Assembly: GCF_038561935.1 (NCBI RefSeq)
Contig: NZ_CP102770.1
Coordinates: 10,017,001 to 10,081,000, forward strand
Source: Myxococcus stipitatus
GTDB lineage: Bacteria > Myxococcota > Myxococcia > Myxococcales > Myxococcaceae
Direction: 5' to 3'
Length of the DNA stretch: 64,000 nt
In this document: positions 1 through 64,000 of the stretch, piece after piece
Layout: each line of letters begins with the position of its first letter
How positions within the stretch are numbered: position 1 is the stretch's first letter
Position numbers and translations under genes: made by a program
The notes under the pieces: generated by a model
What the model saw: the letters and a program-made list of their open reading frames with translations, nothing else
Databases searched by the model: none
Told to the model about the DNA's origin: nothing

Positions 1-304
1 GGACGCCAATCTGGCGCATGACCTCCTCGGCGCCCCCCAGCTGCGGGGCGAGCAGGTTCGTCGCCGCGAAGAACAGACGCAGGAAGGGAGGGAAGGGATA
101 CAGCTCGGTGGGGTCCGGGTCCACGGGATAGTCGCCCGCGTCCATGATGTGTTTCACCGCCTGCTCACCGCCGAGGAACCTCACGGTGTCGAGCACCGCG
201 GCGAAGTGCATGCCGCGAATGTGCTCGGTGGGCTGCACGAGCGCCAACCGCGACTCCAGCTCACGCTGCACCGCTTCCGGCGTGTTCCACGTACCGCGTT
301 CCAT
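1..304 (-). CDS. TIGR02265/DUF2378 family protein (C-terminus off the window)
   Basis: The reverse strand reads from an ATG at 304 to the window edge without a stop, giving about 101 residues that begin MERGTWNTPEAVQRELE. The segment with HIRGMHFAAVLDTVRFLGG and a Pro/Phe-rich stretch before LRLFFAATNLLAP resembles the myxobacterial family TIGR02265 (DUF2378), whose function is unknown and which has many paralogues per genome. The start is supported by a GGAGGT ribosome-binding site six bases upstream. Roughly half of a usual ~200-residue protein is present. The family call is from memory of the motif; no function is proposed. Confidence 0.7.
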   Translation of the reverse strand, partial: MERGTWNTPEAVQRELESRLALVQPTEHIRGMHFAAVLDTVRFLGGEQAVKHIMDAGDYPVDPDPTELYPFPPFLRLFFAATNLLAPQLGGAEEVMRQIGV

Positions 305-449
305 GAGCCGACCTCCGCCATGAAAAATCGCGTGGAATGCTCGCACAGCTGGGTGTCACACGCGAACTCCTGGAGCACTCGCGATTCCCTGGCACCTCCC
401 GTCCAGGTGGAGCCCTCCGATGTGACACGTCGGGTGAAACGGCGCCCTG

Positions 450-749
450 TTACGCGCCTTCGGCTTCCTTGCGCAGCTTCGCGTCGAGCAGAAAGTTGCC
501 GAAGGGCACCAGCGACGCGCCGAAGGCCACCGCCACGCGCGAGAACGACCAGCGCAGCGCGATGGCCACCTCCATCAGCGCGAACAGGTAGAGCACGAAC
601 AACAACCCGTGTGTCATGCCCGTGAAGCGCACCGCCAGCGGCATGTCCGCCGCGTACTTCAGCGGCATGGCGATGAACAGCAACACGACGAACGACAGGC
701 CTTCCAGCAAGGCCACCGCGCGAAATCGTCCAAGAGGGGTCTTCAACAT
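450..749 (-). CDS. DUF3817-type small integral membrane protein
   Basis: A 99-residue protein with about three hydrophobic segments (roughly residues 10-28, 40-62 and 68-85). The pattern LEGLSFVVLLFIAMPLKY followed by a conserved His in MTHGLLFVLY matches the DUF3817 membrane family, which has no known activity. A longer reading frame extends upstream to 854, but the ATG at 749 has a strong GGGGGAGG ribosome-binding site and opens directly into the conserved part, so I chose it. It is followed on the same strand by the DUF2378 gene after 145 bases. Confidence 0.75.
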   Translation of the reverse strand: MLKTPLGRFRAVALLEGLSFVVLLFIAMPLKYAADMPLAVRFTGMTHGLLFVLYLFALMEVAIALRWSFSRVAVAFGASLVPFGNFLLDAKLRKEAEGA

Positions 750-919
750 GGCTCGCTCCTCCCCCTCTCTCCCACCCTCCGCCCCCCGCGTCCATGCGAC
801 AGGCTGACGCACCCCACCCGCCCGCCTGCCCGCCCGCCCTTCTTCCCGTGTCACCCGCCCCTCTAGAATGAGCCGGGTGAAATCCGGAAGGCTCGTGCTC
901 TCGTCTCCAGGGGGACAAC

Positions 920-1324
920 ATGCCAGGCAATGACAAGCTGGAATCCAGCATCCGAATGGCGCGCGCGGACCGCAAGGGGGTGAGGCTGGTGATGGAGCGG
1001 CCCAACGGGGTCCTCAACACGGTGGCGATGCGGCTGGTGGTGAGCGGGAAGATGCAGGGCCAGGAGCGGCGGCAGCTGCACTCGGACGTCTTCACCGGCA
1101 ACAGCGTGCTGGCCCTGCCGGACGACTTCCTCCCCTCCGCGGCCCAGGGCTGGGTGCGCGTGGTGTTCTCCGTGGCCGACCCGACGGGCGGCGGCGCGCG
1201 GTTCCTCCAGCGCGTCTCCCTCGTCTTCGAGAAGGGGCACCAGGAGGTCCTCTGGGATGACTTCTCGCTCCAGAAGGGCGCCGTCGCGGACTTCATCACG
1301 CTCACCTGGACGGTGGTGGAATGA
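920..1324 (+). CDS. hypothetical protein, couples to the next gene
   Basis: A 134-residue soluble protein with no signal peptide, no Cys and no motif I recognise. It is rich in beta-strand-like alternation (for example RVVFSVADPTGG and RFLQRVSLVFEKG). The ATG at 920 follows AGGGGGACAAC, a good ribosome-binding site. Its last codons overlap the start of the following secreted-protein gene by four bases (ATGA), so the two are probably one transcript and translationally coupled. Function unknown. Confidence 0.65.
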   Translation: MPGNDKLESSIRMARADRKGVRLVMERPNGVLNTVAMRLVVSGKMQGQERRQLHSDVFTGNSVLALPDDFLPSAAQGWVRVVFSVADPTGGGARFLQRVSLVFEKGHQEVLWDDFSLQKGAVADFITLTWTVVE

Positions 1325-2472
1325 AGCGCCTCCTCGCGCTGCTGCTCGCCCTCGCCCCCGCGGCCCGCGCCCAGGACCCGGGCACGGTGCCGCTCGACTT
1401 TCCCAGCATCGCCAGAGGCGGCTCGGAGACCGCCGCGGGGCTGGACATCGCCACGGCGGGAGAGGTCGTCCACCCCGCGAACCCCACGGCCTTGGTGGCC
1501 AGCCTGCGGGGCGTGGGCGCGGTGCTCGACGGCACCCAGGCGTCGTTCGCCCTCCAGTTCAATCCCTACCTGCTCACCCAGGGCTTCGAGCGGCTCTACC
1601 CGGAGGCCGTCGCCGCGCGCCAGGCGTCCACCGCCACGCGGCTGCTCCAGGACACCGCCATCACCCTGGCCATCGGCCAGGACACGCCCTTCCAGGACTT
1701 CATCCCGCCCAAGGGGCGCTTCGCCACCGTCATGGCCGGCGTGTCCGTGGACGTGCTCGGCGAGCGCGGCATCTACGGTGCCCGCTACAACACGTGCATC
1801 CAGCAGGTGCTCGCGGACACAAGCCTGTATGAGTTCCCCGACCCGCCCCTGCCCGGCGACTTCGAGGATAGCGCCTCCTTCCAGAAGGCCCAGGCCGAGC
1901 ACCGCGTCGCCATGGAGGCCGCGAGACAGGCGGGCATCGCCCGCATCACCCAGCGGCTCTCCGGCTGCACGCGCGAGTCACGCGAGTCGTCCAGCGCCCT
2001 GTTCCTCTCGGCGGGAGGACGCTGGGTGACGCCGGGGCTCAAGTCGCAGGAGGGCGATGGCGTCGCCATCCAGCGCGGCTTCGGCGCGGCGACGCTGGAC
2101 CTCCTGAGCAGCGCGGACTCCAACCTGGAGGTCGCCCTGCAAGTGCGGCTGCTCCAGGAGCGTCAGCGTCCGGAGTTGGCGATGGACAAGTGGATGGACG
2201 TGGGCCTGTCGTTCGGCGTCGCGTCGCGTCGCTTCCAGCTCAAGCTGGAGGCGAACCAGTCCCTGGTGAAGCTGGGTGGGACGGAGTCCCGGCGCGCGAG
2301 CCTCATCGCCCACACGCGCGTCGTCATCGCCGAGCGCTTCACCGTGGGCCTGGGCGTCCAGGGCCAGGGCGAGGACATGTCCGATGCGCTGGGACAGCTC
2401 CGCCCCAGCCTCGTGCTCGACTTCGCCGAGCTGCCCTCGCTGCTCCAGCCCGTGTCCGCGCCTCGCGGCTGA
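1321..2472 (+). CDS. secreted hypothetical protein
   Basis: A 383-residue protein with a clear Sec signal peptide (MKRLLALLLALAPAARAQ, cleavage after about residue 17). The mature part has beta-rich stretches towards the C-terminus (VALQVRLLQ, VGLSFGVASRRFQLKLEAN, FTVGLGVQGQG, LRPSLVLDFAEL) in the alternating style of an outer-membrane barrel, so a periplasmic or outer-membrane location is likely. Coupled by ATGA overlap to the gene before it. I do not recognise a named family. It ends 26 bases before the convergent mobA gene. Confidence 0.65.
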   Translation: MKRLLALLLALAPAARAQDPGTVPLDFPSIARGGSETAAGLDIATAGEVVHPANPTALVASLRGVGAVLDGTQASFALQFNPYLLTQGFERLYPEAVAARQASTATRLLQDTAITLAIGQDTPFQDFIPPKGRFATVMAGVSVDVLGERGIYGARYNTCIQQVLADTSLYEFPDPPLPGDFEDSASFQKAQAEHRVAMEAARQAGIARITQRLSGCTRESRESSSALFLSAGGRWVTPGLKSQEGDGVAIQRGFGAATLDLLSSADSNLEVALQVRLLQERQRPELAMDKWMDVGLSFGVASRRFQLKLEANQSLVKLGGTESRRASLIAHTRVVIAERFTVGLGVQGQGEDMSDALGQLRPSLVLDFAELPSLLQPVSAPRG

Positions 2473-2498
2473 AGCGCCTTTGCGCCTGGCTCGCGGCG

Positions 2499-3119
2499 TC
2501 ACCGTCCGCGAGGCAGGTGGACCCCCTGCGCCGCCAGGTCCTCCGGCGTGTTCACATTCACCAGCGAGCGCAGGGACGGGTCCACGGCGCGCAGCGCGGA
2601 CTCGGGCAGCACACGCGCGCGAAAGCGAGACAACAGCTGGCGCAGCGACGGGTCCTCCGACAGCGTCGAGAGCCAGACACCCGCCAGCGCGGAGCGATAC
2701 ACGGCCAGCAGCGGCTCCACGCGTCCGGAGGACTCGAAGCACACCGCGTCCACGTCGTCTCCGCGTGCGTCCAACAACACGCGCAATGCCTCCCACGCGA
2801 TGAAGGGCATGTCACACGCCACCGCCACCACCCACGGCGTGCGGGACGCGGACAGCGCCGCGTGCACCCCGCCCGGCGCGCCCTTGTTCCGCACCGTGTC
2901 CGCCACCGTCCGCAGCCCATACAGCGCATACGTCGCCAGGGTATTGGCCACCAGCAACACGTCCCCGAAGCGTGGCGCCAGCGTGAGCTGTCGCGAGAGC
3001 ACCGTGCGGCCTTCGACTTCCAGCAGGCCCTTGGGCACTCCGGACAGACGCCGGCCCTGCCCTCCCGCGATGATGGCGAACGTGACGTCTGGGTATGTCA
3101 CCTCGAGGCTGTCACCCAT
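2499..3119 (-). CDS. mobA: Molybdenum cofactor guanylyltransferase MobA
   Basis: MobA transfers GMP from GTP to molybdopterin, making the guanine-dinucleotide form of the cofactor in the cytoplasm. The 206-residue protein has the nucleotidyltransferase signature AGGQGRRLSGVPKG at residues 18-31 and the metal-binding Asp in AVACDMPF (D103), followed by the family's RVEPLLAVYR motif. Length is normal for MobA (about 190-210). It is divergent from moeA across 180 bases and lies next to a mobB-fdhD fusion, so the block forms a molybdenum-cofactor maturation set. Confidence 0.9.
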   Translation of the reverse strand: MGDSLEVTYPDVTFAIIAGGQGRRLSGVPKGLLEVEGRTVLSRQLTLAPRFGDVLLVANTLATYALYGLRTVADTVRNKGAPGGVHAALSASRTPWVVAVACDMPFIAWEALRVLLDARGDDVDAVCFESSGRVEPLLAVYRSALAGVWLSTLSEDPSLRQLLSRFRARVLPESALRAVDPSLRSLVNVNTPEDLAAQGVHLPRGR

Positions 3120-3299
3120 GGGTTCCGTGGCTCGCGTCTCATCCGGCAGGATGCCATGGCCGCCCCCGCGAGGGAGCCCACCTCACGCACGTCCCGCCGC
3201 GTTGACGCGGCGAGTCCATGGCTGGCCACCCGGCGGACAAGCGGCGCGAGGCGGTGGGTGGACAATGGCCAGGGCTCGCGGCGTAGTCTGCGCGCGCCG

Positions 3300-4565
3300 A
3301 TGCCTCTCCTGTCCCTGTCCGCCGCCCGGCTGGCCTCGCTGGAAGCCGTTGCTCCAGCGGCGACCGAGCGGGTGCCCCTGCTCGACGCCCATGGCCGGTT
3401 CCTGGCCGAGGAGGTCCGCGCCTCGCGCACCCTGCCCGGCTGCGACAACTCCGCGATGGATGGCTGGGCCGTGCGGGCGGAGGAGACGCGCGGCGCGAAC
3501 CGGGACCAGCCCGCGCGCCTGCGGGTCCTCGAGACCGTCTACGCCGGAGCCCTGCCCACCCGAGCGCTCCAGCCCGGCGACGCGACGCGCCTCTTCACGG
3601 GCGCCCCCATCCCCCCCGGCGCGGACGCCGTCGTGCGGCAGGAGGCCGCGCGCGCCACGCCGGATGGCCAGGCCGTGGACGTCTTCATCCAGGTGCGCCC
3701 CGGCCACGACATCCGCCGCAGGGGAGAGGAAGTCCTGGCGGGCGCGCCCCTGGTCGCCGCGGGACAACACGTGAGCGCCGCGGTGCTGGGCGTGCTCGCG
3801 TCCCAGGGCATGACCCACGTCCAGGTGCGGCCCGCGCCGCGCGTGGCGGTGCTGGCCACGGGCGACGAGCTCGTGCGGCCGGGCGAGCCCGCGTTTGCGC
3901 ATCAGGTCTACGAAAGCAACCTGGTGTTGATAGCAGCACTCGCACGCGAGGCGGGCGCCGACGTGCGCCACCTGTCGCGCGCCCGCGACGACGAGCAGGC
4001 CCTGCGCGAGGCCATCACCCGCGTCGCGCCCGAGGTGGAGGTGCTCATCACCACGGGCGGCGCGTCGGTGGGTGACAAGGACCACGTCAAGCGGGTGCTC
4101 ACCTCGCTGGGGGCACACTTCCTCGTGGATGGCGTGGCCCTCAAGCCCGGCAAGCCCGTGGCCGTGGCGCGCCTGGGGCACACCGCCGTCGTCGTGCTGC
4201 CCGGCAACCCCGGCGCGGCCACCGTCGCGTTCGACCAGCTCGCCCGCCCGCTGCTGCTCAAGCGCCAGGGCGTGCTCGAGACGCGCCGCCGCGTCCACGC
4301 CCGCCTGTCAGAAGCGCGACACAAGCAAGCCGGGCTCGCCTACCTCATCACCGCGACGCTGGAGCACGACGGCCCCACCGGGCCTCGCGCCGTGCTGCGT
4401 GCGCAGGGCGCGGGACAGCTCCTGCAGAACCTCCACACGGATGGCTGGGTCATCCTCCCTCCGGGTCGCGCCGACTTCAGCGAGGGGGAGCGCGTCGAGG
4501 TGGAGCTGTTCGACCGGCCTCGCTTCCACGCGGTGGACGCGGCCCCGGCGAGCACCGAGCCATGA
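3300..4565 (+). CDS. moeA: Molybdopterin molybdenumtransferase MoeA
   Basis: MoeA inserts molybdenum into adenylylated molybdopterin. The 421-residue product begins MPLLSLSAARLASLE at the ATG at 3300; the frame is open further upstream, but that part has no family likeness. The substrate motif GCDNSAMDGWAVR lies at residues 47-59, ATGDELV in the MoCF-like domain near 180, TTGGASVGDKDHV near 250, and VVLPGNPGAA near 300, followed by the C-terminal domain IV. Size matches the family. Its stop overlaps the next gene's ATG by four bases, coupling it to mobB-fdhD. Confidence 0.92.
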   Translation: MPLLSLSAARLASLEAVAPAATERVPLLDAHGRFLAEEVRASRTLPGCDNSAMDGWAVRAEETRGANRDQPARLRVLETVYAGALPTRALQPGDATRLFTGAPIPPGADAVVRQEAARATPDGQAVDVFIQVRPGHDIRRRGEEVLAGAPLVAAGQHVSAAVLGVLASQGMTHVQVRPAPRVAVLATGDELVRPGEPAFAHQVYESNLVLIAALAREAGADVRHLSRARDDEQALREAITRVAPEVEVLITTGGASVGDKDHVKRVLTSLGAHFLVDGVALKPGKPVAVARLGHTAVVVLPGNPGAATVAFDQLARPLLLKRQGVLETRRRVHARLSEARHKQAGLAYLITATLEHDGPTGPRAVLRAQGAGQLLQNLHTDGWVILPPGRADFSEGERVEVELFDRPRFHAVDAAPASTEP

Positions 4566-5947
4566 GCAGCCGGGTGCCCGCCATCAGCATCATCGGCTGG
4601 TCCGGTGCGGGGAAGACCTCGCTCGTCGAGCGCCTGATTGCCGAGCTCGCCTCACGCGGCCTGCGCGTGGCCGCCGTGAAGCACTCCTCCGACGACCACC
4701 CCCTCCACCGCTCCGGCAGCGACACCGCCCGCTTCCAGGCCACCGGCGCCGCCCTCACCGGCTTCGCCACCCCTTCGGGTGTGCAGCTCACCACCGGCGC
4801 GTCCCCCACCCAGGCGCTCCCGGAGCTGCTCACCCGCCTCGCCGGCGCGTGGGATGTCGCGCTCGTGGAAGGCTGGAAGGACGGCCCGCTCCCCAAGCTG
4901 GAGGTGTGGCGCGAGGGCCTGGGTCCCCCGCTGGCCGAGTCCCGCCCCGGCGTCTTCGCCCTCGTCACGGACGCGCCCTCCGCGCCCACCTCCGCCGCGC
5001 GCGTCCTGTCGTCCCGGGACACCTCCGCCATCGCGGACGCCATCCTCCAGCACCTGCGCCCTCCCCGGCGCGCGCCGCTGCCTCCGGCCGATGCGCGCGG
5101 CCTCGCGTCGCGCCCGGTGCAACGCTGGAATGGCGACACCCTCCTCGCCCTCGAGGACGACACCCTCGCCGTCGAGGAGCCGCTCGAGCTGCGCGTCAAC
5201 GGCGAGACACTGGCCACGACCATGAGGACCCCCGGGTACGACCGCGAGCTGGCCGTCGGGTTCCTCCTCGCGGAGGGGTTGATCCGGGGTGCAAATGACC
5301 TCGCCACCTTGGCGCATTGTGGCCGCCCCGGAGAGGAAGGCTGGGGAAACACACTCGAAGTCACACCTGCCCCGGGTGTCATCATTGACCCCGAGGCGCG
5401 GCGTGCCACACGCCGAGGCACCCTCACCACGTCCGCATGCGGAGTGTGTGGGCGGCGCAGCGTGGAGGACCTGCTCGCGGCCTGCACGCCGCTTCCGCCC
5501 GGCCCGGTCCTTCCCCCCGCCGCGGTGGCGCGCGCCACGGAGCGCCTGCGCGAGGTGCAGCGGAACTTCGCTCGGACGGGGGGAGTCCACGCCGCCCTGG
5601 CGCTCGACGCCGAGGGGCAGCTTCTGGCCGGCCACGAGGACGTGGGCCGCCACAACGCCGTCGACAAGGTGGTGGGCGCGCTGCTGCTCTCCGGAGCGCT
5701 CCGCGCGAGCGCCGCGCCCGAGCGCGGCATGACACGTCAGCCCGCGATTCTCGCCGTCAGCGGACGTGTCAGCTTCGAAATCGTCCAGAAGGCCGTCATG
5801 GCCAGAATCCCAGTCATCGCGGGGGTTTCCGCCGCCACGACGCTCGCCATCGACCTGGCGCTGCGTTCCGGCGTGACGCTGGCCACGTTCGTTCGGAACG
5901 GCCGATTCAACATCCACACCCACCCCGAACGCCTCGGTCCGCGCTAA
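4562..5947 (+). CDS. MobB-FdhD fusion protein
   Basis: A 461-residue fusion of two molybdenum-enzyme maturation proteins. Residues 1-165 are MobB, a GTP-binding partner of MobA, with P-loop GWSGAGKTS at 12-20 and VKHSSDDHPLH near 39. Residues about 185-460 are FdhD, the sulfurtransferase that delivers sulfur to the molybdenum cofactor of formate dehydrogenase, with EEPLELRVNG, TPGYDRELAVGFLLAEGL and the Cys pair SACGVCG (C293, C296). A Pro/Arg-rich linker (about 166-184) joins them in one unbroken frame. Coupled to moeA by ATGA overlap. No formate dehydrogenase or other molybdoenzyme is visible in the window. Confidence 0.9.
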   Translation: MSSRVPAISIIGWSGAGKTSLVERLIAELASRGLRVAAVKHSSDDHPLHRSGSDTARFQATGAALTGFATPSGVQLTTGASPTQALPELLTRLAGAWDVALVEGWKDGPLPKLEVWREGLGPPLAESRPGVFALVTDAPSAPTSAARVLSSRDTSAIADAILQHLRPPRRAPLPPADARGLASRPVQRWNGDTLLALEDDTLAVEEPLELRVNGETLATTMRTPGYDRELAVGFLLAEGLIRGANDLATLAHCGRPGEEGWGNTLEVTPAPGVIIDPEARRATRRGTLTTSACGVCGRRSVEDLLAACTPLPPGPVLPPAAVARATERLREVQRNFARTGGVHAALALDAEGQLLAGHEDVGRHNAVDKVVGALLLSGALRASAAPERGMTRQPAILAVSGRVSFEIVQKAVMARIPVIAGVSAATTLAIDLALRSGVTLATFVRNGRFNIHTHPERLGPR

Positions 5948-6299
5948 CCACGCGAAACTCCTCTCGGACTACCGATGGCGTCCTACAGTCTCGTACTGCG
6001 CGTGACACTCACGTCAGACCGGCATCATAGATGCAACGTGTCGGGACTCAGTTGCGACATCCAGGAAAGTCCGGATGTCCAGCCAGGTGTTCGCTGGGAC
6101 CCGATGAGATGGGACGAGAGTCGGATGATCCAAAGATTTCACACCATGTCACGTCTTAGTCGCCGTGCCGGGGCTTGCTACGCACCGCACAAACATGGCA
6201 AAAAGCAGTTCTTTCCGACTTGAAGTTTTTCAGCCTCAACGGCAGCCTCTATCACCACAACTGCACATCTCCGTGGGCAGGTAGAGGGGGGTGGACACG
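5948..6299. promoter_or_regulatory. 352-base leader/promoter region of the eps locus
   Basis: No gene is visible here, and the stretch is noticeably richer in A/T than its surroundings, as expected of a regulatory region. It holds two perfect palindromes: GCATC-ATA-GATGC at 6022-6034, and GACATCC (6056-6062) pairing with GGATGTC (6073-6079) across ten bases. The run near 6194-6230 is the most A/T-rich and could hold the promoter, but I cannot assign a convincing -35/-10 or -24/-12 pair. The epsZ ribosome-binding site GAGGGGGG is at 6285-6292. Likely control region for epsZ; binding proteins unknown. Confidence 0.45.
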
Positions 6300-7784
6300 A
6301 TGAGCAGCGCAAGTACTGGTGCGGCGGTCGGGAGTCCTGGGTCGGCATCCGCTCAGGCAAACGCGACGGACTCCTCGGTGGAGGAGCAGGTTCCTGGCCC
6401 CAAGCTGGCGCCGGGATTCGCCGCGAAGCTGAACCTCACGGTGGACCTGGCGCTCATGTCGGTGGTGTTGACGGCCTCCGCATGGCTGGACGGTCTGTTG
6501 TTCGCGGAGCCCGGCTGGCTGTTGCCGGCGCTCATCGTCACGTCGCTGGTCGTGTGGATCATCACGGGCACGGCGCTGTGCCTGTACGACTCGCGCTTCG
6601 CGGAGCGCAGCAAGCTGGACCACGTGGCGCTGGTGTCGGTGACGACGCTCGCGGTGGTGACGGTGCTGGCGGTGGTGAACCTGGCGCTGCCGGAGCCCCT
6701 GAAGGTCCCCGGCCTGGTGCCGCTGCTGGTGCTCTTCTGGCCGGTGGCGCTGCTCTTGCGCCTGTTCGTCTTCCGCCAGGTGGCCTCGCAGGAGCGGCCC
6801 ACCAACTCCGTGCTCATCGTCGGCACGGGGGCGTTCGGCCGCTACTCCGGCGAGGACCTGGCGCGCCGCGGCCGCAGCGAGCTGCTCGGCTACATCCGCT
6901 TCAACGACGACACGGGCTCCATTGGAGAGCTGCCCGCCAAGGTGCTGGGCACGGTGGATGACCTGGAGCACATCCTCCGCAACACCGCGGTGGACGAGGT
7001 CTACATCGCCGGCAACACGCTCAAGCAGGGCGAGGCCATGCAGGCGTCCATCAAGCTGGCGGAGCGCTTCGGCGTGCCGTTCGCGCTGCCGGCGCACACC
7101 TTCCGCCTGGACCGCGCGCGTCCCGTCAACGTCGCCGCGGTGGCGGACGGCTTCCTGCACTTCGCGGCGGTGAGCCCCAAGCCGCACCAGATGGCGATGA
7201 AGCGCCTGTTCGACATCTGCGTGTCCGCGGTGGCGCTGTGGATGCTCCTGCCGCTGCTGGCCTTCGTGGCGCTGGCGGTGAAGCTCACGTCGAAGGGGCC
7301 CATCTTCTTCAAGCAGTACCGCGTCGGGCAGAACGGCAAGCCGTTCTACATGCTCAAGTTCCGCTCCATGGTGGTGAACGCGGAGGAGCTGAAGGAGAAG
7401 CTGGCCGCGCTCAACGAGCAGTCCGGCCCCGTCTTCAAGATGAAGAACGACCCGCGCATCACCGGCATCGGGCGCTTCATCCGCAAGTTCTCCATCGACG
7501 AGCTGCCCCAGTTCATCAACGTGCTGCGCGGAGAGATGAGCATCGTCGGGCCGCGACCTCCGGTGCCCAGCGAGGTGGCCAAGTACGAAACGTGGCAGCG
7601 ACGTCGCCTCTCGGTGCGACCGGGCCTCACCTGCATCTGGCAGGTGTCCGGTCGCAACCAGATCTCCTTCGAGGAGTGGATGTACCTGGACATGCAGTAC
7701 ATCGACCACTGGACCCTCACCAGCGACCTGCGTCTCTTGCTCCAGACAGTGCCAGTGGTGATTACTGGGCGAGGCGCCAGCTAG
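6300..7784 (+). CDS. epsZ: EpsZ, polyprenyl-phosphate hexose-1-phosphate transferase
   Basis: Initiates EPS repeat-unit synthesis by moving a sugar-1-phosphate from a UDP-sugar to undecaprenyl phosphate at the inner membrane. The 494-residue protein has about four N-terminal membrane segments (residues 40-150), a cytoplasmic Rossmann-like CoA-binding_3 region (LIVGTGAFGRYSGEDLARRG), a further hydrophobic segment near 310, and a WbaP/WcaJ-type catalytic domain with PIFFKQYRVGQNGKPF, LKFRSM, RKFSIDELPQFINVLRG, SIVGPRPP and PGLTCIWQVSGRN. A GTG at 6291 is also in frame, but GAGGGGGG seven bases before the ATG at 6300 decides the start. First gene of the eps locus. Confidence 0.9.
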   Translation: MSSASTGAAVGSPGSASAQANATDSSVEEQVPGPKLAPGFAAKLNLTVDLALMSVVLTASAWLDGLLFAEPGWLLPALIVTSLVVWIITGTALCLYDSRFAERSKLDHVALVSVTTLAVVTVLAVVNLALPEPLKVPGLVPLLVLFWPVALLLRLFVFRQVASQERPTNSVLIVGTGAFGRYSGEDLARRGRSELLGYIRFNDDTGSIGELPAKVLGTVDDLEHILRNTAVDEVYIAGNTLKQGEAMQASIKLAERFGVPFALPAHTFRLDRARPVNVAAVADGFLHFAAVSPKPHQMAMKRLFDICVSAVALWMLLPLLAFVALAVKLTSKGPIFFKQYRVGQNGKPFYMLKFRSMVVNAEELKEKLAALNEQSGPVFKMKNDPRITGIGRFIRKFSIDELPQFINVLRGEMSIVGPRPPVPSEVAKYETWQRRRLSVRPGLTCIWQVSGRNQISFEEWMYLDMQYIDHWTLTSDLRLLLQTVPVVITGRGAS

Positions 7785-7807
7785 GCTGTCCAGCATCCTG
7801 ACTTCCT

Positions 7808-7835
7808 CGGGGGCGGCATTGACGTGCCGCCCCCG
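7808..7835 (+). terminator. 11-bp perfect hairpin after epsZ
   Basis: CGGGGGCGGCA at 7808-7818 pairs perfectly with TGCCGCCCCCG at 7825-7835 around a six-base loop. It begins 24 bases after the epsZ stop and is followed by CTCGTCTTCT, a weak pyrimidine tail. It may terminate or attenuate transcription between epsZ and wzx. Its place also argues that wzx does not start inside this stretch. Confidence 0.5.
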
Positions 7836-7890
7836 CTCGTCTTCTATGAACCCGGGCTGTCCGGCCGACGCCCGGGGGACCCGCTCCACC

Positions 7891-9441
7891 GTGAATACCC
7901 ACAGCGAATCCACGCAGCAGAATGCCCAGGAGCATGAGCGCTCCCAGGAGGCGATGGGGGCCGTGCGCAACGGCCTGCAGCTCGGAGGCTCGCTGCTGGT
8001 GACGTATGCGATTGCCTTCGGCATCCGTCCCCTGCTCACGCACTACCTGTCACCCGAGGACTTCGGTCGCTTCAACTGGGCGGACAGCTTCTCCGCCATC
8101 TTCTTCATCGCCACCAACCTCGGCCTGGAGATGTACATCCGCAAGGAGGTGTCGCGCCGGCCCGAGCACGCCAGCGACTTCTTCGGCACCTCCCTGCTCG
8201 TCCGGCTGGGCCTCACCGTCGTGTTGATGGGCGCGCTGACGCTCGTCATGTCCTACCGGGGTGACTCCCCGGAGATGCGCGCGCTGGTGCTCGTGTTCGG
8301 CCTGGCGCAGCTGCTCATCATGCTCAACGCGTCCATGGCGGCGTTGCTGCACGCCAAGGGCAAGGTGGCGGGGCTGTCCATCTCCAACGTCGTCACCAAG
8401 GTGGTGTGGGGCGGAGGCCTGCTCGCCGTCGGGGTGCTGCGCCTGCCGCTGCCCTGGCTGGCGGTGCCCGTCGTCGCGTCGGAGGCCATCAAGTTCGTGG
8501 TGGGCTGGCACCTGGCGCGCCAGCACATCGGCCTGGTCTTCCGTGTGGACCTGGCCGCCATGTGGAAGGTGCTCAAGGCGGGCCTGCCCTACTTCCTCAC
8601 CGCCGCGGCGCTGGCCACCAACGGGCGCCTGGACATCATGATTCTGGGGATGCTGGGCAGCCACGAAGAGGTGGGCTGGTACAGCGCCGCGTGGAGCATC
8701 TCCAACATCACCTTCGCGCTGAACCCCGTCATGGGCTGGGTGCTGCTGCCGCTCATGTCCCGCGCCGCCGCGCGCTCCGAGGAGGAGGTCAGCGTCATCG
8801 CCCGCCGCGCGCTGGAGGGCACGCTCGCCGTCACCGTCCCCATGATGATGCTCATCGTCATGGGCGCGCCGCTGTGGATTGGCCTGCTCGGCCGCGACTA
8901 CTCGCTCGCCGTCAACCTGCTGCGCCTCCAGTCGCCGCTCTTCGTCCTGGCCTTCGTGACGATGACGTGTGGCTCGTGGCTCACCATGACGAACCGCGAG
9001 TGGTGGGTGACGGGCACCAGCATCTTCGGCAGCCTGCTGCTCAACCCGCTGCTCAACCTGCTCCTCGTGCCGCGCATGTACGCCGCCTACGGCGATGGCG
9101 GCGGCGCCGCGGGCACCGCGCTGTCCATGCTGCTGATGGAGGTGGCCATCACCATCATCATGCTCAGCCGCATGGGCCGCTCCGCGGTGGACCGGCGGCT
9201 CTTGGTCATGGTGGCCAAGACGGCCGTCGTCTGCGTGGGCGTCGTCGCCATGGACCGCACGGTGCTCGCGCCGCTGGAGGATTGGCCCCGGCTGGCCGTG
9301 GAGGCCATGTTGTATGTCATGGGGGTGCTCACGCTGGGCGCGGTGCGGCCCGGTGAAGTCCTCGCGGTGGTGAAGCTGGCGCGCCGCCGTGGCAACCCCG
9401 AACCGGAGCCGGCGCCCATCGCCGTGGCTCCCACCCCCTGA
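7891..9441 (+). CDS. wzx: Wzx-type polysaccharide flippase
   Basis: Predicted to flip the lipid-linked EPS repeat unit across the inner membrane. The protein (516 residues from the GTG at 7891) shows the MATE/PST polysaccharide-export layout of about 12-14 membrane helices, opening with GGSLLVTYAIAFGIRPLLTH and LSPEDFGRFNWADSF, the usual N-terminal Wzx pattern. The start is uncertain: in-frame starts lie at 7819 (inside the hairpin loop), 7846 and 7891, and 7891 has GGGGGA about 12 bases ahead. The C-terminal 20 residues are Pro-rich and outside the membrane. It ends 16 bases before epsY, whose ribosome-binding site overlaps its stop. Confidence 0.85.
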   Translation: MNTHSESTQQNAQEHERSQEAMGAVRNGLQLGGSLLVTYAIAFGIRPLLTHYLSPEDFGRFNWADSFSAIFFIATNLGLEMYIRKEVSRRPEHASDFFGTSLLVRLGLTVVLMGALTLVMSYRGDSPEMRALVLVFGLAQLLIMLNASMAALLHAKGKVAGLSISNVVTKVVWGGGLLAVGVLRLPLPWLAVPVVASEAIKFVVGWHLARQHIGLVFRVDLAAMWKVLKAGLPYFLTAAALATNGRLDIMILGMLGSHEEVGWYSAAWSISNITFALNPVMGWVLLPLMSRAAARSEEEVSVIARRALEGTLAVTVPMMMLIVMGAPLWIGLLGRDYSLAVNLLRLQSPLFVLAFVTMTCGSWLTMTNREWWVTGTSIFGSLLLNPLLNLLLVPRMYAAYGDGGGAAGTALSMLLMEVAITIIMLSRMGRSAVDRRLLVMVAKTAVVCVGVVAMDRTVLAPLEDWPRLAVEAMLYVMGVLTLGAVRPGEVLAVVKLARRRGNPEPEPAPIAVAPTP

Positions 9442-9457
9442 AGGAGACCCGCGCCCC

Positions 9458-10096
9458 ATGCCGTCCTCGCTCCGCGTCCGACACCTCGAGCTCCGCTTCG
9501 CTGCGCGAGGGCTTGTGTGCGCCGCGCTCCTGCTCGTCTCCTCCGCGTGTGGCGGGCTGGGCAAGTACACCTGGGTGGACGACTACCAGGAGAAGCCGCC
9601 CCCGCTGGACTCCAGCTACCGCATCGCCTCCGGCGACCTGCTGAACATCCGCGTGTGGAACCAGGAGTCGCTCACCACGCAGGCGCGCGTGCGAGACGAC
9701 GGGCGCATCAGCCTGCTCTTCCTGGACGACGTGGAGGCCGCGGGCCACAGCCCCGCCATGCTGTCGCAGCAAATCCAGACGCGGCTGAAGGACTACATCA
9801 ACCACCCCGTCGTCACCGTCGCGCTGGAGATGGCGCGCCCCATCAAGGTGACGATGATGGGCGAGGTCAACCGCATCGGCCCGCTGGAAATCGACGTGGG
9901 CGCAAGCCTGCTGCAAGCGCTGGCGGGCGCGGGCGGCTTCACCGAGTACGCGCACGACGACCGCATCTTCATCCTGCGGCAGGAGGACGGACAGGCGCCG
10001 CTGCGCATCCGCTTCCGCTACAAGGACCTCATCCACGCCGAGGGCCGCGCGGCCACGTTCCGCCTGCGCCCGGGTGACGTGGTGGTGGTGGAGTAG
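9458..10096 (+). CDS. epsY: EpsY, short outer-membrane polysaccharide export (OPX) lipoprotein
   Basis: A 212-residue lipoprotein with lipobox VSSAC (lipidated C31), then a Poly_export domain beginning YRIASGDLLNIRVWN and a SLBB-like domain (VTMMGEVNRIGPLEIDVG, LLQALAGAGGFTEYA). It ends at LRPGDVVVVE, with none of the C-terminal membrane-spanning helix found in E. coli Wza. OPX proteins of this short class are known to work with a separate outer-membrane beta-barrel, and such a gene follows three bases downstream. AAGGAGA lies about ten bases before the ATG. Also called WzaX in M. xanthus work. Confidence 0.88.
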   Translation: MPSSLRVRHLELRFAARGLVCAALLLVSSACGGLGKYTWVDDYQEKPPPLDSSYRIASGDLLNIRVWNQESLTTQARVRDDGRISLLFLDDVEAAGHSPAMLSQQIQTRLKDYINHPVVTVALEMARPIKVTMMGEVNRIGPLEIDVGASLLQALAGAGGFTEYAHDDRIFILRQEDGQAPLRIRFRYKDLIHAEGRAATFRLRPGDVVVVE

Positions 10097-10099
10097 CCC

Positions 10100-11341
10100 G
10101 TGCTGGGGTCCGCGCTCACCGCGTTGTGGCTGGAGCTCTCCGCTTCCGCCATCACCTACTCCGCCTCCGTGCGGGTGGACTCGCGCGTGCGCTCCAACGA
10201 GGACCCCGCCCAGGACGCGCCCTCCATCGCCGGCGACACGGACTTCACACCCATCCTCGGCCTGGAGCGCACCCAGGGGAACACCGCCCTGGAGCTCAAC
10301 TACGCGCCGCGCATCAGCCTGCGCGAGGTCACTGCGGAGCCGCGCACAGAAGTACAGCACGTGGGCCGCTTCGCCGCGCGCTGGCGCCCCGAGCGCGGCC
10401 TCTCCTTCCGGCTGAGCGAGGAGCTGGTGCTGGGCAGCGTCAACCTGCTCACCATGGACTCGCTGCCGGTGCTCCAGCCGGACCCGGATGACCCGGACGG
10501 CCCGCTGCGCCCGCCCCCCGGAGGCGGTCCGCTCCAGCCCCTGCCGGAAGGGGACACCGTCTACTTCCTCTCCTCGGCCACCTCCCTCACCGGCGAGACG
10601 AGCCGACTGGGACGGCGCTGGCAGCTCTCCGGCACCGCGGGCTTCTCCGTCAGCGGCGGCCTGGATGGCCCCGCGCGCGAGGCCGTGCCCCTGCAGTACG
10701 GCCCGCGCATGGACGTGTCGCTGAGCCACGCCCTCTCGGAGCTCAGCGCCATCACCACCTCCGCCTCCGCCACGCACGCGCGCTTCTCCACCGGCGCGAG
10801 GAATACCGTCGTGACGCTCACCGAGAGCTGGACGGGCCGCATGTCCCGGCGCACCTCATTGGAGGCCGGCGCGGGCGCGAGCATCGTCCACTCCCTCGAG
10901 GCGACGGGCGGAGTCGCGCCAGACCCGGAGCCGGGCACGCCTCGCACGGAGCTGTTGCCCAACCTCACGCTCGCGGTGGGTCACCGCATCCCCTCTCGCA
11001 CGGCGGACTTCGACGGCCGCCTGGGTTTGCGCGTGTCGCCCTTCACCGACCGGCTGACGGCGCGCGTCTACCCTCGGGCGGACGTCACGGCGACGGGGAC
11101 GTGGGTGCTGAGCCCTCGCGTGCGCATGTCCGCCACGGCGGGCACCGCCTTCGCGGTGGGCGGGGCCACGGGGGACCGGCTGGTATCGGGCGGGTTGACG
11201 GCATCCTGGATTCTCAACAGTTGGATGTCGGTGGATGCCGACACGCGAGGCACCTGGAGCCGCTCGCCCGAGCTGCCAGCGGCCCGCTTCCAGTGGGCAG
11301 CGGCGCTGGGCCTGTCCTTGCGGCAAACTGGTATCCTCTGA
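10100..11341 (+). CDS. epsX: EpsX, outer-membrane beta-barrel for EPS export
   Basis: A 413-residue protein that starts at a GTG three bases after epsY. The whole length alternates polar and non-polar residues in the manner of long amphipathic strands (for example AFSLTARF-like runs such as NTALELNYAPRISLREV, WQLSGTAGFSVSGGL and TVVTLTESWTGRMSRRTSLE), ending in LGLSLRQTGIL. The first 20 residues form a weak signal sequence. In M. xanthus the equivalent barrel (WzpX) is proposed as the outer-membrane pore partner of the short OPX protein; the same pairing is inferred here from adjacency. Confidence 0.8.
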   Translation: MLGSALTALWLELSASAITYSASVRVDSRVRSNEDPAQDAPSIAGDTDFTPILGLERTQGNTALELNYAPRISLREVTAEPRTEVQHVGRFAARWRPERGLSFRLSEELVLGSVNLLTMDSLPVLQPDPDDPDGPLRPPPGGGPLQPLPEGDTVYFLSSATSLTGETSRLGRRWQLSGTAGFSVSGGLDGPAREAVPLQYGPRMDVSLSHALSELSAITTSASATHARFSTGARNTVVTLTESWTGRMSRRTSLEAGAGASIVHSLEATGGVAPDPEPGTPRTELLPNLTLAVGHRIPSRTADFDGRLGLRVSPFTDRLTARVYPRADVTATGTWVLSPRVRMSATAGTAFAVGGATGDRLVSGGLTASWILNSWMSVDADTRGTWSRSPELPAARFQWAAALGLSLRQTGIL

Positions 11342-11356
11342 GCGAAGCAAAAGCCC

Positions 11357-11533
11357 ATGGCGAAGCTCATCCTGATGTCCGTCCTCATCCTCACGGTGGC
11401 CCTTCCCGCGAAGGCGGCGAGGGACCCTCACCCCATGCGAGGACTGAAGAAAGCCATCTTGTGGGTGATCTTCTTCAACGCGGCATACACCTACGGCGTC
11501 ATCGTCTGGGTGCCACGGCTCGGCTTCCACTGA
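11357..11533 (+). CDS. 58-residue small membrane protein of the eps locus
   Basis: An ATG at 11357 opens a 58-codon frame ending in TGA at 11531-11533. The product has two hydrophobic stretches: MAKLILMSVLILTVALPAKA, which could be a signal peptide cut after AKA, and ILWVIFFNAAYTYGVIVWV near residues 35-53. It lies between epsX and epsW on the same strand, 15 bases after one and 29 before the other, so it is probably translated within the operon. No family recognised. It could be a membrane accessory of the export machine; that is inference from position only. Confidence 0.6.
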   Translation: MAKLILMSVLILTVALPAKAARDPHPMRGLKKAILWVIFFNAAYTYGVIVWVPRLGFH

Positions 11534-11562
11534 GCGTGTCTGAGAAGAAAGGCTGACGACGG

Positions 11563-11967
11563 ATGGAACCCCAACTGCACAAGGTCCTCCTGGTGGAGGA
11601 CGCGCCCTTCTTTCGGAAGATGCTGGGCGACTACCTGCGTGCCATGGGATTCAAGGACGTGGTGGAGCTGCCCAACGGGCAGGCCGCGCTGAAGTACCTG
11701 GCGGGCTCGACGCGCCCGGACCTCGTGTGCCTGGACCTGACGCTGCCGGACATCTCCGGCTATGACTTGTGCGAGCACATCCGCCGCACCGCGGGCATGG
11801 CGGACGTGCCGGTGCTGGTGGTGAGCGCCAGGGATTTGCCGGAGGACAAGGCCCACGCCGAGGAGGCGGGCGCCAATGGCTATCTGGGCAAGCCCTTCAC
11901 CCAGGACGAGTTCTCCCGCCGGGTGGGCCAGCTGTTGAAGAACGCCGCGGCGAGGAGGACGTCGTGA
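11563..11967 (+). CDS. epsW: EpsW, single-domain response regulator
   Basis: A 134-residue CheY-like receiver with no output domain. The acidic pair is in VEDAP, the phospho-acceptor is D58 (VCLDLTLP), the Ser/Thr switch is in VVSARD, and the conserved Lys is K110 (YLGKPF). It would act by protein-protein contact rather than DNA binding. Its end overlaps the GTG of epsV (GTGA), which ties its production to the chain-length protein and suggests it tunes EPS export or length. No cognate kinase is adjacent; a histidine kinase lies within the locus at 20484-22079. Confidence 0.88.
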   Translation: MEPQLHKVLLVEDAPFFRKMLGDYLRAMGFKDVVELPNGQAALKYLAGSTRPDLVCLDLTLPDISGYDLCEHIRRTAGMADVPVLVVSARDLPEDKAHAEEAGANGYLGKPFTQDEFSRRVGQLLKNAAARRTS

Positions 11968-13478
11968 CGGCTCCGGCGCCCGGGCCACGCCCAGGCCCGC
12001 ACGCCTCTCCCGCATTCACCCCGGAGCGCGTGGAGACGAACGCGCCGTCGGACCTCATCGACTGGGGGTTCGCCGTCGACTCCGTGTTCTATTTGAAGAA
12101 CGCGGTGCTGCGGCATTGGTTCCTGGCGCTGGTCGTGGCGGGATTGGTCGCCGGGCTGGCGGCGGGCGTCAGCAAAATCATGCCGCGCAAGTACCACGTT
12201 GAAACGCGGATGCTGACGCAACGCAATTTCATCATCGCCTCGCTGGCGAACCCGGGGCGCTCCATCCCCGTGGACGCGGACCAGCCCACGCGCGCGGCGT
12301 GGGAGATGGTGATGAAGAGCGACAACCTCAAGGCCATCGTCCGCGACGCGAAGCTCGTGGAGTACTGGGAGCTGCAGCGCTCGCCCATGAGCCGGCTGAA
12401 GGAGAAGGTGCTGCGCAAGCCGCCCCCGGCCATGTCGGACGAGGACAAGCGCGACGCGCTCACCACCATGCTCGAGCAGTCCATGCTCGTGATGGTGGAG
12501 GGCGGCACGGGCACCGTCACCATCGGCGTGGACTGGAGCGACCCGCAGCTGGCGCTCAACATCGTGGAGGCCGCGCAGAAGAACTTCCTGGAGATGCGGC
12601 AGGCCGCGGAGATGGGCGCGGTGTCGGAGGCCATCACCATCCTGGACAAGCAGGTGGTGGAGGAGGCGGAAGGCATCAAGCAGGCCATCGCGGCGCTGGA
12701 CGCCACCGTGAAGCGCGTGGAGGCCAAGCGCAAGCGCGAGGAGGCCCGGCAGGCGCAGCGCGGTGGACGAGGAGCGCAGGCGCAGGGCGGCGGGCTGGGC
12801 ATCAACACCAACCACCTGCTCGCGCAGATGCGGTTCATGGTGCAGACCAAGCGCCGGGCCATCTCCGACGTGGAGGAGTTCCGCGCGCGGCGGCTGACGG
12901 AGCTGCGCAACCAGCTGGCGGAGCAGCGGGTCATCTACTCGCCGCAGCACCCGCTCATCACGGACCTGGAGCAGCGCATCGTCGCGCTCCAGGAGGACTC
13001 TCCTCAGCTGGTGGCGCTGCGCTCGGAGCTCAACGAGCTGATTGGCGAGTACATGCGCAACGGCGGAGACCCGGGGGAGCTGGAGCAGGGCACCACGGGG
13101 CCGCTGTTGGGCGCGGGGGCCTACGGGGGCCCGGCGACGTCGGACAACCCGGAGGTGTCGGTGGCGGCGGACCGGGTGCGCATGCTGGTGATGCGGCACC
13201 AGGAGAAGATGCGGCGGCTGGACCAGGCGAAGACGGAGCTGGAGATTTCGCGCGCGTCGATGAAGCACCGCTTCAGCGTGCTGGCGCCGCCCACCTTCCC
13301 GGAGAAGCCGTCCAAGCCCAAGGTGCAGCTCATCCTCGCCGCGGGCGTGGTGGGCGGCATCGCCATGGGCATCTTCGCGGCGGTGGCGCTGGACATCATC
13401 CGCCGTCGCATCCTGGAGAAGTGGCAGGTGGAGCGAATCCTGAAGCTCCCGGTGTTGGCGGAGCTGGAGCGGCGCTAG
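11964..13478 (+). CDS. epsV: EpsV, polysaccharide co-polymerase (Wzc-like, no kinase domain)
   Basis: A 504-residue chain-length/export protein of the inner membrane and periplasm. It has a membrane helix near residue 45-65 (LALVVAGLVAGLAAGVS), a large periplasmic part rich in predicted coiled coil (about residues 210-430, with an Arg/Gln-Gly-rich insert near 270), the PCP Pro-rich motif before the second helix (PPTFPEKPSKPK), and a C-terminal helix LILAAGVVGGIAMGIFAAVA. It ends with about 25 cytoplasmic residues, so the tyrosine-kinase domain of Wzc is missing. GTG start at 11964 with GAGGAGG ahead, overlapping epsW. Confidence 0.85.
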   Translation: MTAPAPGPRPGPHASPAFTPERVETNAPSDLIDWGFAVDSVFYLKNAVLRHWFLALVVAGLVAGLAAGVSKIMPRKYHVETRMLTQRNFIIASLANPGRSIPVDADQPTRAAWEMVMKSDNLKAIVRDAKLVEYWELQRSPMSRLKEKVLRKPPPAMSDEDKRDALTTMLEQSMLVMVEGGTGTVTIGVDWSDPQLALNIVEAAQKNFLEMRQAAEMGAVSEAITILDKQVVEEAEGIKQAIAALDATVKRVEAKRKREEARQAQRGGRGAQAQGGGLGINTNHLLAQMRFMVQTKRRAISDVEEFRARRLTELRNQLAEQRVIYSPQHPLITDLEQRIVALQEDSPQLVALRSELNELIGEYMRNGGDPGELEQGTTGPLLGAGAYGGPATSDNPEVSVAADRVRMLVMRHQEKMRRLDQAKTELEISRASMKHRFSVLAPPTFPEKPSKPKVQLILAAGVVGGIAMGIFAAVALDIIRRRILEKWQVERILKLPVLAELERR

Positions 13479-13501
13479 CAGCGCGCTCGGGGGAGAGTGC
13501 C

Positions 13502-14710
13502 GTGACGGTGTGGACCTGGGTGGACCTGGCGCTGTGCGTGGCGCTGCTGCCGGCGACGGTGGCGTGTGGCTATCTGCTGCTCCTGACGTTGCTGTCGTGG
13601 CGACGAGCGGCGCCAGTGCCGCCCGCGCCCACGCGCAAGTTCGACGTGGTGATTCCCTCGCACAACGAGGAGCTGGGCATCGCGCGCACGGTGGCGAACC
13701 TGTCCGCGGTGGACTACCCGCCGACGATGCGCCGCATCCTCGTCGTCGCGGACAACTGCTCGGACGCCACCGCCCAGAAGGCGCGCGAGGCCGGCGCCAC
13801 CGTGCTGGAGCGGCACGACACGGAGAAGCGCGGCAAGGGCTACGCGCTCGCGCATGCCTTCGAGTTCAGCCAGAAGGACGGCTTCGCGGACGCGGTGGTG
13901 GTCGTGGACGCGGACACCGTGGTGTCCCCCAACCTGCTGCACGCCTATGCCCGACGGCTGGAGGACGGAGCCCACGCGGTGCAGGCGCACTACGGGGTGA
14001 TGAACCCCACGGCGTCGTGGCGCACGCGGCTGATGACGATTGCGCTGGGCATGTTCCACAAGGTGCGCTCGCTGGGACGCGAGGCGCTGGGTGTCTCGTG
14101 CGGCCTGCGCGGCAACGGCATGTGCTTCACGCACGCGGTGCTGCGCGAGGTGCCGCACGACGCCTTCAGCGTCGTCGAGGACCTGGAGTACGGCATCCGC
14201 CTGGGCCGCAAGGGCCACCGCGTGCACTACGCCTGGGAGGCGGAGGTGCAGGGGGAGATGGTGACGGCGGAGAAGCAGAGCCGCTCGCAGCGTCAGCGCT
14301 GGGAGGGGGGACGCGCGCAGATGCGCAAGCTGCACGGCTGGCCGCTCCTGAGTGATGCGCTGAAGCAGAAGAGCGGGCTGCTGCTGGACCTGTCCATGGA
14401 CGTGCTGGTGCCGCCGCTGAGCCAGCTGGTGCTCGCGACGGTGGGCGGCGCGGTGGCGGCGTCGGTGCTCGTGTGGCTGTCGGGGGGCGCGGCCGTGGGC
14501 GCCTCGGCGATGGCGGGCTTCGGGCTGGCGAGCCTGGGCGCGTACGTGCTGCGCGGGTGGTGGGTGTCGGGCGTGGGGCCTCGGGGCCTGGTGGACCTGG
14601 CCTGGGCGCCCGTCTACGTGGTGTGGAAGGTGTGGCTGATGTTGCGCGGCCCCGGCGCGGAGAAGCGCGGCGAGTGGGTGCGCACCACGCGCGAGGCGGA
14701 GCGCCGCTGA
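13502..14710 (+). CDS. epsU: EpsU, membrane GT2 glycosyltransferase
   Basis: A 402-residue family-2 glycosyltransferase with an N-terminal membrane helix (residues 5-30) and three C-terminal ones. The catalytic region begins FDVVIPSHNEELGIARTV, holds the DXD in VVVDADTVVSP, and shows the later SVVEDLEYGIRL and QRQRWEGGR (QXXRW) motifs of processive or membrane GT2 enzymes. It probably adds one sugar to the lipid-linked EPS repeat. Starts at a GTG 24 bases after epsV with GGGGAGA ahead, and ends the first co-directional run of the eps locus before a hairpin. Confidence 0.88.
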   Translation: MTVWTWVDLALCVALLPATVACGYLLLLTLLSWRRAAPVPPAPTRKFDVVIPSHNEELGIARTVANLSAVDYPPTMRRILVVADNCSDATAQKAREAGATVLERHDTEKRGKGYALAHAFEFSQKDGFADAVVVVDADTVVSPNLLHAYARRLEDGAHAVQAHYGVMNPTASWRTRLMTIALGMFHKVRSLGREALGVSCGLRGNGMCFTHAVLREVPHDAFSVVEDLEYGIRLGRKGHRVHYAWEAEVQGEMVTAEKQSRSQRQRWEGGRAQMRKLHGWPLLSDALKQKSGLLLDLSMDVLVPPLSQLVLATVGGAVAASVLVWLSGGAAVGASAMAGFGLASLGAYVLRGWWVSGVGPRGLVDLAWAPVYVVWKVWLMLRGPGAEKRGEWVRTTREAERR

Positions 14711-14718
14711 CCGGCGCC

Positions 14719-14749
14719 CCACGCGCGCGTCCTCAAGTGTCGCGCGTGG
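14719..14749. terminator. hairpin between convergent epsU and a membrane-protein gene
   Basis: CCACGCGCG (14719-14727) pairs perfectly with CGCGCGTGG (14741-14749) over a 13-base loop. It lies nine bases after the epsU stop and overlaps the end of the convergent gene, so it could serve both strands. There is no T-run. Confidence 0.4.
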
Positions 14750-15413
14750 CCCACCAAGCGGCCGCGATGAGCGTGACCACCAGGGCCGCGGCCAGGAGCC
14801 CTCCCCATGACAGGGCGGCGGCGAGAACCGTGGTCGCCGCGGCGAGGACGACGCGCGCGACGGTGAGCGCGCCAAGCGTGAGCGTCAACACGCCGGCCAG
14901 CAACAGCACCCGTGCGATGGACCCTTCCTCTCGCAGGGGGATGCCAGCGGCTTTCAGGGCCTCGAGCAGGACACCGCGTTCCGACTTCGGAAGAGGAACG
15001 TCGAAGAAGGCGGTCGGGTCCCTCCGTGCGTCGAACCAGAAGGCGGCCACGCGGCTCTCGGTGCTGAGGAGGCGAAGATAGCCAGGGCGGCTGATGGCGC
15101 GGAGGACGCGGCGGGGCCCCTCCGAGGCAAAGGTGACGCGGTCCCCTTCGAGGAGGAGCTCCCGCGTGGAGGCCCCCGTCGCCTCGCGCCGCTGGCGGGT
15201 GACGATGGTGATGCAGCCATAGGCGAAGAACAGGCTCACCACGGCGAGCATCGCCAGGTTCGGGGAGAGCAACACCGTCAGGGCGGCGACCCCGAGCAGA
15301 AGCGGCAAGCAGACCAAGGCAAGCACCATCCGCCGCTGGGCCAACGCTCGAAAATGCCTGGCTTCAACCGCGAAGGTCCGTGGCCGCATCGGGTCTGGCG
15401 TGTGTCCGACCAT
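14733..15413 (-). CDS. hypothetical membrane protein
   Basis: A 226-residue protein with two membrane helices near residues 30-70 (VLALVCLPLLLGVAALTVLL and MLAVVSLFFAYGCITIVT), a soluble middle of about 80 residues with a PH-like strand pattern (LLLEGDRVTFASEGPRRV, YLRLLSTESRVAAFWFDARR), and two or three C-terminal helices. The frame continues far upstream, but codon choice and hydrophobic pattern support the ATG at 15413. Orientation is opposite to the flanking eps genes. Function unknown; a link to EPS rests on location only. Confidence 0.65.
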   Translation of the reverse strand: MVGHTPDPMRPRTFAVEARHFRALAQRRMVLALVCLPLLLGVAALTVLLSPNLAMLAVVSLFFAYGCITIVTRQRREATGASTRELLLEGDRVTFASEGPRRVLRAISRPGYLRLLSTESRVAAFWFDARRDPTAFFDVPLPKSERGVLLEALKAAGIPLREEGSIARVLLLAGVLTLTLGALTVARVVLAAATTVLAAALSWGGLLAAALVVTLIAAAWWATRDT

Positions 15414-15546
15414 GGCGCATCTTACAACAGGGTTGCATTGCAGGGCGGCGGGATGCGCGCGTCGGGGCGTGTGCACGGGCGCTTCATGACGAAACGATGA
15501 TGAACCCCGGAGCCTCGCCGGGAGAACCGAGCTCCGGGGCTCGGGG

Positions 15547-15903
15547 ATGATGGAGCCCTCTCGAGACCTCCGGGGTGGCTTCGTGACTTCCCTCCTCCGC
15601 GCGGCAGTGTGTGGACTCCTGGGCCTGAGCGGCTCCGCCTGGGCCCAGGCCCTCGAGCACGCCGGACCCGACGCCTCCCCTCCGGGCCCCGTCACGGACG
15701 TGGGCGTGGTGACCACGGCGACCCAGGTGGATGAAGCGTTCCTCCAGCGCCTCACCCTCCCGAGGCCCGAGCCCACCTCCGCCGCCGAAGTCGCGCCGCC
15801 TCCCAAGCACGCTGACGCGGAGGACTTCGCCGACGTGATGAAGCAGCGACACTCGCCCCTCGTCACGCTTCGCTTCACCTCCACGGCCCCCCCGGCCCCC
15901 TGA
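15547..15903 (+). CDS. small secreted hypothetical protein
   Basis: A frame of 118 codons. A GTG at 15583 would start the protein directly at a signal peptide (MTSLLRAAVCGLLGLSGSAWAQ, cut after AWA), with GGGGTGG ahead, and is perhaps the better start. The mature part is about 80 residues, Pro- and Ala-rich, with no Cys and no recognised motif. Third-position GC is high, as in real genes here. It lies inside the eps locus between the membrane gene and a small carboxypeptidase-regulatory-like protein. Confidence 0.5.
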   Translation: MMEPSRDLRGGFVTSLLRAAVCGLLGLSGSAWAQALEHAGPDASPPGPVTDVGVVTTATQVDEAFLQRLTLPRPEPTSAAEVAPPPKHADAEDFADVMKQRHSPLVTLRFTSTAPPAP

Positions 15904-16013
15904 CCGCGTCGTGCCGGAATCATGATGAAGCCACGAGCCGTGCATGCGGCTCGTGTCGGACACGCACGCGAGGATGGGGACTCCCACTCGAAGACCCCGC
16001 GAGGCAGTCCCCC

Positions 16014-16379
16014 GTGTTGAAGCTCTTCACGGCCTATTTCGTGTGCATGCTGGTGCTCTTCGTCGCGGTGCCCTTGTTCGCCCGCTCCGAAGACGACGCC
16101 GAATACGCCCCGCCCCCCGGCATGTTCACGGGCACGGTCATCGACGCCCTGAGCCGCGCGCCCATCCCGGGACTGGTGGTCATCGCCACATCGCCCAGCT
16201 TGAGTGAGGAGCAGTGGGCCTGGACGGATGACTCGGGCGGCTACCGCCTCCCCTTGCTCCCCGCGGGCACGTACACGCTGCGCTTCGAGCACCCCGACTA
16301 TCCCTCGCACACGCGAGGGGACCTGCTGCTGCGCGCGAACCAGACGGAGCAACTCCTGGTGGAGCTGCTCCCCCGGTAG
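16014..16379 (+). CDS. small secreted carboxypeptidase-regulatory-like protein
   Basis: A 121-residue protein from a GTG at 16014 with an N-terminal hydrophobic segment (LKLFTAYFVCMLVLFVAVPLFA), which is a signal peptide or anchor. The rest is one Ig-fold-like CarboxypepD_reg domain: FTGTVIDALSRAPIPGLVV, WTDDSGGYRLPLLPAGTYTL and HPDYPSHTRGDLLL. Such domains are usually extracellular binding or adhesion modules. It ends nine bases before the convergent epsH gene. Its role in the locus is unknown. Confidence 0.7.
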   Translation: MLKLFTAYFVCMLVLFVAVPLFARSEDDAEYAPPPGMFTGTVIDALSRAPIPGLVVIATSPSLSEEQWAWTDDSGGYRLPLLPAGTYTLRFEHPDYPSHTRGDLLLRANQTEQLLVELLPR

Positions 16380-16388
16380 CCCCGCGCC

Positions 16389-17696
16389 TCAGTCCGCCAG
16401 CGGCATGCCCCAGTCGGGCTGGCCGCGCTCGCCGAGCACCCAGCGATACACCTCCAGCACCTGCTCCGCCTTCGCCTTCCAGGTGAAGTTCTTGAAGATG
16501 CGCTGCCGGGCCCGGTCGCCCATGGGCCGAATCACCGACGGGTCCGCGACCAGCTTCGTCAGCACGTCCCGCACGCCCGCCACAATCTGCTCCGGCGTCC
16601 CCATGGGCACCGCGAAGCCCGTCGCGGGGCTCACGATTTCACCCGGCCCGCCGTAGTCCATCACGATGGGCACCAGGCCCAGCGCCATCGCCTCGCACAC
16701 CACCGCGCCGCCGAACTCGCGCACGCTGGGGAAGCCGAACACGTGGTTCTTCGCCAGCCGCCCCTGCAGCTCCTGGTGCTTCACCCAGCCGGCGAACGTC
16801 ACGCCCGACTCGATGCCCTCGCGCGCCGCCTGCGCCTTCAGGTTGGGCATCTCCTGCCCATCGCCGATGTACTCGAGCACCACCTTGCCCTCGCGGATGA
16901 GCGGCGCCGCCGCCTCCATGAGCATGGCCATGCCCTTGTACGGCACGAAGCGCCCGACGAAGGCCACGCGCAGGGGCAGCTCCACCGGCCCCTCCGACTT
17001 CGCCGTGCCGAAGCGCCGGGTGTCGATGGCGTTCTCCGGCACGTACACCGTCTTGCCCTGCCACGGCTCCCCCACCTGTCCTCGCGTCGCGCGCGAGCCG
17101 GTGATGATGGCCGCCGCGTTCTCCCGCGTGGACTTGTAGAAGGGCATCAGCTTGTACGCGTCCCGCACGTAGCTCAGCCACTCCTTCTCCCGCCGCCGCG
17201 CGCCCCCGAAGCCCTTGGGCCACGGCAGTCCGCCGTTGAGCGGCCCCATCACGAAGGGCACTCCCGCCTTCTTGCACCGCCGCGCCAGCGTGCTGGGCGT
17301 CGTGGGGCTGATGGGCGTGTAGCGGTGCACCAAATCGAACTCTCGGGCCTTGATGCGCTGGCCGAAGCGCTGCCAGAGCACTTCCTCGAAGTAGTAGTAG
17401 GGCAGCACGCTCAACGCCGTGGCTGTCGTCCAGCCAACGCCCGCCGTGCCCCGCATGAGCTGGCCGACCTTGTCGAGCGGCTTCTCCACCGGCGTGGAGT
17501 CCAGCGCGGTGAACTGCGAGCCCTCCTGCACCCCCTGCTTGAGGATGTTCTCCCGGTTGCGCACCTGGGTGACCAGATGCACGTCCGCCACCTCGGCCAG
17601 GGCGCGATAGAGCGACCAGCCTTCCAGCGGGACACTCACCCAGTCGGGGTTGCACAGCTCTGCAATCAGGAGGACGCGAGGTCTTTGAGCAGGCAT
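16389..17696 (-). CDS. epsH: EpsH, GT4 glycosyltransferase
   Basis: A 435-residue GT-B fold enzyme predicted to add a sugar to the EPS repeat unit on the cytoplasmic face. The acceptor-binding half begins RPRVLLIAELCNPDWVSVPLE; the donor half has VAFVGRFVPYKGMAMLMEA and the GT4 EX7E motif in SVREFGGAVVCEAMALGLVPI, then DYGGPGEIV. No membrane segment or signal peptide. It is divergent from wzy with only 55 bases between starts, so the two share a promoter region. Confidence 0.88.
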   Translation of the reverse strand: MPAQRPRVLLIAELCNPDWVSVPLEGWSLYRALAEVADVHLVTQVRNRENILKQGVQEGSQFTALDSTPVEKPLDKVGQLMRGTAGVGWTTATALSVLPYYYFEEVLWQRFGQRIKAREFDLVHRYTPISPTTPSTLARRCKKAGVPFVMGPLNGGLPWPKGFGGARRREKEWLSYVRDAYKLMPFYKSTRENAAAIITGSRATRGQVGEPWQGKTVYVPENAIDTRRFGTAKSEGPVELPLRVAFVGRFVPYKGMAMLMEAAAPLIREGKVVLEYIGDGQEMPNLKAQAAREGIESGVTFAGWVKHQELQGRLAKNHVFGFPSVREFGGAVVCEAMALGLVPIVMDYGGPGEIVSPATGFAVPMGTPEQIVAGVRDVLTKLVADPSVIRPMGDRARQRIFKNFTWKAKAEQVLEVYRWVLGERGQPDWGMPLAD

Positions 17697-17751
17697 ACGA
17701 GTGGCTTCACATCTATCCCAACCGGCCCGTGAGATGTAGCCTCCGTCCGTC

Positions 17752-19344
17752 GTGACGTTCGCCCCGGACCGGCCCTCCTACCCGCGCTACCTGGCGCTGC
17801 TTGGCTTCCTGGTGCTGGCCACCGTGGGGGGTGCCCTGCTGCACCCCGTGGTCGCTTTGGCCCCAGCCCTGGCGGCCGGCGTGCTGTGGGTCGTGGTCAA
17901 GGTGCCCCTGCGCTACCCGGTGCTGGGCCTCACCTACCTGGTCCTCGCCGTGGACTTCGTCCCCGAGCGCCCCCAGTCCGGCTTCTGGCCCTCGCCGCTG
18001 TTCCCCATCGGTGAGCTGCTCTTCACGCAGCTGAGCGCGCTCACCAAGATTGGCGCCCTGCGGTTTCCCCTGGTGGACCTGCTCATCGTCGGGCTGTTGG
18101 GAATCGCCCTCTACCGGCGCACGACGAAGTCCACCATCGACCCGCCGGTGCTGCCCATGCCCCGGCCGCTCATCGCCGTGGTGGCGCTGTCCTTCTTCGC
18201 CATCATGTTCATGGAAGTGCGCGGGGTGTTGCGCGGCGGCGACTTCCGCAACTCGCTGTGGCAGTGGCACCAGGCCGCGATGCTGCCGTTCATCGTGGCC
18301 ATCTATCACTACGCCATGCGAGGGCCGGAGGACTGGCCCATCTTCGCCAGGACGGTCATCGCCGCGGGACTCACCAAGGCCGCCGTCAGCGTCTACTTCG
18401 GCGCCGTCGTCGTGCCCGCCATGGGCGTCTTCGTCGAGTACACCACGTGCCACTCGGACTCGATGACGTTCAACTTCGCCCTGCTGGTGGCGACCATGCG
18501 CTTCCTGGAGAAGCCCAAGGGCGCTCACGCCTTCCGCGGCATCCTGCTCATCCTCTGCATCTTCATGGGCATGGTCTACAACGACCGGCGCCTCGCCTAT
18601 GTCAGCTTCGTGGGCTGCCTGCTGGCCGGCTACCTCATCACGCCCTGGCCCGCCATCAAGCGCACCTTCACGCGCGCGCTGGTGCTGCTGGCCCCGCTGA
18701 TGGTCGTCTACTTCGCGGTGGGGTGGAACGCGCGCGGCGGCGCCTTCGCGCCCGTGCACAAGGTGCGCTCCCTCATCGACGGCGAGGGCGGCGAGGGCAA
18801 CCTGGACTATCGCGACATCGAGAACCTGGACCTCATCGCGACCTGGACCCAGTTCCCCCTGCTGGGCACCGGCTACGGGCATGAGTTCCTGGAGCCGATT
18901 CCGCTGCCCAACATCGCCTTCGTGTTCCCGACGTACCGCTTCCACCCGCACAACTCCCTCCTGGGGCTGCTCGCCTTCGGAGGCATGGTTGGCTACACGG
19001 GCATCTGGATGTTCCTGACGGTGACCATCTACCTGGCCGTGCGCGCGTACCATCGCTCGAACATCTCCGAGCACCGCGCCGCCTCGATGGTCATCGTGGG
19101 CGCCGTCATCTGCTACATCAACCAGGTGTTCGGGGACATGGGCATCATCTCGTACATCTGCACGTTCCTCCTGTCCCTGTGCGTGGTGGCCTCCGGGAAG
19201 CTGGCCGTGTTCACCGGTGCGTGGCCCATGCCGAAGAGCACGCTGGTGCCCTCCGCGCCGTCCGCGCCCGTGCCGCCTCCGGGCGCCATCACCTATCCGA
19301 ACGAGGACGAGGCTCCCGCCCCCGGCGTGGCCAAGACCGGCTGA
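17752..19344 (+). CDS. wzy: Wzy-type EPS repeat-unit polymerase
   Basis: A 530-residue polytopic protein (about 12 membrane helices) with the O-antigen ligase/polymerase pattern: a large periplasmic loop between helices near residues 330-400, containing LLGTGYGHEFLE and RFHPHNSLLGLLAFGG, the conserved H-N-S of Wzy/WaaL proteins. It would join flipped repeat units into the EPS chain in the periplasm. The tail after about residue 490 is Pro/Ala-rich and soluble. Start is a GTG at 17752, and the gene ends 13 bases before a convergent lipoprotein gene. Confidence 0.85.
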   Translation: MTFAPDRPSYPRYLALLGFLVLATVGGALLHPVVALAPALAAGVLWVVVKVPLRYPVLGLTYLVLAVDFVPERPQSGFWPSPLFPIGELLFTQLSALTKIGALRFPLVDLLIVGLLGIALYRRTTKSTIDPPVLPMPRPLIAVVALSFFAIMFMEVRGVLRGGDFRNSLWQWHQAAMLPFIVAIYHYAMRGPEDWPIFARTVIAAGLTKAAVSVYFGAVVVPAMGVFVEYTTCHSDSMTFNFALLVATMRFLEKPKGAHAFRGILLILCIFMGMVYNDRRLAYVSFVGCLLAGYLITPWPAIKRTFTRALVLLAPLMVVYFAVGWNARGGAFAPVHKVRSLIDGEGGEGNLDYRDIENLDLIATWTQFPLLGTGYGHEFLEPIPLPNIAFVFPTYRFHPHNSLLGLLAFGGMVGYTGIWMFLTVTIYLAVRAYHRSNISEHRAASMVIVGAVICYINQVFGDMGIISYICTFLLSLCVVASGKLAVFTGAWPMPKSTLVPSAPSAPVPPPGAITYPNEDEAPAPGVAKTG

Positions 19345-19357
19345 AGGCCCGTCGCGC

Positions 19358-20377
19358 TCACCGCTGGGAATGCCCGCGAATCTCCGCGTCGCGCCCCGAC
19401 CTCGCCAGCGCGGTGGGCGGGAGGACCAGCGTGAAGCCCTCAGGCGTCATCGCCACCGACTCCACGCTGGACAGCTCGCGGTAGGCACAGCCCGCCTGGG
19501 CCTCCAGGGCCACCGCGGCCTTCGCCGCTCCCGGCAGCGCCATCCCCTTCGAGGGCATCCCCACCGACGCCGCCGACAACAGCACGAGCACCCGCGCCGC
19601 GTTCTCCCCCAGCACCTCGCCGTAGGCCGCGCCCGCGTCGCGAAGCTCCTCGAAGGTGCGCGCCCCATCCACGCGCCGCACCAGCACGCCCCACCCATCC
19701 AACACCCGCCACAAGGACTCCACGCCCAGGTACGCCATGGCCGTTGCCGTCATGCGCGCGGGAATCCCCGTCGAGCGAGGCTCCGGCAGCGACCACGGCA
19801 TCAGATACATCGCCACCGACGCCGTCAGCGTCGCCCGCACCGCCCACGGCGCGGACAGGTCCTCCAGCGCATCACCCGTCTCTTCCCAGACGTCCCCCAG
19901 GGCGAAGGCCAGCGCCAGGGCATACCGGCCCTCGCGCCCCAGCAGCGCGCCTCCTTCCAGCAAGCGCAGACAGTCGCCCTCGCCCTCCTCGTCCTCACAC
20001 CAGCGCGCGTAGTCGCGTGTCAGCGATTGCTCCGAGGCGGACGCATGCGGAGCACTCCGTGAAACATCACCTTCTTCTCCCACGGGGACGAGCCGGCGCC
20101 GCTCATACAGAGACATCCCGCCGCGCGCTGGAACACCGAGCCGGTGGCGCGCCTCGCGCAGGGGCTGCGCGGAGGGCCTCACGCCTCGGGCCAGTCGCTC
20201 CACCGCGGTCTTGAAGGAGTCCTCATCCAGCTCCACCGGGCCCTCCACCTCGCGAGGTGTGTGGAGGACGGGTTCGCCCATGCCCATGTCCAGTCGGACC
20301 ACTCGAGTCGTCGAGCAGCCCGCCGTCATTCCCATCCAGAACAGACACCACAACACGGCCCGACCACGACCCATCAC
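19358..20377 (-). CDS. SitA5-like lipoprotein lacking a toxin domain
   Basis: A 339-residue lipoprotein with lipobox TAGC (C21) and STTRVVRLDMG just after it. The middle, including LTRDYARWCEDEEGEGDCL, DGRYALALAFALG-like GRYALALAFALGDVWEET, SVAMYLMPWSLPEP, AYLGVESLWRVLDGW and GEVLGENAARVLVLL, closely recalls the shared N-terminal delivery region of SitA5-type polymorphic toxins of myxobacteria, which are exchanged between cells by outer-membrane exchange. The protein stops soon after this region (VESVAMTPEGFTL), where full toxins carry a C-terminal killing domain. No immunity gene is adjacent. Could be an orphan carrier or a trimmed toxin. Family call from memory. Confidence 0.65.
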   Translation of the reverse strand: MMGRGRAVLWCLFWMGMTAGCSTTRVVRLDMGMGEPVLHTPREVEGPVELDEDSFKTAVERLARGVRPSAQPLREARHRLGVPARGGMSLYERRRLVPVGEEGDVSRSAPHASASEQSLTRDYARWCEDEEGEGDCLRLLEGGALLGREGRYALALAFALGDVWEETGDALEDLSAPWAVRATLTASVAMYLMPWSLPEPRSTGIPARMTATAMAYLGVESLWRVLDGWGVLVRRVDGARTFEELRDAGAAYGEVLGENAARVLVLLSAASVGMPSKGMALPGAAKAAVALEAQAGCAYRELSSVESVAMTPEGFTLVLPPTALARSGRDAEIRGHSQR

Positions 20378-20483
20378 AGCCCTCCGGCATGGGGCGCAAA
20401 ACCACCTGAGTGGTCTTCATCCTTATCAACGGGCTCCGACATTTTTGGTTCTCATGGAACCGCCGCGCGGGCGCGCGCGCACG

Positions 20484-22079
20484 TCACCGCGAGGACCTCG
20501 GAAGCAGGACGTGAAACGTGCTGCCGTCTCCTCCGCGCCCCGAGGACTCCGCCCAGATGCGTCCGCCGTGTCGCTCGACGATGCCCTTCGCGATGGACAG
20601 CCCCAGGCCCAGGCCGCCGTAGGACACGCCATGGGCCCGGCCGAAGCGCTGGAAGATGCTCTCCAGCCGGTCGGCGGGAATCCCCAGGCCCTGGTCCGTC
20701 ACCTCGACGTGGGTCCACCCTTTCTCCTCGCGGGCGCGGAGGTGGATGACACCTCCGTCCGGCGAGTAGCGCAGGGCATTGGACACCAGGTTGCTGAACA
20801 CCTGGTCCAGCCGCTCCCCGTCCGCCCTCACCACCAGGCCCCGAGGGGCCTCCACGTGGATGAACCGGTCCTCGGGCAGGGGCTCGAAGTGCCCCGCCAC
20901 CTCGCCCAGGAGCGAGCCCACGTCCACGTCGCCTGTCTTCAAGCGCAGCTCGCCCCGCTCCAGACGTCCGACGTCCAGCAGGTTCTCCACTAGCCGCGCC
21001 ATGCGGTTGACGCTGCGCTGGACGCCCTCCAGCGCCCGCCCCACGTGCGGCGTCAGCTCCTCACCGGCCTTCACCTTCGCCAGGTCCGTGTAGCTGCGAG
21101 CCGCCTGGAGCGGCGTGCGCAGCTCGTGCGCGGCCATGGTGAGGAACATGTCCTTCGCCTCGCTCGCGGCCCGCAGGGCCTCCGCCGCGTGGCGTGCGTC
21201 GTCGACGTCCGTCGCGGTGGATATCCAGCCCACCAGCCGGCCCACCTCGTCGTGCTCCGGCAGCGTGCGGAAGAGGAACCAGCGGAACTCCCCGTCCCTC
21301 GCGCGCCGCAGCCGCAGCTCCTGCTCTCCAGGGCGCCGGGAGCGGCGCAGCACGCGCCAGGACTCCTCGATGCGGTTCATGTCCTCGGGGTGGCAGCAGC
21401 GCAGGTTCTCCTCGCGCTGGCGGCCCTGCTCGGGGGTGAGGCCCGCGTAGTCCAGCCAGCCTCGGTTCGCGTAGCTGATGGTGCCGTCGGCCAGGAGCGC
21501 CCAGACGAACTGGGGCATGGAGTCCACCAGCCGCCGGAAGCGCTGCTCGCCCTGCTGCTCGAGCATCCGCCGCTCGCGCGCCCACAGCGTGGCCTCCTGT
21601 TGCTGCACGGCCTGCTGGCGCACGTACAGCGAGACGAACGCCTCCACCTTCCAGCGCAACACGTCCGGGTGGAAGGGCTTCACGACGTAGTCGGCGGCGC
21701 CGGACGCGTAGCCATGGACGAGGTTCGCCTCGTCGCGTCCGTGCGCGGTGAGGAAGATGATGGGCGTGTAGCGGGAGCGCTCCCGCTGTCGGATGATGCG
21801 GGCCGTCTCGAACCCATCCATGCCCGGCATCCGGACGTCCAGGAGGATGAGCGCGAAGTCCTCGCGCAGCAGCCACCGCAGCGCTTCCGCCCCCGACGAG
21901 GCCCTCACCAACCGCTGCCCCATGGGCTCCAGGATGGCTTCCAGGGCCAGCAGGTTCGAGGCCTGGTCATCCACCAGGAGGATGCTCGTACTGAGTGGCT
22001 CCACCTGAACGGGAGCATGGGGGATGTGCTGCTCGGTGCCTTCCAAGGCAAAGCCTCCCTTCTCTCCGTCAGACCCCAT
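20484..22079 (-). CDS. REC-PAS-histidine kinase (hybrid sensor)
   Basis: A 531-residue cytoplasmic kinase. An N-terminal receiver (residues 30-150) has SILLVDDQ, phospho-acceptor D81 (LILLDVRMP) and Lys in YVVKPF. A PAS domain follows (about 175-290, starting FRRLVDSMPQFVWALLADG, with PAC-like REFRWF pattern), then HisKA with MAAHELRTPL and a HATPase_c domain (SNLVSNALRYS, DQGLGIPADRLESIF, GLGLSIAKGIVERHGG). All catalytic boxes are present. It has no adjacent partner; EpsW is the nearest stand-alone receiver, and a regulatory link to EPS is inferred. Nearly 300 bases upstream (22080-22376) hold its leader and an epsE hairpin. Confidence 0.88.
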   Translation of the reverse strand: MGSDGEKGGFALEGTEQHIPHAPVQVEPLSTSILLVDDQASNLLALEAILEPMGQRLVRASSGAEALRWLLREDFALILLDVRMPGMDGFETARIIRQRERSRYTPIIFLTAHGRDEANLVHGYASGAADYVVKPFHPDVLRWKVEAFVSLYVRQQAVQQQEATLWARERRMLEQQGEQRFRRLVDSMPQFVWALLADGTISYANRGWLDYAGLTPEQGRQREENLRCCHPEDMNRIEESWRVLRRSRRPGEQELRLRRARDGEFRWFLFRTLPEHDEVGRLVGWISTATDVDDARHAAEALRAASEAKDMFLTMAAHELRTPLQAARSYTDLAKVKAGEELTPHVGRALEGVQRSVNRMARLVENLLDVGRLERGELRLKTGDVDVGSLLGEVAGHFEPLPEDRFIHVEAPRGLVVRADGERLDQVFSNLVSNALRYSPDGGVIHLRAREEKGWTHVEVTDQGLGIPADRLESIFQRFGRAHGVSYGGLGLGLSIAKGIVERHGGRIWAESSGRGGDGSTFHVLLPRSSR

Positions 22080-22331
22080 CGCTTAATCAGCGCGGCGCCA
22101 ACGGTCAGCCACCCATGGCCCCTCGGCCCGTCCCTCCCCCAGGGACGCATGGCCCGGACGCCCGGCCGTCCTGCTTTCGGCGAGACACGGGAGGACTCCA
22201 TCGAGCCTTCAACGTAGGGAGTCAGGGACGCGGCGGCATGCCCCGCCGTTCGCGGACGCGCGGCCAGAAGCCCGCTCCACACCCACGCAACCCACGAGGC
22301 GGCTGCCTGCTCGCAACGACACCAGGCGACG

Positions 22332-22370
22332 GGGCACACCCGGGCCGCGGAATCGGCCCCGGGTGCGCCC
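22332..22370 (-). terminator. strong GC hairpin after epsE
   Basis: GGGCACACCCGGGCC (22332-22346) pairs with GGCCCCGGGTGCGCCC (22355-22370) with one mismatch and one bulge around an eight-base loop. It begins seven bases past the epsE stop on the minus strand. No T-run follows. The rest of 22080-22376 shows nothing else beyond the presumed promoter of the kinase gene. Confidence 0.45.
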
Positions 22371-22376
22371 TGGCGC

Positions 22377-23609
22377 TCAGAGCACCGCGCGCTGGAGCAT
22401 CAGCGCGAGCATGTCCGCGCTGCGCTCGCTGCTGAACTGCGTCTCCACCTTGCGCCGGCCCGCTTCGCCCAGGCGCTCGGCCTCGGCGGGATTGCGCGCC
22501 ACCTTCTCCAGCTTCTCCGCCAGCACGAGCGGCGCCTGCGGCGGCACCAGCAGCCCGTCCACGCCGTCGTCCACCAGCTCCTTCACGCCGCCCGCGCCCG
22601 TCACCACCACCGGCGCGCGCATGGCCATGGCCTCCATGATGGCCACACCCAGCGGCTCCTGGAGGCTCGCCAGCGAGAAGATGTGCGCGCGCTCGATTTC
22701 GCCTCGCACCTTGTCCTCGCCCACCGCGCCCAGCAACGTCACCGCGTCACCCAGCTTCGTCTCCGCGAGCTTCGCCTCCAGCACCTTGCGGTACGTGGTG
22801 CCACCCGCCTCGTCCTCGCCCGCGATGGACAGCCGCGCGTCGATGCCCTTCGCGCGCAAGACCCCCACCGCGTCGATGAGGTCCGCGTGCCCCTTGCACG
22901 GGTTGAGTCGACCACACGAGAAGATGCGCAGCGGACCCTCGCCCGTCCACGCCGCGTACGGCACCGAGCGGTTGAACTTGCTCAGCTCCACGCCCATCGG
23001 CGCCAGCTCGATGCTCGAGGGCAGGTGCCCCGCCAGCTCCTGGTTCACCTCGCCCAACAGCTTCTTCGTGATGACAAAGGCAAACTTCGCGTGGCGCCAC
23101 TTCTCCTTCTGGTTCGGCCCGTAGTCATCCAGCGGCCCGTGCAGCGTCATGCTGTACGTCAGCCCCGACAACAGGTTCGCGAACAGCGCCACATGCGCCG
23201 CGTTGGCGCACGAGTGCACATGCACGTGCGACCACCCCCGCTCCCGCGCCAGCGACGCCAGCCGCCCGCCCATCACCGCGAAGCCCAGGAGCTGCGCGCG
23301 CCCCTTCGCATCCAGCCCCTCCGCGCGAGCAATGGACGCCAGACACCGCGCCCACCCCGTGGGCATCGCGCGCGCCACCTCCGCCGCCGCCTTCACCATG
23401 CCGAGCGGCCCGGGAGGCGCCAGGTACTCCGTGCGCGCCATCGCCTCGCGCGCCCAGCTGTGAGAGATGATTCGCGCGGGCGGCGGTCGAGTGGACACCA
23501 GCTCTGGAGCCACCCCCTTGCCCGGCAGCGCCTGCAGCTCGCGCCAGAAGAAGATGTGCGTCTGTCCAGGAAACTCGGGAATGAGATAGCCAATTTTCCG
23601 CACGGCCAT
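22377..23609 (-). CDS. epsE: EpsE, GT4 glycosyltransferase
   Basis: A 410-residue GT-B glycosyltransferase of the EPS pathway. It opens MAVRKIGYLIPEFPGQTH, the glycosyltransferase-4 N-terminal pattern with FFWRE, and has VHVHSCANAAHVA, then in the donor half IFSCGRLNPCKGHADLIDA and the EX7E motif SLQEPLGVAIMEAMAM followed by TGAGGVKELVDDGVDG. The frame is open for about 190 bases upstream of the ATG at 23609, but that part shows no family pattern. It is divergent from the epsD arm, 167 bases apart. Confidence 0.88.
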   Translation of the reverse strand: MAVRKIGYLIPEFPGQTHIFFWRELQALPGKGVAPELVSTRPPPARIISHSWAREAMARTEYLAPPGPLGMVKAAAEVARAMPTGWARCLASIARAEGLDAKGRAQLLGFAVMGGRLASLARERGWSHVHVHSCANAAHVALFANLLSGLTYSMTLHGPLDDYGPNQKEKWRHAKFAFVITKKLLGEVNQELAGHLPSSIELAPMGVELSKFNRSVPYAAWTGEGPLRIFSCGRLNPCKGHADLIDAVGVLRAKGIDARLSIAGEDEAGGTTYRKVLEAKLAETKLGDAVTLLGAVGEDKVRGEIERAHIFSLASLQEPLGVAIMEAMAMRAPVVVTGAGGVKELVDDGVDGLLVPPQAPLVLAEKLEKVARNPAEAERLGEAGRRKVETQFSSERSADMLALMLQRAVL

Positions 23610-23776
23610 TCCATAACACGCTCGCCCCCACAACACGTCTGCCCCCACGCCCCCCATGTCCCCGACGGCGAACACAGGGCGTCCGCCAGGCAGGTCGAAT
23701 GTCACCCGCTCCGCATTTCCAGCCGGCCAGGTCGTTGGGAGGTCGCCACGCGTTGCGCTATACCGGGCAGCGCTCC

Positions 23777-24301
23777 ATGGCCGCCGATTCCAGTGCACCG
23801 CCCCGTTCCTCGGACACCGAGGGTTCCGACACCACCGTGCCCGCCCCGGCGCTGCAACGGTTGTGGTTCGCCCTGGAGCGCCGAGGCTGGGCCTATCTGA
23901 CCGTGGTCCCCGCGCACCCAGGTGCCCCCGCCCTGGAGGCCGCCACCGCCATCCTCGAGGCCGGCGCGCCGTACGCGTCCACGCAGAAGATCCACCTGGA
24001 AGACGCCACGGGCATCTCCCCCGCGGAGGCGCCTCGGCGCGTGCTGGAGCTGCGCGAGCGCGTGGCCCGCGGTGAGCGCGTCGTCGCCATCATCGACTCC
24101 GTCCTCACCCGCCCCGCCAGCCTGCCCCTGGCGCTCGCCGCCGACGGCGTCCTCCTGTGCGTCACGCTGGGAGAGACGGACTTCGGCTCGGCGAACAAGA
24201 CGATGGAGTTCATCGGCGCGGACCGCTTCGTGGGCAGCGTCACCTTCCCCCAGCCCAAGAAGAAGGGCTGGCTGCCGTCCTTCAGGAAGAAGCAGCCATG
24301 A
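23777..24301 (+). CDS. degenerate BY-kinase/CpsD-like protein of the eps locus
   Basis: A 174-residue cytoplasmic protein. The C-terminal half, RVVAIIDSVLTRPASLPLA, ADGVLLCVTLGETDFGSA and MEFIGADRFVGSVTF, follows the order of the Walker A'/B-side of CpsD/Wzc-type tyrosine kinases (an Asp on a beta strand, then a strand-loop with ADGVLLVV and a GVVLN-like end). The N-terminal half has no GXXXXGK(S/T) Walker A. It ends PKKKGWLPSFRKKQ, a basic tail without a Tyr cluster. It overlaps epsD (ATGA), so it is made with it. I infer an inactive kinase-like partner for the kinase-less EpsV; an unrelated NTPase-like fold is possible. Confidence 0.6.
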   Translation: MAADSSAPPRSSDTEGSDTTVPAPALQRLWFALERRGWAYLTVVPAHPGAPALEAATAILEAGAPYASTQKIHLEDATGISPAEAPRRVLELRERVARGERVVAIIDSVLTRPASLPLALAADGVLLCVTLGETDFGSANKTMEFIGADRFVGSVTFPQPKKKGWLPSFRKKQP

Positions 24302-25320
24302 CGCCCTCGGACGCCTCCCTGCCCCGCCTCAGCGTCGTCGTCGCCACCTTCAACCGGCTGCCGCTCATCTCCCGGCTGCTGGAGCAGTTCGCCGAGCAGA
24401 CCCTGAGCCCCGACCAGTTCGAGGTCGTCGTCGTGGATGACGGCTCCCAGGAGCCCGTCCGCGAGCCGCTGCTCGCCCGGCCTCGCCCCTTCACGTTGCG
24501 CGTGGAGGTGCAGGCCAACGCGGGCGCCGCCGCCGCCCGGCACCGGGGCGTCCTGGCCGCGCGCGGCGAGGTGGTGCTCGTCACCGACGACGACATGCAG
24601 GTCGCCCCCGACTTCCTGGAGCGGCACCTGGAGCAGCACCCCTCGGGCTCACGCAACGTGGTGCTCGGCCGCATCCGGCCGGACCCGTCCATCGGCGACA
24701 TGCCGCTGTTCGAGCGCTGGTACGCGTACCTCAACCACCGCATGGCGGAAGAGCTCTCCGTCCCCGGCGCGCGCGCGCGCGGCAACCACCTGTACACGGG
24801 CAACGTGTCCTTCCGCCGCGAGGACTACGTGGGCGTGGGCGGCTTCGACAAGTCCCTGGGCCAGTCCGAGGACGTGGAGCTGGGCGTGCGCCTGGAGAAG
24901 GCCGGCTGCGCCTTCGTCTTCGCCAGCGACGCGTATGTGCTGCACGGCAGCGACCACGTCTCCTTCGAGCGCTGGCTCAAGCGCGCCCACCGCTACGGCA
25001 TGTTCGACACGCAGGTGGCGCGCAAGCACCCGGACGTGCGCGGCGTCAATCCGTGGCGGCTCCTGTTCGAGACGAATCCGCTCGCGCGTCCGCTGCTCGC
25101 CGCGACGGTGGTGGCGCCGCAGGCCACGCGCCTGCTCACCGGCGCGGTGATGAACGCGGCGAAGGCCGCGGACAAGCTGGGCCTGGAGAAGGCCGCGTTC
25201 GCGGGCACCTCCGTGGTGTACGGCATGGAGTACCTCCGCGGCGCGCGCAGCGAGGCCGGCGGCTGGACGGGTATCGCCCGGGAGGTGGCTCGCTACCTCC
25301 AGGGTCAGAGGGGGCAATGA
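24298..25320 (+). CDS. epsD: EpsD, GT2 glycosyltransferase
   Basis: A 340-residue family-2 glycosyltransferase. GT-A features in order: LSVVVATFNRLPLISRLLE, VVVVDDGSQEPVREP, the DXD-like VLVTDDDMQVAPDFLE, a GNVSFRREDYVGVGGFDK segment and SEDVELGVRLEKAG, which supplies the catalytic base. No membrane helix; likely peripheral. The ATG at 24298 overlaps the stop of the preceding gene and its own stop overlaps epsC, giving a tightly coupled chain of genes. Adds a sugar to the EPS repeat; the sugar is not readable from sequence. Confidence 0.9.
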   Translation: MTPSDASLPRLSVVVATFNRLPLISRLLEQFAEQTLSPDQFEVVVVDDGSQEPVREPLLARPRPFTLRVEVQANAGAAAARHRGVLAARGEVVLVTDDDMQVAPDFLERHLEQHPSGSRNVVLGRIRPDPSIGDMPLFERWYAYLNHRMAEELSVPGARARGNHLYTGNVSFRREDYVGVGGFDKSLGQSEDVELGVRLEKAGCAFVFASDAYVLHGSDHVSFERWLKRAHRYGMFDTQVARKHPDVRGVNPWRLLFETNPLARPLLAATVVAPQATRLLTGAVMNAAKAADKLGLEKAAFAGTSVVYGMEYLRGARSEAGGWTGIAREVARYLQGQRGQ

Positions 25321-25880
25321 ACATCATGAAGGAAAAGCGCTCGCTCCTCGGCTCGCTCGTCTCCGACGCACGCGAGCTGGCCAGGGCCGCTGGTGGCGGC
25401 ATGGACGCGAAGTCCATTGCCCGGGTCGTGCTGAGCAGTGACTCGTACCGCATCACCGCGCTCAACCGCGCCCGCGAGGCCGCGCTCGACTACCACATCC
25501 CCCTGGTCAACCACGTGCTGCGCGTGGCGCAGACGGCGGTGATGGGGATTGAGATTGGAAAGGAAGTCACGCTCGGCAAGGGCGTGTACTTCGTGCACAG
25601 CCTGGGCGTCGTCATCGGCGGCGATGCGCGCATCGGCGACCGCGTGCGCTTCTACGGCAACAACACCGTGGGCACCGCCAAGGACAACGGCTACCCCACC
25701 ATCGAGGACGACGTCTGGATTGGCGCCGGGGCCCGCATCCTGGGGCCGGTGCGCATCGGCGCCCGCTCGCGCATCGGCGCGAACGCGGTGGTGCTCCAGG
25801 ACGTCCCGCCCGACAGCGTGGCCGTGGGCATCCCCGCTCGCATCTTTCCGCGCAAGGACACGGACGACGTGGTGCTGTGA
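25317..25880 (+). CDS. epsC: EpsC, serine-acetyltransferase-like hexapeptide acetyltransferase
   Basis: A 187-residue protein of the left-handed parallel beta-helix acyltransferase superfamily, with CysE-type features: HIPLVNHVLRVAQTAVMGIEI, GVYFVHSLGVVIGGDARIGD (catalytic His), then hexapeptide turns TIEDDVWIGAGARILGPVRI and RSRIGANAVVLQDVPPDSV. Residues 1-70 are helical. In this setting it more likely acetylates an EPS sugar than makes cysteine; that is inference from context. ATG at 25317 overlaps the epsD stop. Confidence 0.88.
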   Translation: MNIMKEKRSLLGSLVSDARELARAAGGGMDAKSIARVVLSSDSYRITALNRAREAALDYHIPLVNHVLRVAQTAVMGIEIGKEVTLGKGVYFVHSLGVVIGGDARIGDRVRFYGNNTVGTAKDNGYPTIEDDVWIGAGARILGPVRIGARSRIGANAVVLQDVPPDSVAVGIPARIFPRKDTDDVVL

Positions 25881-25916
25881 GGCCCGCCTCGCGAACGCAC
25901 TGGGGGAGATGAGCAC

Positions 25917-28112
25917 ATGGAGGACGGTGTGATGGGTGCGCGAAGGAAGACGGGCGCGGCCGTGGTGACGTGCGTGCTGCTGGCCGGTGGCGCGGGGGCG
26001 CTGGCCGCGGAGCCGTCCGCCGCGACGAAGCCCGCGGAGGCACCGAAGGACTCCGCCACGCAGAAGGCGTCCGACACGGTGGAGAAGGCCGCGTCCGCCG
26101 CGCTCATGTCGCTCTACGACGGCGGCCTGTCCACCGGGTGGCGGGACATCGGCTGGGCGCCTCGCGAGCTGCCGCGCGGGGCTCCGGCGCGCATGCGCCT
26201 GTTCAACTACGGCGGCTGGATTCTCTACCGCCCCAAGCTGGAGGGGACGTTCGGCGCGCTGTCCCTGCGCCTGAGCGCGCCCGAGTCCTATGGCGAGTTC
26301 CTGGAGGTGCGGCTGGACGCGCAGGGCGCCACGTCCTTCCCGCGCATCCCCATCACCGCCGAGCTCCAGGTCCGCAAGGACGGCGAGTGGTCGGAAATCC
26401 TCATCCCCATGGAGCTGCTCAACCCGCGCGGCGAGGCCTTCGACCGCGTGGTGCTGCGCGCGTCCAAGGACGTGGGGCGCGACTGGGTGCTCTTCGACAA
26501 GGTGTCCCTGGTGCCGCTGCCGCCGGACGTCGCCGCCGCGCTGGCCGCGGGCGGCGGTCGCATGGGCAAGGGCAGCGGACGCGACACGAAGCTGACCATC
26601 GACTGCACCGCGCCCGGCCATCGCATCAGCCCGCTCATCTACGGCATCGCCCTGGACGGCCTGCGCGAGAAGAAGGACCAGCACCAGTACAAGATGGGCG
26701 CGACGACGCGCCGCTGGGGCGGCAACCCCACGTCCCGCTACAACTGGAAGCTGGGCGGCGCGTGGAACACGGCCAACGACTGGTACTTCCAGAACGTGGA
26801 CATCGGCCTGTCCTACGAGCACTTCCTCGACGCCAACCAGAAGCACGGCATGTCCTCCGCGCTCACCGTGCCCATGCTGGGCTGGGTGGCCAAGGACACG
26901 TCGTCCGTGGGCTTCCCGGTGGCGCGCTTCGGCGCGCAGAAGGGCGAGGACAACGGCGCCGGCAGCGGCCTCACCCGGGACGGCACCGCGCTGAAGCCGA
27001 GCGCTCCTTCGCAGACGAGCACGGAGGCGTCGCCGGAGTTCGTCGCGGAGTGGATTCGCGCCATCCGCGAGCGCGACAAGGCCCGCGGCGGGCGCAGCGT
27101 GCACATGTACATCCTCGACAACGAGCCCATGCTCTGGAACACGACCCACCGGGACGTGTTCCCCGAGCCGCTCTCGTATGACGGGCTCCTGTCGCGCACC
27201 CTCGCGTACGGCACCGCGGTGCGGAAGGCGGACCCGGAGGCCCTCATCGCGGGCCCCGCCGAGTGGGGCTGGACGAACTACCTCTGGTCCGCGGCGGACT
27301 TCGCGCCGGGCAAGGCGCCGCACTCGGACCGCCGCGCGCATGGGGATGTGCCGCTGCTCGCGTGGTACCTGCGGCAGCTTCGCGACCACGAGAAGAAGAC
27401 GGGCGTGCGCATCCTCGACGTGCTGGACGTGCACTTCTATCCGCAGACGAACGTGGGCGTGGGGCTGGAGGGGAACACGGACCCGGAGACCAACGCCCGG
27501 CGCATCCGCTCCACGCGGGCCCTGTGGGACCCGACGTACAAGGACGAGTCGTGGATTGGCGAGCCCGTGCGGCTGCTCCCGCGCCTCAAGGAGTGGATTG
27601 CGCAGAACTACCCGGGCCGGCTCATCTCCATCGGCGAGTACAACTTCGGCGCGTTCGGCCACATGAGCGGCGGACTCGCGCAGGCCGAGGCCCTGGGCCG
27701 CTTCGCGCAGGAGAACATCTACTCCGCCTACTTCTGGCAGTACCCGACGAATGGCAGCCCGGTGTACTGGGCGTTCCGCGCGTTCAGGGACTTCGACGGG
27801 CGCGGCGGCCGCTTCCAGGACTTCTGGGTGCCGGCGAAGGCCGACGAGGGCGCCAGCGTGTTCGCCTCGCGAGACGAGACGGGGACGAAGCTGGTGGCGG
27901 TGGTGCTGAACCTGGACCCGGACCAGGCCGCGCAGGCGCGGGTGGAGTTGAAGGGCTGCGGGACGCTCACGGGAGCGCGGGTGATGGGGTACTCGGGCGC
28001 GCCCGGGGGCTTCCTTCCGCAGACGACAGGGACGCAGTCGGCGGGGTCGCTGGTGCAGCGGCTGCCGCCCTATTCGATGACAGTGCTTGATTTGACGGTG
28101 AAGAAGCCATGA
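25917..28112 (+). CDS. epsB: EpsB, secreted GH44-family glycoside hydrolase
   Basis: A 731-residue exported protein with signal peptide ending LAGGAGALAAEP. After an Ala/Lys-rich linker comes a beta-sandwich region (about residues 60-210) and a GH44 catalytic domain (about 220-640). The acid/base Glu is in MYILDNEPMLW and the nucleophile Glu in LISIGEYNFGAFG; DVLDVHFYPQ lies between. It would cleave beta-linked glycans in the periplasm or outside, perhaps trimming or releasing EPS. Two starts are possible: ATG 25917 (GGGGGAG nine bases ahead) and ATG 25932 (GGAGGA seven bases ahead). Overlaps epsA by four bases. Confidence 0.87.
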   Translation: MEDGVMGARRKTGAAVVTCVLLAGGAGALAAEPSAATKPAEAPKDSATQKASDTVEKAASAALMSLYDGGLSTGWRDIGWAPRELPRGAPARMRLFNYGGWILYRPKLEGTFGALSLRLSAPESYGEFLEVRLDAQGATSFPRIPITAELQVRKDGEWSEILIPMELLNPRGEAFDRVVLRASKDVGRDWVLFDKVSLVPLPPDVAAALAAGGGRMGKGSGRDTKLTIDCTAPGHRISPLIYGIALDGLREKKDQHQYKMGATTRRWGGNPTSRYNWKLGGAWNTANDWYFQNVDIGLSYEHFLDANQKHGMSSALTVPMLGWVAKDTSSVGFPVARFGAQKGEDNGAGSGLTRDGTALKPSAPSQTSTEASPEFVAEWIRAIRERDKARGGRSVHMYILDNEPMLWNTTHRDVFPEPLSYDGLLSRTLAYGTAVRKADPEALIAGPAEWGWTNYLWSAADFAPGKAPHSDRRAHGDVPLLAWYLRQLRDHEKKTGVRILDVLDVHFYPQTNVGVGLEGNTDPETNARRIRSTRALWDPTYKDESWIGEPVRLLPRLKEWIAQNYPGRLISIGEYNFGAFGHMSGGLAQAEALGRFAQENIYSAYFWQYPTNGSPVYWAFRAFRDFDGRGGRFQDFWVPAKADEGASVFASRDETGTKLVAVVLNLDPDQAAQARVELKGCGTLTGARVMGYSGAPGGFLPQTTGTQSAGSLVQRLPPYSMTVLDLTVKKP

Positions 28113-28912
28113 GTGTCGCGACTCCGGAGTCTCCCCAGTCCTCGCCGTTCACCACGGGCCGTCCGCGCTTGCGGATTGGACAGCTCGCCATCGACCAGCT
28201 CACGTTCGAGGACGCGGTGCGGGAGATTGGCCGCCTCGTCGACGCGCACCAGGGTGGGTACGTCTTCACGGCCAACGTGGACCACGTGGTGCTGGCCGAG
28301 GACAACGCGCAGTTCCGCGAGGCGTACTCGCGCGCCACGATTTCGGTGGTGGATGGGATGCCCATCGTCTGGGCGTCGAAGGCGATGGACGTGTCGCTGC
28401 CCGAGCGCATCGCGGGCTCGGACCTGATTCTCCCGCTGATGCGGCTGGGGGCGGAGCGCAAGTGGCGGGTGTTCCTGCTGGGCGCGGGGCCGGGCGTGGC
28501 GGAGAAGGTGGCGAAGGTGGTGGGCGAGAAGTACGGCGTGGAGGTGGTGGGCTGGGATTCGCCGATGGTCCGCACGGACGCGGGGGACGCGCAGAACGAC
28601 CCCATCGTGGCGAGGATTCGGGAGAAGGACCCGCACCTGCTCTTCGTGGCGTTGGGCAGCCCGAAGCAGGAGGTGTGGATTTCGCAGGTGTCCGCGAAGC
28701 TGGGGCCCACGGTGGCCATCGGCGTGGGGGCGGGGTTCGACTTCATCGCCGGCACGGCGAAGCGCGCGCCCGCGTGGATTTCCAAGGCCGGGTTCGAGTG
28801 GCTGTACCGTCTGGTCAATGAGCCCAAGCGCCTGTGGCGCCGGTACATCCTCAATGACTCACGCTTCGCGACCATCCTGCTGCGGGAGTTCTGGAAGCGC
28901 ACAGGTGTCTGA
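28109..28912 (+). CDS. epsA: EpsA, WecG/TagA-family glycosyltransferase (GT26)
   Basis: A 267-residue GT26 enzyme, the family that adds an N-acetylmannosaminuronate or similar sugar to a lipid-linked acceptor. Motifs: YVFTANVDHVVLAEDN, VVDGMPIVWASKAM, the nucleotide-binding VFLLGAGPGVAEK, LLFVALGSPKQEVWI and GVGAGFDFIAGTAKRAP, with WLYRLVNEPKRLWRRY near the C-terminal membrane-association end. ATGA overlap with epsB. Last gene of the eps locus on this side; no clear hairpin follows. Confidence 0.9.
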   Translation: MSVATPESPQSSPFTTGRPRLRIGQLAIDQLTFEDAVREIGRLVDAHQGGYVFTANVDHVVLAEDNAQFREAYSRATISVVDGMPIVWASKAMDVSLPERIAGSDLILPLMRLGAERKWRVFLLGAGPGVAEKVAKVVGEKYGVEVVGWDSPMVRTDAGDAQNDPIVARIREKDPHLLFVALGSPKQEVWISQVSAKLGPTVAIGVGAGFDFIAGTAKRAPAWISKAGFEWLYRLVNEPKRLWRRYILNDSRFATILLREFWKRTGV

Positions 28913-29031
28913 GACCCCAGGGTAGCGAGTCCCCCGGGAGAGCGCCCAAAACCAGACAGTGCCCCACCATCCACGCCGTCCGGCGCGTTGTATGACCAGA
29001 CGGAGTGCCCCTAGCCTTGGCGGTCGAGCCG

Positions 29032-30846
29032 ATGACCGCCAGCACCAAGACGAAGGAAGAGCGCCCGCGTCTGGCCAAGGACGCACTGATCTCCACGCTG
29101 GTCAACGACTTCGTCATTGAAGAGCGGATTGGCGAGGGGGGAATGGGCGTCGTCTATCGCGCCACGCATCCCCTGATTGGCAAACAAGTCGCCATCAAGG
29201 TGCTCCGCTCGGAGCTCGTCACCCGGCAACAGGTGGACCGGCTGCTCATCGAGGCCCGCGCGGTCAATGCCATCCGCCATCCCGGCATCATCGACATCTT
29301 CGGGTTCGGACAGCTGCCCGATGGCCGACCCTACATCATCATGGAGTTGCTCCGAGGCCAATCCCTCTCCTCGGCAATCCAACAGCGCTCGCGACTCAAT
29401 CCCAACACCGCTGTCTGGATTCTCGACCAGATGCTGTCGGCGCTTGGAGCAGCGCACTCCGCCGGCGTGGTGCACCGAGACCTGAAGCCCGGCAACGTGT
29501 TCCTCGCGGATGCCCTCGACGGCTCGCGCGTCGTGAAGCTCGTCGACTTCGGCATCGCCAAGCTGGTGCGCGAACAGGCCGGGCCCGCCACCGTGACGGG
29601 CGCCATCCTGGGCACCCCCGAGTACATGTCCCCCGAGCAGATTCGAGGGAACACCATCAGCGCCGCCACGGACCTCTACGCGGTCGGCGTCATCGCCTTC
29701 CAGATGCTGACGGGTGAGCGCCCCTTCAAGGGCGACCAACTCCAGGTCCTCTTCGCCCATGTCGAGCAGCCTCCGCCGCTCCCGTCCTCGCTCGTCCCTG
29801 ACATCCCCTCGGAGCTCGACGCACTCGTCCTCCGGCTGCTCGCCAAGAGTCCCTCCCAACGCCCGGAATCCGCGGACGCCGTGCGGCAAGCGTTGAAGCA
29901 GATTCCGCCCAGTCGGCTTCCCCCACTCGACACAGAGCCCACGGACGTCCTGATGCCGCTCCGATGGGAGGGCGGTACGAAGTCCACTGCGTCCCAGATT
30001 CGGCTGAACCTTCCCGGGACTCGGCGCCGCCACTGGGCCCTGGCCGTGGGCGTCGTGCTCCTGTCCACCGCCGCCGCGACGGCCTTCCTTCTCTGGCCTC
30101 GGCCCCACACCGCCGAGACACCTCCCGAGCCCATCGCGCAGCAGGTGGCCCCAATCCCTCTCGAAGAGCCCCTCGCTCGGCCCACGCCCATCGTGTCTCA
30201 ACCCCAGGCACCTGTCGCCACTGCGCCCAAAGTGACCGTGCCTCCCAATCCCGCGACGCCCGAGGCTCAAGCGGCCCCTCCCGAGATACCCACCCAGGCA
30301 CCGACTCCCTCACGAAGCGCCGCGACTCCGACGGACCCCAAGCTGGTTCAGCGCATCCAGCAGCTCACGGAGCGCTACGAGCAACTGACGTCAGGGCACA
30401 CCCCCATCCCCCAGTTCGAGAAGGAGCTCAAACGTGTTCAGGCCCGGGCACTGACGGCCAGGACTCGCTCCCAACTCGCCCACGTGAACACGTCCCTGGA
30501 CACGCTGACCCAGCACCTGGATGCCGTCGCCGCGACTCGATTGCCCAGTCCTCTTCCCGTGCTCCCACCCGTGGTGGCGCTCCCTGCTCCGGACCCTCAG
30601 TTCCTGGCATTGATGACCACGCCGAAGCTGACCCCGCCGGATGAAAAGCTGGCCCGGCGCTTCGCCTACCTCAAGTCGCTCTACCTGGTGCGCTCCATGA
30701 AGCGGGAGTACCCCAAGGACCACGAGCACACCTTCGTCCAGCTCCTGCTTCGCGCGATGAAGGCGGAAACCGCCACCCAGCGCATGGACATCCACCGAGC
30801 CCTCGACGAGTGGAAGGCCGCGCTGGACCGCGCCACGCCAAAGTAG
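29032..30846 (+). CDS. membrane-anchored Ser/Thr protein kinase with coiled-coil tail
   Basis: A 604-residue Hanks-type kinase. The kinase domain (residues 28-290) has GEGGMGVV at 34-41, the ATP-binding Lys K56, catalytic HRDLKPGN with D150, DFG at 172 and TPEYMSPEQIRG, so it should be active. One membrane helix near 328-350 (HWALAVGVVLLSTAAATAFL) is followed by a Pro-rich linker and a predicted coiled-coil region outside the membrane (LVQRIQQLTERYEQL). A GTG at 29005 is also in frame; the ATG at 29032 opens the protein proper. In the gap before it, ACCAGACAGTGCCCC (28951) and ACCAGACGGAGTGCCCC (28995) form an imperfect repeat. Substrate unknown. Confidence 0.88.
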   Translation: MTASTKTKEERPRLAKDALISTLVNDFVIEERIGEGGMGVVYRATHPLIGKQVAIKVLRSELVTRQQVDRLLIEARAVNAIRHPGIIDIFGFGQLPDGRPYIIMELLRGQSLSSAIQQRSRLNPNTAVWILDQMLSALGAAHSAGVVHRDLKPGNVFLADALDGSRVVKLVDFGIAKLVREQAGPATVTGAILGTPEYMSPEQIRGNTISAATDLYAVGVIAFQMLTGERPFKGDQLQVLFAHVEQPPPLPSSLVPDIPSELDALVLRLLAKSPSQRPESADAVRQALKQIPPSRLPPLDTEPTDVLMPLRWEGGTKSTASQIRLNLPGTRRRHWALAVGVVLLSTAAATAFLLWPRPHTAETPPEPIAQQVAPIPLEEPLARPTPIVSQPQAPVATAPKVTVPPNPATPEAQAAPPEIPTQAPTPSRSAATPTDPKLVQRIQQLTERYEQLTSGHTPIPQFEKELKRVQARALTARTRSQLAHVNTSLDTLTQHLDAVAATRLPSPLPVLPPVVALPAPDPQFLALMTTPKLTPPDEKLARRFAYLKSLYLVRSMKREYPKDHEHTFVQLLLRAMKAETATQRMDIHRALDEWKAALDRATPK

Positions 30847-30958
30847 CCCCCACATCCGCTGGCCCCCTCGTGCGGACCTTCGCGTGCAATCATCCACGAA
30901 TCATTTCGTAGACCGTGACGCGACCCAGTCCAACCGCCCAAGCCCACCCGGATTCCTC

Positions 30959-32545
30959 ATGCGCCACCTCCTCTCCTCCCGCCTCCTCCCCGTGACCCTC
31001 TCGGGCCTGACGGCCCTTGGTCTCCTCACGGGCGCGGACACGCCCAAGCCCGCCACCCAGTGGCTGGCCCGCCCCTCCGAGGCCGCTCGCATCTCCCGCG
31101 TCGAGCAGGGCCTCCCCGCCCTCACCCTCCCGGGCGAGGCCCCTCGCAAGATGTCCATCCAGGACTGGATGGCCCTGTATGAAATCCCCGGCGTCAGCGT
31201 CGCCGTGTTCGACCGGGGCGCCCTCGTCTGGGCCAAGGGCTACGGCGTGAAAGAGGCCGGCGGCTCCGAGCCCATCACCGTCGACACCCTCTTCCAGGCC
31301 GCCTCCATCAGCAAGCCCGTCTCGGCCCTCGCCGCCATGCACCACGCGGAGAAGCGCAAGTGGTCGCTCGACGAGGACATCAACGCGAAGCTCGTCTCCT
31401 GGAAGCTGCCCGACAACGACTTCACGAAGGACCAGAAGGTCACCCTGCGCCGGCTCCTCTCCCACAGCGCCGGCACCACCGTGCACGGCTTCCGGGGCTA
31501 CTCCGCCCAGGCTTCCGTTCCCACATTGCAACAGCTTCTCAATGGCGAGAAGCCCGCCAACTCCTCCGCCGTCCGCGTCGACACCGTGCCCGGCACCCTG
31601 ACGCGCTACAGCGGCGGCGGCACCTCCATCGTCCAGCTGATGCTCCAGGACCAGCTCCAGAAGCCCTTCGCCCAAATCATGAAGGAGACCGTGCTGGCCC
31701 CCCTCGGCCTGAAGAACAGCACCTACGAGCAGCCCCTGCCCAAGGCCCTGGAGCCCCTCGCCGCCGTCGGCACCCGCTCAGGCGGCAAGAGCGTGGCGGG
31801 CCGCTGGCACACCTATCCGGAGCAGGCCGCCGCGGGCCTGTGGACCACGCCGTCGGACCTCGCCCGCATCGCGCTGGAGGTCTCCAAGGCCACCCAGGGC
31901 AAGTCCCAGCGCGTGGTGTCCCCGTCCATGGCGAAGCAGATGCTCACCCGGCAGTCGGAGTCCTTCGGCATCGGCTTCATGCGCCCCAAGGAGCAGTCCT
32001 GGTTCGGCCACGGCGGCTCCAACGAGGGCTACCGCTGCGTCCTCGTCGCCTTCGCCGAGTCCGGCAGCGGCATCGCCATCATGACCAACTCGGATGACGG
32101 CGGGCTCCTCTTCGACCGCCTCATCGCCAGCGCGATGGCGGAGTACGGCTGGAAGGGCTTCACTCCCGAAACCGAGCGCCCCGGCTTCACCACGGACATG
32201 ATTCTGCGGACGAAGGGCGCGGACGCCGCCATCGCCTGGTTCACCTCGCACAAGAGCGCCTCGACCGGAAAGGACGCGCCGTCCTCCGCCGTCCTCAACA
32301 ACCTGGGCTACTCTCTGATGGGCCGGGGCCGCCTCCCCGACGCCCTGAAGCTGTTCGAGGCCAACGTCGCCCTCTACCCCGAGGACGCCAACACCCACGA
32401 CAGCCTGGGCGAGGGCTACGCCGCCGCCGCCCGCAAGGATGAAGCCATCCGCAGCTACAAGAAGTCCCTGGAGCTCAACCCCAAGAACGACAACGCCCGG
32501 AAGATGCTGCGAGACCTCGGCGCCGAGGCGGCCACCACGAAGTAG
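30959..32545 (+). CDS. serine hydrolase (class C beta-lactamase fold) with TPR tail
   Basis: A 528-residue exported protein: signal peptide MRHLLSSRLLPVTLSGLTAL, then a beta-lactamase/esterase domain (about 65-390) with the SXXK nucleophile S116-K119 (AASISKP), the Tyr motif YSG at 217-219 and the HGG triad at 351-353 (WFGHGGSNEG). All active-site motifs are intact. Residues about 440-525 hold two TPR repeats (LNNLGYSLMGRGRLPDALK, DSLGEGYAAAARKDEAIRS). Could be a peptidase, esterase or amidase. A decayed copy lies at 36794-38017. The frame opens earlier at a GTG (30884), but the signal peptide favours the ATG. Confidence 0.87.
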   Translation: MRHLLSSRLLPVTLSGLTALGLLTGADTPKPATQWLARPSEAARISRVEQGLPALTLPGEAPRKMSIQDWMALYEIPGVSVAVFDRGALVWAKGYGVKEAGGSEPITVDTLFQAASISKPVSALAAMHHAEKRKWSLDEDINAKLVSWKLPDNDFTKDQKVTLRRLLSHSAGTTVHGFRGYSAQASVPTLQQLLNGEKPANSSAVRVDTVPGTLTRYSGGGTSIVQLMLQDQLQKPFAQIMKETVLAPLGLKNSTYEQPLPKALEPLAAVGTRSGGKSVAGRWHTYPEQAAAGLWTTPSDLARIALEVSKATQGKSQRVVSPSMAKQMLTRQSESFGIGFMRPKEQSWFGHGGSNEGYRCVLVAFAESGSGIAIMTNSDDGGLLFDRLIASAMAEYGWKGFTPETERPGFTTDMILRTKGADAAIAWFTSHKSASTGKDAPSSAVLNNLGYSLMGRGRLPDALKLFEANVALYPEDANTHDSLGEGYAAAARKDEAIRSYKKSLELNPKNDNARKMLRDLGAEAATTK

Positions 32546-32559
32546 CCCCCTCATGCCGA

Positions 32560-32596
32560 GAGGACGGAGCGAAGACCCAACCTCCCCTCCGTCCTC
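32560..32596. terminator. 10-bp perfect hairpin between convergent genes
   Basis: GAGGACGGAG (32560-32569) pairs with CTCCGTCCTC (32587-32596) over a 17-base loop, 15 bases after the serine hydrolase stop and 27 before the end of the convergent Ig-like gene. No clear T-run. Confidence 0.4.
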
Positions 32597-32622
32597 ACGC
32601 ACTCACGACAGCGCGCCCGGCA

Positions 32623-35600
32623 TCACAGCTTCGTGCTGGCGTGCAACGCCGTCACTCCCGGCGCCACGGCCTGTCGCCACGTGACGCGGTAGGTGCCCCC
32701 CTCGAGGTCCCACGTCACGCTCCCCGGCTGGATGGGGAAGCGCCCCTCGTGGGGCACCGCGCCCCTCCAGAACGAGCGAGTGCCCGACGCGTAGGACAAG
32801 GCCAGGTCCGTCTCCTCGCCGAAGCCGGGCCCCGTCACCAGGCCACAGCCCTTCGCATCACACCGCAAGCGGCCCGCCGGAAAGGGGCGACTGACTCCCG
32901 TCGCCTCCTTCACCCACTCCGTCCCCGTCCACCGCCACCAGCTCACATCCGTGTGCATCCGGACTCCGCTCGGGGACACGGCCATCAAGCCCTGGCCATC
33001 CCCCGACGACGCCACGGTGTTCTCGTTGGACCAGGCGACACCGTTGTGCATCATGTACCGGAACTCGTCGTCGAGGGGCGCCATCACCATCACCGCGCTG
33101 TCCGTGGCCACGATGTCGTAGCTGCCGGTCCGCAGCACCGGCTCCACCCTCGGCTGCCAGACGCCCGAGGTGTGCATGCGCAGGATGTTCAGCGTGCCCC
33201 CCTCCCGCTTCGTCGACAACGCGAAGGAGGCTCCCGAGGGAATCAGCTGGGTGTTCTTCCAGCGCAGCGTCGTCGACGTGCGCTCGGCGGCCAGCTGAGG
33301 CGCGCCCCACGTCATCCCGTCCACGCTCAGCGCCGAGCGAATCTCCCACTGTCCCCACGCCGCCATGAAGCCACTGGCGCCGTGCACGAGAGCAAGGTCG
33401 GGGTCCGTGCCCGTCACGGTGTCCAGCTTGAACGGCGCCCCCAGCACCCCCGCCGTGGAGGACACCGCCCAGAGGTCCATCTGGCCCGCCGTGGTGGACG
33501 GCTGGAGGTAGGTGAGGACCACCGTGTCGTCGTCCACGGCCACACGGACCTTGGAGCCCACGGGCCCCAGGCGCACGGGCTGGTGCCACACCTCCCCGTC
33601 GTACTCCGCGAGGAAGAGGCTCCACGCGCCTCCATCGAACTGCTCCCACGCGGCGGCCCCATGCCCGTCCGGCGCGAAGTGGACCACCGCCTCCCGCACA
33701 CCTCCGACGAGCGGCGGCGTCACCAGCTGCCTCGGTGCGCCCCACTGGCCACCGCCCTGATAGCCACGCGCGGAGAGCTGCCCCGGCGTCACATACGCCA
33801 CATCCACCTGGTCCCCCACCTGGTGCGGGACCAGGGGAGTGCTGTCCGCGCCGCGAAGCTGGACGCTCGGCTGCCACCCCTGCGGCGTGAGCGCGGTCGC
33901 CCAGACTTCATGCGTGGTCGACACCGGGCCGTTCTTCCTCATCAGGACCAGCAGCTCATCGCCCACGGCACGTGTCTCGAGCACCACGTTCATCCCTGTC
34001 GCGACAACGCTCCTCGTCACCGACGTCCACGAGCCCCCCACCTGCGTGAGGGAGTGCACCTGCGTCGAGCTGCTGCTCGACAACAACCCGACGTAGTTGC
34101 CCTGGTACGAAACCACCGCCAGCGGGAACGAGGTCGTCCCGCTCTCCGGCAGCGGCACGAGGGACTGCCACTCGCCATTGACGCGAACCGCCGCGGTGAG
34201 CTGATCCGCGCGGATGAAGAGCGCCGTGACGGTGCTCCCATCCGAGGCGATGCGCAGGTGGCGCGCCTGACTGGAGGTGATGAACTCGGCGGGCCCCCAC
34301 GCGCGGGTGGTCCGGTTGAAGAGTGAGAACCACGTCCCCTCGGAGGTGGTCCACGCCCGGCCAAAGCTGTCTCCCACCCGGGTGTACTGCTCCTCCACGG
34401 ACGAGGAGTTGACGCTGGAGTGCACCCACTGCACACCATCGAAAATCGTCGTGACGTCCTCGAAGGAGTCCGGCCCCGACATCCACATCACGGCCCCCGC
34501 ATGCGAGAGGAGGGTCGGGGACGTCCCCAGGTTCTTCCGGGCCACCTCCAACCACTGCGTCCCGGACCGCACCCGGAAGGACCTCGAGACGGTGTCATAG
34601 ACATAGAGGTTGTTGCCGAAGCCGAAGAGGTGGCCCCGGATGCCCGGCGTCACCGGAGTGAAGGCCGTCCCATCGAAGAGCGCCACCGCGTCTTCAGCGA
34701 GCGAGGGGTCCGACCACCCCACGATGAACCGCTGGTCCCACGCGGCCACCTGCGGCGACTGCTTCATCGAGCTGCCCTCACCCACCAGGATGGACGCTCC
34801 GAAGCCAGCACCCTTGTTGAGCGAAGCGCGGACCTGGACGCCCGTGCCCGTGTTCTCGTTCCACACGGCCAGCGTCCCCAGCGGCCCGGTGGCAAACACG
34901 GGCACACCCGCCTGGCCTGGGCTACCGGCGCTCACCCTCACGCCTGGAGCCACCGTGCGAATCGTGTACGTGAAGGGCGCAGCGAGGCTCAATCCCTGGG
35001 GCGTGCGCACGTCCTTCACCGTCAGCGTGTAGTCCGTCGCGGGCGCGAAGGGCGACAACTGACGGAACGCCACCGTGTTCGTCGAGGACTCGTAGTGGGC
35101 CACCCCCGAGACCCCCGCGACGCTGACCGTCTCCGGGGTGATGGAGGCCCGGTCCAGCGGCCGGTCGAAGCGCACACGCAGCGGGCCGCTCAGCGGCACG
35201 AAGCGCGTGTCCGGAGCCGGCGTGGCCTCCACGACGCGCGGAGGCGACGGCTGCAACTCCGTGACGAAGCCGAAGCCCTCGAACGGCACCAGCCGGTTGC
35301 CCGCGAGGTCCTCCACGGAGCGGACCTGTCCCCGATAGCGCGTCTGGTACTTCAAGGGCGCGTGAGGCGTGAAGCCCACCTGGAGCCGCGCGTCGTCGTA
35401 GCGCAGGGTGCCCGGGACGAGGCCGACGACCTGGGTGCCCTCCGTGTTCAGCTCCTCCAGGAAGAGGCGGTCCGGCGTGATGCTCGCGGGCCGGAGCGGC
35501 TCGCTGAAGCGGACGAGGATGGGGGCATGGCGCGCGGCGACGCCCACCTCGGTCGCCTCCGGCAGGGTCGCCTGCACGCGAGGCGAGCGGGTGTCGCGCG

Positions 35601-36462
35601 ACGACGCCACCACGAACGTGTGCGTGTACGTCCGGACCAGCGGGTTGCCCGCCAGGTCCTTCGCCTTCGTGGAGAGCGTGCCGGTGACGCGTGCGCCCGG
35701 CGCCGGCTGGGGGCTCACCCGGAAGAACACCGACTGGCTCGCGGCATCGTAGGTATACGTCCCGGAGAGTGGCGACGCGGGGTTCGGCCCCAGCAGCTGC
35801 TCGAACTGGAGCGAGTCGGCCGTGAGCGTGCTCGGGTCCATGGGCTCGTCGAACGTGAGGACGTATACCGGCCAGGTCGATGGCACCTCCGTCACTCCGA
35901 GGAGCGGCTTGGTGGACACCACGCTCGGCGGCGACGTGTCCGACGCGAAGCCCACCGTGAAGAGGGAGTGATGGGGCACCTCCAGCGACTTGCCCGTCGC
36001 CGAGCGCAGCAGCGAGGAGACCACCACCGTCACCAACGCGTCGGCGGTGAACGGGCGCGCCGGGGCGAAGGTCAACGTGCGAGTGGTGGCGTCGTGAGTC
36101 AGGGTGCCCTGGAGCAAGCCCCCGTCCTCCCACACCGTGAGGACCTCCTCGTTCACCGTGGCGGCGTCCAGCGCCTCCGTGAAGCCCACGATGACCCGCG
36201 CGTTGCGAGCGACCGCCTCCGCGTCCGACGCGGGCAACACGTAGTCGATGAAGCCCAGGGCCCCCGAAGGCTGCGAGCCACCATCGCCCACGCCTCCGTC
36301 CCCCGTGGGCTCCCGGCCCGCATCAGAGCCTCCCGCATCGGTCTCTCCGCCGGCGTCCGGCGGGGCATTGTCGTTCGGCGTGCTGTCCTTGCAGCCAGGG
36401 GTGAACACCATGAGGCCCAGGACACACAGGGCCCATCTCATCCAGGAGGGTTTCAAAGTCAT
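32623..36462 (-). CDS. large lipoprotein with four Ig-like (SbsA/Big_5) domains and a repeat-rich C-terminus
   Basis: A 1279-residue lipoprotein with lipobox FTPGC (C24) and an Asp-Ala-Gly linker (about 34-66) typical of myxobacterial surface lipoproteins. Four consecutive Big_5/SbsA-like Ig domains follow, roughly 70-170, 171-290, 291-405 and 406-505, each with the FXEPLDXXT-type signature (VGFTEALDAATV, LTFDEPMDPSTL, VRFSEPLRPASI, VRFDRPLDRASI). The remaining ~770 residues are beta-rich with recurring Trp-containing strands (GAWSLFLAEYDG, GVWQPRVEP), suggesting a propeller-like fold. Probably a cell-surface binding protein. Opposite strand to the two serine hydrolase copies that flank it. 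Confidence 0.82.
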   Translation of the reverse strand: MTLKPSWMRWALCVLGLMVFTPGCKDSTPNDNAPPDAGGETDAGGSDAGREPTGDGGVGDGGSQPSGALGFIDYVLPASDAEAVARNARVIVGFTEALDAATVNEEVLTVWEDGGLLQGTLTHDATTRTLTFAPARPFTADALVTVVVSSLLRSATGKSLEVPHHSLFTVGFASDTSPPSVVSTKPLLGVTEVPSTWPVYVLTFDEPMDPSTLTADSLQFEQLLGPNPASPLSGTYTYDAASQSVFFRVSPQPAPGARVTGTLSTKAKDLAGNPLVRTYTHTFVVASSRDTRSPRVQATLPEATEVGVAARHAPILVRFSEPLRPASITPDRLFLEELNTEGTQVVGLVPGTLRYDDARLQVGFTPHAPLKYQTRYRGQVRSVEDLAGNRLVPFEGFGFVTELQPSPPRVVEATPAPDTRFVPLSGPLRVRFDRPLDRASITPETVSVAGVSGVAHYESSTNTVAFRQLSPFAPATDYTLTVKDVRTPQGLSLAAPFTYTIRTVAPGVRVSAGSPGQAGVPVFATGPLGTLAVWNENTGTGVQVRASLNKGAGFGASILVGEGSSMKQSPQVAAWDQRFIVGWSDPSLAEDAVALFDGTAFTPVTPGIRGHLFGFGNNLYVYDTVSRSFRVRSGTQWLEVARKNLGTSPTLLSHAGAVMWMSGPDSFEDVTTIFDGVQWVHSSVNSSSVEEQYTRVGDSFGRAWTTSEGTWFSLFNRTTRAWGPAEFITSSQARHLRIASDGSTVTALFIRADQLTAAVRVNGEWQSLVPLPESGTTSFPLAVVSYQGNYVGLLSSSSSTQVHSLTQVGGSWTSVTRSVVATGMNVVLETRAVGDELLVLMRKNGPVSTTHEVWATALTPQGWQPSVQLRGADSTPLVPHQVGDQVDVAYVTPGQLSARGYQGGGQWGAPRQLVTPPLVGGVREAVVHFAPDGHGAAAWEQFDGGAWSLFLAEYDGEVWHQPVRLGPVGSKVRVAVDDDTVVLTYLQPSTTAGQMDLWAVSSTAGVLGAPFKLDTVTGTDPDLALVHGASGFMAAWGQWEIRSALSVDGMTWGAPQLAAERTSTTLRWKNTQLIPSGASFALSTKREGGTLNILRMHTSGVWQPRVEPVLRTGSYDIVATDSAVMVMAPLDDEFRYMMHNGVAWSNENTVASSGDGQGLMAVSPSGVRMHTDVSWWRWTGTEWVKEATGVSRPFPAGRLRCDAKGCGLVTGPGFGEETDLALSYASGTRSFWRGAVPHEGRFPIQPGSVTWDLEGGTYRVTWRQAVAPGVTALHASTKL

Positions 36463-36793
36463 AGGGGGCTATCGCGGGCCGAACGGCGCGTGCGGCGCTG
36501 TCCGTTCCCGCGACTCGGGTGACGGCGTGACGACAGGACCACGAAGCAGCAAGAGGGACCACGCGTCGACGGAGCCCCGATACGGACTGGGGTCATGCGC
36601 GCCCGGATAGGCGAAGGCACCTGCAATCAGGTGACAAGGGTTCGCCACACCCATCCTGTGTACCCCGAGTCTCTGACGTTTCCTCTTTCCGAGCGACGAA
36701 TGTCACCCCCACCCTCAGAGGCGCACCTCGGAAAGCACGTCCGACGCCCTTGGACCGAGGGCGCCGTGCCATCACCCAGGAGGAGGCCGGGCC
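36463..36793. promoter_or_regulatory. intergenic region with a CACCTG palindrome
   Basis: This 331-base stretch has no gene. It is the upstream region of the Ig-like lipoprotein gene (minus strand) and of the broken hydrolase (plus strand). The one clear element is CACCTG-CAAT-CAGGTG at 36618-36633, a perfect 6-bp inverted repeat about 156 bases before the lipoprotein start, which could be an operator. No promoter boxes can be assigned. Confidence 0.3.
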
Positions 36794-38017
36794 CTCTCGA
36801 GCCTCGTAGCCCTTGGACTCCTCACCGGCGCGGACACCCGCAAGCCCACCACCCAGTGGGTGTCCCGCCCCTCCGAGGCCCCTCGCATCACCCGCGTCGA
36901 GCAAGGCTTTCCCGCCCTGACGCTCCCCGGTGAGACGCCTCGCCCGCGGTCCCTCCAGGAGTGGCTGGCGCTGGATGAAGTCCCTGGCGTCAGCATCGCC
37001 GTGTTCGACAAGGGCTCGCTCGTCTGGGCCAAGGCGTATGGCGTCCAGCAGGCGGGAGCCACCGAGCCCGTCACCGTCGCCCCCCTCTTCCAGGCCGCCT
37101 CCCTCCGCAAGCCCGTGACGGCCCTCGCCGCCATGCACCACGCCGAGAGGCGCACGAGGTCGCTCGACGAGAACATCGACGCCAAGCCCGTCTCCTGGAA
37201 GCTGCCCGACAACGCGTTCACGAAGGACCAGAAGGTGACGCTGCGACGGCTGCTGTCGCACTCGGCCGGGACGACGGTGTCCGGATTCCTCGGCTACGCG
37301 GCCCAGGCCCCCGTGCCCGCACTGCACCAGGTCCTCGAGGGACAGGCTCCCGCGAACTCCTCGCCCGTGCGCGTGGACGCCGTGCCCGGCAGCCTCACGC
37401 GCTACAGCGGCGGCGGCACCACCATCGTCCCGCAGGTGCTCATCGACCAACTCCAGAAGCCCTTCGCCCGAATCATGAAGGAGACGGTGCTGGCGCCGCT
37501 CGCCATGAAGCGCAGCACCTTCGAGCAGCCGCGGCCCAAGGCCCTGGAGTCCCAAGTCGCCACCGGCACGCGGCCGGGCGGCAAGAGCGGCAAGAGCATC
37601 AAGGGGCGCTGGCACACCTACCCCGAGCAGGCCGCCGCCGGCCTGTGGAGCACGCCCTCCGAGCTCGCGCGCGTCCCGTTGGAGCTCTCCAAGGCGTGGG
37701 GGTGATGACCAACTCGGATGATGGCTACCGCCTCTTCGACAGGCTCATCGCCCGCCTGGCGGCCGAGTACGGCTGGCAGGGCCTGGCCTCCACCAACCGC
37801 GGCCCCCTTCGACACCCTGGACCTGCGGGTCCGCGTGAAGGGTGTGGACGCCGCCATCGCCTGGCTCACCACGCACCAGGCCTCGGCCCCTCCCGCGGAG
37901 AAGCTGTCCTCGGAGGCCCTCAACACCGTGGGCGACATGGTGCTCGCCAAGGGACAGGCCTCCGACGCCGTGAAGCAGCTCAAAGACCTGGGCGCGGCGG
38001 CCGCGGCGAAGCCGTAG
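36794..38017 (+). pseudogene. decayed copy of the serine hydrolase
   Basis: Conceptual translation follows the intact paralogue at 30959-32545 from its signal peptide (LVALGLLTGADT, here without an ATG) through the SXXK motif (AASLRKP) and YSG motif (TRYSGGGT) to LELSKA, then hits TGA at 37703-37705. The sequence matching about 60 residues of the paralogue, which include the HGG motif, is gone. Homology resumes in another frame (MTNSDDGYRLFDRL, from 37708), returns to the first frame near 37800 (VKGVDAAIAWLTTH), and lacks most of the TPR region before ending at TAG. So it has lost its start, suffered two frame changes and at least two internal deletions. Confidence 0.85.
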
Positions 38018-39280
38018 TCACGCCTTCGCGTCGTTCAGCCGCGCCGCCTGCGTCAGCAGGTAGTTTCGCTCCGGGAGGCTGGTGGTGCGCTCCGCCGCCT
38101 GGCGGTAGTGCGCCACCGCCTCCGCATGTCGCCCCGCCCGCTCCAAGAGGTGCGCGCGGACCGCGTCCAGGCGGTGGCTCTCCTCCAGCCGCCCCTCCGC
38201 GTCCAGCGCCTTCACGAGCGCAAGCCCCACCTCCGGCCCGTGCACCATCGCCGTCGCGATGGCGTGGTTGAGCGCCACCACCGGGTTGTCGGACAGCTCC
38301 ATCAGCACGCCGTAGAGCGCCAGAATCTGGGGCCAGTCCGTGTCCTCCGCCCGCGCGGCCTCGTCGTGCACCGCCGCGATGGCCGCCTGCACCTGGTACA
38401 TCCCCAGCGAGCCCTTCGACAGCGTCGCGGAGATGAGCGCGACGCCCTCCTCAATCATCCCCGCGTTCCACAAGCGCCGGTCCTGCACGTCGAGCGGAAC
38501 CAGCTCCCCCTCCGGCCCCGTCCTCGCCGCGCGCCGCGCATCCGTGAGCAGCATCAGCGCCAGGAGCCCCGCCACCTCGCCGTCCTCCGGCAGCAGCGCG
38601 TGCAGCATCCTCATGAGGCGTATCGCCTCGCCCGACAGGTCCGTGCGGTGCAGCTCCGGTCCGGAGCTCGCCGTGTAGCCCTCGCTGAAGATGAGATAGA
38701 GCACATGCAGCACCGCGCCCAGCCGCTGCGCCGTCTCCTCCGGCGTGGGCTTCTGGAACGGCACCCCGGAGCCCTGGATGCTCTGCTTCGCCCGGCTGAT
38801 CCGCTGCGCCATCGTCGACTCGGGGACGAGGAACGCCTTGGCGATTTCCGCCGTCGTCAACCCGCCCACCGCGCGCAGCGTCAGCGCAATCGCGGAGGCC
38901 GTGGTCAGCGCCGGGTGACAGCACATGAACAACAACACGAGCGCGTCGTCCCGCCCCGCCAGCTCGTCGCCATCCCTGGGCAGCACGAGCTGGAGCTCGG
39001 GCGGCACCAGGCTCACCACCAGCTCCTCGCGGTGGCGGCGCGCGGCCTCGGCGCGCACGTGGTCCGTGATTCGCCGCGAAGCGACCTGTATCAACCACGC
39101 CCGCGGGTCCTCCGGCACGCCGTCGCGCGGCCACTGCAGGGCCGCCGCGAGCAGCGCCTCCTGCACCGCGTCCTCCGAGGCCCCGAAGTCCCGAAACTTC
39201 CGGAGGATGGCACCCAGCACCCGCGGCGCATGCTCCCGCAGCAGGTGCTCGATGCGGCTGTGACTCGACTCCGTCATCAC
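38018..39280 (-). CDS. ECF42-type RNA polymerase sigma factor with C-terminal extension
   Basis: A 420-residue extracytoplasmic-function sigma factor. Region 2 has GASEDAVQEALLAAALQW and DPRAWLIQVASRRITDH; region 4 has LTLRAVGGLTTAEIAKAFLVPESTMAQRI, the DNA-binding helix-turn-helix. Beyond about residue 190 there is a long helical DUF6596/TPR-like extension (VLYLIFSEGYTASSG, NHAIATAMVHGP), which replaces an anti-sigma factor in group ECF42. It is coupled by ATGA overlap to a YCII/DGPF gene, the standard ECF42 partner. Its stop touches the end of the hydrolase pseudogene with no spacer. Confidence 0.92.
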   Translation of the reverse strand: MMTESSHSRIEHLLREHAPRVLGAILRKFRDFGASEDAVQEALLAAALQWPRDGVPEDPRAWLIQVASRRITDHVRAEAARRHREELVVSLVPPELQLVLPRDGDELAGRDDALVLLFMCCHPALTTASAIALTLRAVGGLTTAEIAKAFLVPESTMAQRISRAKQSIQGSGVPFQKPTPEETAQRLGAVLHVLYLIFSEGYTASSGPELHRTDLSGEAIRLMRMLHALLPEDGEVAGLLALMLLTDARRAARTGPEGELVPLDVQDRRLWNAGMIEEGVALISATLSKGSLGMYQVQAAIAAVHDEAARAEDTDWPQILALYGVLMELSDNPVVALNHAIATAMVHGPEVGLALVKALDAEGRLEESHRLDAVRAHLLERAGRHAEAVAHYRQAAERTTSLPERNYLLTQAARLNDAKA

Positions 39281-39678
39281 ATCATGTCGGGCGGCGGACC
39301 ACTCATCACCTGCCGCACTTCGATCGCCATGTTGAGCGGCACGCCCCCACGCCCGGGCGCGGCGGACGCCTCCGCGGCGATGTCATAGGCCCGCTCCGGG
39401 CTGTCCACTTCGACAATCCAGTAGCCCGCGAGGAACTCCTTCGACTCGGGGAAGACGCCGTCCGTGATGGGCTTGCCGTCCGCGCCCGCGCGGACCCGCT
39501 TCGCCTGGTCCGGGAACGCCAGGCCCTCGGCCACCAGCAGCTCCCCCGTCCCGCTGAGCTTCTTCGCGAAGCCCACCATGAACCGGATGTGCGCCTGGAT
39601 GTCCTCCTTCGGCCAGTGAAGGATGGAGCCCGCTCCCTCGCGAGGGGAGTTCATCATCAGCATGTATTTCATCTTCAT
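39277..39678 (-). CDS. YCII/DGPF-domain protein, ECF42 partner
   Basis: A 133-residue protein of the YCII-related (DGPF) family: MKMKYMLMMNSP, a helix HIRFMVGFAKKLSGTGEL, then the DGPF-like element ITDGVFPESKEFLAGYWIVEV. Family members are dimeric alpha-beta barrels of unknown reaction and are nearly always co-transcribed with ECF42 sigma factors, which probably regulate them. It precedes the sigma gene in the transcript and overlaps it by four bases. Confidence 0.88.
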   Translation of the reverse strand: MKMKYMLMMNSPREGAGSILHWPKEDIQAHIRFMVGFAKKLSGTGELLVAEGLAFPDQAKRVRAGADGKPITDGVFPESKEFLAGYWIVEVDSPERAYDIAAEASAAPGRGGVPLNMAIEVRQVMSGPPPDMM

Positions 39679-39835
39679 GGGGTGGCTCTCTCGTCTCTTC
39701 GGTCACCCGCGCCCCGGGATTGGGTGCGCGTTCATCGGGATGTCGGAGCCACGCGCGAGGTCTCGACATCGCCGATGAAAATAATCGACGCGACTCGCAA
39801 GCTGGCGGAACAACTGGAGTCTTCCGCCAGAATCT

Positions 39836-41206
39836 TCAGCAGACCTTGCCCGGATTGAGGATACCCAGCGGGTCCATGGCCCCCTTGAGGCGCCGGTGCA
39901 GCCGCAGGGCCTCCTCCCCCAGCTGCCGCCCCAGGAAGGGCTGCTTGAGCACCCCCACCCCGTGCTCCCCGGTGATGGTGCCCCCCAGCGCCAGCGCCGC
40001 CTCCAGGATGTCGTCGAACGCCGCGCGGGCCCTCGACAGCGCCGCGGGGTCCTTCCGGTCGAAGACGACGGTGGGGTGCATGTTGCCGTCCCCCGCGTGG
40101 CCGAAAGTCCCCACCAGGACCTCGCGCCGCGCGGCGATACCCTCGATGGCGGCGAGCAGCTCCGGGATTCGCGACAGCGGCACCCCCACGTCGTCCAGCA
40201 GCGTCGCCCCCTGCCGCTCCAGCGCGGGGAAGGCCAGCCTCCGCGCGGTGAGGAGCAGCTCCCCTTCCGCCTCGTCCTCGGAGTGGGTGACGAAGGTGGC
40301 GCCCGCCGCCTCGCAGCAGCGCGCCATCGCCTCGATGTCCGCCACGCCCTGGTCCCCGCCCGCGTCGGAGCGCGCCAGCAGGAAGGCCGCCGCCTCCCCG
40401 TCCAGGCCCAGCGGCTTGTACGCCTCCACCGCGCGGCACGTGGCCCGGTCCATCAGCTCCAGCAGGGAGGGCCGCGTGCGCGCCATGATGTCCGTGACGG
40501 CCAGGCCCGCGCCCGCGAGCGTGGGGAAGGTGGCCACCAGCGTCGTCGCGCGAGGCGGCTTGGGGCGCAGCTTCAGCGTCGCCTCGGTGATGACGCCCAG
40601 CGTGCCCTCCGAGCCGACGAACAGCCGCGTCAGGTCATAGCCCGCGACGTTCTTCATCGTGCGCCCGCCCGTGCGCACCACGGAGCCATCCGCCAGCACG
40701 ACCTCGAGCCCCAGCACCGCGTCCCCGGTGACGCCGTACTTCACGCAGCACAGGCCCCCCGCGTTCGTCGCCAGGTTGCCGCCCAGGCTGGAGAACTCCC
40801 AGCTCGCCGGGTCCGGCGCGTACCAGAGGCCCTTCTCCGCCGCCGCGGCCTTCACCTCCGCGTTCAACACCCCAGGTTGAACCACTGCCAGCAAACCTCG
40901 GGGGTCCACCTCCAACACCCGGTTCATCCGCATCAGCGACAGCACGATGCAGCCGTCCGTCGCGTTCGCCCCACCGGACAGCCCGGAGCCCGCGCCCCGA
41001 GGCACCACCGGCACCTTCCTCGCGGAGGCAAGCCGCAGCACCGCGCGCACGTCGTCCGTACACGTCGCGCGCACGAGCACCGCGGGCCGCCCCGACGGCG
41101 CCCACTCCGCCTGGTCGCGGCGGTGCGCCTCCAGCACGTCCGCGTCGGTGACGAGCGCCTCCGGGGGAAGCACCGCCGCCAGCTCTCGCAACAGGGCCGT
41201 GTTCAT
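39836..41206 (-). CDS. GlcD-type FAD-linked 2-hydroxyacid dehydrogenase
   Basis: A 456-residue flavoprotein of the VAO/GlcD family that oxidises 2-hydroxy acids such as glycolate, D-lactate or D-2-hydroxyglutarate. The FAD-binding_4 domain (about 40-175) has VPRGAGSGLSGGA, SLGGNLATNAGGLCCVKYG and VGSEGTLGVITEATL. The C-terminal FAD-oxidase domain has GHAGDGNMHPTV, TITGEHGVGVLKQPF and ending MDPLGILNPGKV, with the conserved metal/active-site His residues. The ATG at 41206 has GGGAGAG eight bases ahead. Stand-alone; no GlcE/GlcF partner is adjacent, so a single-subunit enzyme is likely. Substrate not resolved. Confidence 0.88.
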   Translation of the reverse strand: MNTALLRELAAVLPPEALVTDADVLEAHRRDQAEWAPSGRPAVLVRATCTDDVRAVLRLASARKVPVVPRGAGSGLSGGANATDGCIVLSLMRMNRVLEVDPRGLLAVVQPGVLNAEVKAAAAEKGLWYAPDPASWEFSSLGGNLATNAGGLCCVKYGVTGDAVLGLEVVLADGSVVRTGGRTMKNVAGYDLTRLFVGSEGTLGVITEATLKLRPKPPRATTLVATFPTLAGAGLAVTDIMARTRPSLLELMDRATCRAVEAYKPLGLDGEAAAFLLARSDAGGDQGVADIEAMARCCEAAGATFVTHSEDEAEGELLLTARRLAFPALERQGATLLDDVGVPLSRIPELLAAIEGIAARREVLVGTFGHAGDGNMHPTVVFDRKDPAALSRARAAFDDILEAALALGGTITGEHGVGVLKQPFLGRQLGEEALRLHRRLKGAMDPLGILNPGKVC

Positions 41207-41436
41207 GACGAGTGCTCTCCCACCCATGCGCGCATCTTCGGATGCAGGGCCCACCTACCTGATGCCGCCATCGGCTCGGCGAGAAAGCGAAGGGGCGCCA
41301 CCCGAGGACGGCCCCCCGTCGTGCCCGAACTGTTCTCCGGGCAACCATGCTGTCCAACCTCCCGGATTGACGCAAGGACAGCGCCCTCACGAGGATGCGC
41401 GCGCTGCTCGGTGCGACCCAAACGGAGGCGACTGGC

Positions 41437-42000
41437 ATGGCCAAGGTGCTGATTCTGGCTGGTGACGCGGCGGAGTCCCTGGAGGTGATGTACCCGTACC
41501 AACGGCTGCTGGAGGAGGGCTACGAGGTCCACCTCGCCGCCCCGTCGAAGAAGAAGCTCCAGTTCGTGGTGCACGACTTCGTGGACGGCTTCGACACGTA
41601 CACGGAGAAGCCCGGCTACACGTGGCAGGCGGACCTGGCCTTCTCGGAGGTGAACCCCGCCGACTACGTCGCCCTGGTCATCCCCGGTGGCCGCGCCCCC
41701 GAGTACCTCCGCAACAACGCCGACTGTCAGCGCATCGTCCGGTCCTTCTTCGAGCAGAACCGCCCCGTGGCCCACATCTGCCACGGCCCGCTGCTGCTCA
41801 CCGCCGCTGGCGTCCTCAAGGGCCGCAAGAGCGCCGCCTACCCCGCGCTGAAGCTCGACGTGCAGGGCGCGGGCGCGGAGTTCATCGACTCCGCCGCGGT
41901 CCTCGACGGGAACATGGTCTCCGCCCGCGCCTGGCCGGACCACCCCTCGTGGATGCGCGAGTTCATGAAGCTGCTGCGCGCCAAGGCCCCCGCGGCCTGA
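41437..42000 (+). CDS. DJ-1/PfpI family protein
   Basis: A 187-residue protein of the DJ-1/PfpI superfamily (proteases, glyoxalases and chaperones). The nucleophile elbow Cys is C115 in AHICHGPLLL, with the upstream Glu in VIPGGRAPEYL, and ends with a helix MREFMKLLRA. The ATG at 41437 with GGAGGCG ahead is preferred to an in-frame ATG at 41395. Divergent from the flavoprotein gene across 230 bases. The precise activity (glyoxalase/deglycase or other) cannot be decided from sequence. Confidence 0.87.
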   Translation: MAKVLILAGDAAESLEVMYPYQRLLEEGYEVHLAAPSKKKLQFVVHDFVDGFDTYTEKPGYTWQADLAFSEVNPADYVALVIPGGRAPEYLRNNADCQRIVRSFFEQNRPVAHICHGPLLLTAAGVLKGRKSAAYPALKLDVQGAGAEFIDSAAVLDGNMVSARAWPDHPSWMREFMKLLRAKAPAA

Positions 42001-42009
42001 CGTCTTGAC

Positions 42010-42043
42010 GCCAGGGCCCGCTCCCGCCGAAGTGGGCCCTGGC
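42010..42043 (+). terminator. 10-bp perfect hairpin after the PfpI gene
   Basis: GCCAGGGCCC (42010-42019) pairs with GGGCCCTGGC (42034-42043) over a 14-base loop, ten bases past the stop. It also falls before the likely ATG of the next gene, arguing against a start at 42005. Confidence 0.5.
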
Positions 42044-42061
42044 GGCCGTCCCCGCCCCACC

Positions 42062-42814
42062 ATGTCCGAGGACTCCCCCACGCCCCCCAGGAGGACAGCG
42101 CTCGACACGTCGGTCCCCGACTTCGACATGCCCTTCCCCCAGATGCTCGCCGTGCGCGTCTGGAGCGTGCTGTTGGAGGTCATCACCCGGCTGGGGGACC
42201 TGCTGGTGCTCGTCCTCCGTCCGCGCCTCGTCCCGCCCTACCTGAGCCTCTGGCTGCGCGAAGCACTCGCCTCCCCCTACCGCGCGCGTCGCTCGTTCGA
42301 CGTGGTCCGCGTCCTCCACGCCAGCCAGCAGCACTTCCGGGAGCTCATCTACGGGGAGACGCCCATCCACACCGCCGTGTGGCTCTTCAAGAAGGCGGGC
42401 CTCACCTCCTCGTCCCAGCTGGTGGACCTGGGCGCGGGCCGGGGCCGCGTGCTCCTCGCCGCGCGCTGGATGGGCGCCCGGGCCCGAGGCATCGAGCTGT
42501 TGGAGCAGCACGTGACGCTCGCCTCGGGGCTGGCGCGCCGGGCCGGCGCGGAGCTGCGCCAGGGGGACGCCACCCAGGCCGACCTGGGCGACGCCACCCA
42601 CGTCTTCATCAACTGGACCGCGCTGTCCCCCGAGACCCGGGAGCGCATCGTCGAGCGCCTGCGCACCTGCCGCCCCGGCACCCGCGTCCTCACCGTCACC
42701 CGCCCCGTGGAGGGCCCGGGCTTCACCCTCCTCTCCCGGCACTCGCTCCTCTTCACCTGGGGCGTGGAGCACGTCTGGATTCACGAGCGGTGCGCCCCCG
42801 GGGATGCGCTTTGA
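42062..42814 (+). CDS. class I SAM-dependent methyltransferase
   Basis: A 250-residue protein with a hydrophobic, probably membrane-associated segment near residues 30-65 (VWSVLLEVITRLGDLLVLVL), then a Rossmann-type methyltransferase domain: motif I VDLGAGRGRVLLAAR, acidic loop RGIELLEQH, RQGDATQADLGDATHVF and FINWTALSPE. The arrangement resembles DOT1-like/protein-lysine or small-molecule methyltransferases anchored at the membrane. Target unknown. An alternative upstream TTG (42005) would place the start before a strong hairpin and is less likely. Confidence 0.78.
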   Translation: MSEDSPTPPRRTALDTSVPDFDMPFPQMLAVRVWSVLLEVITRLGDLLVLVLRPRLVPPYLSLWLREALASPYRARRSFDVVRVLHASQQHFRELIYGETPIHTAVWLFKKAGLTSSSQLVDLGAGRGRVLLAARWMGARARGIELLEQHVTLASGLARRAGAELRQGDATQADLGDATHVFINWTALSPETRERIVERLRTCRPGTRVLTVTRPVEGPGFTLLSRHSLLFTWGVEHVWIHERCAPGDAL

Positions 42815-43009
42815 GATGCAAACACTCCAGCCCGGGCACGGGTGGACCCGACTCCCGCGTGGCTTCCTCTCGTGGCGGCTCCATGCCTAGGCTCGCCGGC
42901 TCGATGCCGGTCGGACGGGTCCGCCTCCCCCCGGGGCGCGCCCTCCTCACTACCGGATGACTCAGGTCCCCGGGCCCATGGGCCGAGGGGCACACAGGAG
43001 CAGGCTCAC

Positions 43010-43291
43010 ATGAAGGCATGGATGGCCGTGGCGATGCTGGCGGTGGTTCCCCTGGTCGGTTGCGGTGGCTCGCGCGAGCTGAACCGCGCGCGCGCCGAGT
43101 CGAACGTGCTGCGCAAGGACGCCGAGTCGCTGCGCGCGGAGAACGAGGCGCTGAAGACCAAGGTGTCCGAGCTGGAGGGGGAGCTGGCCAACGTCTCGAA
43201 GGAGCGCGACGAGCTGAAGGTCGCCGCGGAGCAGGCCGCCGCCGCTCCGGCCGTGGTCCCCGCCGCCGGTGGCAAGAAGCGCAAGAAGTAG
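43010..43291 (+). CDS. small coiled-coil lipoprotein
   Basis: A 93-residue lipoprotein: signal MKAWMAVAMLAVVPLVGC with lipidated C18, then a heptad-patterned helix (LRAENEALKTKVSELEGEL) of about 50 residues, and a basic tail KKRKK. The layout is like Lpp or SlyB-type periplasmic spacers, and the terminal Lys run could touch peptidoglycan. ATG at 43010 with CAGGAGCAGG ahead. The 195 bases before it show no clear element. A hairpin follows the gene. Confidence 0.75.
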   Translation: MKAWMAVAMLAVVPLVGCGGSRELNRARAESNVLRKDAESLRAENEALKTKVSELEGELANVSKERDELKVAAEQAAAAPAVVPAAGGKKRKK

Positions 43292-43317
43292 TCCCCGTCT
43301 CCCAGGGAGCATTCCGG

Positions 43318-43343
43318 CGTGTCGGAGCGTTCGGCCCGACACG
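43318..43343 (+). terminator. hairpin after the small lipoprotein gene
   Basis: CGTGTCGG (43318-43325) pairs with CCGACACG (43336-43343) over a ten-base loop, 27 bases past the stop. It separates the lipoprotein gene from the sigma-54-like promoter at 43408. Confidence 0.4.
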
Positions 43344-43407
43344 TCGGAGGCCCTGTCGGAAGCGCCCCTCGTGAGGCGCGCCCAGGGCACCTCGGGCCAC
43401 ATGCGCC

Positions 43408-43423
43408 CGGCACACCCACTGCA
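43408..43423 (+). promoter_or_regulatory. candidate sigma-54 (-24/-12) promoter
   Basis: CGGCAC-ACCCA-CTGCA matches TGGCAC-N5-TTGCW at 9 of 11 positions, with the essential GG (43409-43410) and GC (43421-43422) exactly ten bases apart. It lies 74 bases before the beta-sandwich gene at 43497, which is followed by a sigma-54 activator gene. At this GC content some chance matches are expected. Confidence 0.45.
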
Positions 43424-43496
43424 CTGACGGACGGGCACCCAGGGCAATCCAGCCCCGGACGCGGCCAAGCCAGCGCCGCGCTCGCAGGAGTGCGCC

Positions 43497-43889
43497 ATGC
43501 CTGAAGTGACCATCGACAAGCCCGCGCAGCCGCAAGCCTCTCCCCAGACGACGGAGAGCCTGACGGCGACACTCGTCAACCAGACCCAGGGCAACCTGGT
43601 GCTCGTGAAGTCGGCCAGCGGGCTGCAGTGGACCCGCCCGCCTCCGGCCACCATCTCCCCGGGCCAGTCCGGGCAGTTCGCCAGCCCCGGGGACTTCAGC
43701 AACCCGTCCTCGGGCTACGTCGTCTACCAGTCCTCCTCCGCGGGCAGCGCGACCTTCACCCTCTCCTGGACCATCCCCTCCATCGGCCCCAACAGCATCA
43801 ACTGGCAGACGACCCCGGGGCTCAGCGCGCAGGAGAGCGGCTCGTTGAGCGGGTGGAACCTGTCCGCCGCCTGGTTCATCAGCGGGTGA
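43497..43889 (+). CDS. small beta-sandwich protein, possibly aegerolysin/ET79-like
   Basis: A 130-residue protein without signal peptide or Cys, rich in Ser, Gln, Pro and Trp. After about 20 disordered residues (Pro/Gln-rich) come beta strands LTATLVNQTQGNLVLVKS, the Trp-Thr motif GLQWTRPPPATI, GYVVYQSS, ATFTLSWTIPS, ending WNLSAAWFISG. The pattern recalls small beta-sandwich proteins of the crystal protein ET79/aegerolysin kind, which bind membranes, but I am not sure. It has a sigma-54-like promoter upstream and lies 76 bases before the activator gene, perhaps in one transcript. Confidence 0.6.
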   Translation: MPEVTIDKPAQPQASPQTTESLTATLVNQTQGNLVLVKSASGLQWTRPPPATISPGQSGQFASPGDFSNPSSGYVVYQSSSAGSATFTLSWTIPSIGPNSINWQTTPGLSAQESGSLSGWNLSAAWFISG

Positions 43890-43965
43890 GGACATGCCGG
43901 TGAGCGCCGGGTCCGCGCTCCTCGCTCATGGCTGGGCTAGAGTCCCGAGGCCCAGGTCCACCACC

Positions 43966-45603
43966 ATGTCCCCCACGCTCGCCGATGTCTCCACCGCCGC
44001 CGTGCCGGAGCGGGGCGGCGGCCCGAAGGGGCCACACCTCGTCCCGGCCCTCACCGTCATCTCCCATCCCGTCCCCCGCCGCGTCGGGGAGCGGCTGCGG
44101 CTGGACGCGCTCGCGGCGGGACGGGAGGTGGCCCTGTCCCGCAACGGGCCGGACTTCCACCCGCCCGGCACCGCGCGGGGACAGCCGCTGAATGACCCGT
44201 TCATCAGCCGCAAGCCGCTGGTGTTCTCCCCGGGCTCGCGCCCTGGGAGCGTGCGGCTGACGAGCCAGGACGGCGGCACCCAGGTGGCCATCGCCGGCTC
44301 CACGCTGGAGGGCACGTGGGAGCTGTCCGCGAGCGAGCTGGCCGCGGGAGTCCCGCTGGAGCTGGGCCAGCGCGTGGTGCTGCTGCTCCACCTGGTGGAG
44401 GCGACGGACGAGGCCCCGACGGCGGACACGCTGGGCATGGTGGGCGAGAGCACGGGTGTCCGCCGCCTGCGCCGCCACATCGAGCGCGTGGCGGACCTGG
44501 ACGTGCCCGTGCTCATCCGCGGTGAGACGGGCACGGGCAAGGAGCGCGTGGCCCAGGCCATCCACCAGCGCAGCCGGCGGCGCTCGGGCCGCTTCCTCTC
44601 CGTCAACCTGGGCGCCATTCCGAAGGAGCTCGCCGCCGCCGAGCTGTTCGGGACACAGAAGGGCGCGTACACGGGCGCGACGCAGGGCCGCGAGGGCTTC
44701 TTCCGCGCCGCGCACGGAGGCACCCTCTTCCTGGACGAAGTGGGCGAGGCCCCGCCCGAGGTACAGGTGATGCTCCTGCGGGTGCTGGAGACGGGCGAGC
44801 TGTACCCCGTCGGAGGCTCCACCCCCATCGCCGTGGACGTGCGGCTGCTCGCCGCGACGGACGCGGACCTGGATGAGCGCATCCGCGACGGGCGCTTCAA
44901 GGCGCCGCTGCTGCACCGGCTGGCGGGGTACGACCTCCACGTGCCTCCGCTGCGGGAGCGGCGCGAGGACCTGGGGCGCCTGTTCTTCCACTTCGCCCGC
45001 GAGGAGCTGGCGACGCTGGGCGAGGCACACCGGCTGGACAACGAGGACGCCTACGCGGAGCCCTGGTTGTCCGCGGCGCTCGCGACGCGGCTGGTGCGCT
45101 TCCAGTGGCCCGGCAACATCCGGCAGCTGCGCAACCTCGCGCGGCAGCTCGTCATCGGGAGCCGAGGACAGCCCAGCCTCCAGGCCGAGCCCCGACTGGA
45201 GCACGAGCTGGAGCTCGCCGCCGCCGCCAGGCCCGGCGCCGCGGTGGCGGCCGAGGCGCGCTTCGGCACCGCCCACGCCGAGGCCCCCCTGGAGGCGCGC
45301 ACCTCACCGCGACGCAAGGCCTCCCAGGTGACGGAGCAGGAGCTGCTCGCCGCGCTGCGGGAGCACGCGTGGGACTTGAAGGCCACCGCCGAGGCGCTGG
45401 GGATTCCGCGCCCCTCGCTCTACGACCTCATCGACAAGAGCCCGAACCTGCGCACCGCCGGGGACTTGAGCACGGAGGAAATCACCCGCGCCTTCGAGGC
45501 CCACGGAGGTGACCTGGACGCGATGGCGCGAGGGCTCGAGGTGTCCCGGCGCGCCCTGGGCCGGCGACTGAAGGAGCTGGGCCTCACGCCTCGCGCGGAG
45601 TGA
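43966..45603 (+). CDS. FHA-containing sigma-54-dependent transcriptional activator
   Basis: A 545-residue enhancer-binding protein. Residues about 40-145 form a divergent FHA domain (LSRNGPDFHPP, LNDPFISRKPLVF), which would read Thr phosphorylation by a Ser/Thr kinase. The AAA+ domain (150-395) has Walker A GETGTGKE at 186-193, GAYTGA at 233-238 in place of GAFTGA, Walker B LFLDEVGE at 254-261 and arginine-finger region FKAPLLHRLAGYDLHVPPLRER. Two Fis-type helix-turn-helix units follow (about 455-500, SLYDLI; and 502-545, RRALGRRLKELGL). Such FHA activators are common in myxobacteria. Start at ATG 43966. Confidence 0.88.
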   Translation: MSPTLADVSTAAVPERGGGPKGPHLVPALTVISHPVPRRVGERLRLDALAAGREVALSRNGPDFHPPGTARGQPLNDPFISRKPLVFSPGSRPGSVRLTSQDGGTQVAIAGSTLEGTWELSASELAAGVPLELGQRVVLLLHLVEATDEAPTADTLGMVGESTGVRRLRRHIERVADLDVPVLIRGETGTGKERVAQAIHQRSRRRSGRFLSVNLGAIPKELAAAELFGTQKGAYTGATQGREGFFRAAHGGTLFLDEVGEAPPEVQVMLLRVLETGELYPVGGSTPIAVDVRLLAATDADLDERIRDGRFKAPLLHRLAGYDLHVPPLRERREDLGRLFFHFAREELATLGEAHRLDNEDAYAEPWLSAALATRLVRFQWPGNIRQLRNLARQLVIGSRGQPSLQAEPRLEHELELAAAARPGAAVAAEARFGTAHAEAPLEARTSPRRKASQVTEQELLAALREHAWDLKATAEALGIPRPSLYDLIDKSPNLRTAGDLSTEEITRAFEAHGGDLDAMARGLEVSRRALGRRLKELGLTPRAE

Positions 45604-45644
45604 CGCGCGGCGCTGGGGACTTGCGTGTCCCGCGCGGAAGCTCG

Positions 45645-45660
45645 TGGCATGACGTGTGCT
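45645..45660 (+). promoter_or_regulatory. candidate sigma-54 (-24/-12) promoter
   Basis: TGGCAT-GACGT-GTGCT fits TGGCAC-N5-TTGCW at 9 of 11 positions (10 if the sixth may be T), with GG (45646-45647) and GC (45658-45659) ten bases apart. It lies 42 bases after the activator gene and 43 before the Cys-rich protein gene. It is the best of the sigma-54-like sites in the window. Confidence 0.55.
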
Positions 45661-45702
45661 CATGCCCACGCGGGTCCATTCGTGTCACAGGGAAGGTGAA
45701 AC

Positions 45703-46251
45703 ATGAGGAAGGCGATTGCAGTCGCAAGCGTGTTGTCTGTCGCGGGGTGGTGGGCTTGCGCGACCCGGACGGGAGTGGAGGCCCCCACGCCTCGGCAGGA
45801 GGCGCGGCTGTCGGGTGATGACGCGTGCCAGTGCGCCTCGGACCCGTGTCCGGATGACGGCGGGACGAACTGCCTGGACATCTCCGTGAGCCTCAACGCC
45901 TCGGGGAAGAAGAAGTTCAGCCCCGGCTGCGACTCCCACGGTTGGAAACTGTGCGCGGGACAGCAGGTGATCATCAGCTCCGAGCTGAGCCAGGACCTCT
46001 GCGTCGACCTCATCAGCACGAGCGGCGACCCGGACGGCGGTTCAGGGAGCCGGGTGTCCCTGTCGAGCGGCTCCTCCTGGACCCCCTCCACGCTCACCGC
46101 GGGCGAGTACTGCCTGAGCGTCTGCAACAAGAACGGCACCGACTGCTCCCAGGGTTGCAAGAAGTCGGACTGCGAATCCGACGAGGCGACCATCCGAGGG
46201 AACATCGACGTCGTCACCAAGGGGCCCACCGAGCCCGAAGAGAGACGCTGA
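45703..46251 (+). CDS. Cys-rich secreted protein
   Basis: A 182-residue exported protein. The signal (MRKAIAVASVLSVAGWWAC) ends in a possible but atypical lipobox at C19. The mature part holds about twelve more Cys, in clusters CQCASDPCPDDGGTNC, SPGCDSHGWKLC and CLSVCNKNGTDCSQGC, indicating a disulfide-rich extracellular fold, plus beta-strand-like runs (QQVIISSELS). Function unknown. It sits directly downstream of the sigma-54 activator gene behind a sigma-54-like promoter and ends 27 bases before a convergent kinase gene. Confidence 0.72.
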   Translation: MRKAIAVASVLSVAGWWACATRTGVEAPTPRQEARLSGDDACQCASDPCPDDGGTNCLDISVSLNASGKKKFSPGCDSHGWKLCAGQQVIISSELSQDLCVDLISTSGDPDGGSGSRVSLSSGSSWTPSTLTAGEYCLSVCNKNGTDCSQGCKKSDCESDEATIRGNIDVVTKGPTEPEERR

Positions 46252-46278
46252 GCCCTCGGCGTCGAGGCTTCGAGCGGA

Positions 46279-49200
46279 CTACCGCGAGACGGCGGCGGCT
46301 CCGCTCGAAGCGGTGAGCCACCGCCCCCACTCCTTCAGCAAGTGCCGGTTGTCGTCGAGCGCGCGGGACAACAGGGCTCGCGCCTGACGCTCGGGCTCCG
46401 ACTCACCCCGGCCCGCCTCCGAGGCCGAAGCCGAGGCAGCCAAGGCCAGCGCCAGCCCCGCGCGGAGGGCTCGCGCACGAGGCCACTCGGCGCGCAGGGA
46501 CAGGGCCTTGTCCACGTGCGAAAGCCCTCGCTCCAGCACCGGCCTGCCTCCCGGAGCCAGGCCCCGCTCCAGGCAGAAGCGCCCGAGCGCCACGAGGTGC
46601 TCGGGCTGCGAGGGCTCCAGCTCGACGGCGCGCAGGAAGGCCTGCTCCGCCTCCGTGAAGTCCTCCTCCCGCGCCTTCGCGCGGGCTTGGACCGCCAGCG
46701 CGTCCCCCAGGACACGCCATGCCTGTGCCTGCTTGGGGTTGAGCTCCAGCGCGCGGCGCAGGGACGTCAGGGCCTCCTCCAGCGCGGGGCCCGGCGGGTG
46801 GCCTTGCCTCAGGGCCCACGCGGCCTCGGCCTGGAGCGCGGTGCCCAGGTTCATCCAGGGCTGCGGCAGGTCGGGGATTCGCGCCAAGGCGTCCTTCAGC
46901 GCCGAGCGCGCGGCGAGCACCTCCCCCGCCGGCGACTGTCCTTCCAGCACGCGCATCGTCGCGCGCCAGGCGTGGACCTCGCCCACGTTGTTCTGCCCGT
47001 AGCCCTGCGCGGGGGCCAGGGCGATGGCGCCATCGAACGCCTTCAGGGCCTCGCGCAGCGCGGGCTCCACGTCCTCGCCTCGCTCCCAGGCGTCCTTCGC
47101 GCGCTCGAACCAGACGGTGCCCAGGCCGTTGTGCAGCGGCGGCAGCTTCGGGTTGATGGCCACGCCCTTCTCGTAGGCGGTCAGGGCGCTCGCCAGCGCG
47201 GGCTTTGGATCCACTCCCGTGTCGCGGTGTCGCGCGGCGCGAGCCAGGTGCACCTCGCCCGCGTAGAACCATGGCGCGATGTGCGCGGGATTGATGGACT
47301 GCGCGCGCTCCAGCGCCGCCGCGGCCTTGTCCAGGTCTCCCGAGGGGTCCACGGCTCGCGGATGCGAGGCACGGGCGAGGTACTCGGTGCCCAGGTTGAT
47401 CCACGCCTCCGGCCGGAGCGCGTTGATGGCGACGGCGCGCTCGTGTGCGGCAATCGCCTTCTCGCGATAGGGCAGGGAGTCGCCCCCCCCGCCCTCTTCG
47501 TGGTCCGCCCAGACGCGGAACACCTGCCCCACGTCCGCGTGGAACTCGTAGTCGCGGGCCTCGGCGGGGATGCGCTCGAAGGCGGCGGCGGCCTCGCGCA
47601 GCGAGTCGCGTGGGTCCATCCCCTTCTCCTGCCGGAAGCGCGCCCGCTGCCAGTGGACGACGGCCAGCTCATGCAGGACCTTGGGCAGGTCCGGACGCAG
47701 CTCCACCGCGCGGCGCGCGGACACCAGGGCCTTCTCCAGCACGGGCTCCACGTCGCTCCCCTGGCGCGACTGGTGCTCCGCGAGGCGGCGGTGAAAGCCC
47801 GCCAGCAGCGAGTGGGCCTCCGCGTCGTCGGGCGCCAGGGCCAGGGCCTTCGACGCGGCCTCCACGCCTCGCGCGTGATGGAGCGGAACATCCCCTTGTC
47901 CGTAGAGCGCCACCAGGAGCGCCCATCCCTCCAGCTGCGCGAGCGCGCGATACACCGCGGGGACACTGCGGCCGATGTCCGCCGCGTGGGCATAGGCCCG
48001 CCGCGCCTCGTCGAAGTCCGAGAGTGCCCCCTCGCGGCTCCCCGTGTTCCACCGGCTGGAGCCTCGCAGCAGCAGGGTGTCGCCGCGGAGCAGCGGGGCC
48101 TCGTGGAACCAGGGCAGGCGCGAGCCCAGCGCGTCCAGCTTCGCCAGGGCCTCCTCGGGGCGGTTCTCGAGGAAGGCCAGCAGCGCGGCGACGTACTCGG
48201 GGGCCGGGACCTCCGCGCCCTCGCTCTTGCGAAGGAAGTCGCGAGCGGGCGCGCCGTAGCGCTGGGTGGCCTCCCGCAGCCGGGCCTCGCGCGTCGCCGC
48301 GTCCTGCTGCCGCTCCGCCTCCAGGCGGGCCTGCTGGTACAGGTGCGCCAGGGCCAGCGCCAGCGAGTACGCCACGCGAGGCTCCGTGGCGCCCGCCTTC
48401 CACGCGGCCTCCAGGTGCTCCCGCGCCCGGGCATCGTCATCGAGCGCGAGGTAGCCGCGCCCCAGCGCGTAGTGGCCCGAGGCCACCCCCATCGGCCCCG
48501 CGTCGCGCATCGCGGTCTCCAGCTCGCGCATCCGCGCGCCCAGGGCCTCGCGGTCCCGACGCGTGTCATGCGGGGGCGAGGTGCCGGAGTAGCGGGCCTG
48601 CGCCTCGATGCGCTCCACCTGCTCCGTGAAGCGGCGGGCCAGGGCCTCGCGCTGGGAGACCTCCCCGCGCGCGAGCACCGACTGCCCCACGGCCAGGGAC
48701 ACCACGACGAGGGCGCCCGTGCCCACGGCGACGGCGCGGCGGTGCTTGCGCAGCCACTTGCGCGCGCGATAGCCGGGCCCGGTGCGAGCGAGGACAGGCT
48801 CGCCGTCGAGGAAGCGCCCCAGGTCCTCCGCCAGCTCGCGCGCCGAGCCGTAGCGCGCGGAGCGGTCCTTCTCCAGGCACTTGAGGGTGATGGCCTCCAG
48901 GTCCACGGGGATGTCGCGGTCCAGCGCGCGAGGCGGCCGAGGCTCCACCGTGCCGATGTTGCCCAGCACCTCCAGGCCGTTCTGCCCGGGGATGGGCGGT
49001 GTCCCGGTCAGCAGCGCATAGAGCGTGGCGCCCAGGCTGTAGACATCCGCGCGCCGGTCCAGCCGGGCCACCTCGCCGCGAGCCTGCTCCGGTGACATGT
49101 AGTGCGGCGTGCCGAGCACGGTGCCCGTCGCGGTGACGCCCTCCTTCCAGTCGCGAGCGAGTCCGAAGTCCATGACGAAGGGCGACAGCGCCCCCTCGGC

Positions 49201-49929
49201 GGTCTGCTCCACCAGGATGTTGGAGGGCTTGATGTCGCGATGGATGAGCCCCGCGCGGTGGGCGGCGTGGACCCCCTCCGCGGCCTCGCGCAGCACGCGG
49301 GCCTTCTGCTCGACGCTGAGCGTCTCCACGAGCGCATGCAGCGGCCGTCCCTCCACGTACCGCATGGCGATGTAGGCGCGGCCCTGGACCTCGCCGACCT
49401 CGTACACCTCGCAGACGCGCGGGTGTGTCACACGCGCCTGGGCCCGGGCCTCCAGGATGAACCTGCGGGCCAGCTCCGGCTCGTCTCCGCGCACGAACTT
49501 GAGCGCGACCTGGCGATGCAGCCGGTTGTCCCTCGCGAGGAACACCCGGCCCATGCCGCCCTGCCCCAGGAAGCGGATGGGGGAGTAGTGCTCCCAGTCG
49601 GAGACAGGAAAGGCAGGCACCTCCACGGGGGGCGGAGGAGAGACCGGGGCGAGGCCCTTCTCCAGCGACAGCGTCGCGTCCCTGCCAGGCGCATGTCGCC
49701 CCGTGTCCACGGTCACCGGAGCCACGGGGCTTCGCGTGTCCTCCTCGCGCAGCATGAGCCGCAGGAGGGAGGCATGGGTGTCCTCGGACAGCCGGCCGCG
49801 CTCCTTCAGCAGCTCCAGCGGCCTGCGGCCCAGACGCGCCGCCTCCGAGCGCAAGGCGTCACACTCCTCACGCGAGAGGAGTCCTTCCGCGAGTGCATGG
49901 CGCAGCTCGACCTCGTCTTGCTCGCTCAT
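46279..49929 (-). CDS. Ser/Thr protein kinase with long TPR region
   Basis: A 1216-residue kinase. Residues 1-60 are helical; the kinase domain (about 115-385) has GQGGMGRVF at 122-130, Lys K144, HRDIKPSN with D232, DFGLARD and TPHYMSPEQARG. A single membrane helix near 410-435 (VAVGTGALVVVSLAVGQSVL) is followed by about 780 residues of TPR-like helical repeats (for example YALGRGYLALDDDARAREH, LNPKQAQAWRVLGDAL, LEPSQPEHLVALGRF). ATG at 49929 has GAGGA five bases ahead. The frame is open upstream to 50181 without family likeness. It lies between two genes with sigma-54-like promoters and near an FHA activator it might phosphorylate. Confidence 0.87.
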   Translation of the reverse strand: MSEQDEVELRHALAEGLLSREECDALRSEAARLGRRPLELLKERGRLSEDTHASLLRLMLREEDTRSPVAPVTVDTGRHAPGRDATLSLEKGLAPVSPPPPVEVPAFPVSDWEHYSPIRFLGQGGMGRVFLARDNRLHRQVALKFVRGDEPELARRFILEARAQARVTHPRVCEVYEVGEVQGRAYIAMRYVEGRPLHALVETLSVEQKARVLREAAEGVHAAHRAGLIHRDIKPSNILVEQTAEGALSPFVMDFGLARDWKEGVTATGTVLGTPHYMSPEQARGEVARLDRRADVYSLGATLYALLTGTPPIPGQNGLEVLGNIGTVEPRPPRALDRDIPVDLEAITLKCLEKDRSARYGSARELAEDLGRFLDGEPVLARTGPGYRARKWLRKHRRAVAVGTGALVVVSLAVGQSVLARGEVSQREALARRFTEQVERIEAQARYSGTSPPHDTRRDREALGARMRELETAMRDAGPMGVASGHYALGRGYLALDDDARAREHLEAAWKAGATEPRVAYSLALALAHLYQQARLEAERQQDAATREARLREATQRYGAPARDFLRKSEGAEVPAPEYVAALLAFLENRPEEALAKLDALGSRLPWFHEAPLLRGDTLLLRGSSRWNTGSREGALSDFDEARRAYAHAADIGRSVPAVYRALAQLEGWALLVALYGQGDVPLHHARGVEAASKALALAPDDAEAHSLLAGFHRRLAEHQSRQGSDVEPVLEKALVSARRAVELRPDLPKVLHELAVVHWQRARFRQEKGMDPRDSLREAAAAFERIPAEARDYEFHADVGQVFRVWADHEEGGGGDSLPYREKAIAAHERAVAINALRPEAWINLGTEYLARASHPRAVDPSGDLDKAAAALERAQSINPAHIAPWFYAGEVHLARAARHRDTGVDPKPALASALTAYEKGVAINPKLPPLHNGLGTVWFERAKDAWERGEDVEPALREALKAFDGAIALAPAQGYGQNNVGEVHAWRATMRVLEGQSPAGEVLAARSALKDALARIPDLPQPWMNLGTALQAEAAWALRQGHPPGPALEEALTSLRRALELNPKQAQAWRVLGDALAVQARAKAREEDFTEAEQAFLRAVELEPSQPEHLVALGRFCLERGLAPGGRPVLERGLSHVDKALSLRAEWPRARALRAGLALALAASASASEAGRGESEPERQARALLSRALDDNRHLLKEWGRWLTASSGAAAVSR

Positions 49930-50099
49930 CTTCGTCCTCACACCCCGGAAGCCGCGTCGCGGAGCGTAGCGAAGCCACCCCACGCCGTCGAAGCCCGCGA
50001 GGGGCCTGACATGTCGGACGACACGTCGCCCCGCGCTCGCGACACAGGGCGCGCGGTGGCAACTCCGCGTCGTCACTCGGGAGTCCTCCTCGCGGCTCC

Positions 50100-50115
50100 T
50101 GGCCCGGGGGCTGCA
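50100..50115 (+). promoter_or_regulatory. candidate sigma-54 (-24/-12) promoter
   Basis: TGGCCC-GGGGG-CTGCA matches TGGCAC-N5-TTGCW at 9 of 11 positions, with GG (50101-50102) and GC (50113-50114) ten bases apart, 56 bases before the lectin ATG. The G-run spacer is low-complexity, so chance is a real possibility. The rest of 49930-50170 shows nothing else clear. Confidence 0.4.
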
Positions 50116-50170
50116 ATCCCAGTCAGCACGCGCGCTCGGCAGGGCGCGCGCACAACCCAGGAGACAAACC

Positions 50171-50599
50171 ATGTCCAACACGGCGACGTTCCAGTTCGCG
50201 GGTGGCTCGAAGGTGTACGTCCAGGCGCTGGCGAACGCGGGCTACACGCAGCAGGTGACCATCAGCCCTCCCTCGGGGAGCGCGGCGGTGTTCCAGGGCT
50301 CGGGCGAGGGGAACGTGACGATGCCGCTCACCACGCAGGGCTTCCTCACGGCGGGCAGCAACGGAGGACAGGCGTCCTTCACGGTGCCGGGCTCGGGCAG
50401 CCAGCTCAGCACCTACAAGGTCGCGGTCTCCTACAACAAGGGCAGCGGGTTCCAGCCCAGCAACGTGGAGGGCAACAGCAGCACCTTCACCACGCCCGCG
50501 GGCGGGCAGCTCGTCGTCGGCGTGGTCAGCTCGGAGGACGCCACCGACAACGACTACAACGACGGCGTGGTGTACTTCACGCTCTACCCCGCGCTGTGA
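50171..50599 (+). CDS. LecB (PA-IIL)-family calcium-dependent lectin
   Basis: A 142-residue beta-sandwich lectin without signal peptide. The calcium/sugar-binding loop SSEDATDNDYNDGVV (residues 120-134) is almost identical to the GSEDGTDNDYNDAVV loop of Pseudomonas PA-IIL, giving ligands E122, D126, D128, N130 and D131; N22 in LANAGYTQQ matches the other calcium ligand. The specificity triplet after it reads A-G-Y instead of S-S-G. The chain ends YPAL rather than in the Gly whose carboxylate helps bind calcium in PA-IIL. It should bind fucose- or mannose-type sugars. AGGAG lies ahead of the ATG. Confidence 0.87.
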   Translation: MSNTATFQFAGGSKVYVQALANAGYTQQVTISPPSGSAAVFQGSGEGNVTMPLTTQGFLTAGSNGGQASFTVPGSGSQLSTYKVAVSYNKGSGFQPSNVEGNSSTFTTPAGGQLVVGVVSSEDATDNDYNDGVVYFTLYPAL

Positions 50600-50611
50600 C
50601 GTCACCCCTGG

Positions 50612-50639
50612 GTGACACGGGCCTGTGTCCCCGTGTCAC
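50612..50639. terminator. 10-bp perfect hairpin between convergent lectin and DUF1152-like genes
   Basis: GTGACACGGG (50612-50621) pairs with CCCGTGTCAC (50630-50639) over an eight-base loop, 12 bases past the lectin stop and overlapping the stop of the convergent gene. Suited to both directions; no T-run. Confidence 0.5.
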
Positions 50640-51205
50640 ACCGGGATGTCCTTCCACGGGCGGACAGGACGCGCGGCGCGGAATGCCTCGATGATGAGGT
50701 GCATCTGCGCCTGCGTCGTCGTGTCCTTCAGCGCCTCCAGGTACAGGCAGCGCCGGGCCACGGCCATCAGGTCGAAGGCCCAATACATGCTCATCAGCGG
50801 GTTGATCCACAGCGTGCTGCCCCGCGTGCGCTCCGTCCGGTGTATGTCGCCATAGTCGCCCTCCAGCGCGGACACCACGGAGAGGGACACGATGCTCGGC
50901 GCGCGAGGCATCCGCTGCTCACCCCGCCGCGCGAACCAGCGCGAGAGCCACCCCTCGGGGAAGTAGTGCTCGGGCCCCTCCGTGGACGCCTCCACCTGGA
51001 GAACACCCGGAACGGGCCAGGTGCCTTGGACCTGGGAGAGCTGGGTGAAGCTGAGGTTCGCCAGCGTCACCGTCTTGCCCAGCTCGTGCAGCCGGAAGTA
51101 CAGCGGCAGCCCGCTGAACACGTCGAAGCCGCCCCCACCTCCAGCGATGAGGACATGACGGGCGGGCGCAAGCCGCTCCATCAACGGCGAGGTGAACAGG
51201 TCCAT
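50636..51205 (-). CDS. DUF1152-like protein
   Basis: A 189-residue protein beginning MDLFTSPLMERLAPA. The Gly-rich segment HVLIAGGGGGFDVFSGLPLY followed by VTLANLSFT matches the opening of the DUF1152 family, which looks like a nucleotide-binding fold but has no known reaction. It is shorter than typical members (about 300 residues), so it may be a reduced form. The frame is open upstream to 51310, but the ATG at 51205 opens the conserved part. Divergent from the cyclodeaminase-family gene by 79 bases. Confidence 0.7.
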   Translation of the reverse strand: MDLFTSPLMERLAPARHVLIAGGGGGFDVFSGLPLYFRLHELGKTVTLANLSFTQLSQVQGTWPVPGVLQVEASTEGPEHYFPEGWLSRWFARRGEQRMPRAPSIVSLSVVSALEGDYGDIHRTERTRGSTLWINPLMSMYWAFDLMAVARRCLYLEALKDTTTQAQMHLIIEAFRAARPVRPWKDIPV

Positions 51206-51284
51206 GCCCGAATCCTCTCCGGCCACCGGGGAGGACACCACCCACACGGCGCGGCCCTGGCGCCTTCCGCTATAACGCGCCGCC

Positions 51285-52244
51285 ATGTCCACTCTCATCC
51301 TCAGCGCCAAGGAGCTGCGCGGCCTCTACACCGTCCAGCTTGGCCTCGACGCCGTCGAGCGGGCCTTCCGGGCCCACGGCCGCGGCGAGTCCCTCATGCC
51401 TCCCAAGGTGTACCTCTCGCTGCCGCAGTACGACGGCGACTTCCGCGCCATGCCCGCGTTCCTCGACGGCGCGGCCGGAGTGAAGTGGGTCAACGCCCAT
51501 CCCCAGAACCCCAGGAAGCACGGCCTGCCCACCGTGCGCGCCCTCTACATCCTCAGCGACCCCGACACGGCGTCGCCCCTGGCCATCCTCGACGGCACCC
51601 TCCTCACCGCGTGGCGCACTGGCTGCGCCGGCGGCGTGGCCTCCAAGTACCTGGCGAAGCCCAAGCCCCGCACCCTCGGGCTCGTCGGCTGCGGCGTCCA
51701 GGCCCGCGTCCTCATCGACGCCCACCGCGCCCTCTTCGGCGAGCTGGAGCTGCTCCTCGCCGACACCTCCGAGGCCGCCGCCAAGGCCCTCCAGGCCGAG
51801 AAGGGCGGCCGCGTCGTCAGCCTCCAGGAAGCCTCCGGCGCGGACATCGTCTGCACCTCCACCCCCTCCCGCACCCCCGTCGTGAAGCGCGAGTGGCTCA
51901 AGCCCGGCGCGCACATCAACGCCATGGGCGCGGACGCCCCCGGCAAGCAGGAGCTGGACGCGCGCATCCTCACCGAGGGCCGCGTCTTCATCGACGACAC
52001 CGAGCAGGCCCTCCACTCCGGCGAGGTCAACGTCCCCCTCCACGACGGCCTGCTGAGCGCCGAGCACATCGCCGGAACCCTGGGCGAAGTCGTCGCCGGC
52101 AAGAAGCCCGGCCGCGCCGGTGACGAGGTCACCGTGTTCGACTCCACCGGCCTCGCCCTCCAGGACGTCGCGCTCGCCCGCGCCCTCTACGAGGTCGCCC
52201 GCGCCAAGGGCGTCGGCCAGTCGCTCGACATCGTCGGCGGCTGA
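51285..52244 (+). CDS. ornithine cyclodeaminase/mu-crystallin family NAD(P)-dependent enzyme
   Basis: A 319-residue enzyme of the OCD/mu-crystallin family (ornithine cyclodeaminase, alanine dehydrogenase, ketimine reductase). The substrate domain has VYLSLPQYDGDFRAMPAFL and the conserved Lys in GVKWVNAHPQN; LDGTLLTAWRTGCAGGVASKYL precedes the Rossmann motif LGLVGCGVQARVLIDA; later GADIVCTSTPSRTPVV and GAHINAMGADAPGKQELD match the family. The exact substrate is not readable. A hairpin follows. Confidence 0.9.
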   Translation: MSTLILSAKELRGLYTVQLGLDAVERAFRAHGRGESLMPPKVYLSLPQYDGDFRAMPAFLDGAAGVKWVNAHPQNPRKHGLPTVRALYILSDPDTASPLAILDGTLLTAWRTGCAGGVASKYLAKPKPRTLGLVGCGVQARVLIDAHRALFGELELLLADTSEAAAKALQAEKGGRVVSLQEASGADIVCTSTPSRTPVVKREWLKPGAHINAMGADAPGKQELDARILTEGRVFIDDTEQALHSGEVNVPLHDGLLSAEHIAGTLGEVVAGKKPGRAGDEVTVFDSTGLALQDVALARALYEVARAKGVGQSLDIVGG

Positions 52245-52268
52245 GCCCCCTTCGCGCCCCCGGACGTC

Positions 52269-52299
52269 GAGCCCTCGGTGCCCCCCGCGCCGAGGGCTC
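52269..52299 (+). terminator. 10-bp perfect hairpin after the OCD-family gene
   Basis: GAGCCCTCGG (52269-52278) pairs with CCGAGGGCTC (52290-52299) over an 11-base loop, 25 bases past the stop. No T-run. Confidence 0.5.
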
Positions 52300-52397
52300 C
52301 GTCCCCACGCATGATGCAACCGTGAAACTGCTGTGAGGATGATGACAACAGTCCACCGCTACCTTCAGGACGCATCCAACCTGAAGGGAGACGGACC

Positions 52398-53069
52398 GTG
52401 GAGCATCGGTGGAAGTCGTGTGTCTCGAGGAGCCTCATCCTGTCCCTGGGCCTGCTCTGCGGCGTCCTGAGCCCCGGCACCTCGGCCGCGGAGGTGCCTC
52501 TGATGTCGCTGCCCACGCTCGCGGATGGCTGGCCCCAGGTCGACATGCTCATCGGCACGGAGGAGATGGGCACGGGCGTCTTCCTCCCGTTCGGCTGCAC
52601 CCAAGAGCAGGACGGCCTGGCGCTCGAGGCGCGCCAGCGCTACTCGAATGGCGCGGTCAGCGTCGAGGCCGCCTACCGGCTCAGCGCCGTGAAGGACTGG
52701 AAGCGCACCGAGGGCGCCCTCCACAACCTGGCCACCCAGGTGGGCCTCCACGTGCGGACCGCCTCGCGCACCAGCGAGGACGCCGCGCTCGGCCCCACGC
52801 TGGGACTGACGGCCAACCGCTGGCTCATCCCCATGGAAGACGCGAAGTGGCTGGAGGTCTTCGCGGGAGTGCAGGGCGCCGTGCTCATGGTGCCGCACCG
52901 GGGAGCGCTCGAGGTCCCCGTGCGCGCCAGCATCGGCATCCAGGGCAACTGCCCCTGCTTCAACTACATGCTCGTCGTGCGCGGCGGCTGGGATGACGCA
53001 CGCCAGGGATTCGACTCGCCCGTCTCCGTTGGCGCCACCCTGGCCATCGGCTTCGGGAAGCGCTGGTGA
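52398..53069 (+). CDS. putative outer-membrane or periplasmic protein
   Basis: A 223-residue exported protein from a GTG at 52398 (AAGGGAGACGGACC ahead), with signal peptide ending PGTSAAEV. The mature part is beta-rich with alternating residues (GLALEARQRYSNGAVSVEAA, VGLHVRTASRTS, ALEVPVRASIGIQG, YMLVVRGGWDD) and ends SVGATLAIGFGKRW with a C-terminal aromatic, as in outer-membrane barrels. One Cys pair (NCPC) and a single FGC. No named family recognised. Confidence 0.65.
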   Translation: MEHRWKSCVSRSLILSLGLLCGVLSPGTSAAEVPLMSLPTLADGWPQVDMLIGTEEMGTGVFLPFGCTQEQDGLALEARQRYSNGAVSVEAAYRLSAVKDWKRTEGALHNLATQVGLHVRTASRTSEDAALGPTLGLTANRWLIPMEDAKWLEVFAGVQGAVLMVPHRGALEVPVRASIGIQGNCPCFNYMLVVRGGWDDARQGFDSPVSVGATLAIGFGKRW

Positions 53070-53382
53070 CACCCCCGTCACGACGCCAGGTCCGCGATAT
53101 CCCGCCTCCGGGTCATCGCGGACGAAGAAGCGGATCCACGCTCTCAGGGAACACCAGGGTCGCCTAAAACCCTGTTATTGCTGAATCTATCTTGATTTCG
53201 GTGACTGGACATTTTCAGCAAAAGTTCAGTATTTCGTGATTACGCGATACCTGCGGAGCGCTCGCGGCACCCACCGGAAGACCCTTCCTAGGGCGAGCAG
53301 CGGCCCCACTACGACCTAAGGCCTCGGAGGTATCGCGTCGGACGCCAATGTCTGGCGCCCACACCTCACCTCTGGGAGCACC
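53070..53382. promoter_or_regulatory. A/T-rich upstream region with inverted repeat
   Basis: This 313-base gap precedes the 950-residue haem/toroid protein. Bases about 53165-53250 are strikingly A/T-rich for this genome. In it TTGCTGAA (53178-53185) and TTCAGCAA (53214-53221) form a perfect 8-bp inverted repeat with 28 bases between, a spacing that suits a regulator site or a stem-loop leader. Downstream the sequence returns to normal GC, with CGCCA-ATGTC-TGGCG at 53343-53357. No promoter boxes are certain. Confidence 0.4.
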
Positions 53383-56235
53383 ATGTCCACCCGTGTCCTC
53401 ACGTCGTGGCGTCGCGTGCGTCCGCAGGCCTTCGTCGGCCTGTGGGCGTTGTGCGTCGCCGTCCTGTCCACGCCGTCCTCGGCGCAGACACAAACCAACT
53501 CGCAGTCCACCCAGCGCGCCATCAACTTCCTCAGCGCGGACGTCGTCACCTGGGTCAACGAGAACAACTGCGCGGCCTGCCACCGCGTGGGCGCCAGCAC
53601 CTACGGCATGGCCGCCGCGCGCGCCAACGGCTACGACATGACCGTCGTCGCGGCCAACGGCCGGACGAACCAGGCCAACCTGGAGACGCTGGGCCAGCGC
53701 ATCCGGAACGAGCAGCAGCCCGACGGCTCGTGGATTCACACCGGCAACGCCTTCCGCAACGAGAAGACGTCCTTCGCGACCTTCGGCCTCGCCGGGTATG
53801 ACCAGAACGTCTCCACGCAGTACAGCGCGTCCCTCGTCGCCGCGGCCAACTGGGCGCTGGCCACGCAGGAGGCCAGCGGCCGGTGGGTGTCGGACCACGC
53901 CAGCTACCCGGTGGACCACGGCAGCGTGCCCACCACCGCGCGCATCATGACGGGCATCGCCCAGGCCAGGCAGCGCGTGGACCCCGCCCGCGCCGCGCAG
54001 TACCAGACCGCGCTGGACCGCGCCGCGGCCTACCTGCGCGCCAACCTGGACAACCTGGACACGAGCGCCCCCGGCAACGGCATGCCCTACACCTTCCAGG
54101 TGGCCTGGGCCGTGGTGGGCCTGAAGGCCGCGGGCCCCGGCCCGGCCAACGCCAACACCGCCGCCATCGACACGCTGGCCAACCGCCTGCTCGCGCGCAC
54201 CTCGCCCGGCAACCCGGGCTGGGGAGACCTGCCCAACGCCGCCGCCAACGACGTGTCCACCGGCAGCGCCATCTACGCGCTGTGCCTCGCCGGCCGCGAG
54301 CCCGCCACGGACCCGCGCGTGCGCAGCAGCATCGAGTGGCTGAAGACGCGCCAGGCCGCGGACGGCAGCTGGCGCACCGGCTCCGCGACGTTCGACATCC
54401 CCACCACCTTCGCGTCCCTGGGCCTGTCCTGCTACGGCGACTTCAGCGTGCACGTCCAGGTCGTGGGTGAGGCGCGCAAGGAGCTGGCCATCGGCTCGCA
54501 GCAGGCGCAGCAGGTCAGCTTCACCTTCAACGTGAAGAACCACGGCTACCAGGCGGACACGTACACGCTCAGCACCACGGGCGGCCTGCCCGGCTGGGCC
54601 TCCTTCCCCACGCCCATCAGCCTCTTCCTGCCCGCGGGTGACGACGCCAACGTCACCGTCACCGTCACCGCGCCCGCGAACCTGCTGCCCTCGCTGCTGT
54701 CGGAGTTCACGCTCGTCGCCACCTCCGGCGGCGCGCCCGGCGTGTCGGGCTCCGCTCGCGCCAGCGCGTACACCCCGCCCCTGCCGCCCGTCACGGGCCT
54801 GCCCACCACCACGCTCATCCAGACGCCCGCCGTCAGCGGCCACATCACCATCGGCGACGGCAACGAGCTGTCCGCGCGCGTGCGGGACTCCGGCAACCTG
54901 CCCGTCACCGGCCCCAACCGCGGTGTCGTCACCTTCTACGTCGCGGGTGTGCCCGTGGGCGCGGACGCGGACGTGGATGGCGATGGCCTGTTCACCTTCA
55001 ACTGGGTGCCGCCCAGCGACACGTGGACCACCACCGGAGCGCAGGACTTCCGCGCCGTCTACTCCGGCGTGGAGCGCGCGCCGCCCCTGGCCAACCTGCT
55101 GGGCAGCACCGACTCGCGCACCGTCATCATCGACCCGTTCCCGCACCTGACGCCCATGGTGACCATCGGCAACCCGCCGGCCTACACCCGCGAGACGACG
55201 CTGGACATCTGGGGCTACGCCACGCCGCGCGCCCCGGGCGCCGTCGTCACCTACGCGGCCTTCATCATCAACGGCTCCACCACCATCCCGCTCACGCCGG
55301 GCAACGGCGGCCTCGTCTACACCACCATCACCCTGCAGGAAGGCCCCAACATCATCCAGCTCACCGCGCGCGACAGCTTCGGCGGTGTCACCACCAAGCA
55401 GGTCAACCTCACGGTGGACCGCGTGGCCCCCATCCTCACCATCGTCTCGCCCACCAACGGCGCCGCGGTGAGCAACCTCAACGTCACGGTGACGTCGTCG
55501 GTGCAGGACCAGACGCCGGTGACGGTGGAGACGCAGTGGGTGGCGAAGTCGCTGCTCGAGTTCGGCAACGGCACGGTGGAGCACACCGTCCCGATGAACG
55601 CGGGCAACCAGGTCATCCTGGTGCGCGCCACGGACAGCGCCTTCAACGTGACCGAGAAGCTCATCACCCTCTGGGTGGACCCCGGCCAGCCGACGGTGAC
55701 GACCAACCCGGGTGACGGGCAGCTCTACGGGCCGCTCGCGAACAACGCGCTCGACTACACCGTCAACGTCCAGTCGCTGTCCGCGACGACGGTGCGCATC
55801 AACGGCGGGGCGCCCATCGCGGTGGCACGCGGCGGCGGCGCGGTGCAGACGACACTCACGCTCAACCCGGGCATCAACAACCTCAGCATCATCACCACCA
55901 CCGAGACGGGCGTCACCACCACCACCACGCGCACGGTGCGCTACGACGTGCAGGCCCCCACCGCCACGCTGCTGAGCCCCACCGAGGGCGGCACCGCCAG
56001 CGGCACCATCACCCTGCGCGCCCGCGTCACCGACACCTTCAGCACCGTGTCCAACGTCGGCTTCAGCCGGGACATGTCCGGCATCCGCGCGGGCACGCTC
56101 CAGGCGGATGGCACGTGGACGGCGTCGCTCGACACGCGGGAGCTGCTGGACGGCGCGCACACCATCGACATCTGGACGAGCGACAGCGTGGGCAACTCCA
56201 CCGTCCAGCGCTTCAACTTCTTCGTCGACAACTGA
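53383..56235 (+). CDS. secreted protein with CXXCH haem motif, alpha-toroid and Ig-like domains
   Basis: A 950-residue exported protein. Signal peptide cut near residue 34 (STPSSA-QT). Residues 44-370 form an alpha/alpha-toroid like squalene cyclases, with repeat signatures EQQPDGSWIHTG and QAADGSWRTGSATFDIPTT and helices between. Near its start a CXXCH motif, NNCAACH (C63-C66-H67), could bind one c-type haem. Residues 370-950 are about six beta-sandwich modules (FNVKNHGYQADTYTLSTTG; NEGP-like NIIQLTARDSFGG; LDGAHTIDIWTSDSVG). The toroid plus haem layout is not one I can name. Possibly a surface enzyme or redox-linked binding protein. ATG 53383. Confidence 0.75.
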   Translation: MSTRVLTSWRRVRPQAFVGLWALCVAVLSTPSSAQTQTNSQSTQRAINFLSADVVTWVNENNCAACHRVGASTYGMAAARANGYDMTVVAANGRTNQANLETLGQRIRNEQQPDGSWIHTGNAFRNEKTSFATFGLAGYDQNVSTQYSASLVAAANWALATQEASGRWVSDHASYPVDHGSVPTTARIMTGIAQARQRVDPARAAQYQTALDRAAAYLRANLDNLDTSAPGNGMPYTFQVAWAVVGLKAAGPGPANANTAAIDTLANRLLARTSPGNPGWGDLPNAAANDVSTGSAIYALCLAGREPATDPRVRSSIEWLKTRQAADGSWRTGSATFDIPTTFASLGLSCYGDFSVHVQVVGEARKELAIGSQQAQQVSFTFNVKNHGYQADTYTLSTTGGLPGWASFPTPISLFLPAGDDANVTVTVTAPANLLPSLLSEFTLVATSGGAPGVSGSARASAYTPPLPPVTGLPTTTLIQTPAVSGHITIGDGNELSARVRDSGNLPVTGPNRGVVTFYVAGVPVGADADVDGDGLFTFNWVPPSDTWTTTGAQDFRAVYSGVERAPPLANLLGSTDSRTVIIDPFPHLTPMVTIGNPPAYTRETTLDIWGYATPRAPGAVVTYAAFIINGSTTIPLTPGNGGLVYTTITLQEGPNIIQLTARDSFGGVTTKQVNLTVDRVAPILTIVSPTNGAAVSNLNVTVTSSVQDQTPVTVETQWVAKSLLEFGNGTVEHTVPMNAGNQVILVRATDSAFNVTEKLITLWVDPGQPTVTTNPGDGQLYGPLANNALDYTVNVQSLSATTVRINGGAPIAVARGGGAVQTTLTLNPGINNLSIITTTETGVTTTTTRTVRYDVQAPTATLLSPTEGGTASGTITLRARVTDTFSTVSNVGFSRDMSGIRAGTLQADGTWTASLDTRELLDGAHTIDIWTSDSVGNSTVQRFNFFVDN

Positions 56236-56248
56236 GTGACATGAGACA

Positions 56249-56277
56249 CGGGGTGGCCGCCGGGTCGGGCCACCCCG
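56249..56277. terminator. 10-bp perfect hairpin between convergent genes
   Basis: CGGGGTGGCC (56249-56258) pairs with GGCCACCCCG (56268-56277) over a nine-base loop, 13 bases past the stop of the 950-residue gene and 17 before the end of the convergent ankyrin gene. Confidence 0.5.
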
Positions 56278-56293
56278 CGCCTCACGGGGTGCT

Positions 56294-57478
56294 TCAGGCC
56301 TCGCTCAGCAGCCTGGCCACCGTCGTGTTTCCCTCGGCGCGAGCCCGGTCCTCCGCCGTCTGCCCGTTCGCGTTGCGCGCGCTCTTGTCCGCGCCCGCCG
56401 CCAGCAGCAGCTTGACGACGGAGTCGTGGTCGTTCTTCGCGGCGGTGTGCAGCGGCATGTTGCCGTCGGTGTCCGGGATGTTGGGGTTGGCGCCCTTCTC
56501 GAGCAGTGCCTTCACCGCGGAGGAGATGCCCACCCACGACGCCAGGAACAGCGGCGTGGCCCCCGTCTCGTCGCGCACGTTGACGTCCTGCTGGGGGCGG
56601 TGCTCCAGAATCATCTGCAGCGCGTCGAAGCGCTTCATCGCCGCGTAGTGCATCAGGTTCTGCGCGTCCGGCGCGACGACCTTCGTGGTGTCCAGCCCCG
56701 TCTTCAGCATGGCGACAATCACGGACACCGGCTGGCCCAGGCCCACGGCCATGGACGCGGGGGTGACGAGCACCTTCTCGGGCGGCGTGCCCAGGTCCAC
56801 CCACCCGTCCAGCGGCGCCCCCGCGTTCACCAGCGCCAGGATGAAGGGCTCCGGCATCTTGGCGAGCAGGGCATGGGCCAGCGCCGTCTCGCCCTTCGAG
56901 TCCGGCGTCCCCGGCTTCGCTCCGTGGGCGAGCAGCAGCTTGACGGCGTCGACGGCCATCCTCGCCGCCGCGCCCGCCTTGTACTTGCCGCTCCCCGTGC
57001 GCTCGCGGAACAGCGCGACCACCTGGTGCACCGGGGCCATGCCCCGCTTGCTCACCGCGTCGGGTCGGGCGCCCGCCTTCAGCAGCGCCTCCGCGATGCC
57101 CAGGTGGTGCGTGGTGAGCGCCAGCTCCAGCGGCGACACCACCGCCGCCGTGCTGCTCCCATCCGCCTTCGCGCCACGCTCCAGCAGCAGCGTCACCGCG
57201 TCGATGGCCGAGGGGAACGTGCCCTTGATGCAGGCCTGGTGCAGCGCCGTCCACCCCTGCTCCTCGTCGCTGTCGGCGCCCTGCGCCTGGTTCACGTCCG
57301 CGCCCGCGTCGAGCAGCGCCTTCAGCACATCCACCGGGTGCTCACCCGCGCGCGAGGCCGCCAGGCTCAACGCGGTCCGCCCGAACTCGTCCCGGGCATC
57401 CCAGTCCGCCGTCAGGGCTTCCTTCCGCACGGCGGCGACATCGTTCTTGGCAACGGCTTCGAGCAGGGCTGTGGACAT
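56294..57478 (-). CDS. ankyrin-repeat protein
   Basis: A 394-residue protein made almost wholly of ankyrin repeats (about ten), recognisable by recurring DXXGXTALXXA and LLXXGAXXN patterns: DEFGRTALSLAASRAGEH, GWTALHQACIKG, LKALLDAGADVNQ, ETGATPLFLASWVG and GNMPLHTAAKNDHDSVVKLL. No signal peptide, so probably a cytoplasmic protein-protein adaptor. The ATG at 57478 has AAGGAA nine bases ahead; the longer frame upstream is not family-like. Partner unknown. Confidence 0.88.
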   Translation of the reverse strand: MSTALLEAVAKNDVAAVRKEALTADWDARDEFGRTALSLAASRAGEHPVDVLKALLDAGADVNQAQGADSDEEQGWTALHQACIKGTFPSAIDAVTLLLERGAKADGSSTAAVVSPLELALTTHHLGIAEALLKAGARPDAVSKRGMAPVHQVVALFRERTGSGKYKAGAAARMAVDAVKLLLAHGAKPGTPDSKGETALAHALLAKMPEPFILALVNAGAPLDGWVDLGTPPEKVLVTPASMAVGLGQPVSVIVAMLKTGLDTTKVVAPDAQNLMHYAAMKRFDALQMILEHRPQQDVNVRDETGATPLFLASWVGISSAVKALLEKGANPNIPDTDGNMPLHTAAKNDHDSVVKLLLAAGADKSARNANGQTAEDRARAEGNTTVARLLSEA

Positions 57479-57799
57479 GAAGGGGGTTCCTTGCGTGAGG
57501 CAGCAAGGCTTCCTTCGCATGCCTCCGCGCGCCGAGTCACCAGGACATCGCGCGCGCACCCGGGAGCACGAGGCCCCGCCTCCAGAGAGGAGTGCCAGCG
57601 TCTGACACGATGAGAAGGGGCCCCTCCTGCAAATCGCAGCATGAAACCGGACAACTCCTCACGAGAAACCAGACAGCACGGGCTGTCCTGGAGAAGTCAG
57701 GAGCCGGGACGCGGCGCACGGATGACGGGGGGCCTGGCTTGGACAGGCGTGGCCCCTCCATCCGCCATCCCGCAGGGCCCCGAGACGGGCGCACCGGGC
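57479..57799. other. intergenic, no intact gene
   Basis: Upstream region of the ankyrin gene on the minus strand and leader of the broken channel gene on the plus strand. Open frames here lack family likeness. I see no repeat or convincing promoter. Confidence 0.5.
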
Positions 57800-58320
57800 G
57801 TCAACGTGACGCGGCGCTTCCACCACTCCGTGGGGGACTTCCCGCGAAGCCTCACGGGGATGGAGAAGCGCTTCTGGCTGCGGGTGGTGGCGAGTGGCTC
57901 GTCGCTGGCGCAGTGGCTCGGGCTCGTCGCGGGACAGACGCGCCTGTTGGTGGCGTGTGGCTGGGCAGCTTCGCGCTGGAGCTGTTCGGCCCCATCGTCA
58001 TCTCGTGCGTGGTGGCGACACGGGTCTCGCGCGTGCTCATCGCCCCCCCCCAGCGACGTCATCCCCGGCTACACGCTGCCGCATCCTTGGGAGCCGCTGC
58101 TGGGCGGCGCGTCCGCGCTCTGCGTGCGCGGCATCAACGCGATGTCGGACCTCTTGGGCCGCGTCGCGTCCTGGCTCGCGCCGTTCCTGCCCTTGCGGTG
58201 CCCCGCTGGGCATGGGCGCGGTGCTGGCGGGTACCACGCATGTGGCCGTGTCCGCGGTGCTGCTCATCTTCGAGCTCACCGGGGACCGAGAGCCCCTCGC
58301 CCGAGCAGGACCCTCCCCCT
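57800..58320 (+). pseudogene. remnant of a ClC-family chloride channel
   Basis: Pieces of a voltage-gated chloride channel lie in order but in three frames. First, FPRSLTGMEKRFWLRVVASG (near 57840-57898). Then GSFALELFGPIVISCVVAT with VSRVLI (near 57961-58045), then GYTLPHPWEPLLGG with LLGRVASWLAP (near 58068-58190), and last MGAVLAGTTHVAVSAVLLIF with ELTGD (58212-58285), the typical channel motif before the CBS region. The matching parts of a ClC protein span over 400 residues, but only about 500 bases remain, so there are large deletions and several frameshifts. No function is expected. Confidence 0.75.
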
Positions 58321-58624
58321 ACCCCCTGAGCAGAGGCCGGGCCACACGGTTCTCCCGGGGGTTGCGGGGCTGAGGCGCCTGGATTCCAGGGGTTGCACCT
58401 GTCCGCACGCGCACAAACCCTACCTGTTCCATCACCAAATCCAAAGACACCCTGTTAGGTTGTGACCCAGGAGGTCGTCACCCATTGCTCCAACCCCACC
58501 CCAGGGTCATGCCGATGATTGCCCCCTTCCCCCGTCGAGCCCTCTCCCTCCCGCGCCCAGGCCCCCGAGCGCGGCACCGCCCTCCGCCTCCAGCGCGCCG
58601 CCGCGCGGAAGGGAAGGTGACGCC
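58321..58624. other. intergenic, no gene seen
   Basis: About 300 bases between the channel remnant and the next kinase gene. A short A/T-richer stretch near 58415-58460 may hold the kinase promoter. The kinase ribosome-binding site GGAAGG is at 58610-58615. Nothing else is visible. Confidence 0.4.
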
Positions 58625-59848
58625 ATGATGACGGCCCATCCGCTGGCGTTGCGGCCGGGGATGAAGGTCGGCCCCTGGCGAGTCATGGCGCGGCTGGGCC
58701 AAGGGGCCTTCGGCGCCGTGTTCCAGGTGGAGAACGGCGGCCGGCTGCACGCGCTCAAGTTCGCGCTGCGCGGACCGGGCAGTGATGACCTGGACCGGAC
58801 GGATGCGCGCGCCGTCCGGGAGCTGGCCTGTCTGCTCCACGCGGTGCACCCCCACGTCGTCCGGGTCTGGGCCCACGGCCGCTGGCCCGACGCCCGCACC
58901 GGCTATCACTACGTCGTCCTCGACTACGTGGAGGGCGCCACGCTCTCCAACTGGGTGAAGCGCGAGGCCCCTTCCGCGCGCCGCGTGGCGCGGATGTTCT
59001 CGCAGCTGGCGTGGACGCTGGGAGAGCTGCACACGCGCAACGTCTTCCACCGGGACCTCAAGCCCACCAACATCCTCGTGCGCGCCGCCGACGACTCCCC
59101 CATCCTGGTGGACTTCGGCAGCGCCAACCACGCCGAGTCCCAGCCGCTCACCGAGGGGCCCCTCCCTCCGGGCACGCCCCAGTACCGCAGCCCCGAGGCC
59201 CTGCGCTTCCATCGCGAGAACCACTCCCGGCGGGACGCGCACTACGTCTTCCGCGCCACGGATGACCTCTACGCCCTGGGCGTCACGCTGTACGAAGTGC
59301 TCACGGGCACCTCCGCCTTCTCGCGCTCGCTGCCGCGCGAGGTCCTGGCCGAGTACATCGAGACGCGCATGCCCGCCCCCGCCTCCACGCTGAACGAGCG
59401 CGTGCCGCTCGCGCTGGATGTCATCTCGCAGCAGCTGCTCCGCAAGCGCCCGGAGGAGCGCTACCAGGACGGAGGCGCGCTGCACGCCGCGCTGGAGGCC
59501 GCGCTCGACTCCGCGACGCTCGACTGGGACATGCCCCTCTTCACGCGCCCCCTCGAGGAGGACACCGCCGAGGAGACCCCCACGCCCACCAGCGAGGCCG
59601 CCCTCCTCGCGCCCTGGCCCGTGCCCCTCCCGAGGAGGTCCTCTCGCGCGCCCTCGCCCACCGGAGGACGGACGCGCCCGGACGAAGTGCCCGCGTCGTC
59701 GTTCCCGCGAGTCCCTCCGCGGGAGGCCCTCCCCCGTCCGCGGCCCGCGACACGCCCCTGGCGCGTCCTCGCGCGGAGGCTCGGGTGGGCGGGCATCGGG
59801 GTGGGGGCGCTGGTGCTGCTCGGCTGGCTGTTCTCGCTGCTGCGCTGA
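58625..59848 (+). CDS. Ser/Thr protein kinase with C-terminal membrane anchor
   Basis: A 407-residue Hanks-type kinase. GQGAFGAVF at 25-33, ATP-binding K45 (ALKFAL), catalytic HRDLKPTN with D144, DFGSAN as the metal-binding motif and TPQYRSPEALRF in the activation segment. All key residues are present. After a Pro/Arg-rich linker (about 305-380) a single helix near 385-405 (WAGIGVGALVLLGWLFSLL) anchors the protein with almost nothing beyond the membrane. The sensory part is therefore not outside. Stop is 45 bases before the convergent XRE gene. Confidence 0.88.
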   Translation: MMTAHPLALRPGMKVGPWRVMARLGQGAFGAVFQVENGGRLHALKFALRGPGSDDLDRTDARAVRELACLLHAVHPHVVRVWAHGRWPDARTGYHYVVLDYVEGATLSNWVKREAPSARRVARMFSQLAWTLGELHTRNVFHRDLKPTNILVRAADDSPILVDFGSANHAESQPLTEGPLPPGTPQYRSPEALRFHRENHSRRDAHYVFRATDDLYALGVTLYEVLTGTSAFSRSLPREVLAEYIETRMPAPASTLNERVPLALDVISQQLLRKRPEERYQDGGALHAALEAALDSATLDWDMPLFTRPLEEDTAEETPTPTSEAALLAPWPVPLPRRSSRAPSPTGGRTRPDEVPASSFPRVPPREALPRPRPATRPWRVLARRLGWAGIGVGALVLLGWLFSLLR

Positions 59849-59893
59849 AGCCCCCCACTCGGCTCGGGGCCCGTCATGTGCCGGGCCCGCGCC

Positions 59894-60274
59894 CTACTTC
59901 TTCTTCTGCTGCATCGCCGACGCCACCAGGTTCATCAGCTTGAGCTGCACCGCGGACAGCTTCTTCAGGTTGCGCAGCAACCGCCGCATCTCCGGCGTGT
60001 CGTCCTCGCGCGCCTTCCCGCCCGACTTCTCCTTCCCCGGCGGAGGCGCCGCCAGGTCATCCCCCAACCCCAGCAACTGGTGCGGCGGCACATTCAGCAC
60101 CACACACAGCCGCCGCAGGTTCTGCACGCTGGGCAGCATGTGGCCTCGCTCCAGGCGTCCGTACACCTCCGACGCCATGCCAATCCGCTCCGCCACATCG
60201 GCCTGCGTCAGGCCCATCCGCACCCGGGCAGCCCGCGCCGCCGCTCCCAGCATGCTCGCCAGTTCTGTGTCCAT
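59894..60274 (-). CDS. XRE-family DNA-binding regulator
   Basis: A 126-residue regulator with a helix-turn-helix_3 domain at residues 10-65: AARAARVRMGLTQADVAERI, then EVYGRLERGHMLPSV (recognition helix) and LRRLCVVLNVPPHQLLGL. The C-terminal part is a charged linker (GKEKSGGKAREDD) and a helix LLRNLKKLSAVQLKLMNLV ending QQKKK. The frame also opens at an ATG at 60364, which would add 30 residues without domain likeness; AAGG precedes it closely, so that start cannot be excluded. Targets unknown. Confidence 0.85.
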   Translation of the reverse strand: MDTELASMLGAAARAARVRMGLTQADVAERIGMASEVYGRLERGHMLPSVQNLRRLCVVLNVPPHQLLGLGDDLAAPPPGKEKSGGKAREDDTPEMRRLLRNLKKLSAVQLKLMNLVASAMQQKKK

Positions 60275-60446
60275 GCGTGTGTCAGTCGTCCACGAAAGGA
60301 GGGGCCCCGCACCCGGTGTCTCGGGGGTCCCTAGATAACCCTGAAGGTCGGGTACTTTCACCATACCTTCAGCGTTTTTTCAAACGAGCCCGACGCCTCG
60401 CGTCGGGTCCTCGCGCCCCTCTCGTGGCCGCCTCTTCACATCCGCA

Positions 60447-60974
60447 TCACGCCGACGACGACGCACTCTCCGCCGCGTCCATCAACGCGCGCCGCCGCTC
60501 CGCCATGGTGAACAGCATCGCCAGCGGCAACCCGAAGAAGACGGCATGCAACACGATTTGCGGAAACTGTGGCACGTCGAGGAACCAGACGTAGTACCCC
60601 CGCCCGATGAACTGGAAGTCCACCAGCCACACCGCGATGCCGAACAGCATCCCCACCGCGGCCTGGAACTCCCAGCGTCCGCGCCCATCCGGCGGCAGCA
60701 GCGCATCCAGGAACGAATAGAACACACCCATGACGGCGGCGACGGCCAGGTGCACGCCCACGCCCGCCAGCACCACGCGCCCCAGCGGCAGGCCCTCGGT
60801 GAACACCCGAGGCCCCAGCAACACCGCCGCGGACATGCGCACCGGCCGCCACGGGCTGTCGCCCGACGCCAGCGCCACCACCATCTCCGCCAGTCCCAGC
60901 ACCACGCCCGCGGCCAGGCCGAACAACACACCGTTCGTGGCAGACCAAGGGGTGTACCTGCGCCGTGCCGTCAT
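60447..60974 (-). CDS. four-helix membrane protein
   Basis: A 175-residue protein with four or five membrane helices: LFGLAAGVVLGLAEMVVALA, VVLAGVGVHLAVAAVMGVFY, AAVGMLFGIAVWLVDFQFIG and IVLHAVFFGLPLAMLFTMAE. The topology is like small DUF-type or DoxX-like membrane proteins, but I do not recognise the family. ATG at 60974, with AAGGAGAAGCC just upstream on that strand. It precedes the XRE gene on the same strand by 173 bases, in which no clear element is seen. Confidence 0.7.
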   Translation of the reverse strand: MTARRRYTPWSATNGVLFGLAAGVVLGLAEMVVALASGDSPWRPVRMSAAVLLGPRVFTEGLPLGRVVLAGVGVHLAVAAVMGVFYSFLDALLPPDGRGRWEFQAAVGMLFGIAVWLVDFQFIGRGYYVWFLDVPQFPQIVLHAVFFGLPLAMLFTMAERRRALMDAAESASSSA

Positions 60975-61304
60975 GGCTTCTCCTTGTCCGGGGCCGCGAG
61001 GCGCTCCCTCGCGTCAACGTGGGCACGTCCCCCCCGAGCGGGCAGCCAGGACATGACGGTGGCTCAGGGCACCGCTTCCTCCCTCGATGCGGGGACGGGC
61101 ACCCGGAAGCCCGCGCGCCCAGGGCGCCCTTCCCCGGCCGGCGAAGCCTTTCGACGCCTGTCGTTTCTTCTGGGCGAGGAGGGCTGCTTTGTAACTCCTT
61201 CAGCCACGAGCCCCCGCCTGCCTGCCCGCCCTCCACAGCGGCGCGAGCGTGGGCATGACATTGGCAAGGGAATCAGCGCTGGCTTCACCCATCGGCACCA
61301 GCAC
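60975..61304. promoter_or_regulatory. intergenic region with a weak sigma-54-like site
   Basis: A 330-base gap between divergent genes. GGGCAT-GACAT-TGGCA at 61251-61266 has GG (61252-61253) and GC (61264-61265) ten bases apart and fits the -24/-12 consensus at 8 of 11 positions, placed 39 bases before the small ORF at 61305. It is a weaker match than the three sites in 43-50 kb. No other element is visible. Confidence 0.3.
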
Positions 61305-61586
61305 ATGACGCGACCCCTCCAGCGTCCTCAGGGACCTCACCGCATCCACTACTCGCCACAAGCCTGGCGAGAGGTGGGACGCATGAGCGCGGAGGACTTC
61401 GGCGCGCTCCAGGCCGCGCTGGAGCAGCTGGGCGGCGGCATGGCCTCCGGGACGTGGCCAGCGGATGCGCACCCGGGCTTCCATGTCCTGCCTCGCCAAG
61501 GGCTGGTGCTGGGCTACGCGTGGGATGAGCCCTCACGCACGCTGACGCTGCTGTCGCTGGAGCGACAGGGAGTCGAGGCGACCTGA
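61305..61586 (+). CDS. small RelE/ParE-like protein without antitoxin
   Basis: A 93-residue protein. The segment HRIHYSPQAWREVGRM, a helix LQAALEQLG, then FHVLPRQGLVLGYAWDE and SRTLTLLSLERQ follow the strand-helix-helix-strand plan of RelE/ParE toxins (YSPXAXKXL opening, RXLYXXD and LXLLXI ending). No antitoxin-like gene precedes or follows it, so the toxin role is doubtful. It ends ten bases before a convergent response regulator. An upstream extension of the same frame is not protein-like. Confidence 0.5.
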   Translation: MTRPLQRPQGPHRIHYSPQAWREVGRMSAEDFGALQAALEQLGGGMASGTWPADAHPGFHVLPRQGLVLGYAWDEPSRTLTLLSLERQGVEAT

Positions 61587-61596
61587 GCCCCCCGCC

Positions 61597-61986
61597 TCAC
61601 GCGGCGATGGGCATCATGCTCCGCACGGCTTCCAACAACTCCTCCACGGAGAACGGCTTGCGCAGCAGGCCGTTGGCCCCGGGCGGGACGTCGGTGGTGA
61701 CGGCGGTGAGCACCATCACCGGGACGTTGCGCAGCCGGGGGATGGCTTGTCGGCGGACGAGCAGCTCGTGCCCGTTCATCTCCGGCATCATCAAGTCCAG
61801 GAGGATGAGGCGCGGCACGTACCGCACGTCGGAGAGCTCCTCCATCGCCTCTCGCCCGTTGGAGGCGACGGTGACGTCGTAGCCCTCACTCTCGAGGATT
61901 TCGGCGATGGCGGCCCGGATATCGTCTTCATCCTCCACCACGAGCACGGAGCCGTGCTTCCCAGCGCTGGCCATGGCGTACAGCAT
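61597..61986 (-). CDS. single-domain response regulator
   Basis: A 129-residue CheY-like receiver: acidic pair in VVEDEDD, phospho-acceptor D64 (LILLDLMMPEM), Thr switch in VLTAVTTD and K110 in LLRKPFS. It has no output domain. The ATG at 61986 is chosen for its GGGGAGGGGGA ribosome-binding site; an ATG at 61974 is also in frame. Divergent from egtB over about 200 bases. Partner kinase unknown. Confidence 0.88.
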   Translation of the reverse strand: MLYAMASAGKHGSVLVVEDEDDIRAAIAEILESEGYDVTVASNGREAMEELSDVRYVPRLILLDLMMPEMNGHELLVRRQAIPRLRNVPVMVLTAVTTDVPPGANGLLRKPFSVEELLEAVRSMMPIAA

Positions 61987-62191
61987 AGAGTCCCCCTCCC
62001 CTCAGGGCGACTCGGCGACCGCCGCGACGCGGCGAAAGTGGACAGATACCCACCCGGAAGCGCCACCCCGGGGGTCGGCCCGGGGATGCCCGGCCGCTCA
62101 CCACGGGAACGTACATTGCCTCACGGGAACATCCGGCCCCAGGGGCCCCGGACTTACCCCCACCCCCATCCACTCCCTAGTTTGAGTCGCC

Positions 62192-63538
62192 ATGTCCTGG
62201 ACCGCGGGCAGCTCGACGACTCGAACGACAGGGGCCCCTGAAGCCCCGGGGGCGTGGAAGGCCCGCGCCTGGGCGGAGCTGGAGGCGGCGCGGACGCGTG
62301 TGCTGGGCATGCTCGCGGGGCTGCCGGAGCAGGTGCTGCGCAACCAGCACTCGCCCTTGATGTCGCCGCTCATCTGGGACGTCGCGCACATCGCCAACTA
62401 CGAGGAGCAGTGGCTGCTGCGGGCGCTGGGCGCCCCGGCGCTGACGGACCCGGCCTTCGACACCCTCTACGACGCCTTCCGCCACCCTCGGAGCATCCGC
62501 TCCACGCTCCCGCTGCTGCCTCCCGAGGCCGCGTTCGCCTATGCCGCGCGCGTGCGGGAGGCCGTGCGCGAGCACCTGATGACCCGCGTCCCCGAGGACA
62601 GCTTCGAGCCCCTGCTCGTGGAGGGCTTCGTCTTCGGCATGGTGGCGCAGCACGAGCAGCAGCATGCGGAGACCCTCGCGGCCACGCTCCAGCTGATGAC
62701 GGAGGTGGAGTACCGCATCCCTGCCGCGCGGCGGCTTCCACTCGCGGGGCGGGTGTCTCGCGAGCCGGTGTTCATCCCCGGCGGCCCGGTGCGTCTGGGC
62801 ACGGACGCGCCCTGGGCCTACGACAACGAGCAGCCTTCCCACGTGCGCGACGTGGCGCCCTTCCTGATGGACGCGCACCCCGTCACCAACGGCGACTACC
62901 GGGCCTTCGTCGAGTCCGGAGGCTATGAGGACCCGCGCTGGTGGCATCCCAAGGGCTGGGACTTCGTGCGCGCGGAGCGGCTCGCGCATCCCCAGTTCTG
63001 GCTGCCGCAGGAGGCGGGCCGCTGGCTGCGCAGGCGCTTCGGACACATCGAGCCCCTGCCCGCCGACGAGCCCGTGCAGCACGTGTGCTGGTACGAAGCG
63101 GATGCGTACGCGCGGTGGGCCGGCAAGCGCCTGCCCACGGAGGCCGAGTGGGAGAAGGCCGCGCGCGGCTCCGACGGAGTCCGTCGCGAGCACCCGTGGG
63201 GACACGCGGTGCCCACGCCCGCGCGCGCGAACCTGGGGGGCGACGCGTGGAGGCCCGCGCCCGTGGGCAGTCATCCGGAAGGCGTCAGCCAGGACGGTGT
63301 CTGGGGACTGCTGGGGGATGTCTGGGAATGGACCTCCAGCGACTTCCAGCCCTACGCGGGGTTCCGCGCATATCCGTATCGCGAGTACTCCGAGGTGTTC
63401 TTCGGCGACGAATACAAGGTTCTTCGAGGAGGAGCATGGGCCAGCGCGCCGGTGGCGGTGCGCAATGGCTTTCGCAATTGGGATTACCCCATCCGCCGGC
63501 AGATTTTCGCCGGCTTCCGTTGTGCGTCCGCGGTGTGA
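62192..63538 (+). CDS. egtB: Ergothioneine biosynthesis protein EgtB
   Basis: Non-haem iron sulfoxide synthase that joins trimethylhistidine (hercynine) to a thiol, cysteine or gamma-glutamylcysteine, in ergothioneine synthesis. The 448-residue protein has a DinB-like N-terminal domain with the iron-binding three-His set: H66 (DVAHIANYEEQ) and H154/H158 (HEQQHAET). The C-terminal FGE-sulfatase domain (about 185-445) has FIPGGPVRLGTD, HPVTNGDYRAFVE, LPTEAEWEKAARG, WGLLGDVWEWTSSDF and RGGAWASAPVAVRNGFRNW. egtD follows eight bases downstream, forming the minimal EgtB-EgtD pair. Confidence 0.92.
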   Translation: MSWTAGSSTTRTTGAPEAPGAWKARAWAELEAARTRVLGMLAGLPEQVLRNQHSPLMSPLIWDVAHIANYEEQWLLRALGAPALTDPAFDTLYDAFRHPRSIRSTLPLLPPEAAFAYAARVREAVREHLMTRVPEDSFEPLLVEGFVFGMVAQHEQQHAETLAATLQLMTEVEYRIPAARRLPLAGRVSREPVFIPGGPVRLGTDAPWAYDNEQPSHVRDVAPFLMDAHPVTNGDYRAFVESGGYEDPRWWHPKGWDFVRAERLAHPQFWLPQEAGRWLRRRFGHIEPLPADEPVQHVCWYEADAYARWAGKRLPTEAEWEKAARGSDGVRREHPWGHAVPTPARANLGGDAWRPAPVGSHPEGVSQDGVWGLLGDVWEWTSSDFQPYAGFRAYPYREYSEVFFGDEYKVLRGGAWASAPVAVRNGFRNWDYPIRRQIFAGFRCASAV

Positions 63539-63546
63539 GGTGAGGC

Positions 63547-64000
63547 ATGGATTCAATGGTGCTGCCGGTGGTGGTGACGACGCCCGAGGAGGGCACGCGA
63601 GCCCCCCCGGGGGTGAAGGTGGACGTCTTCGTGAGGCCCGGCGACGCGAGGCGCGCGCTGCGGCAGGAGGTCATCGACGGCCTGTGCGGCATGCCCAAGG
63701 AGCTCTCTCCCCGGTGGCTCTACGACGAGCGCGGCAGCCAGCTCTTCGACGACATCACGCGCCTGCCGGAGTACTACCCCACGCGTCGCGAGCGGGAAAT
63801 CCTGCTGGCCCACGCGGGTGACGTGGCGCGGCTCAGCGGCGCCACCACGCTCATCGAACTGGGCAGCGGCACCAGCGAGAAGACCCGTCTGTTGTTGGAC
63901 GCGATGGAGGAGGCGGGGCAGCTGTCGCGCTTCGTGCCCTTCGACGTGAGCGAGGCCTTCCTGCGCCGCGCGGCGGCGTCACTCGCCCGCGAGTACCCGG
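63547..64000 (+). CDS. egtD: EgtD, L-histidine N-alpha-methyltransferase (C-terminus off the window)
   Basis: The first enzyme of ergothioneine synthesis, which trimethylates histidine with SAM. About 151 residues are present from the ATG at 63547 to the window edge. The family pattern is clear: GLCGMPKELSPRWLYDERGS, LFDDITRLPEYYPTRREREI and SAM-binding TLIELGSGTSEKTRLLL, then FVPFDVSEAFLRRAA. About half of the usual ~320-residue protein is visible. It lies eight bases after egtB, in the same operon. Confidence 0.9.
   Translation, partial: MDSMVLPVVVTTPEEGTRAPPGVKVDVFVRPGDARRALRQEVIDGLCGMPKELSPRWLYDERGSQLFDDITRLPEYYPTRREREILLAHAGDVARLSGATTLIELGSGTSEKTRLLLDAMEEAGQLSRFVPFDVSEAFLRRAAASLAREYP

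Follow-up and report, generated by a model that had tools for sequence, protein, structure and literature searches.

The locus lies in a 64-kb window (the whole stretch of DNA that was analysed) and comprises five genes, referred to here as BS, ACT, CYS, KIN and LEC, together with predicted −24/−12 promoters and likely enhancer (UAS) palindromes:

43315..43324, no strand assigned: first, imperfect copy of the putative BS enhancer (CGGCGTGTCG), 22 nt before the second copy
43337..43346, no strand assigned: putative BS enhancer (UAS) palindrome CGACACGTCG, conserved in orthologous loci
43407..43423, plus strand: predicted BS −24/−12 promoter (CCGGCACACCCACTGCA), 60 nt after the UAS
43497..43889, plus strand: BS, a 130-aa beta-sandwich-type protein
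43966..45603, plus strand: ACT, a 545-aa sigma-54 activator (FHA, AAA+ with GAYTGA, two Fis-type HTH)
45644..45660, plus strand: predicted CYS −24/−12 promoter (GTGGCATGACGTGTGCT)
45703..46251, plus strand: CYS, a Cys-rich protein carrying a signal peptide and a possible cupredoxin-like domain
46279..49929, minus strand: KIN, a 1216-aa Ser/Thr kinase, convergent with CYS, whose C-terminal half carries TPRs
50007..50028, no strand assigned: putative tandem enhancer TGACATGTCG / CGACACGTCG in the KIN–LEC interval, its two copies beginning 12 nt from one another
50099..50115, plus strand: predicted LEC −24/−12 promoter (CTGGCCCGGGGGCTGCA), 70 nt after the UAS
50171..50599, plus strand: LEC, a 142-aa PA-IIL/LecB-like lectin

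A preliminary description of this DNA had reported these genes, among them an FHA-type sigma-54 activator between BS and CYS, a 1216-aa Ser/Thr kinase between CYS and LEC and a LecB-like lectin gene at 50171, with −24/−12 sites before BS, CYS and LEC. All five genes are present, and the observation of genes and sites is confirmed.

The AAA+ domain of ACT matches PF00158 (E 1.6e-59) and carries a GAFTGA-type loop, GAYTGA, that is conserved across an alignment of 69; its Fis-type DNA-binding domain matches PF02954 in two stretches (E 7e-13), and the genome contains one rpoN (a single PF04552 match, E 7.3e-64). By this domain content ACT is a sigma-54 enhancer-binding protein (bEBP), with activation from an upstream site predicted. 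A start at 43894 was rejected; orthologues support the start at 43966. No Pfam FHA profile matched the ACT of the window, even at E 1, and the FHA fold is assigned by predicted structure (mean pLDDT 76). The best 14 Foldseek matches to this model were all FHA domains (best E 8.5e-4, the sole match below 0.001), and the VIA fold comparison gave Z values of up to 12.2, with 125 chains at Z of at least 8 and the structure of EmbR from Mycobacterium tuberculosis among the fold matches. Residues R59 and S81, which we take to be the phosphothreonine-site Arg and Ser, are invariant in 19 of 19 sequences. The domain lacks the usual His of the SxxH motif (SRKP instead) and the Asn before GT (DGGT or EDGT instead); these absences lower the claim of canonical phosphothreonine binding, which is not assured, but not that of a predicted FHA fold.

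KIN has the catalytic Lys, HRD-Asp and DFG-Asp of Hanks-type kinases, each invariant in 58 of 58 KIN sequences (five of 63, cut by the end of a stretch, were left out), and a hydrophobic segment within residues 390–434 that is probably transmembrane. Mirror-tree distance matrices of ACT and KIN are correlated (r = 0.888, 0 of 2000 permutations). On the minus strand of the window, no sigma-54 site for KIN scored 10 or more at up to 250 nt from the KIN/LEC enhancer. One relative (L021) has a single KIN-side site scoring 10, at 178 nt.

The small genes differ in character. BS has no signal peptide by eye and no family match above cut-off; antibody light chains, which appeared in sequence matches to solved structures at E of at least 0.15, were judged to be chance matches. 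ACT lies 76 nt downstream of BS and is possibly co-transcribed with it. CYS has an invariant Cys19 behind its signal peptide, at which it is, judged by eye, probably lipidated, and is the least conserved cassette gene across orthologous loci. Most of the 50 matches listed for its model (mean pLDDT 71) were cupredoxins, but with Z values of only 7.4–8.7 and low Foldseek TM-scores, and a 21-sequence alignment shows no invariant His, Cys or Met, as candidate copper ligands, apart from the start. LEC matches PF07472 (E 4.9e-7; 30.5 bits against a cut-off of 21) and solved LecB chains (E 1e-4, mainly over residues 95–136) and carries the calcium/sugar loop DNDYNDG; from these matches it is a PA-IIL/LecB-family lectin with predicted sugar binding. 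It occurs in three of 27 genomes of the genus, and its −24/−12 site is retained in one near-identical relative. The lectin of genome G008, at first counted as a conserved member, was rejected, its promoter and start being deleted. By this distribution LEC is a young, non-conserved member of the cassette and not part of its core.

Promoter sites were scored against a 12-letter consensus, YTGGYAYRN5TGCW, with GG and GC obligatory. Over both strands of the window five sites scored at least 11, three of them being those of BS, CYS and LEC; the fourth is at 47761, within KIN on the antisense strand, and the fifth at 56865 on the minus strand. The caution that single GG-N10-GC sites are common by chance in this DNA holds: with the plainer −24/−12 consensus, TGGCACGN4TTGCW, 33 sites in the 64 kb reach at least 9 of 12. 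All 12 orthologous loci examined (out of 16 other genomes with orthologous ACT) retain the BS site, and 10 of them the CYS site, amid upstream DNA that has otherwise diverged. It is this conservation, rather than any single-site score, that marks the predicted BS and CYS promoters as real; the evidence for the LEC site is weaker.

The ACT family is present in 66 of 96 genomes of the Myxococcaceae, and a KIN-type TPR Ser/Thr kinase gene is convergent (tail to tail) with ACT in 63 of 69 examined loci, from eight genera, so that the gene order is conserved in related genomes. In 54 of these 63 loci a small coding-like gene lies between the two, and it is the small genes in this position, CYS among them, that form the core set. 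A −24/−12 site scoring at least 11 is found in the ACT–KIN gap on the coding strand in 38 of 63 loci and on the other strand in none of 63 (25 gaps have no such site), and the strand and spacer controls together gave 0–11 against 38. This count leaves out six of the 69 loci, where no KIN was within reach, trims gaps longer than 1700 nt (nine of 63) to 900 nt and, the loci being related, overstates their independence. It is also not blind, because TGGC was relaxed to TGGY in the consensus once the CTGGTACG sites had been noticed; those sites still score 11 with the narrower form, and the controls used the same widened consensus. Over many loci, then, the sites exceed both the opposite strand and other spacers, while shuffling of the CYS gap in single loci gave p values of only 0.005–0.05 (window-clade members having the site).

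Upstream of these promoters we found a palindrome, [C/T]GACRYGTC[G/A], that recurs in tandem, its copies whole helical turns apart and mostly some 60 nt ahead of the promoter, and is likely to be the enhancer. All 12 orthologous loci have the form CGACNNGTCG 607–651 nt before ACT, and six of the 12 have two perfect palindromes 21–22 nt apart at the place of the BS enhancer. Among 24 like palindromes GACRYGTC is an outlier, both in the 160 nt after ACT (41 occurrences, against at most 6) and in close pairs (49, against at most 10). Spacings within pairs fall at 11–12, 19, 21–23, 30–33 and 42–43 nt. Enhancer-to-promoter distances on the coding strand fall at 38–39, 48–50, 58–63, 69–73 or 78–82 nt in 65 of 73 cases, 42 of them at 58–63; the 18 minus-strand pairs are more widely spread. 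For a period of 10.5 the Rayleigh R is 0.91 for palindrome pairs and 0.73 for the 65 clustered distances, the latter omitting the eight of 73 that fall outside the clusters and outside 36–84 nt; the relatedness of the loci inflates these values as well. No CGACNNGTCG palindrome lies directly before the CYS promoter in the window, and activation there would require either a degenerate site or action of the BS enhancer over 2.3 kb.

In paralogous cassettes the palindrome is altered (TGAC..GTCA/C), with a corresponding alteration of one residue in the recognition helix of ACT. Among the 44 cassettes whose palindrome is tandem or linked to a promoter (25 of 69 had no qualifying palindrome), the outer base is C over T in 26 of 26 with Asp at this residue and never in the 18 of 18 with another residue. 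A looser tally of all nearby palindromes contains exceptions: beside Asp activators four of 86 half-sites have a base other than C, beside Val activators five of 54 do have C, and the palindrome of one Met cassette (L078) is of the C type. By independent pairs the rule is not significant (one or two pairs only, from about two changes on the tree). Because of these few independent pairs and the exceptions, we treat the match as a pattern and not as a statistic.

The same code of palindrome plus promoter occurs in this genome at BS, at LEC, at a distant gene for a 137-aa beta-sandwich-type protein and at a class-3 lipase. The raw pattern is no commoner in four genomes than its reversed control (38 matches against 48). 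Apart from BS, all four share matches at three places, namely the 137-aa gene, the lipase and L114, the last of which was set aside as lying within an open coding frame (with central CT/TT instead of RY). The match at L110, likewise within a coding frame, and that at LEC are each shared by two of the four; a 22-nt tandem at G000 C1:6692252, with no −24/−12 site in reach, was not counted. The lipase promoter and tandem UAS are present in 12 of 12 genomes with orthologous ACT, four of them found by the pattern itself and eight independent, and absent from the one genome without it. The shared enhancer would link LEC and BS through a single activator and bring in two distant genes. In the kinase–activator–lectin circuit proposed earlier, the lectin is a recent, non-conserved addition and no core member.

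We think it quite probable that a signalling cassette repeated within the Myxococcaceae has one of its copies here, to be read jointly as KIN acting on ACT, ACT on tandem palindromes, and these on −24/−12 outputs. KIN would be a membrane kinase with its catalytic domain in the cytoplasm and its TPR half probably in the periplasm, sensing something outside and phosphorylating a threonine on itself or a partner. The FHA domain of ACT would read this phosphothreonine and release the AAA+ engine, and ACT dimers, on tandem CGACRYGTCG palindromes along one helix face, would contact sigma-54 polymerase at −24/−12, mostly about 60 nt off. The conserved, phased palindromes and promoters are features of the sequence, from which we infer binding by ACT; these DNA signals are most likely the route by which ACT would turn the small genes on. 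Predicted outputs are BS with ACT itself (which would give positive feedback), CYS (which has a promoter but no enhancer found beside it), LEC, and at least the 137-aa beta-sandwich-type protein and the class-3 lipase. In paralogous cassettes, the changed palindrome and recognition-helix residue would insulate parallel circuits, and such a one-residue specificity switch would explain several cassette copies side by side in one cell. The earlier interpretation of a sigma-54 regulon with an FHA activator and a kinase is supported, the kinase-to-activator step being predicted; of the conditions named beforehand as refuting it, those open to sequence analysis were checked and did not hold.

The predicted signalling from KIN to the FHA domain, which is backed by the co-evolution of ACT and KIN (r = 0.888) and the FHA fold, is the step on which a rival account differs: the sigma-54 circuit may be real with KIN only a linked neighbour, ACT being controlled by its own level through feedback or by another kinase. 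The phosphosite and the KIN–ACT contact are predicted at most, the KIN half adjoining CYS evolves on its own, and the FHA domain lacks two usual phosphothreonine-site residues, all of which would suit this account; we nevertheless think it unlikely in view of the persistence of KIN beside ACT across eight genera (63 of 69 loci), its invariant catalytic residues (58 of 58) and the mirror-tree correlation. Doubt could also fall on the palindromes, as the operator of a different regulator, with the −24/−12 sites served by others of the many sigma-54 activators in the genome (118 candidates, 44 scored, 44 of 44 matched). This is distinctly improbable, as the outer palindrome base tracks the recognition helix of each cassette's own ACT, the lipase palindrome tracks the presence of orthologous ACT, and the distances to −24 are phased as for enhancers. 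An origin of both sites and palindromes by chance at 70% G+C would accord with the 33 plain-consensus sites and the modest single-locus shuffle values for the CYS gap, but is scarcely credible beside the strand and spacer controls, the conservation in orthologues, the 24-palindrome control and the helical phasing.

Within the preferred cassette reading, the pairing of CYS with KIN raises a further point. Relative to the closest genome, CYS differs by 37%, the TPR half by 22%, and ACT and the kinase domain by 3%. Among 11 orthologues (from the 13 window-clade loci, two being omitted because their KIN matches were split), the distances of CYS track those of the TPR half once the kinase domain is controlled for (partial r 0.63, 0 of 2000 permutations); with TPR controlled for, they show no such relation to the kinase domain (partial r −0.02). 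This joint diversification suggests a ligand and its sensor. We would put forward only tentatively, as a rather doubtful proposal, that CYS and the TPR half are a co-diversifying ligand–receptor pair held by the tail-to-tail layout, making the cassette a polymorphic switch for recognition of self, kin or neighbours; the plain alternative is physical linkage in one recombination tract. If the proposal were true, a Cys-rich surface protein would tune a receptor kinase whose FHA-activator output includes the same protein, a lectin and a lipase, and the co-diversifying block would help to trace the signal that such a kinase perceives. Plant self-incompatibility loci, in which receptor-kinase and Cys-rich-ligand genes are linked, resemble the CYS–KIN block in kind.

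Several known systems share parts of this arrangement. FHA-domain sigma-54 activators, which like ACT join an FHA domain to such an activator in the same kind of bacteria, were reportedly described in Myxococcus xanthus by Jelsbak, Givskov and Kaiser in 2005 (PNAS 102:3010), under a title on fruiting-body development. EmbR is likewise a transcription factor whose FHA domain reads out a controlling Ser/Thr kinase, but it is not known to be a sigma-54 activator. The hemagglutinin gene mbhA of M. xanthus is, like LEC, a lectin gene with a sigma-54-type promoter and an upstream element, though of a different lectin family; we know of no link between mbhA and an FHA activator. Myxobacteria have very many Ser/Thr kinases and sigma-54 activators; here a kinase, its likely activator, a likely DNA word, spacing rules and a target list are proposed from sequence alone. 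The literature reached by our search (mostly titles and abstract openings with some passages, most subscription papers lying outside it) names neither this cassette nor the palindrome. Conserved neighbours and duplication of myxobacterial Ser/Thr kinase genes were described by Perez et al. 2008, according to the summary in PMC8538405, whose passage on them contains no regulatory code or small-gene outputs. In the passages available for Nla28 of M. xanthus, part of a two-component system with half site CT(C/G)CG(C/G)AG, activator dimers bind tandem repeats upstream of −24/−12, typically at 80–150 bp (PMC7910581). The tandem sites before −24/−12 promoters are as predicted for ACT, which differs from Nla28 as so described in its FHA domain, in its Ser/Thr kinase neighbour and in the GACRYGTC palindrome, for which about 60 nt is the usual distance to the promoter.

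The window (G000 C1:10017001-10081000, within a 10.17-Mb genome) carries an FHA-type sigma-54 activator gene, whose start is most likely 43966 because orthologous reading frames align from that position on, together with the following genes:

43497-43889, plus strand, beta-sandwich gene
45703-46251, plus strand, Cys-rich gene
49929-46279, minus strand, TPR Ser/Thr kinase gene
50171-50599, plus strand, LecB-like lectin gene

We scanned for -24/-12 promoters using the 12-letter consensus YTGGYAYRN5TGCW, with GG and GC mandatory and a cut-off of at least 11. Only five sites in 64 kb reached that score, three of them being those at 43407, 45644 and 50099 that had been proposed to place the three small genes in one sigma-54 regulon. 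Activator orthologues (at least 77% identity) occur in 16 other genomes; in the 12 of these loci examined, the beta-sandwich site is kept in all 12 (scores 10–12) and the Cys-rich site in 10, within diverged surrounding DNA, which upholds these two sites. L029 and L031, the two loci without the Cys-rich site, have more than 900 nt, including two opposite-strand genes, between the activator and the first small gene. Of 27 genus genomes, 14 have the beta-sandwich gene itself, which is missing from 3 of the 17 with an orthologous activator. For the lectin, the proposed site stands by its score but not by conservation, being kept only in the near-identical genome G013. The lectin gene is gone from G014, and in G008 (reversed locus L023) its promoter and first ∼15 codons are lost while the tandem enhancer, at 11168, is still there. 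A minus-strand reading frame of 224 aa at 50636-51310 lacks ∼126 middle residues present in its relatives, where (L021, L024 and others) two matches lie 378 nt apart.

Of 96 genomes from the bacterial family, 66 carry the activator family (matches at E 1e-100 or better), spread over 10 of 26 genera, with one to seven members per genome among at most 15 candidates scored in each; its named relatives belong chiefly to Myxococcus, Pyxidicoccus, Corallococcus, Citreicoccus and Archangium, which points to the Myxococcaceae as the family of the source genome. We sampled 68 loci (12 orthologous and 56 paralogous, from eight genera) which, with the window, gave 69, picked by activator, with neighbours playing no part in the choice. 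The gene order recurs: a kinase homologue follows the activator tail to tail on the opposite strand in 63 of the 69. The gap between them (median 674 nt; at most 1700 nt in 54 of 63) contains at least one coding-like frame of 75–260 aa on the activator strand in 54 cases, and no frame passing this filter in the other 9. Many of the encoded proteins share the pattern of the Cys-rich protein (GxLxVxT at the end of a short beta-rich domain), whose predicted structure moderately resembles cupredoxins; by eye, some have signal peptides and many do not. Activator and kinase distances agree, with r = 0.888 across 58 cassettes and r = 0.883 across the 45 that fall outside the window clade; in both comparisons none of 2000 permutations reached the observed value. 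The catalytic residues are invariant across the 58 kinases compared, each of which also carries a hydrophobic segment following its kinase domain.

The small proteins of L034 (6652-7230) and L035 bear a long Lys/Ala-rich, histone-H1-like tail preceding the beta domain. The small gene is present in tandem copies in L040, L042, L053, L055 and L057, several copies having their own palindrome pair and -24/-12 site. A contig in an assembly named Polyangium sp. 15x6 (L210) carries a cassette with activator 61% and kinase 53% identical, which may reflect transfer or contamination.

The sigma-54 assignment also withstood controls across the 63 gaps. The best coding-strand site scores 11 or 12 of 12 in 38 gaps (not independent events, since the loci are related, while the paralogous cassettes fall into many separate lines on the tree), versus none on the opposite strand. 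Twelve other spacer lengths gave such a site in 0 to 5 gaps, except for 11 gaps at spacer 1, an excess attributed to a TGC repeat within CTGGTACGGTGCCTGCA.

A palindrome, CGACRYGTCG, the likely enhancer, lies upstream of the beta-sandwich gene in all 12 orthologous loci and also upstream of the lectin gene. Its form CGACNNGTCG has three copies in the 64 kb:

43337, upstream of the beta-sandwich gene
50019, upstream of the lectin gene
42103, within a neighbouring coding region

The core GACRYGTC occurs 192 times in the 824 kb of the 69 loci, 41 of these within the 160 nt after the activator (11 kb in total), where the runner-up among 24 palindromes of equivalent composition has 6. It forms 49 close pairs (next best, 10), and pairs up to 70 nt apart show only spacings of 11–12, 19, 21–23, 30–33 and 42–43 nt, roughly whole helical turns. 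Distances to promoters scoring at least 10 within 250 nt behave similarly: on the coding strand, 65 of 73 fall at 38–39, 48–50, 58–63 (42 of the 65), 69–73 or 78–82 nt, the other 8 being at 2, 8, 107–108, 218 and 247 nt, versus 18 minus-strand pairs scattered from 37 to 227 nt. At a period of 10.5, the Rayleigh test gave R = 0.91 for the pairs and R = 0.73 for the 65 clustered distances, with p values overstated by the relatedness of the loci.

The base flanking this core matches a residue in the first helix-turn-helix (HTH) of the activator (Y-D-L versus Y-V-L and others). Among the 44 of 69 cassettes with a tandem or promoter-linked palindrome, C outnumbers T in 26 of 26 with Asp and 0 of 18 without it, a rule that rests on two changes of enhancer type on the tree; the single Glu cassette is evenly mixed. 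A looser tally of all palindromes near the activator shows departures from this rule: A or G in 4 of 86 half-sites for Asp, C in 5 of 54 for Val (the others being 17 G and 32 T), and a Met cassette (L078) with a C-type palindrome. The source genome has two family members, one of each kind (the window activator and C1:8484852, L033), and this pairing of types would insulate the two circuits.

A Pfam search of the activator returned no FHA match. The described FHA identity was nevertheless recovered from fold: the first 14 Foldseek rows for the AlphaFold2 model are FHA domains, with VIA Z up to 12.2 (ArnA), 11.7 (DgcB) and 10.9 (EmbR), so that the predicted model shows an FHA fold. All 19 sequences compared keep Arg59 and Ser81; the usual FHA His and Asn are lacking.

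Compared in 250-nt blocks with G013, its nearest relative, the window shows identity that is 91–99% over 41500-45500, drops to 63–88% over 45750-48500 (the Cys-rich gene and TPR half of the kinase gene), and returns to 93–98% over 48500-49750 (the kinase end) and 96–98% over the lectin gene; against G014 it is 84–97% over the Cys-rich gene and TPR half and 71–94% over the kinase end. Among 11 orthologues, Cys-rich distance tracks TPR distance when the kinase domain is controlled for (partial r 0.63; 0 of 2000 permutations) or the activator is (0.38; 20 of 2000), and does not track the kinase domain given TPR (−0.02). The Cys-rich protein carries a signal peptide, with Cys19 invariant, and could therefore meet the TPR half in the periplasm; linkage within one recombination tract accounts for the co-variation as well.

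The conserved gene set, phased enhancer-promoter sequences, enhancer type matched to activator and intact kinases, all established at the sequence level, are consistent with a circuit in which the activator would bind the palindromes, phosphorylation by the kinase would act via the FHA domain, and the activator may boost its own expression through the beta-sandwich promoter. The Cys-rich promoter has no adjacent palindrome in the window, and would be reached by another route; the roles of the outputs we likewise infer. FHA-domain sigma-54 activators are reportedly known from Myxococcus xanthus. In the parts of the open-access literature covered, tandem enhancer sites are described for Nla28 (PMC7910581), a review mentions kinase micro-synteny (PMC8538405), and we found no description of the cassette, palindrome or specificity switch.

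When four close genomes were searched for the palindrome combined with a promoter, 38 matches were obtained, versus 48 for the reversed control. Besides the beta-sandwich site, three places recurred in all four; one was set aside, its palindrome having a non-RY centre and lying within a coding frame, leaving:

G000 C1:7229279, 137-aa beta-sandwich-type protein gene, pattern in 4 of 4 genomes
G000 C1:9896298, class-3 lipase gene (PF01764, E 3e-16), pattern in 4 of 4 genomes

The 137-aa gene is present in 5 of 27 genus genomes, with tandem palindrome and promoter in all 5 (4 found by the pattern, 1 independent). Close lipase orthologues (at least 67% identity) occur in 13 of the 27; both elements are present in all 12 with an orthologous activator (4 found by the pattern, 8 independent), and neither in G085 (lipase 79%), whose activator relatives reach only 62–64% among the matches listed. 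By eye, the beta-sandwich, lectin, lipase and 137-aa proteins begin without an evident signal peptide, as do some known myxobacterial surface proteins.

A 22-nt tandem palindrome precedes what appears to be another Ser/Thr kinase gene at L155:4252-4283 (G000 C1:6692252) and L162:4257-4288, with no -24/-12 site in reach. At L163 (G014 C1:9150620) a palindrome is followed 58 nt on by a 10/12 site ahead of a hydrolase-like gene, an arrangement present in one of the four genomes. Minus-strand sites (11–12 of 12) lie 71–91 nt from a palindrome upstream of the activator in L064, L084 and L088 and near the kinase 3′ end in L064 and L077; those upstream of the activator in L064 and L088 are directed at a secreted protein that by eye looks crystallin-like. 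In L063, 5′ of the kinase gene, a tandem palindrome is accompanied by a minus-strand site (8819-8835, 37 nt away) pointing at that gene, a hint that some kinases may belong to the same regulon.
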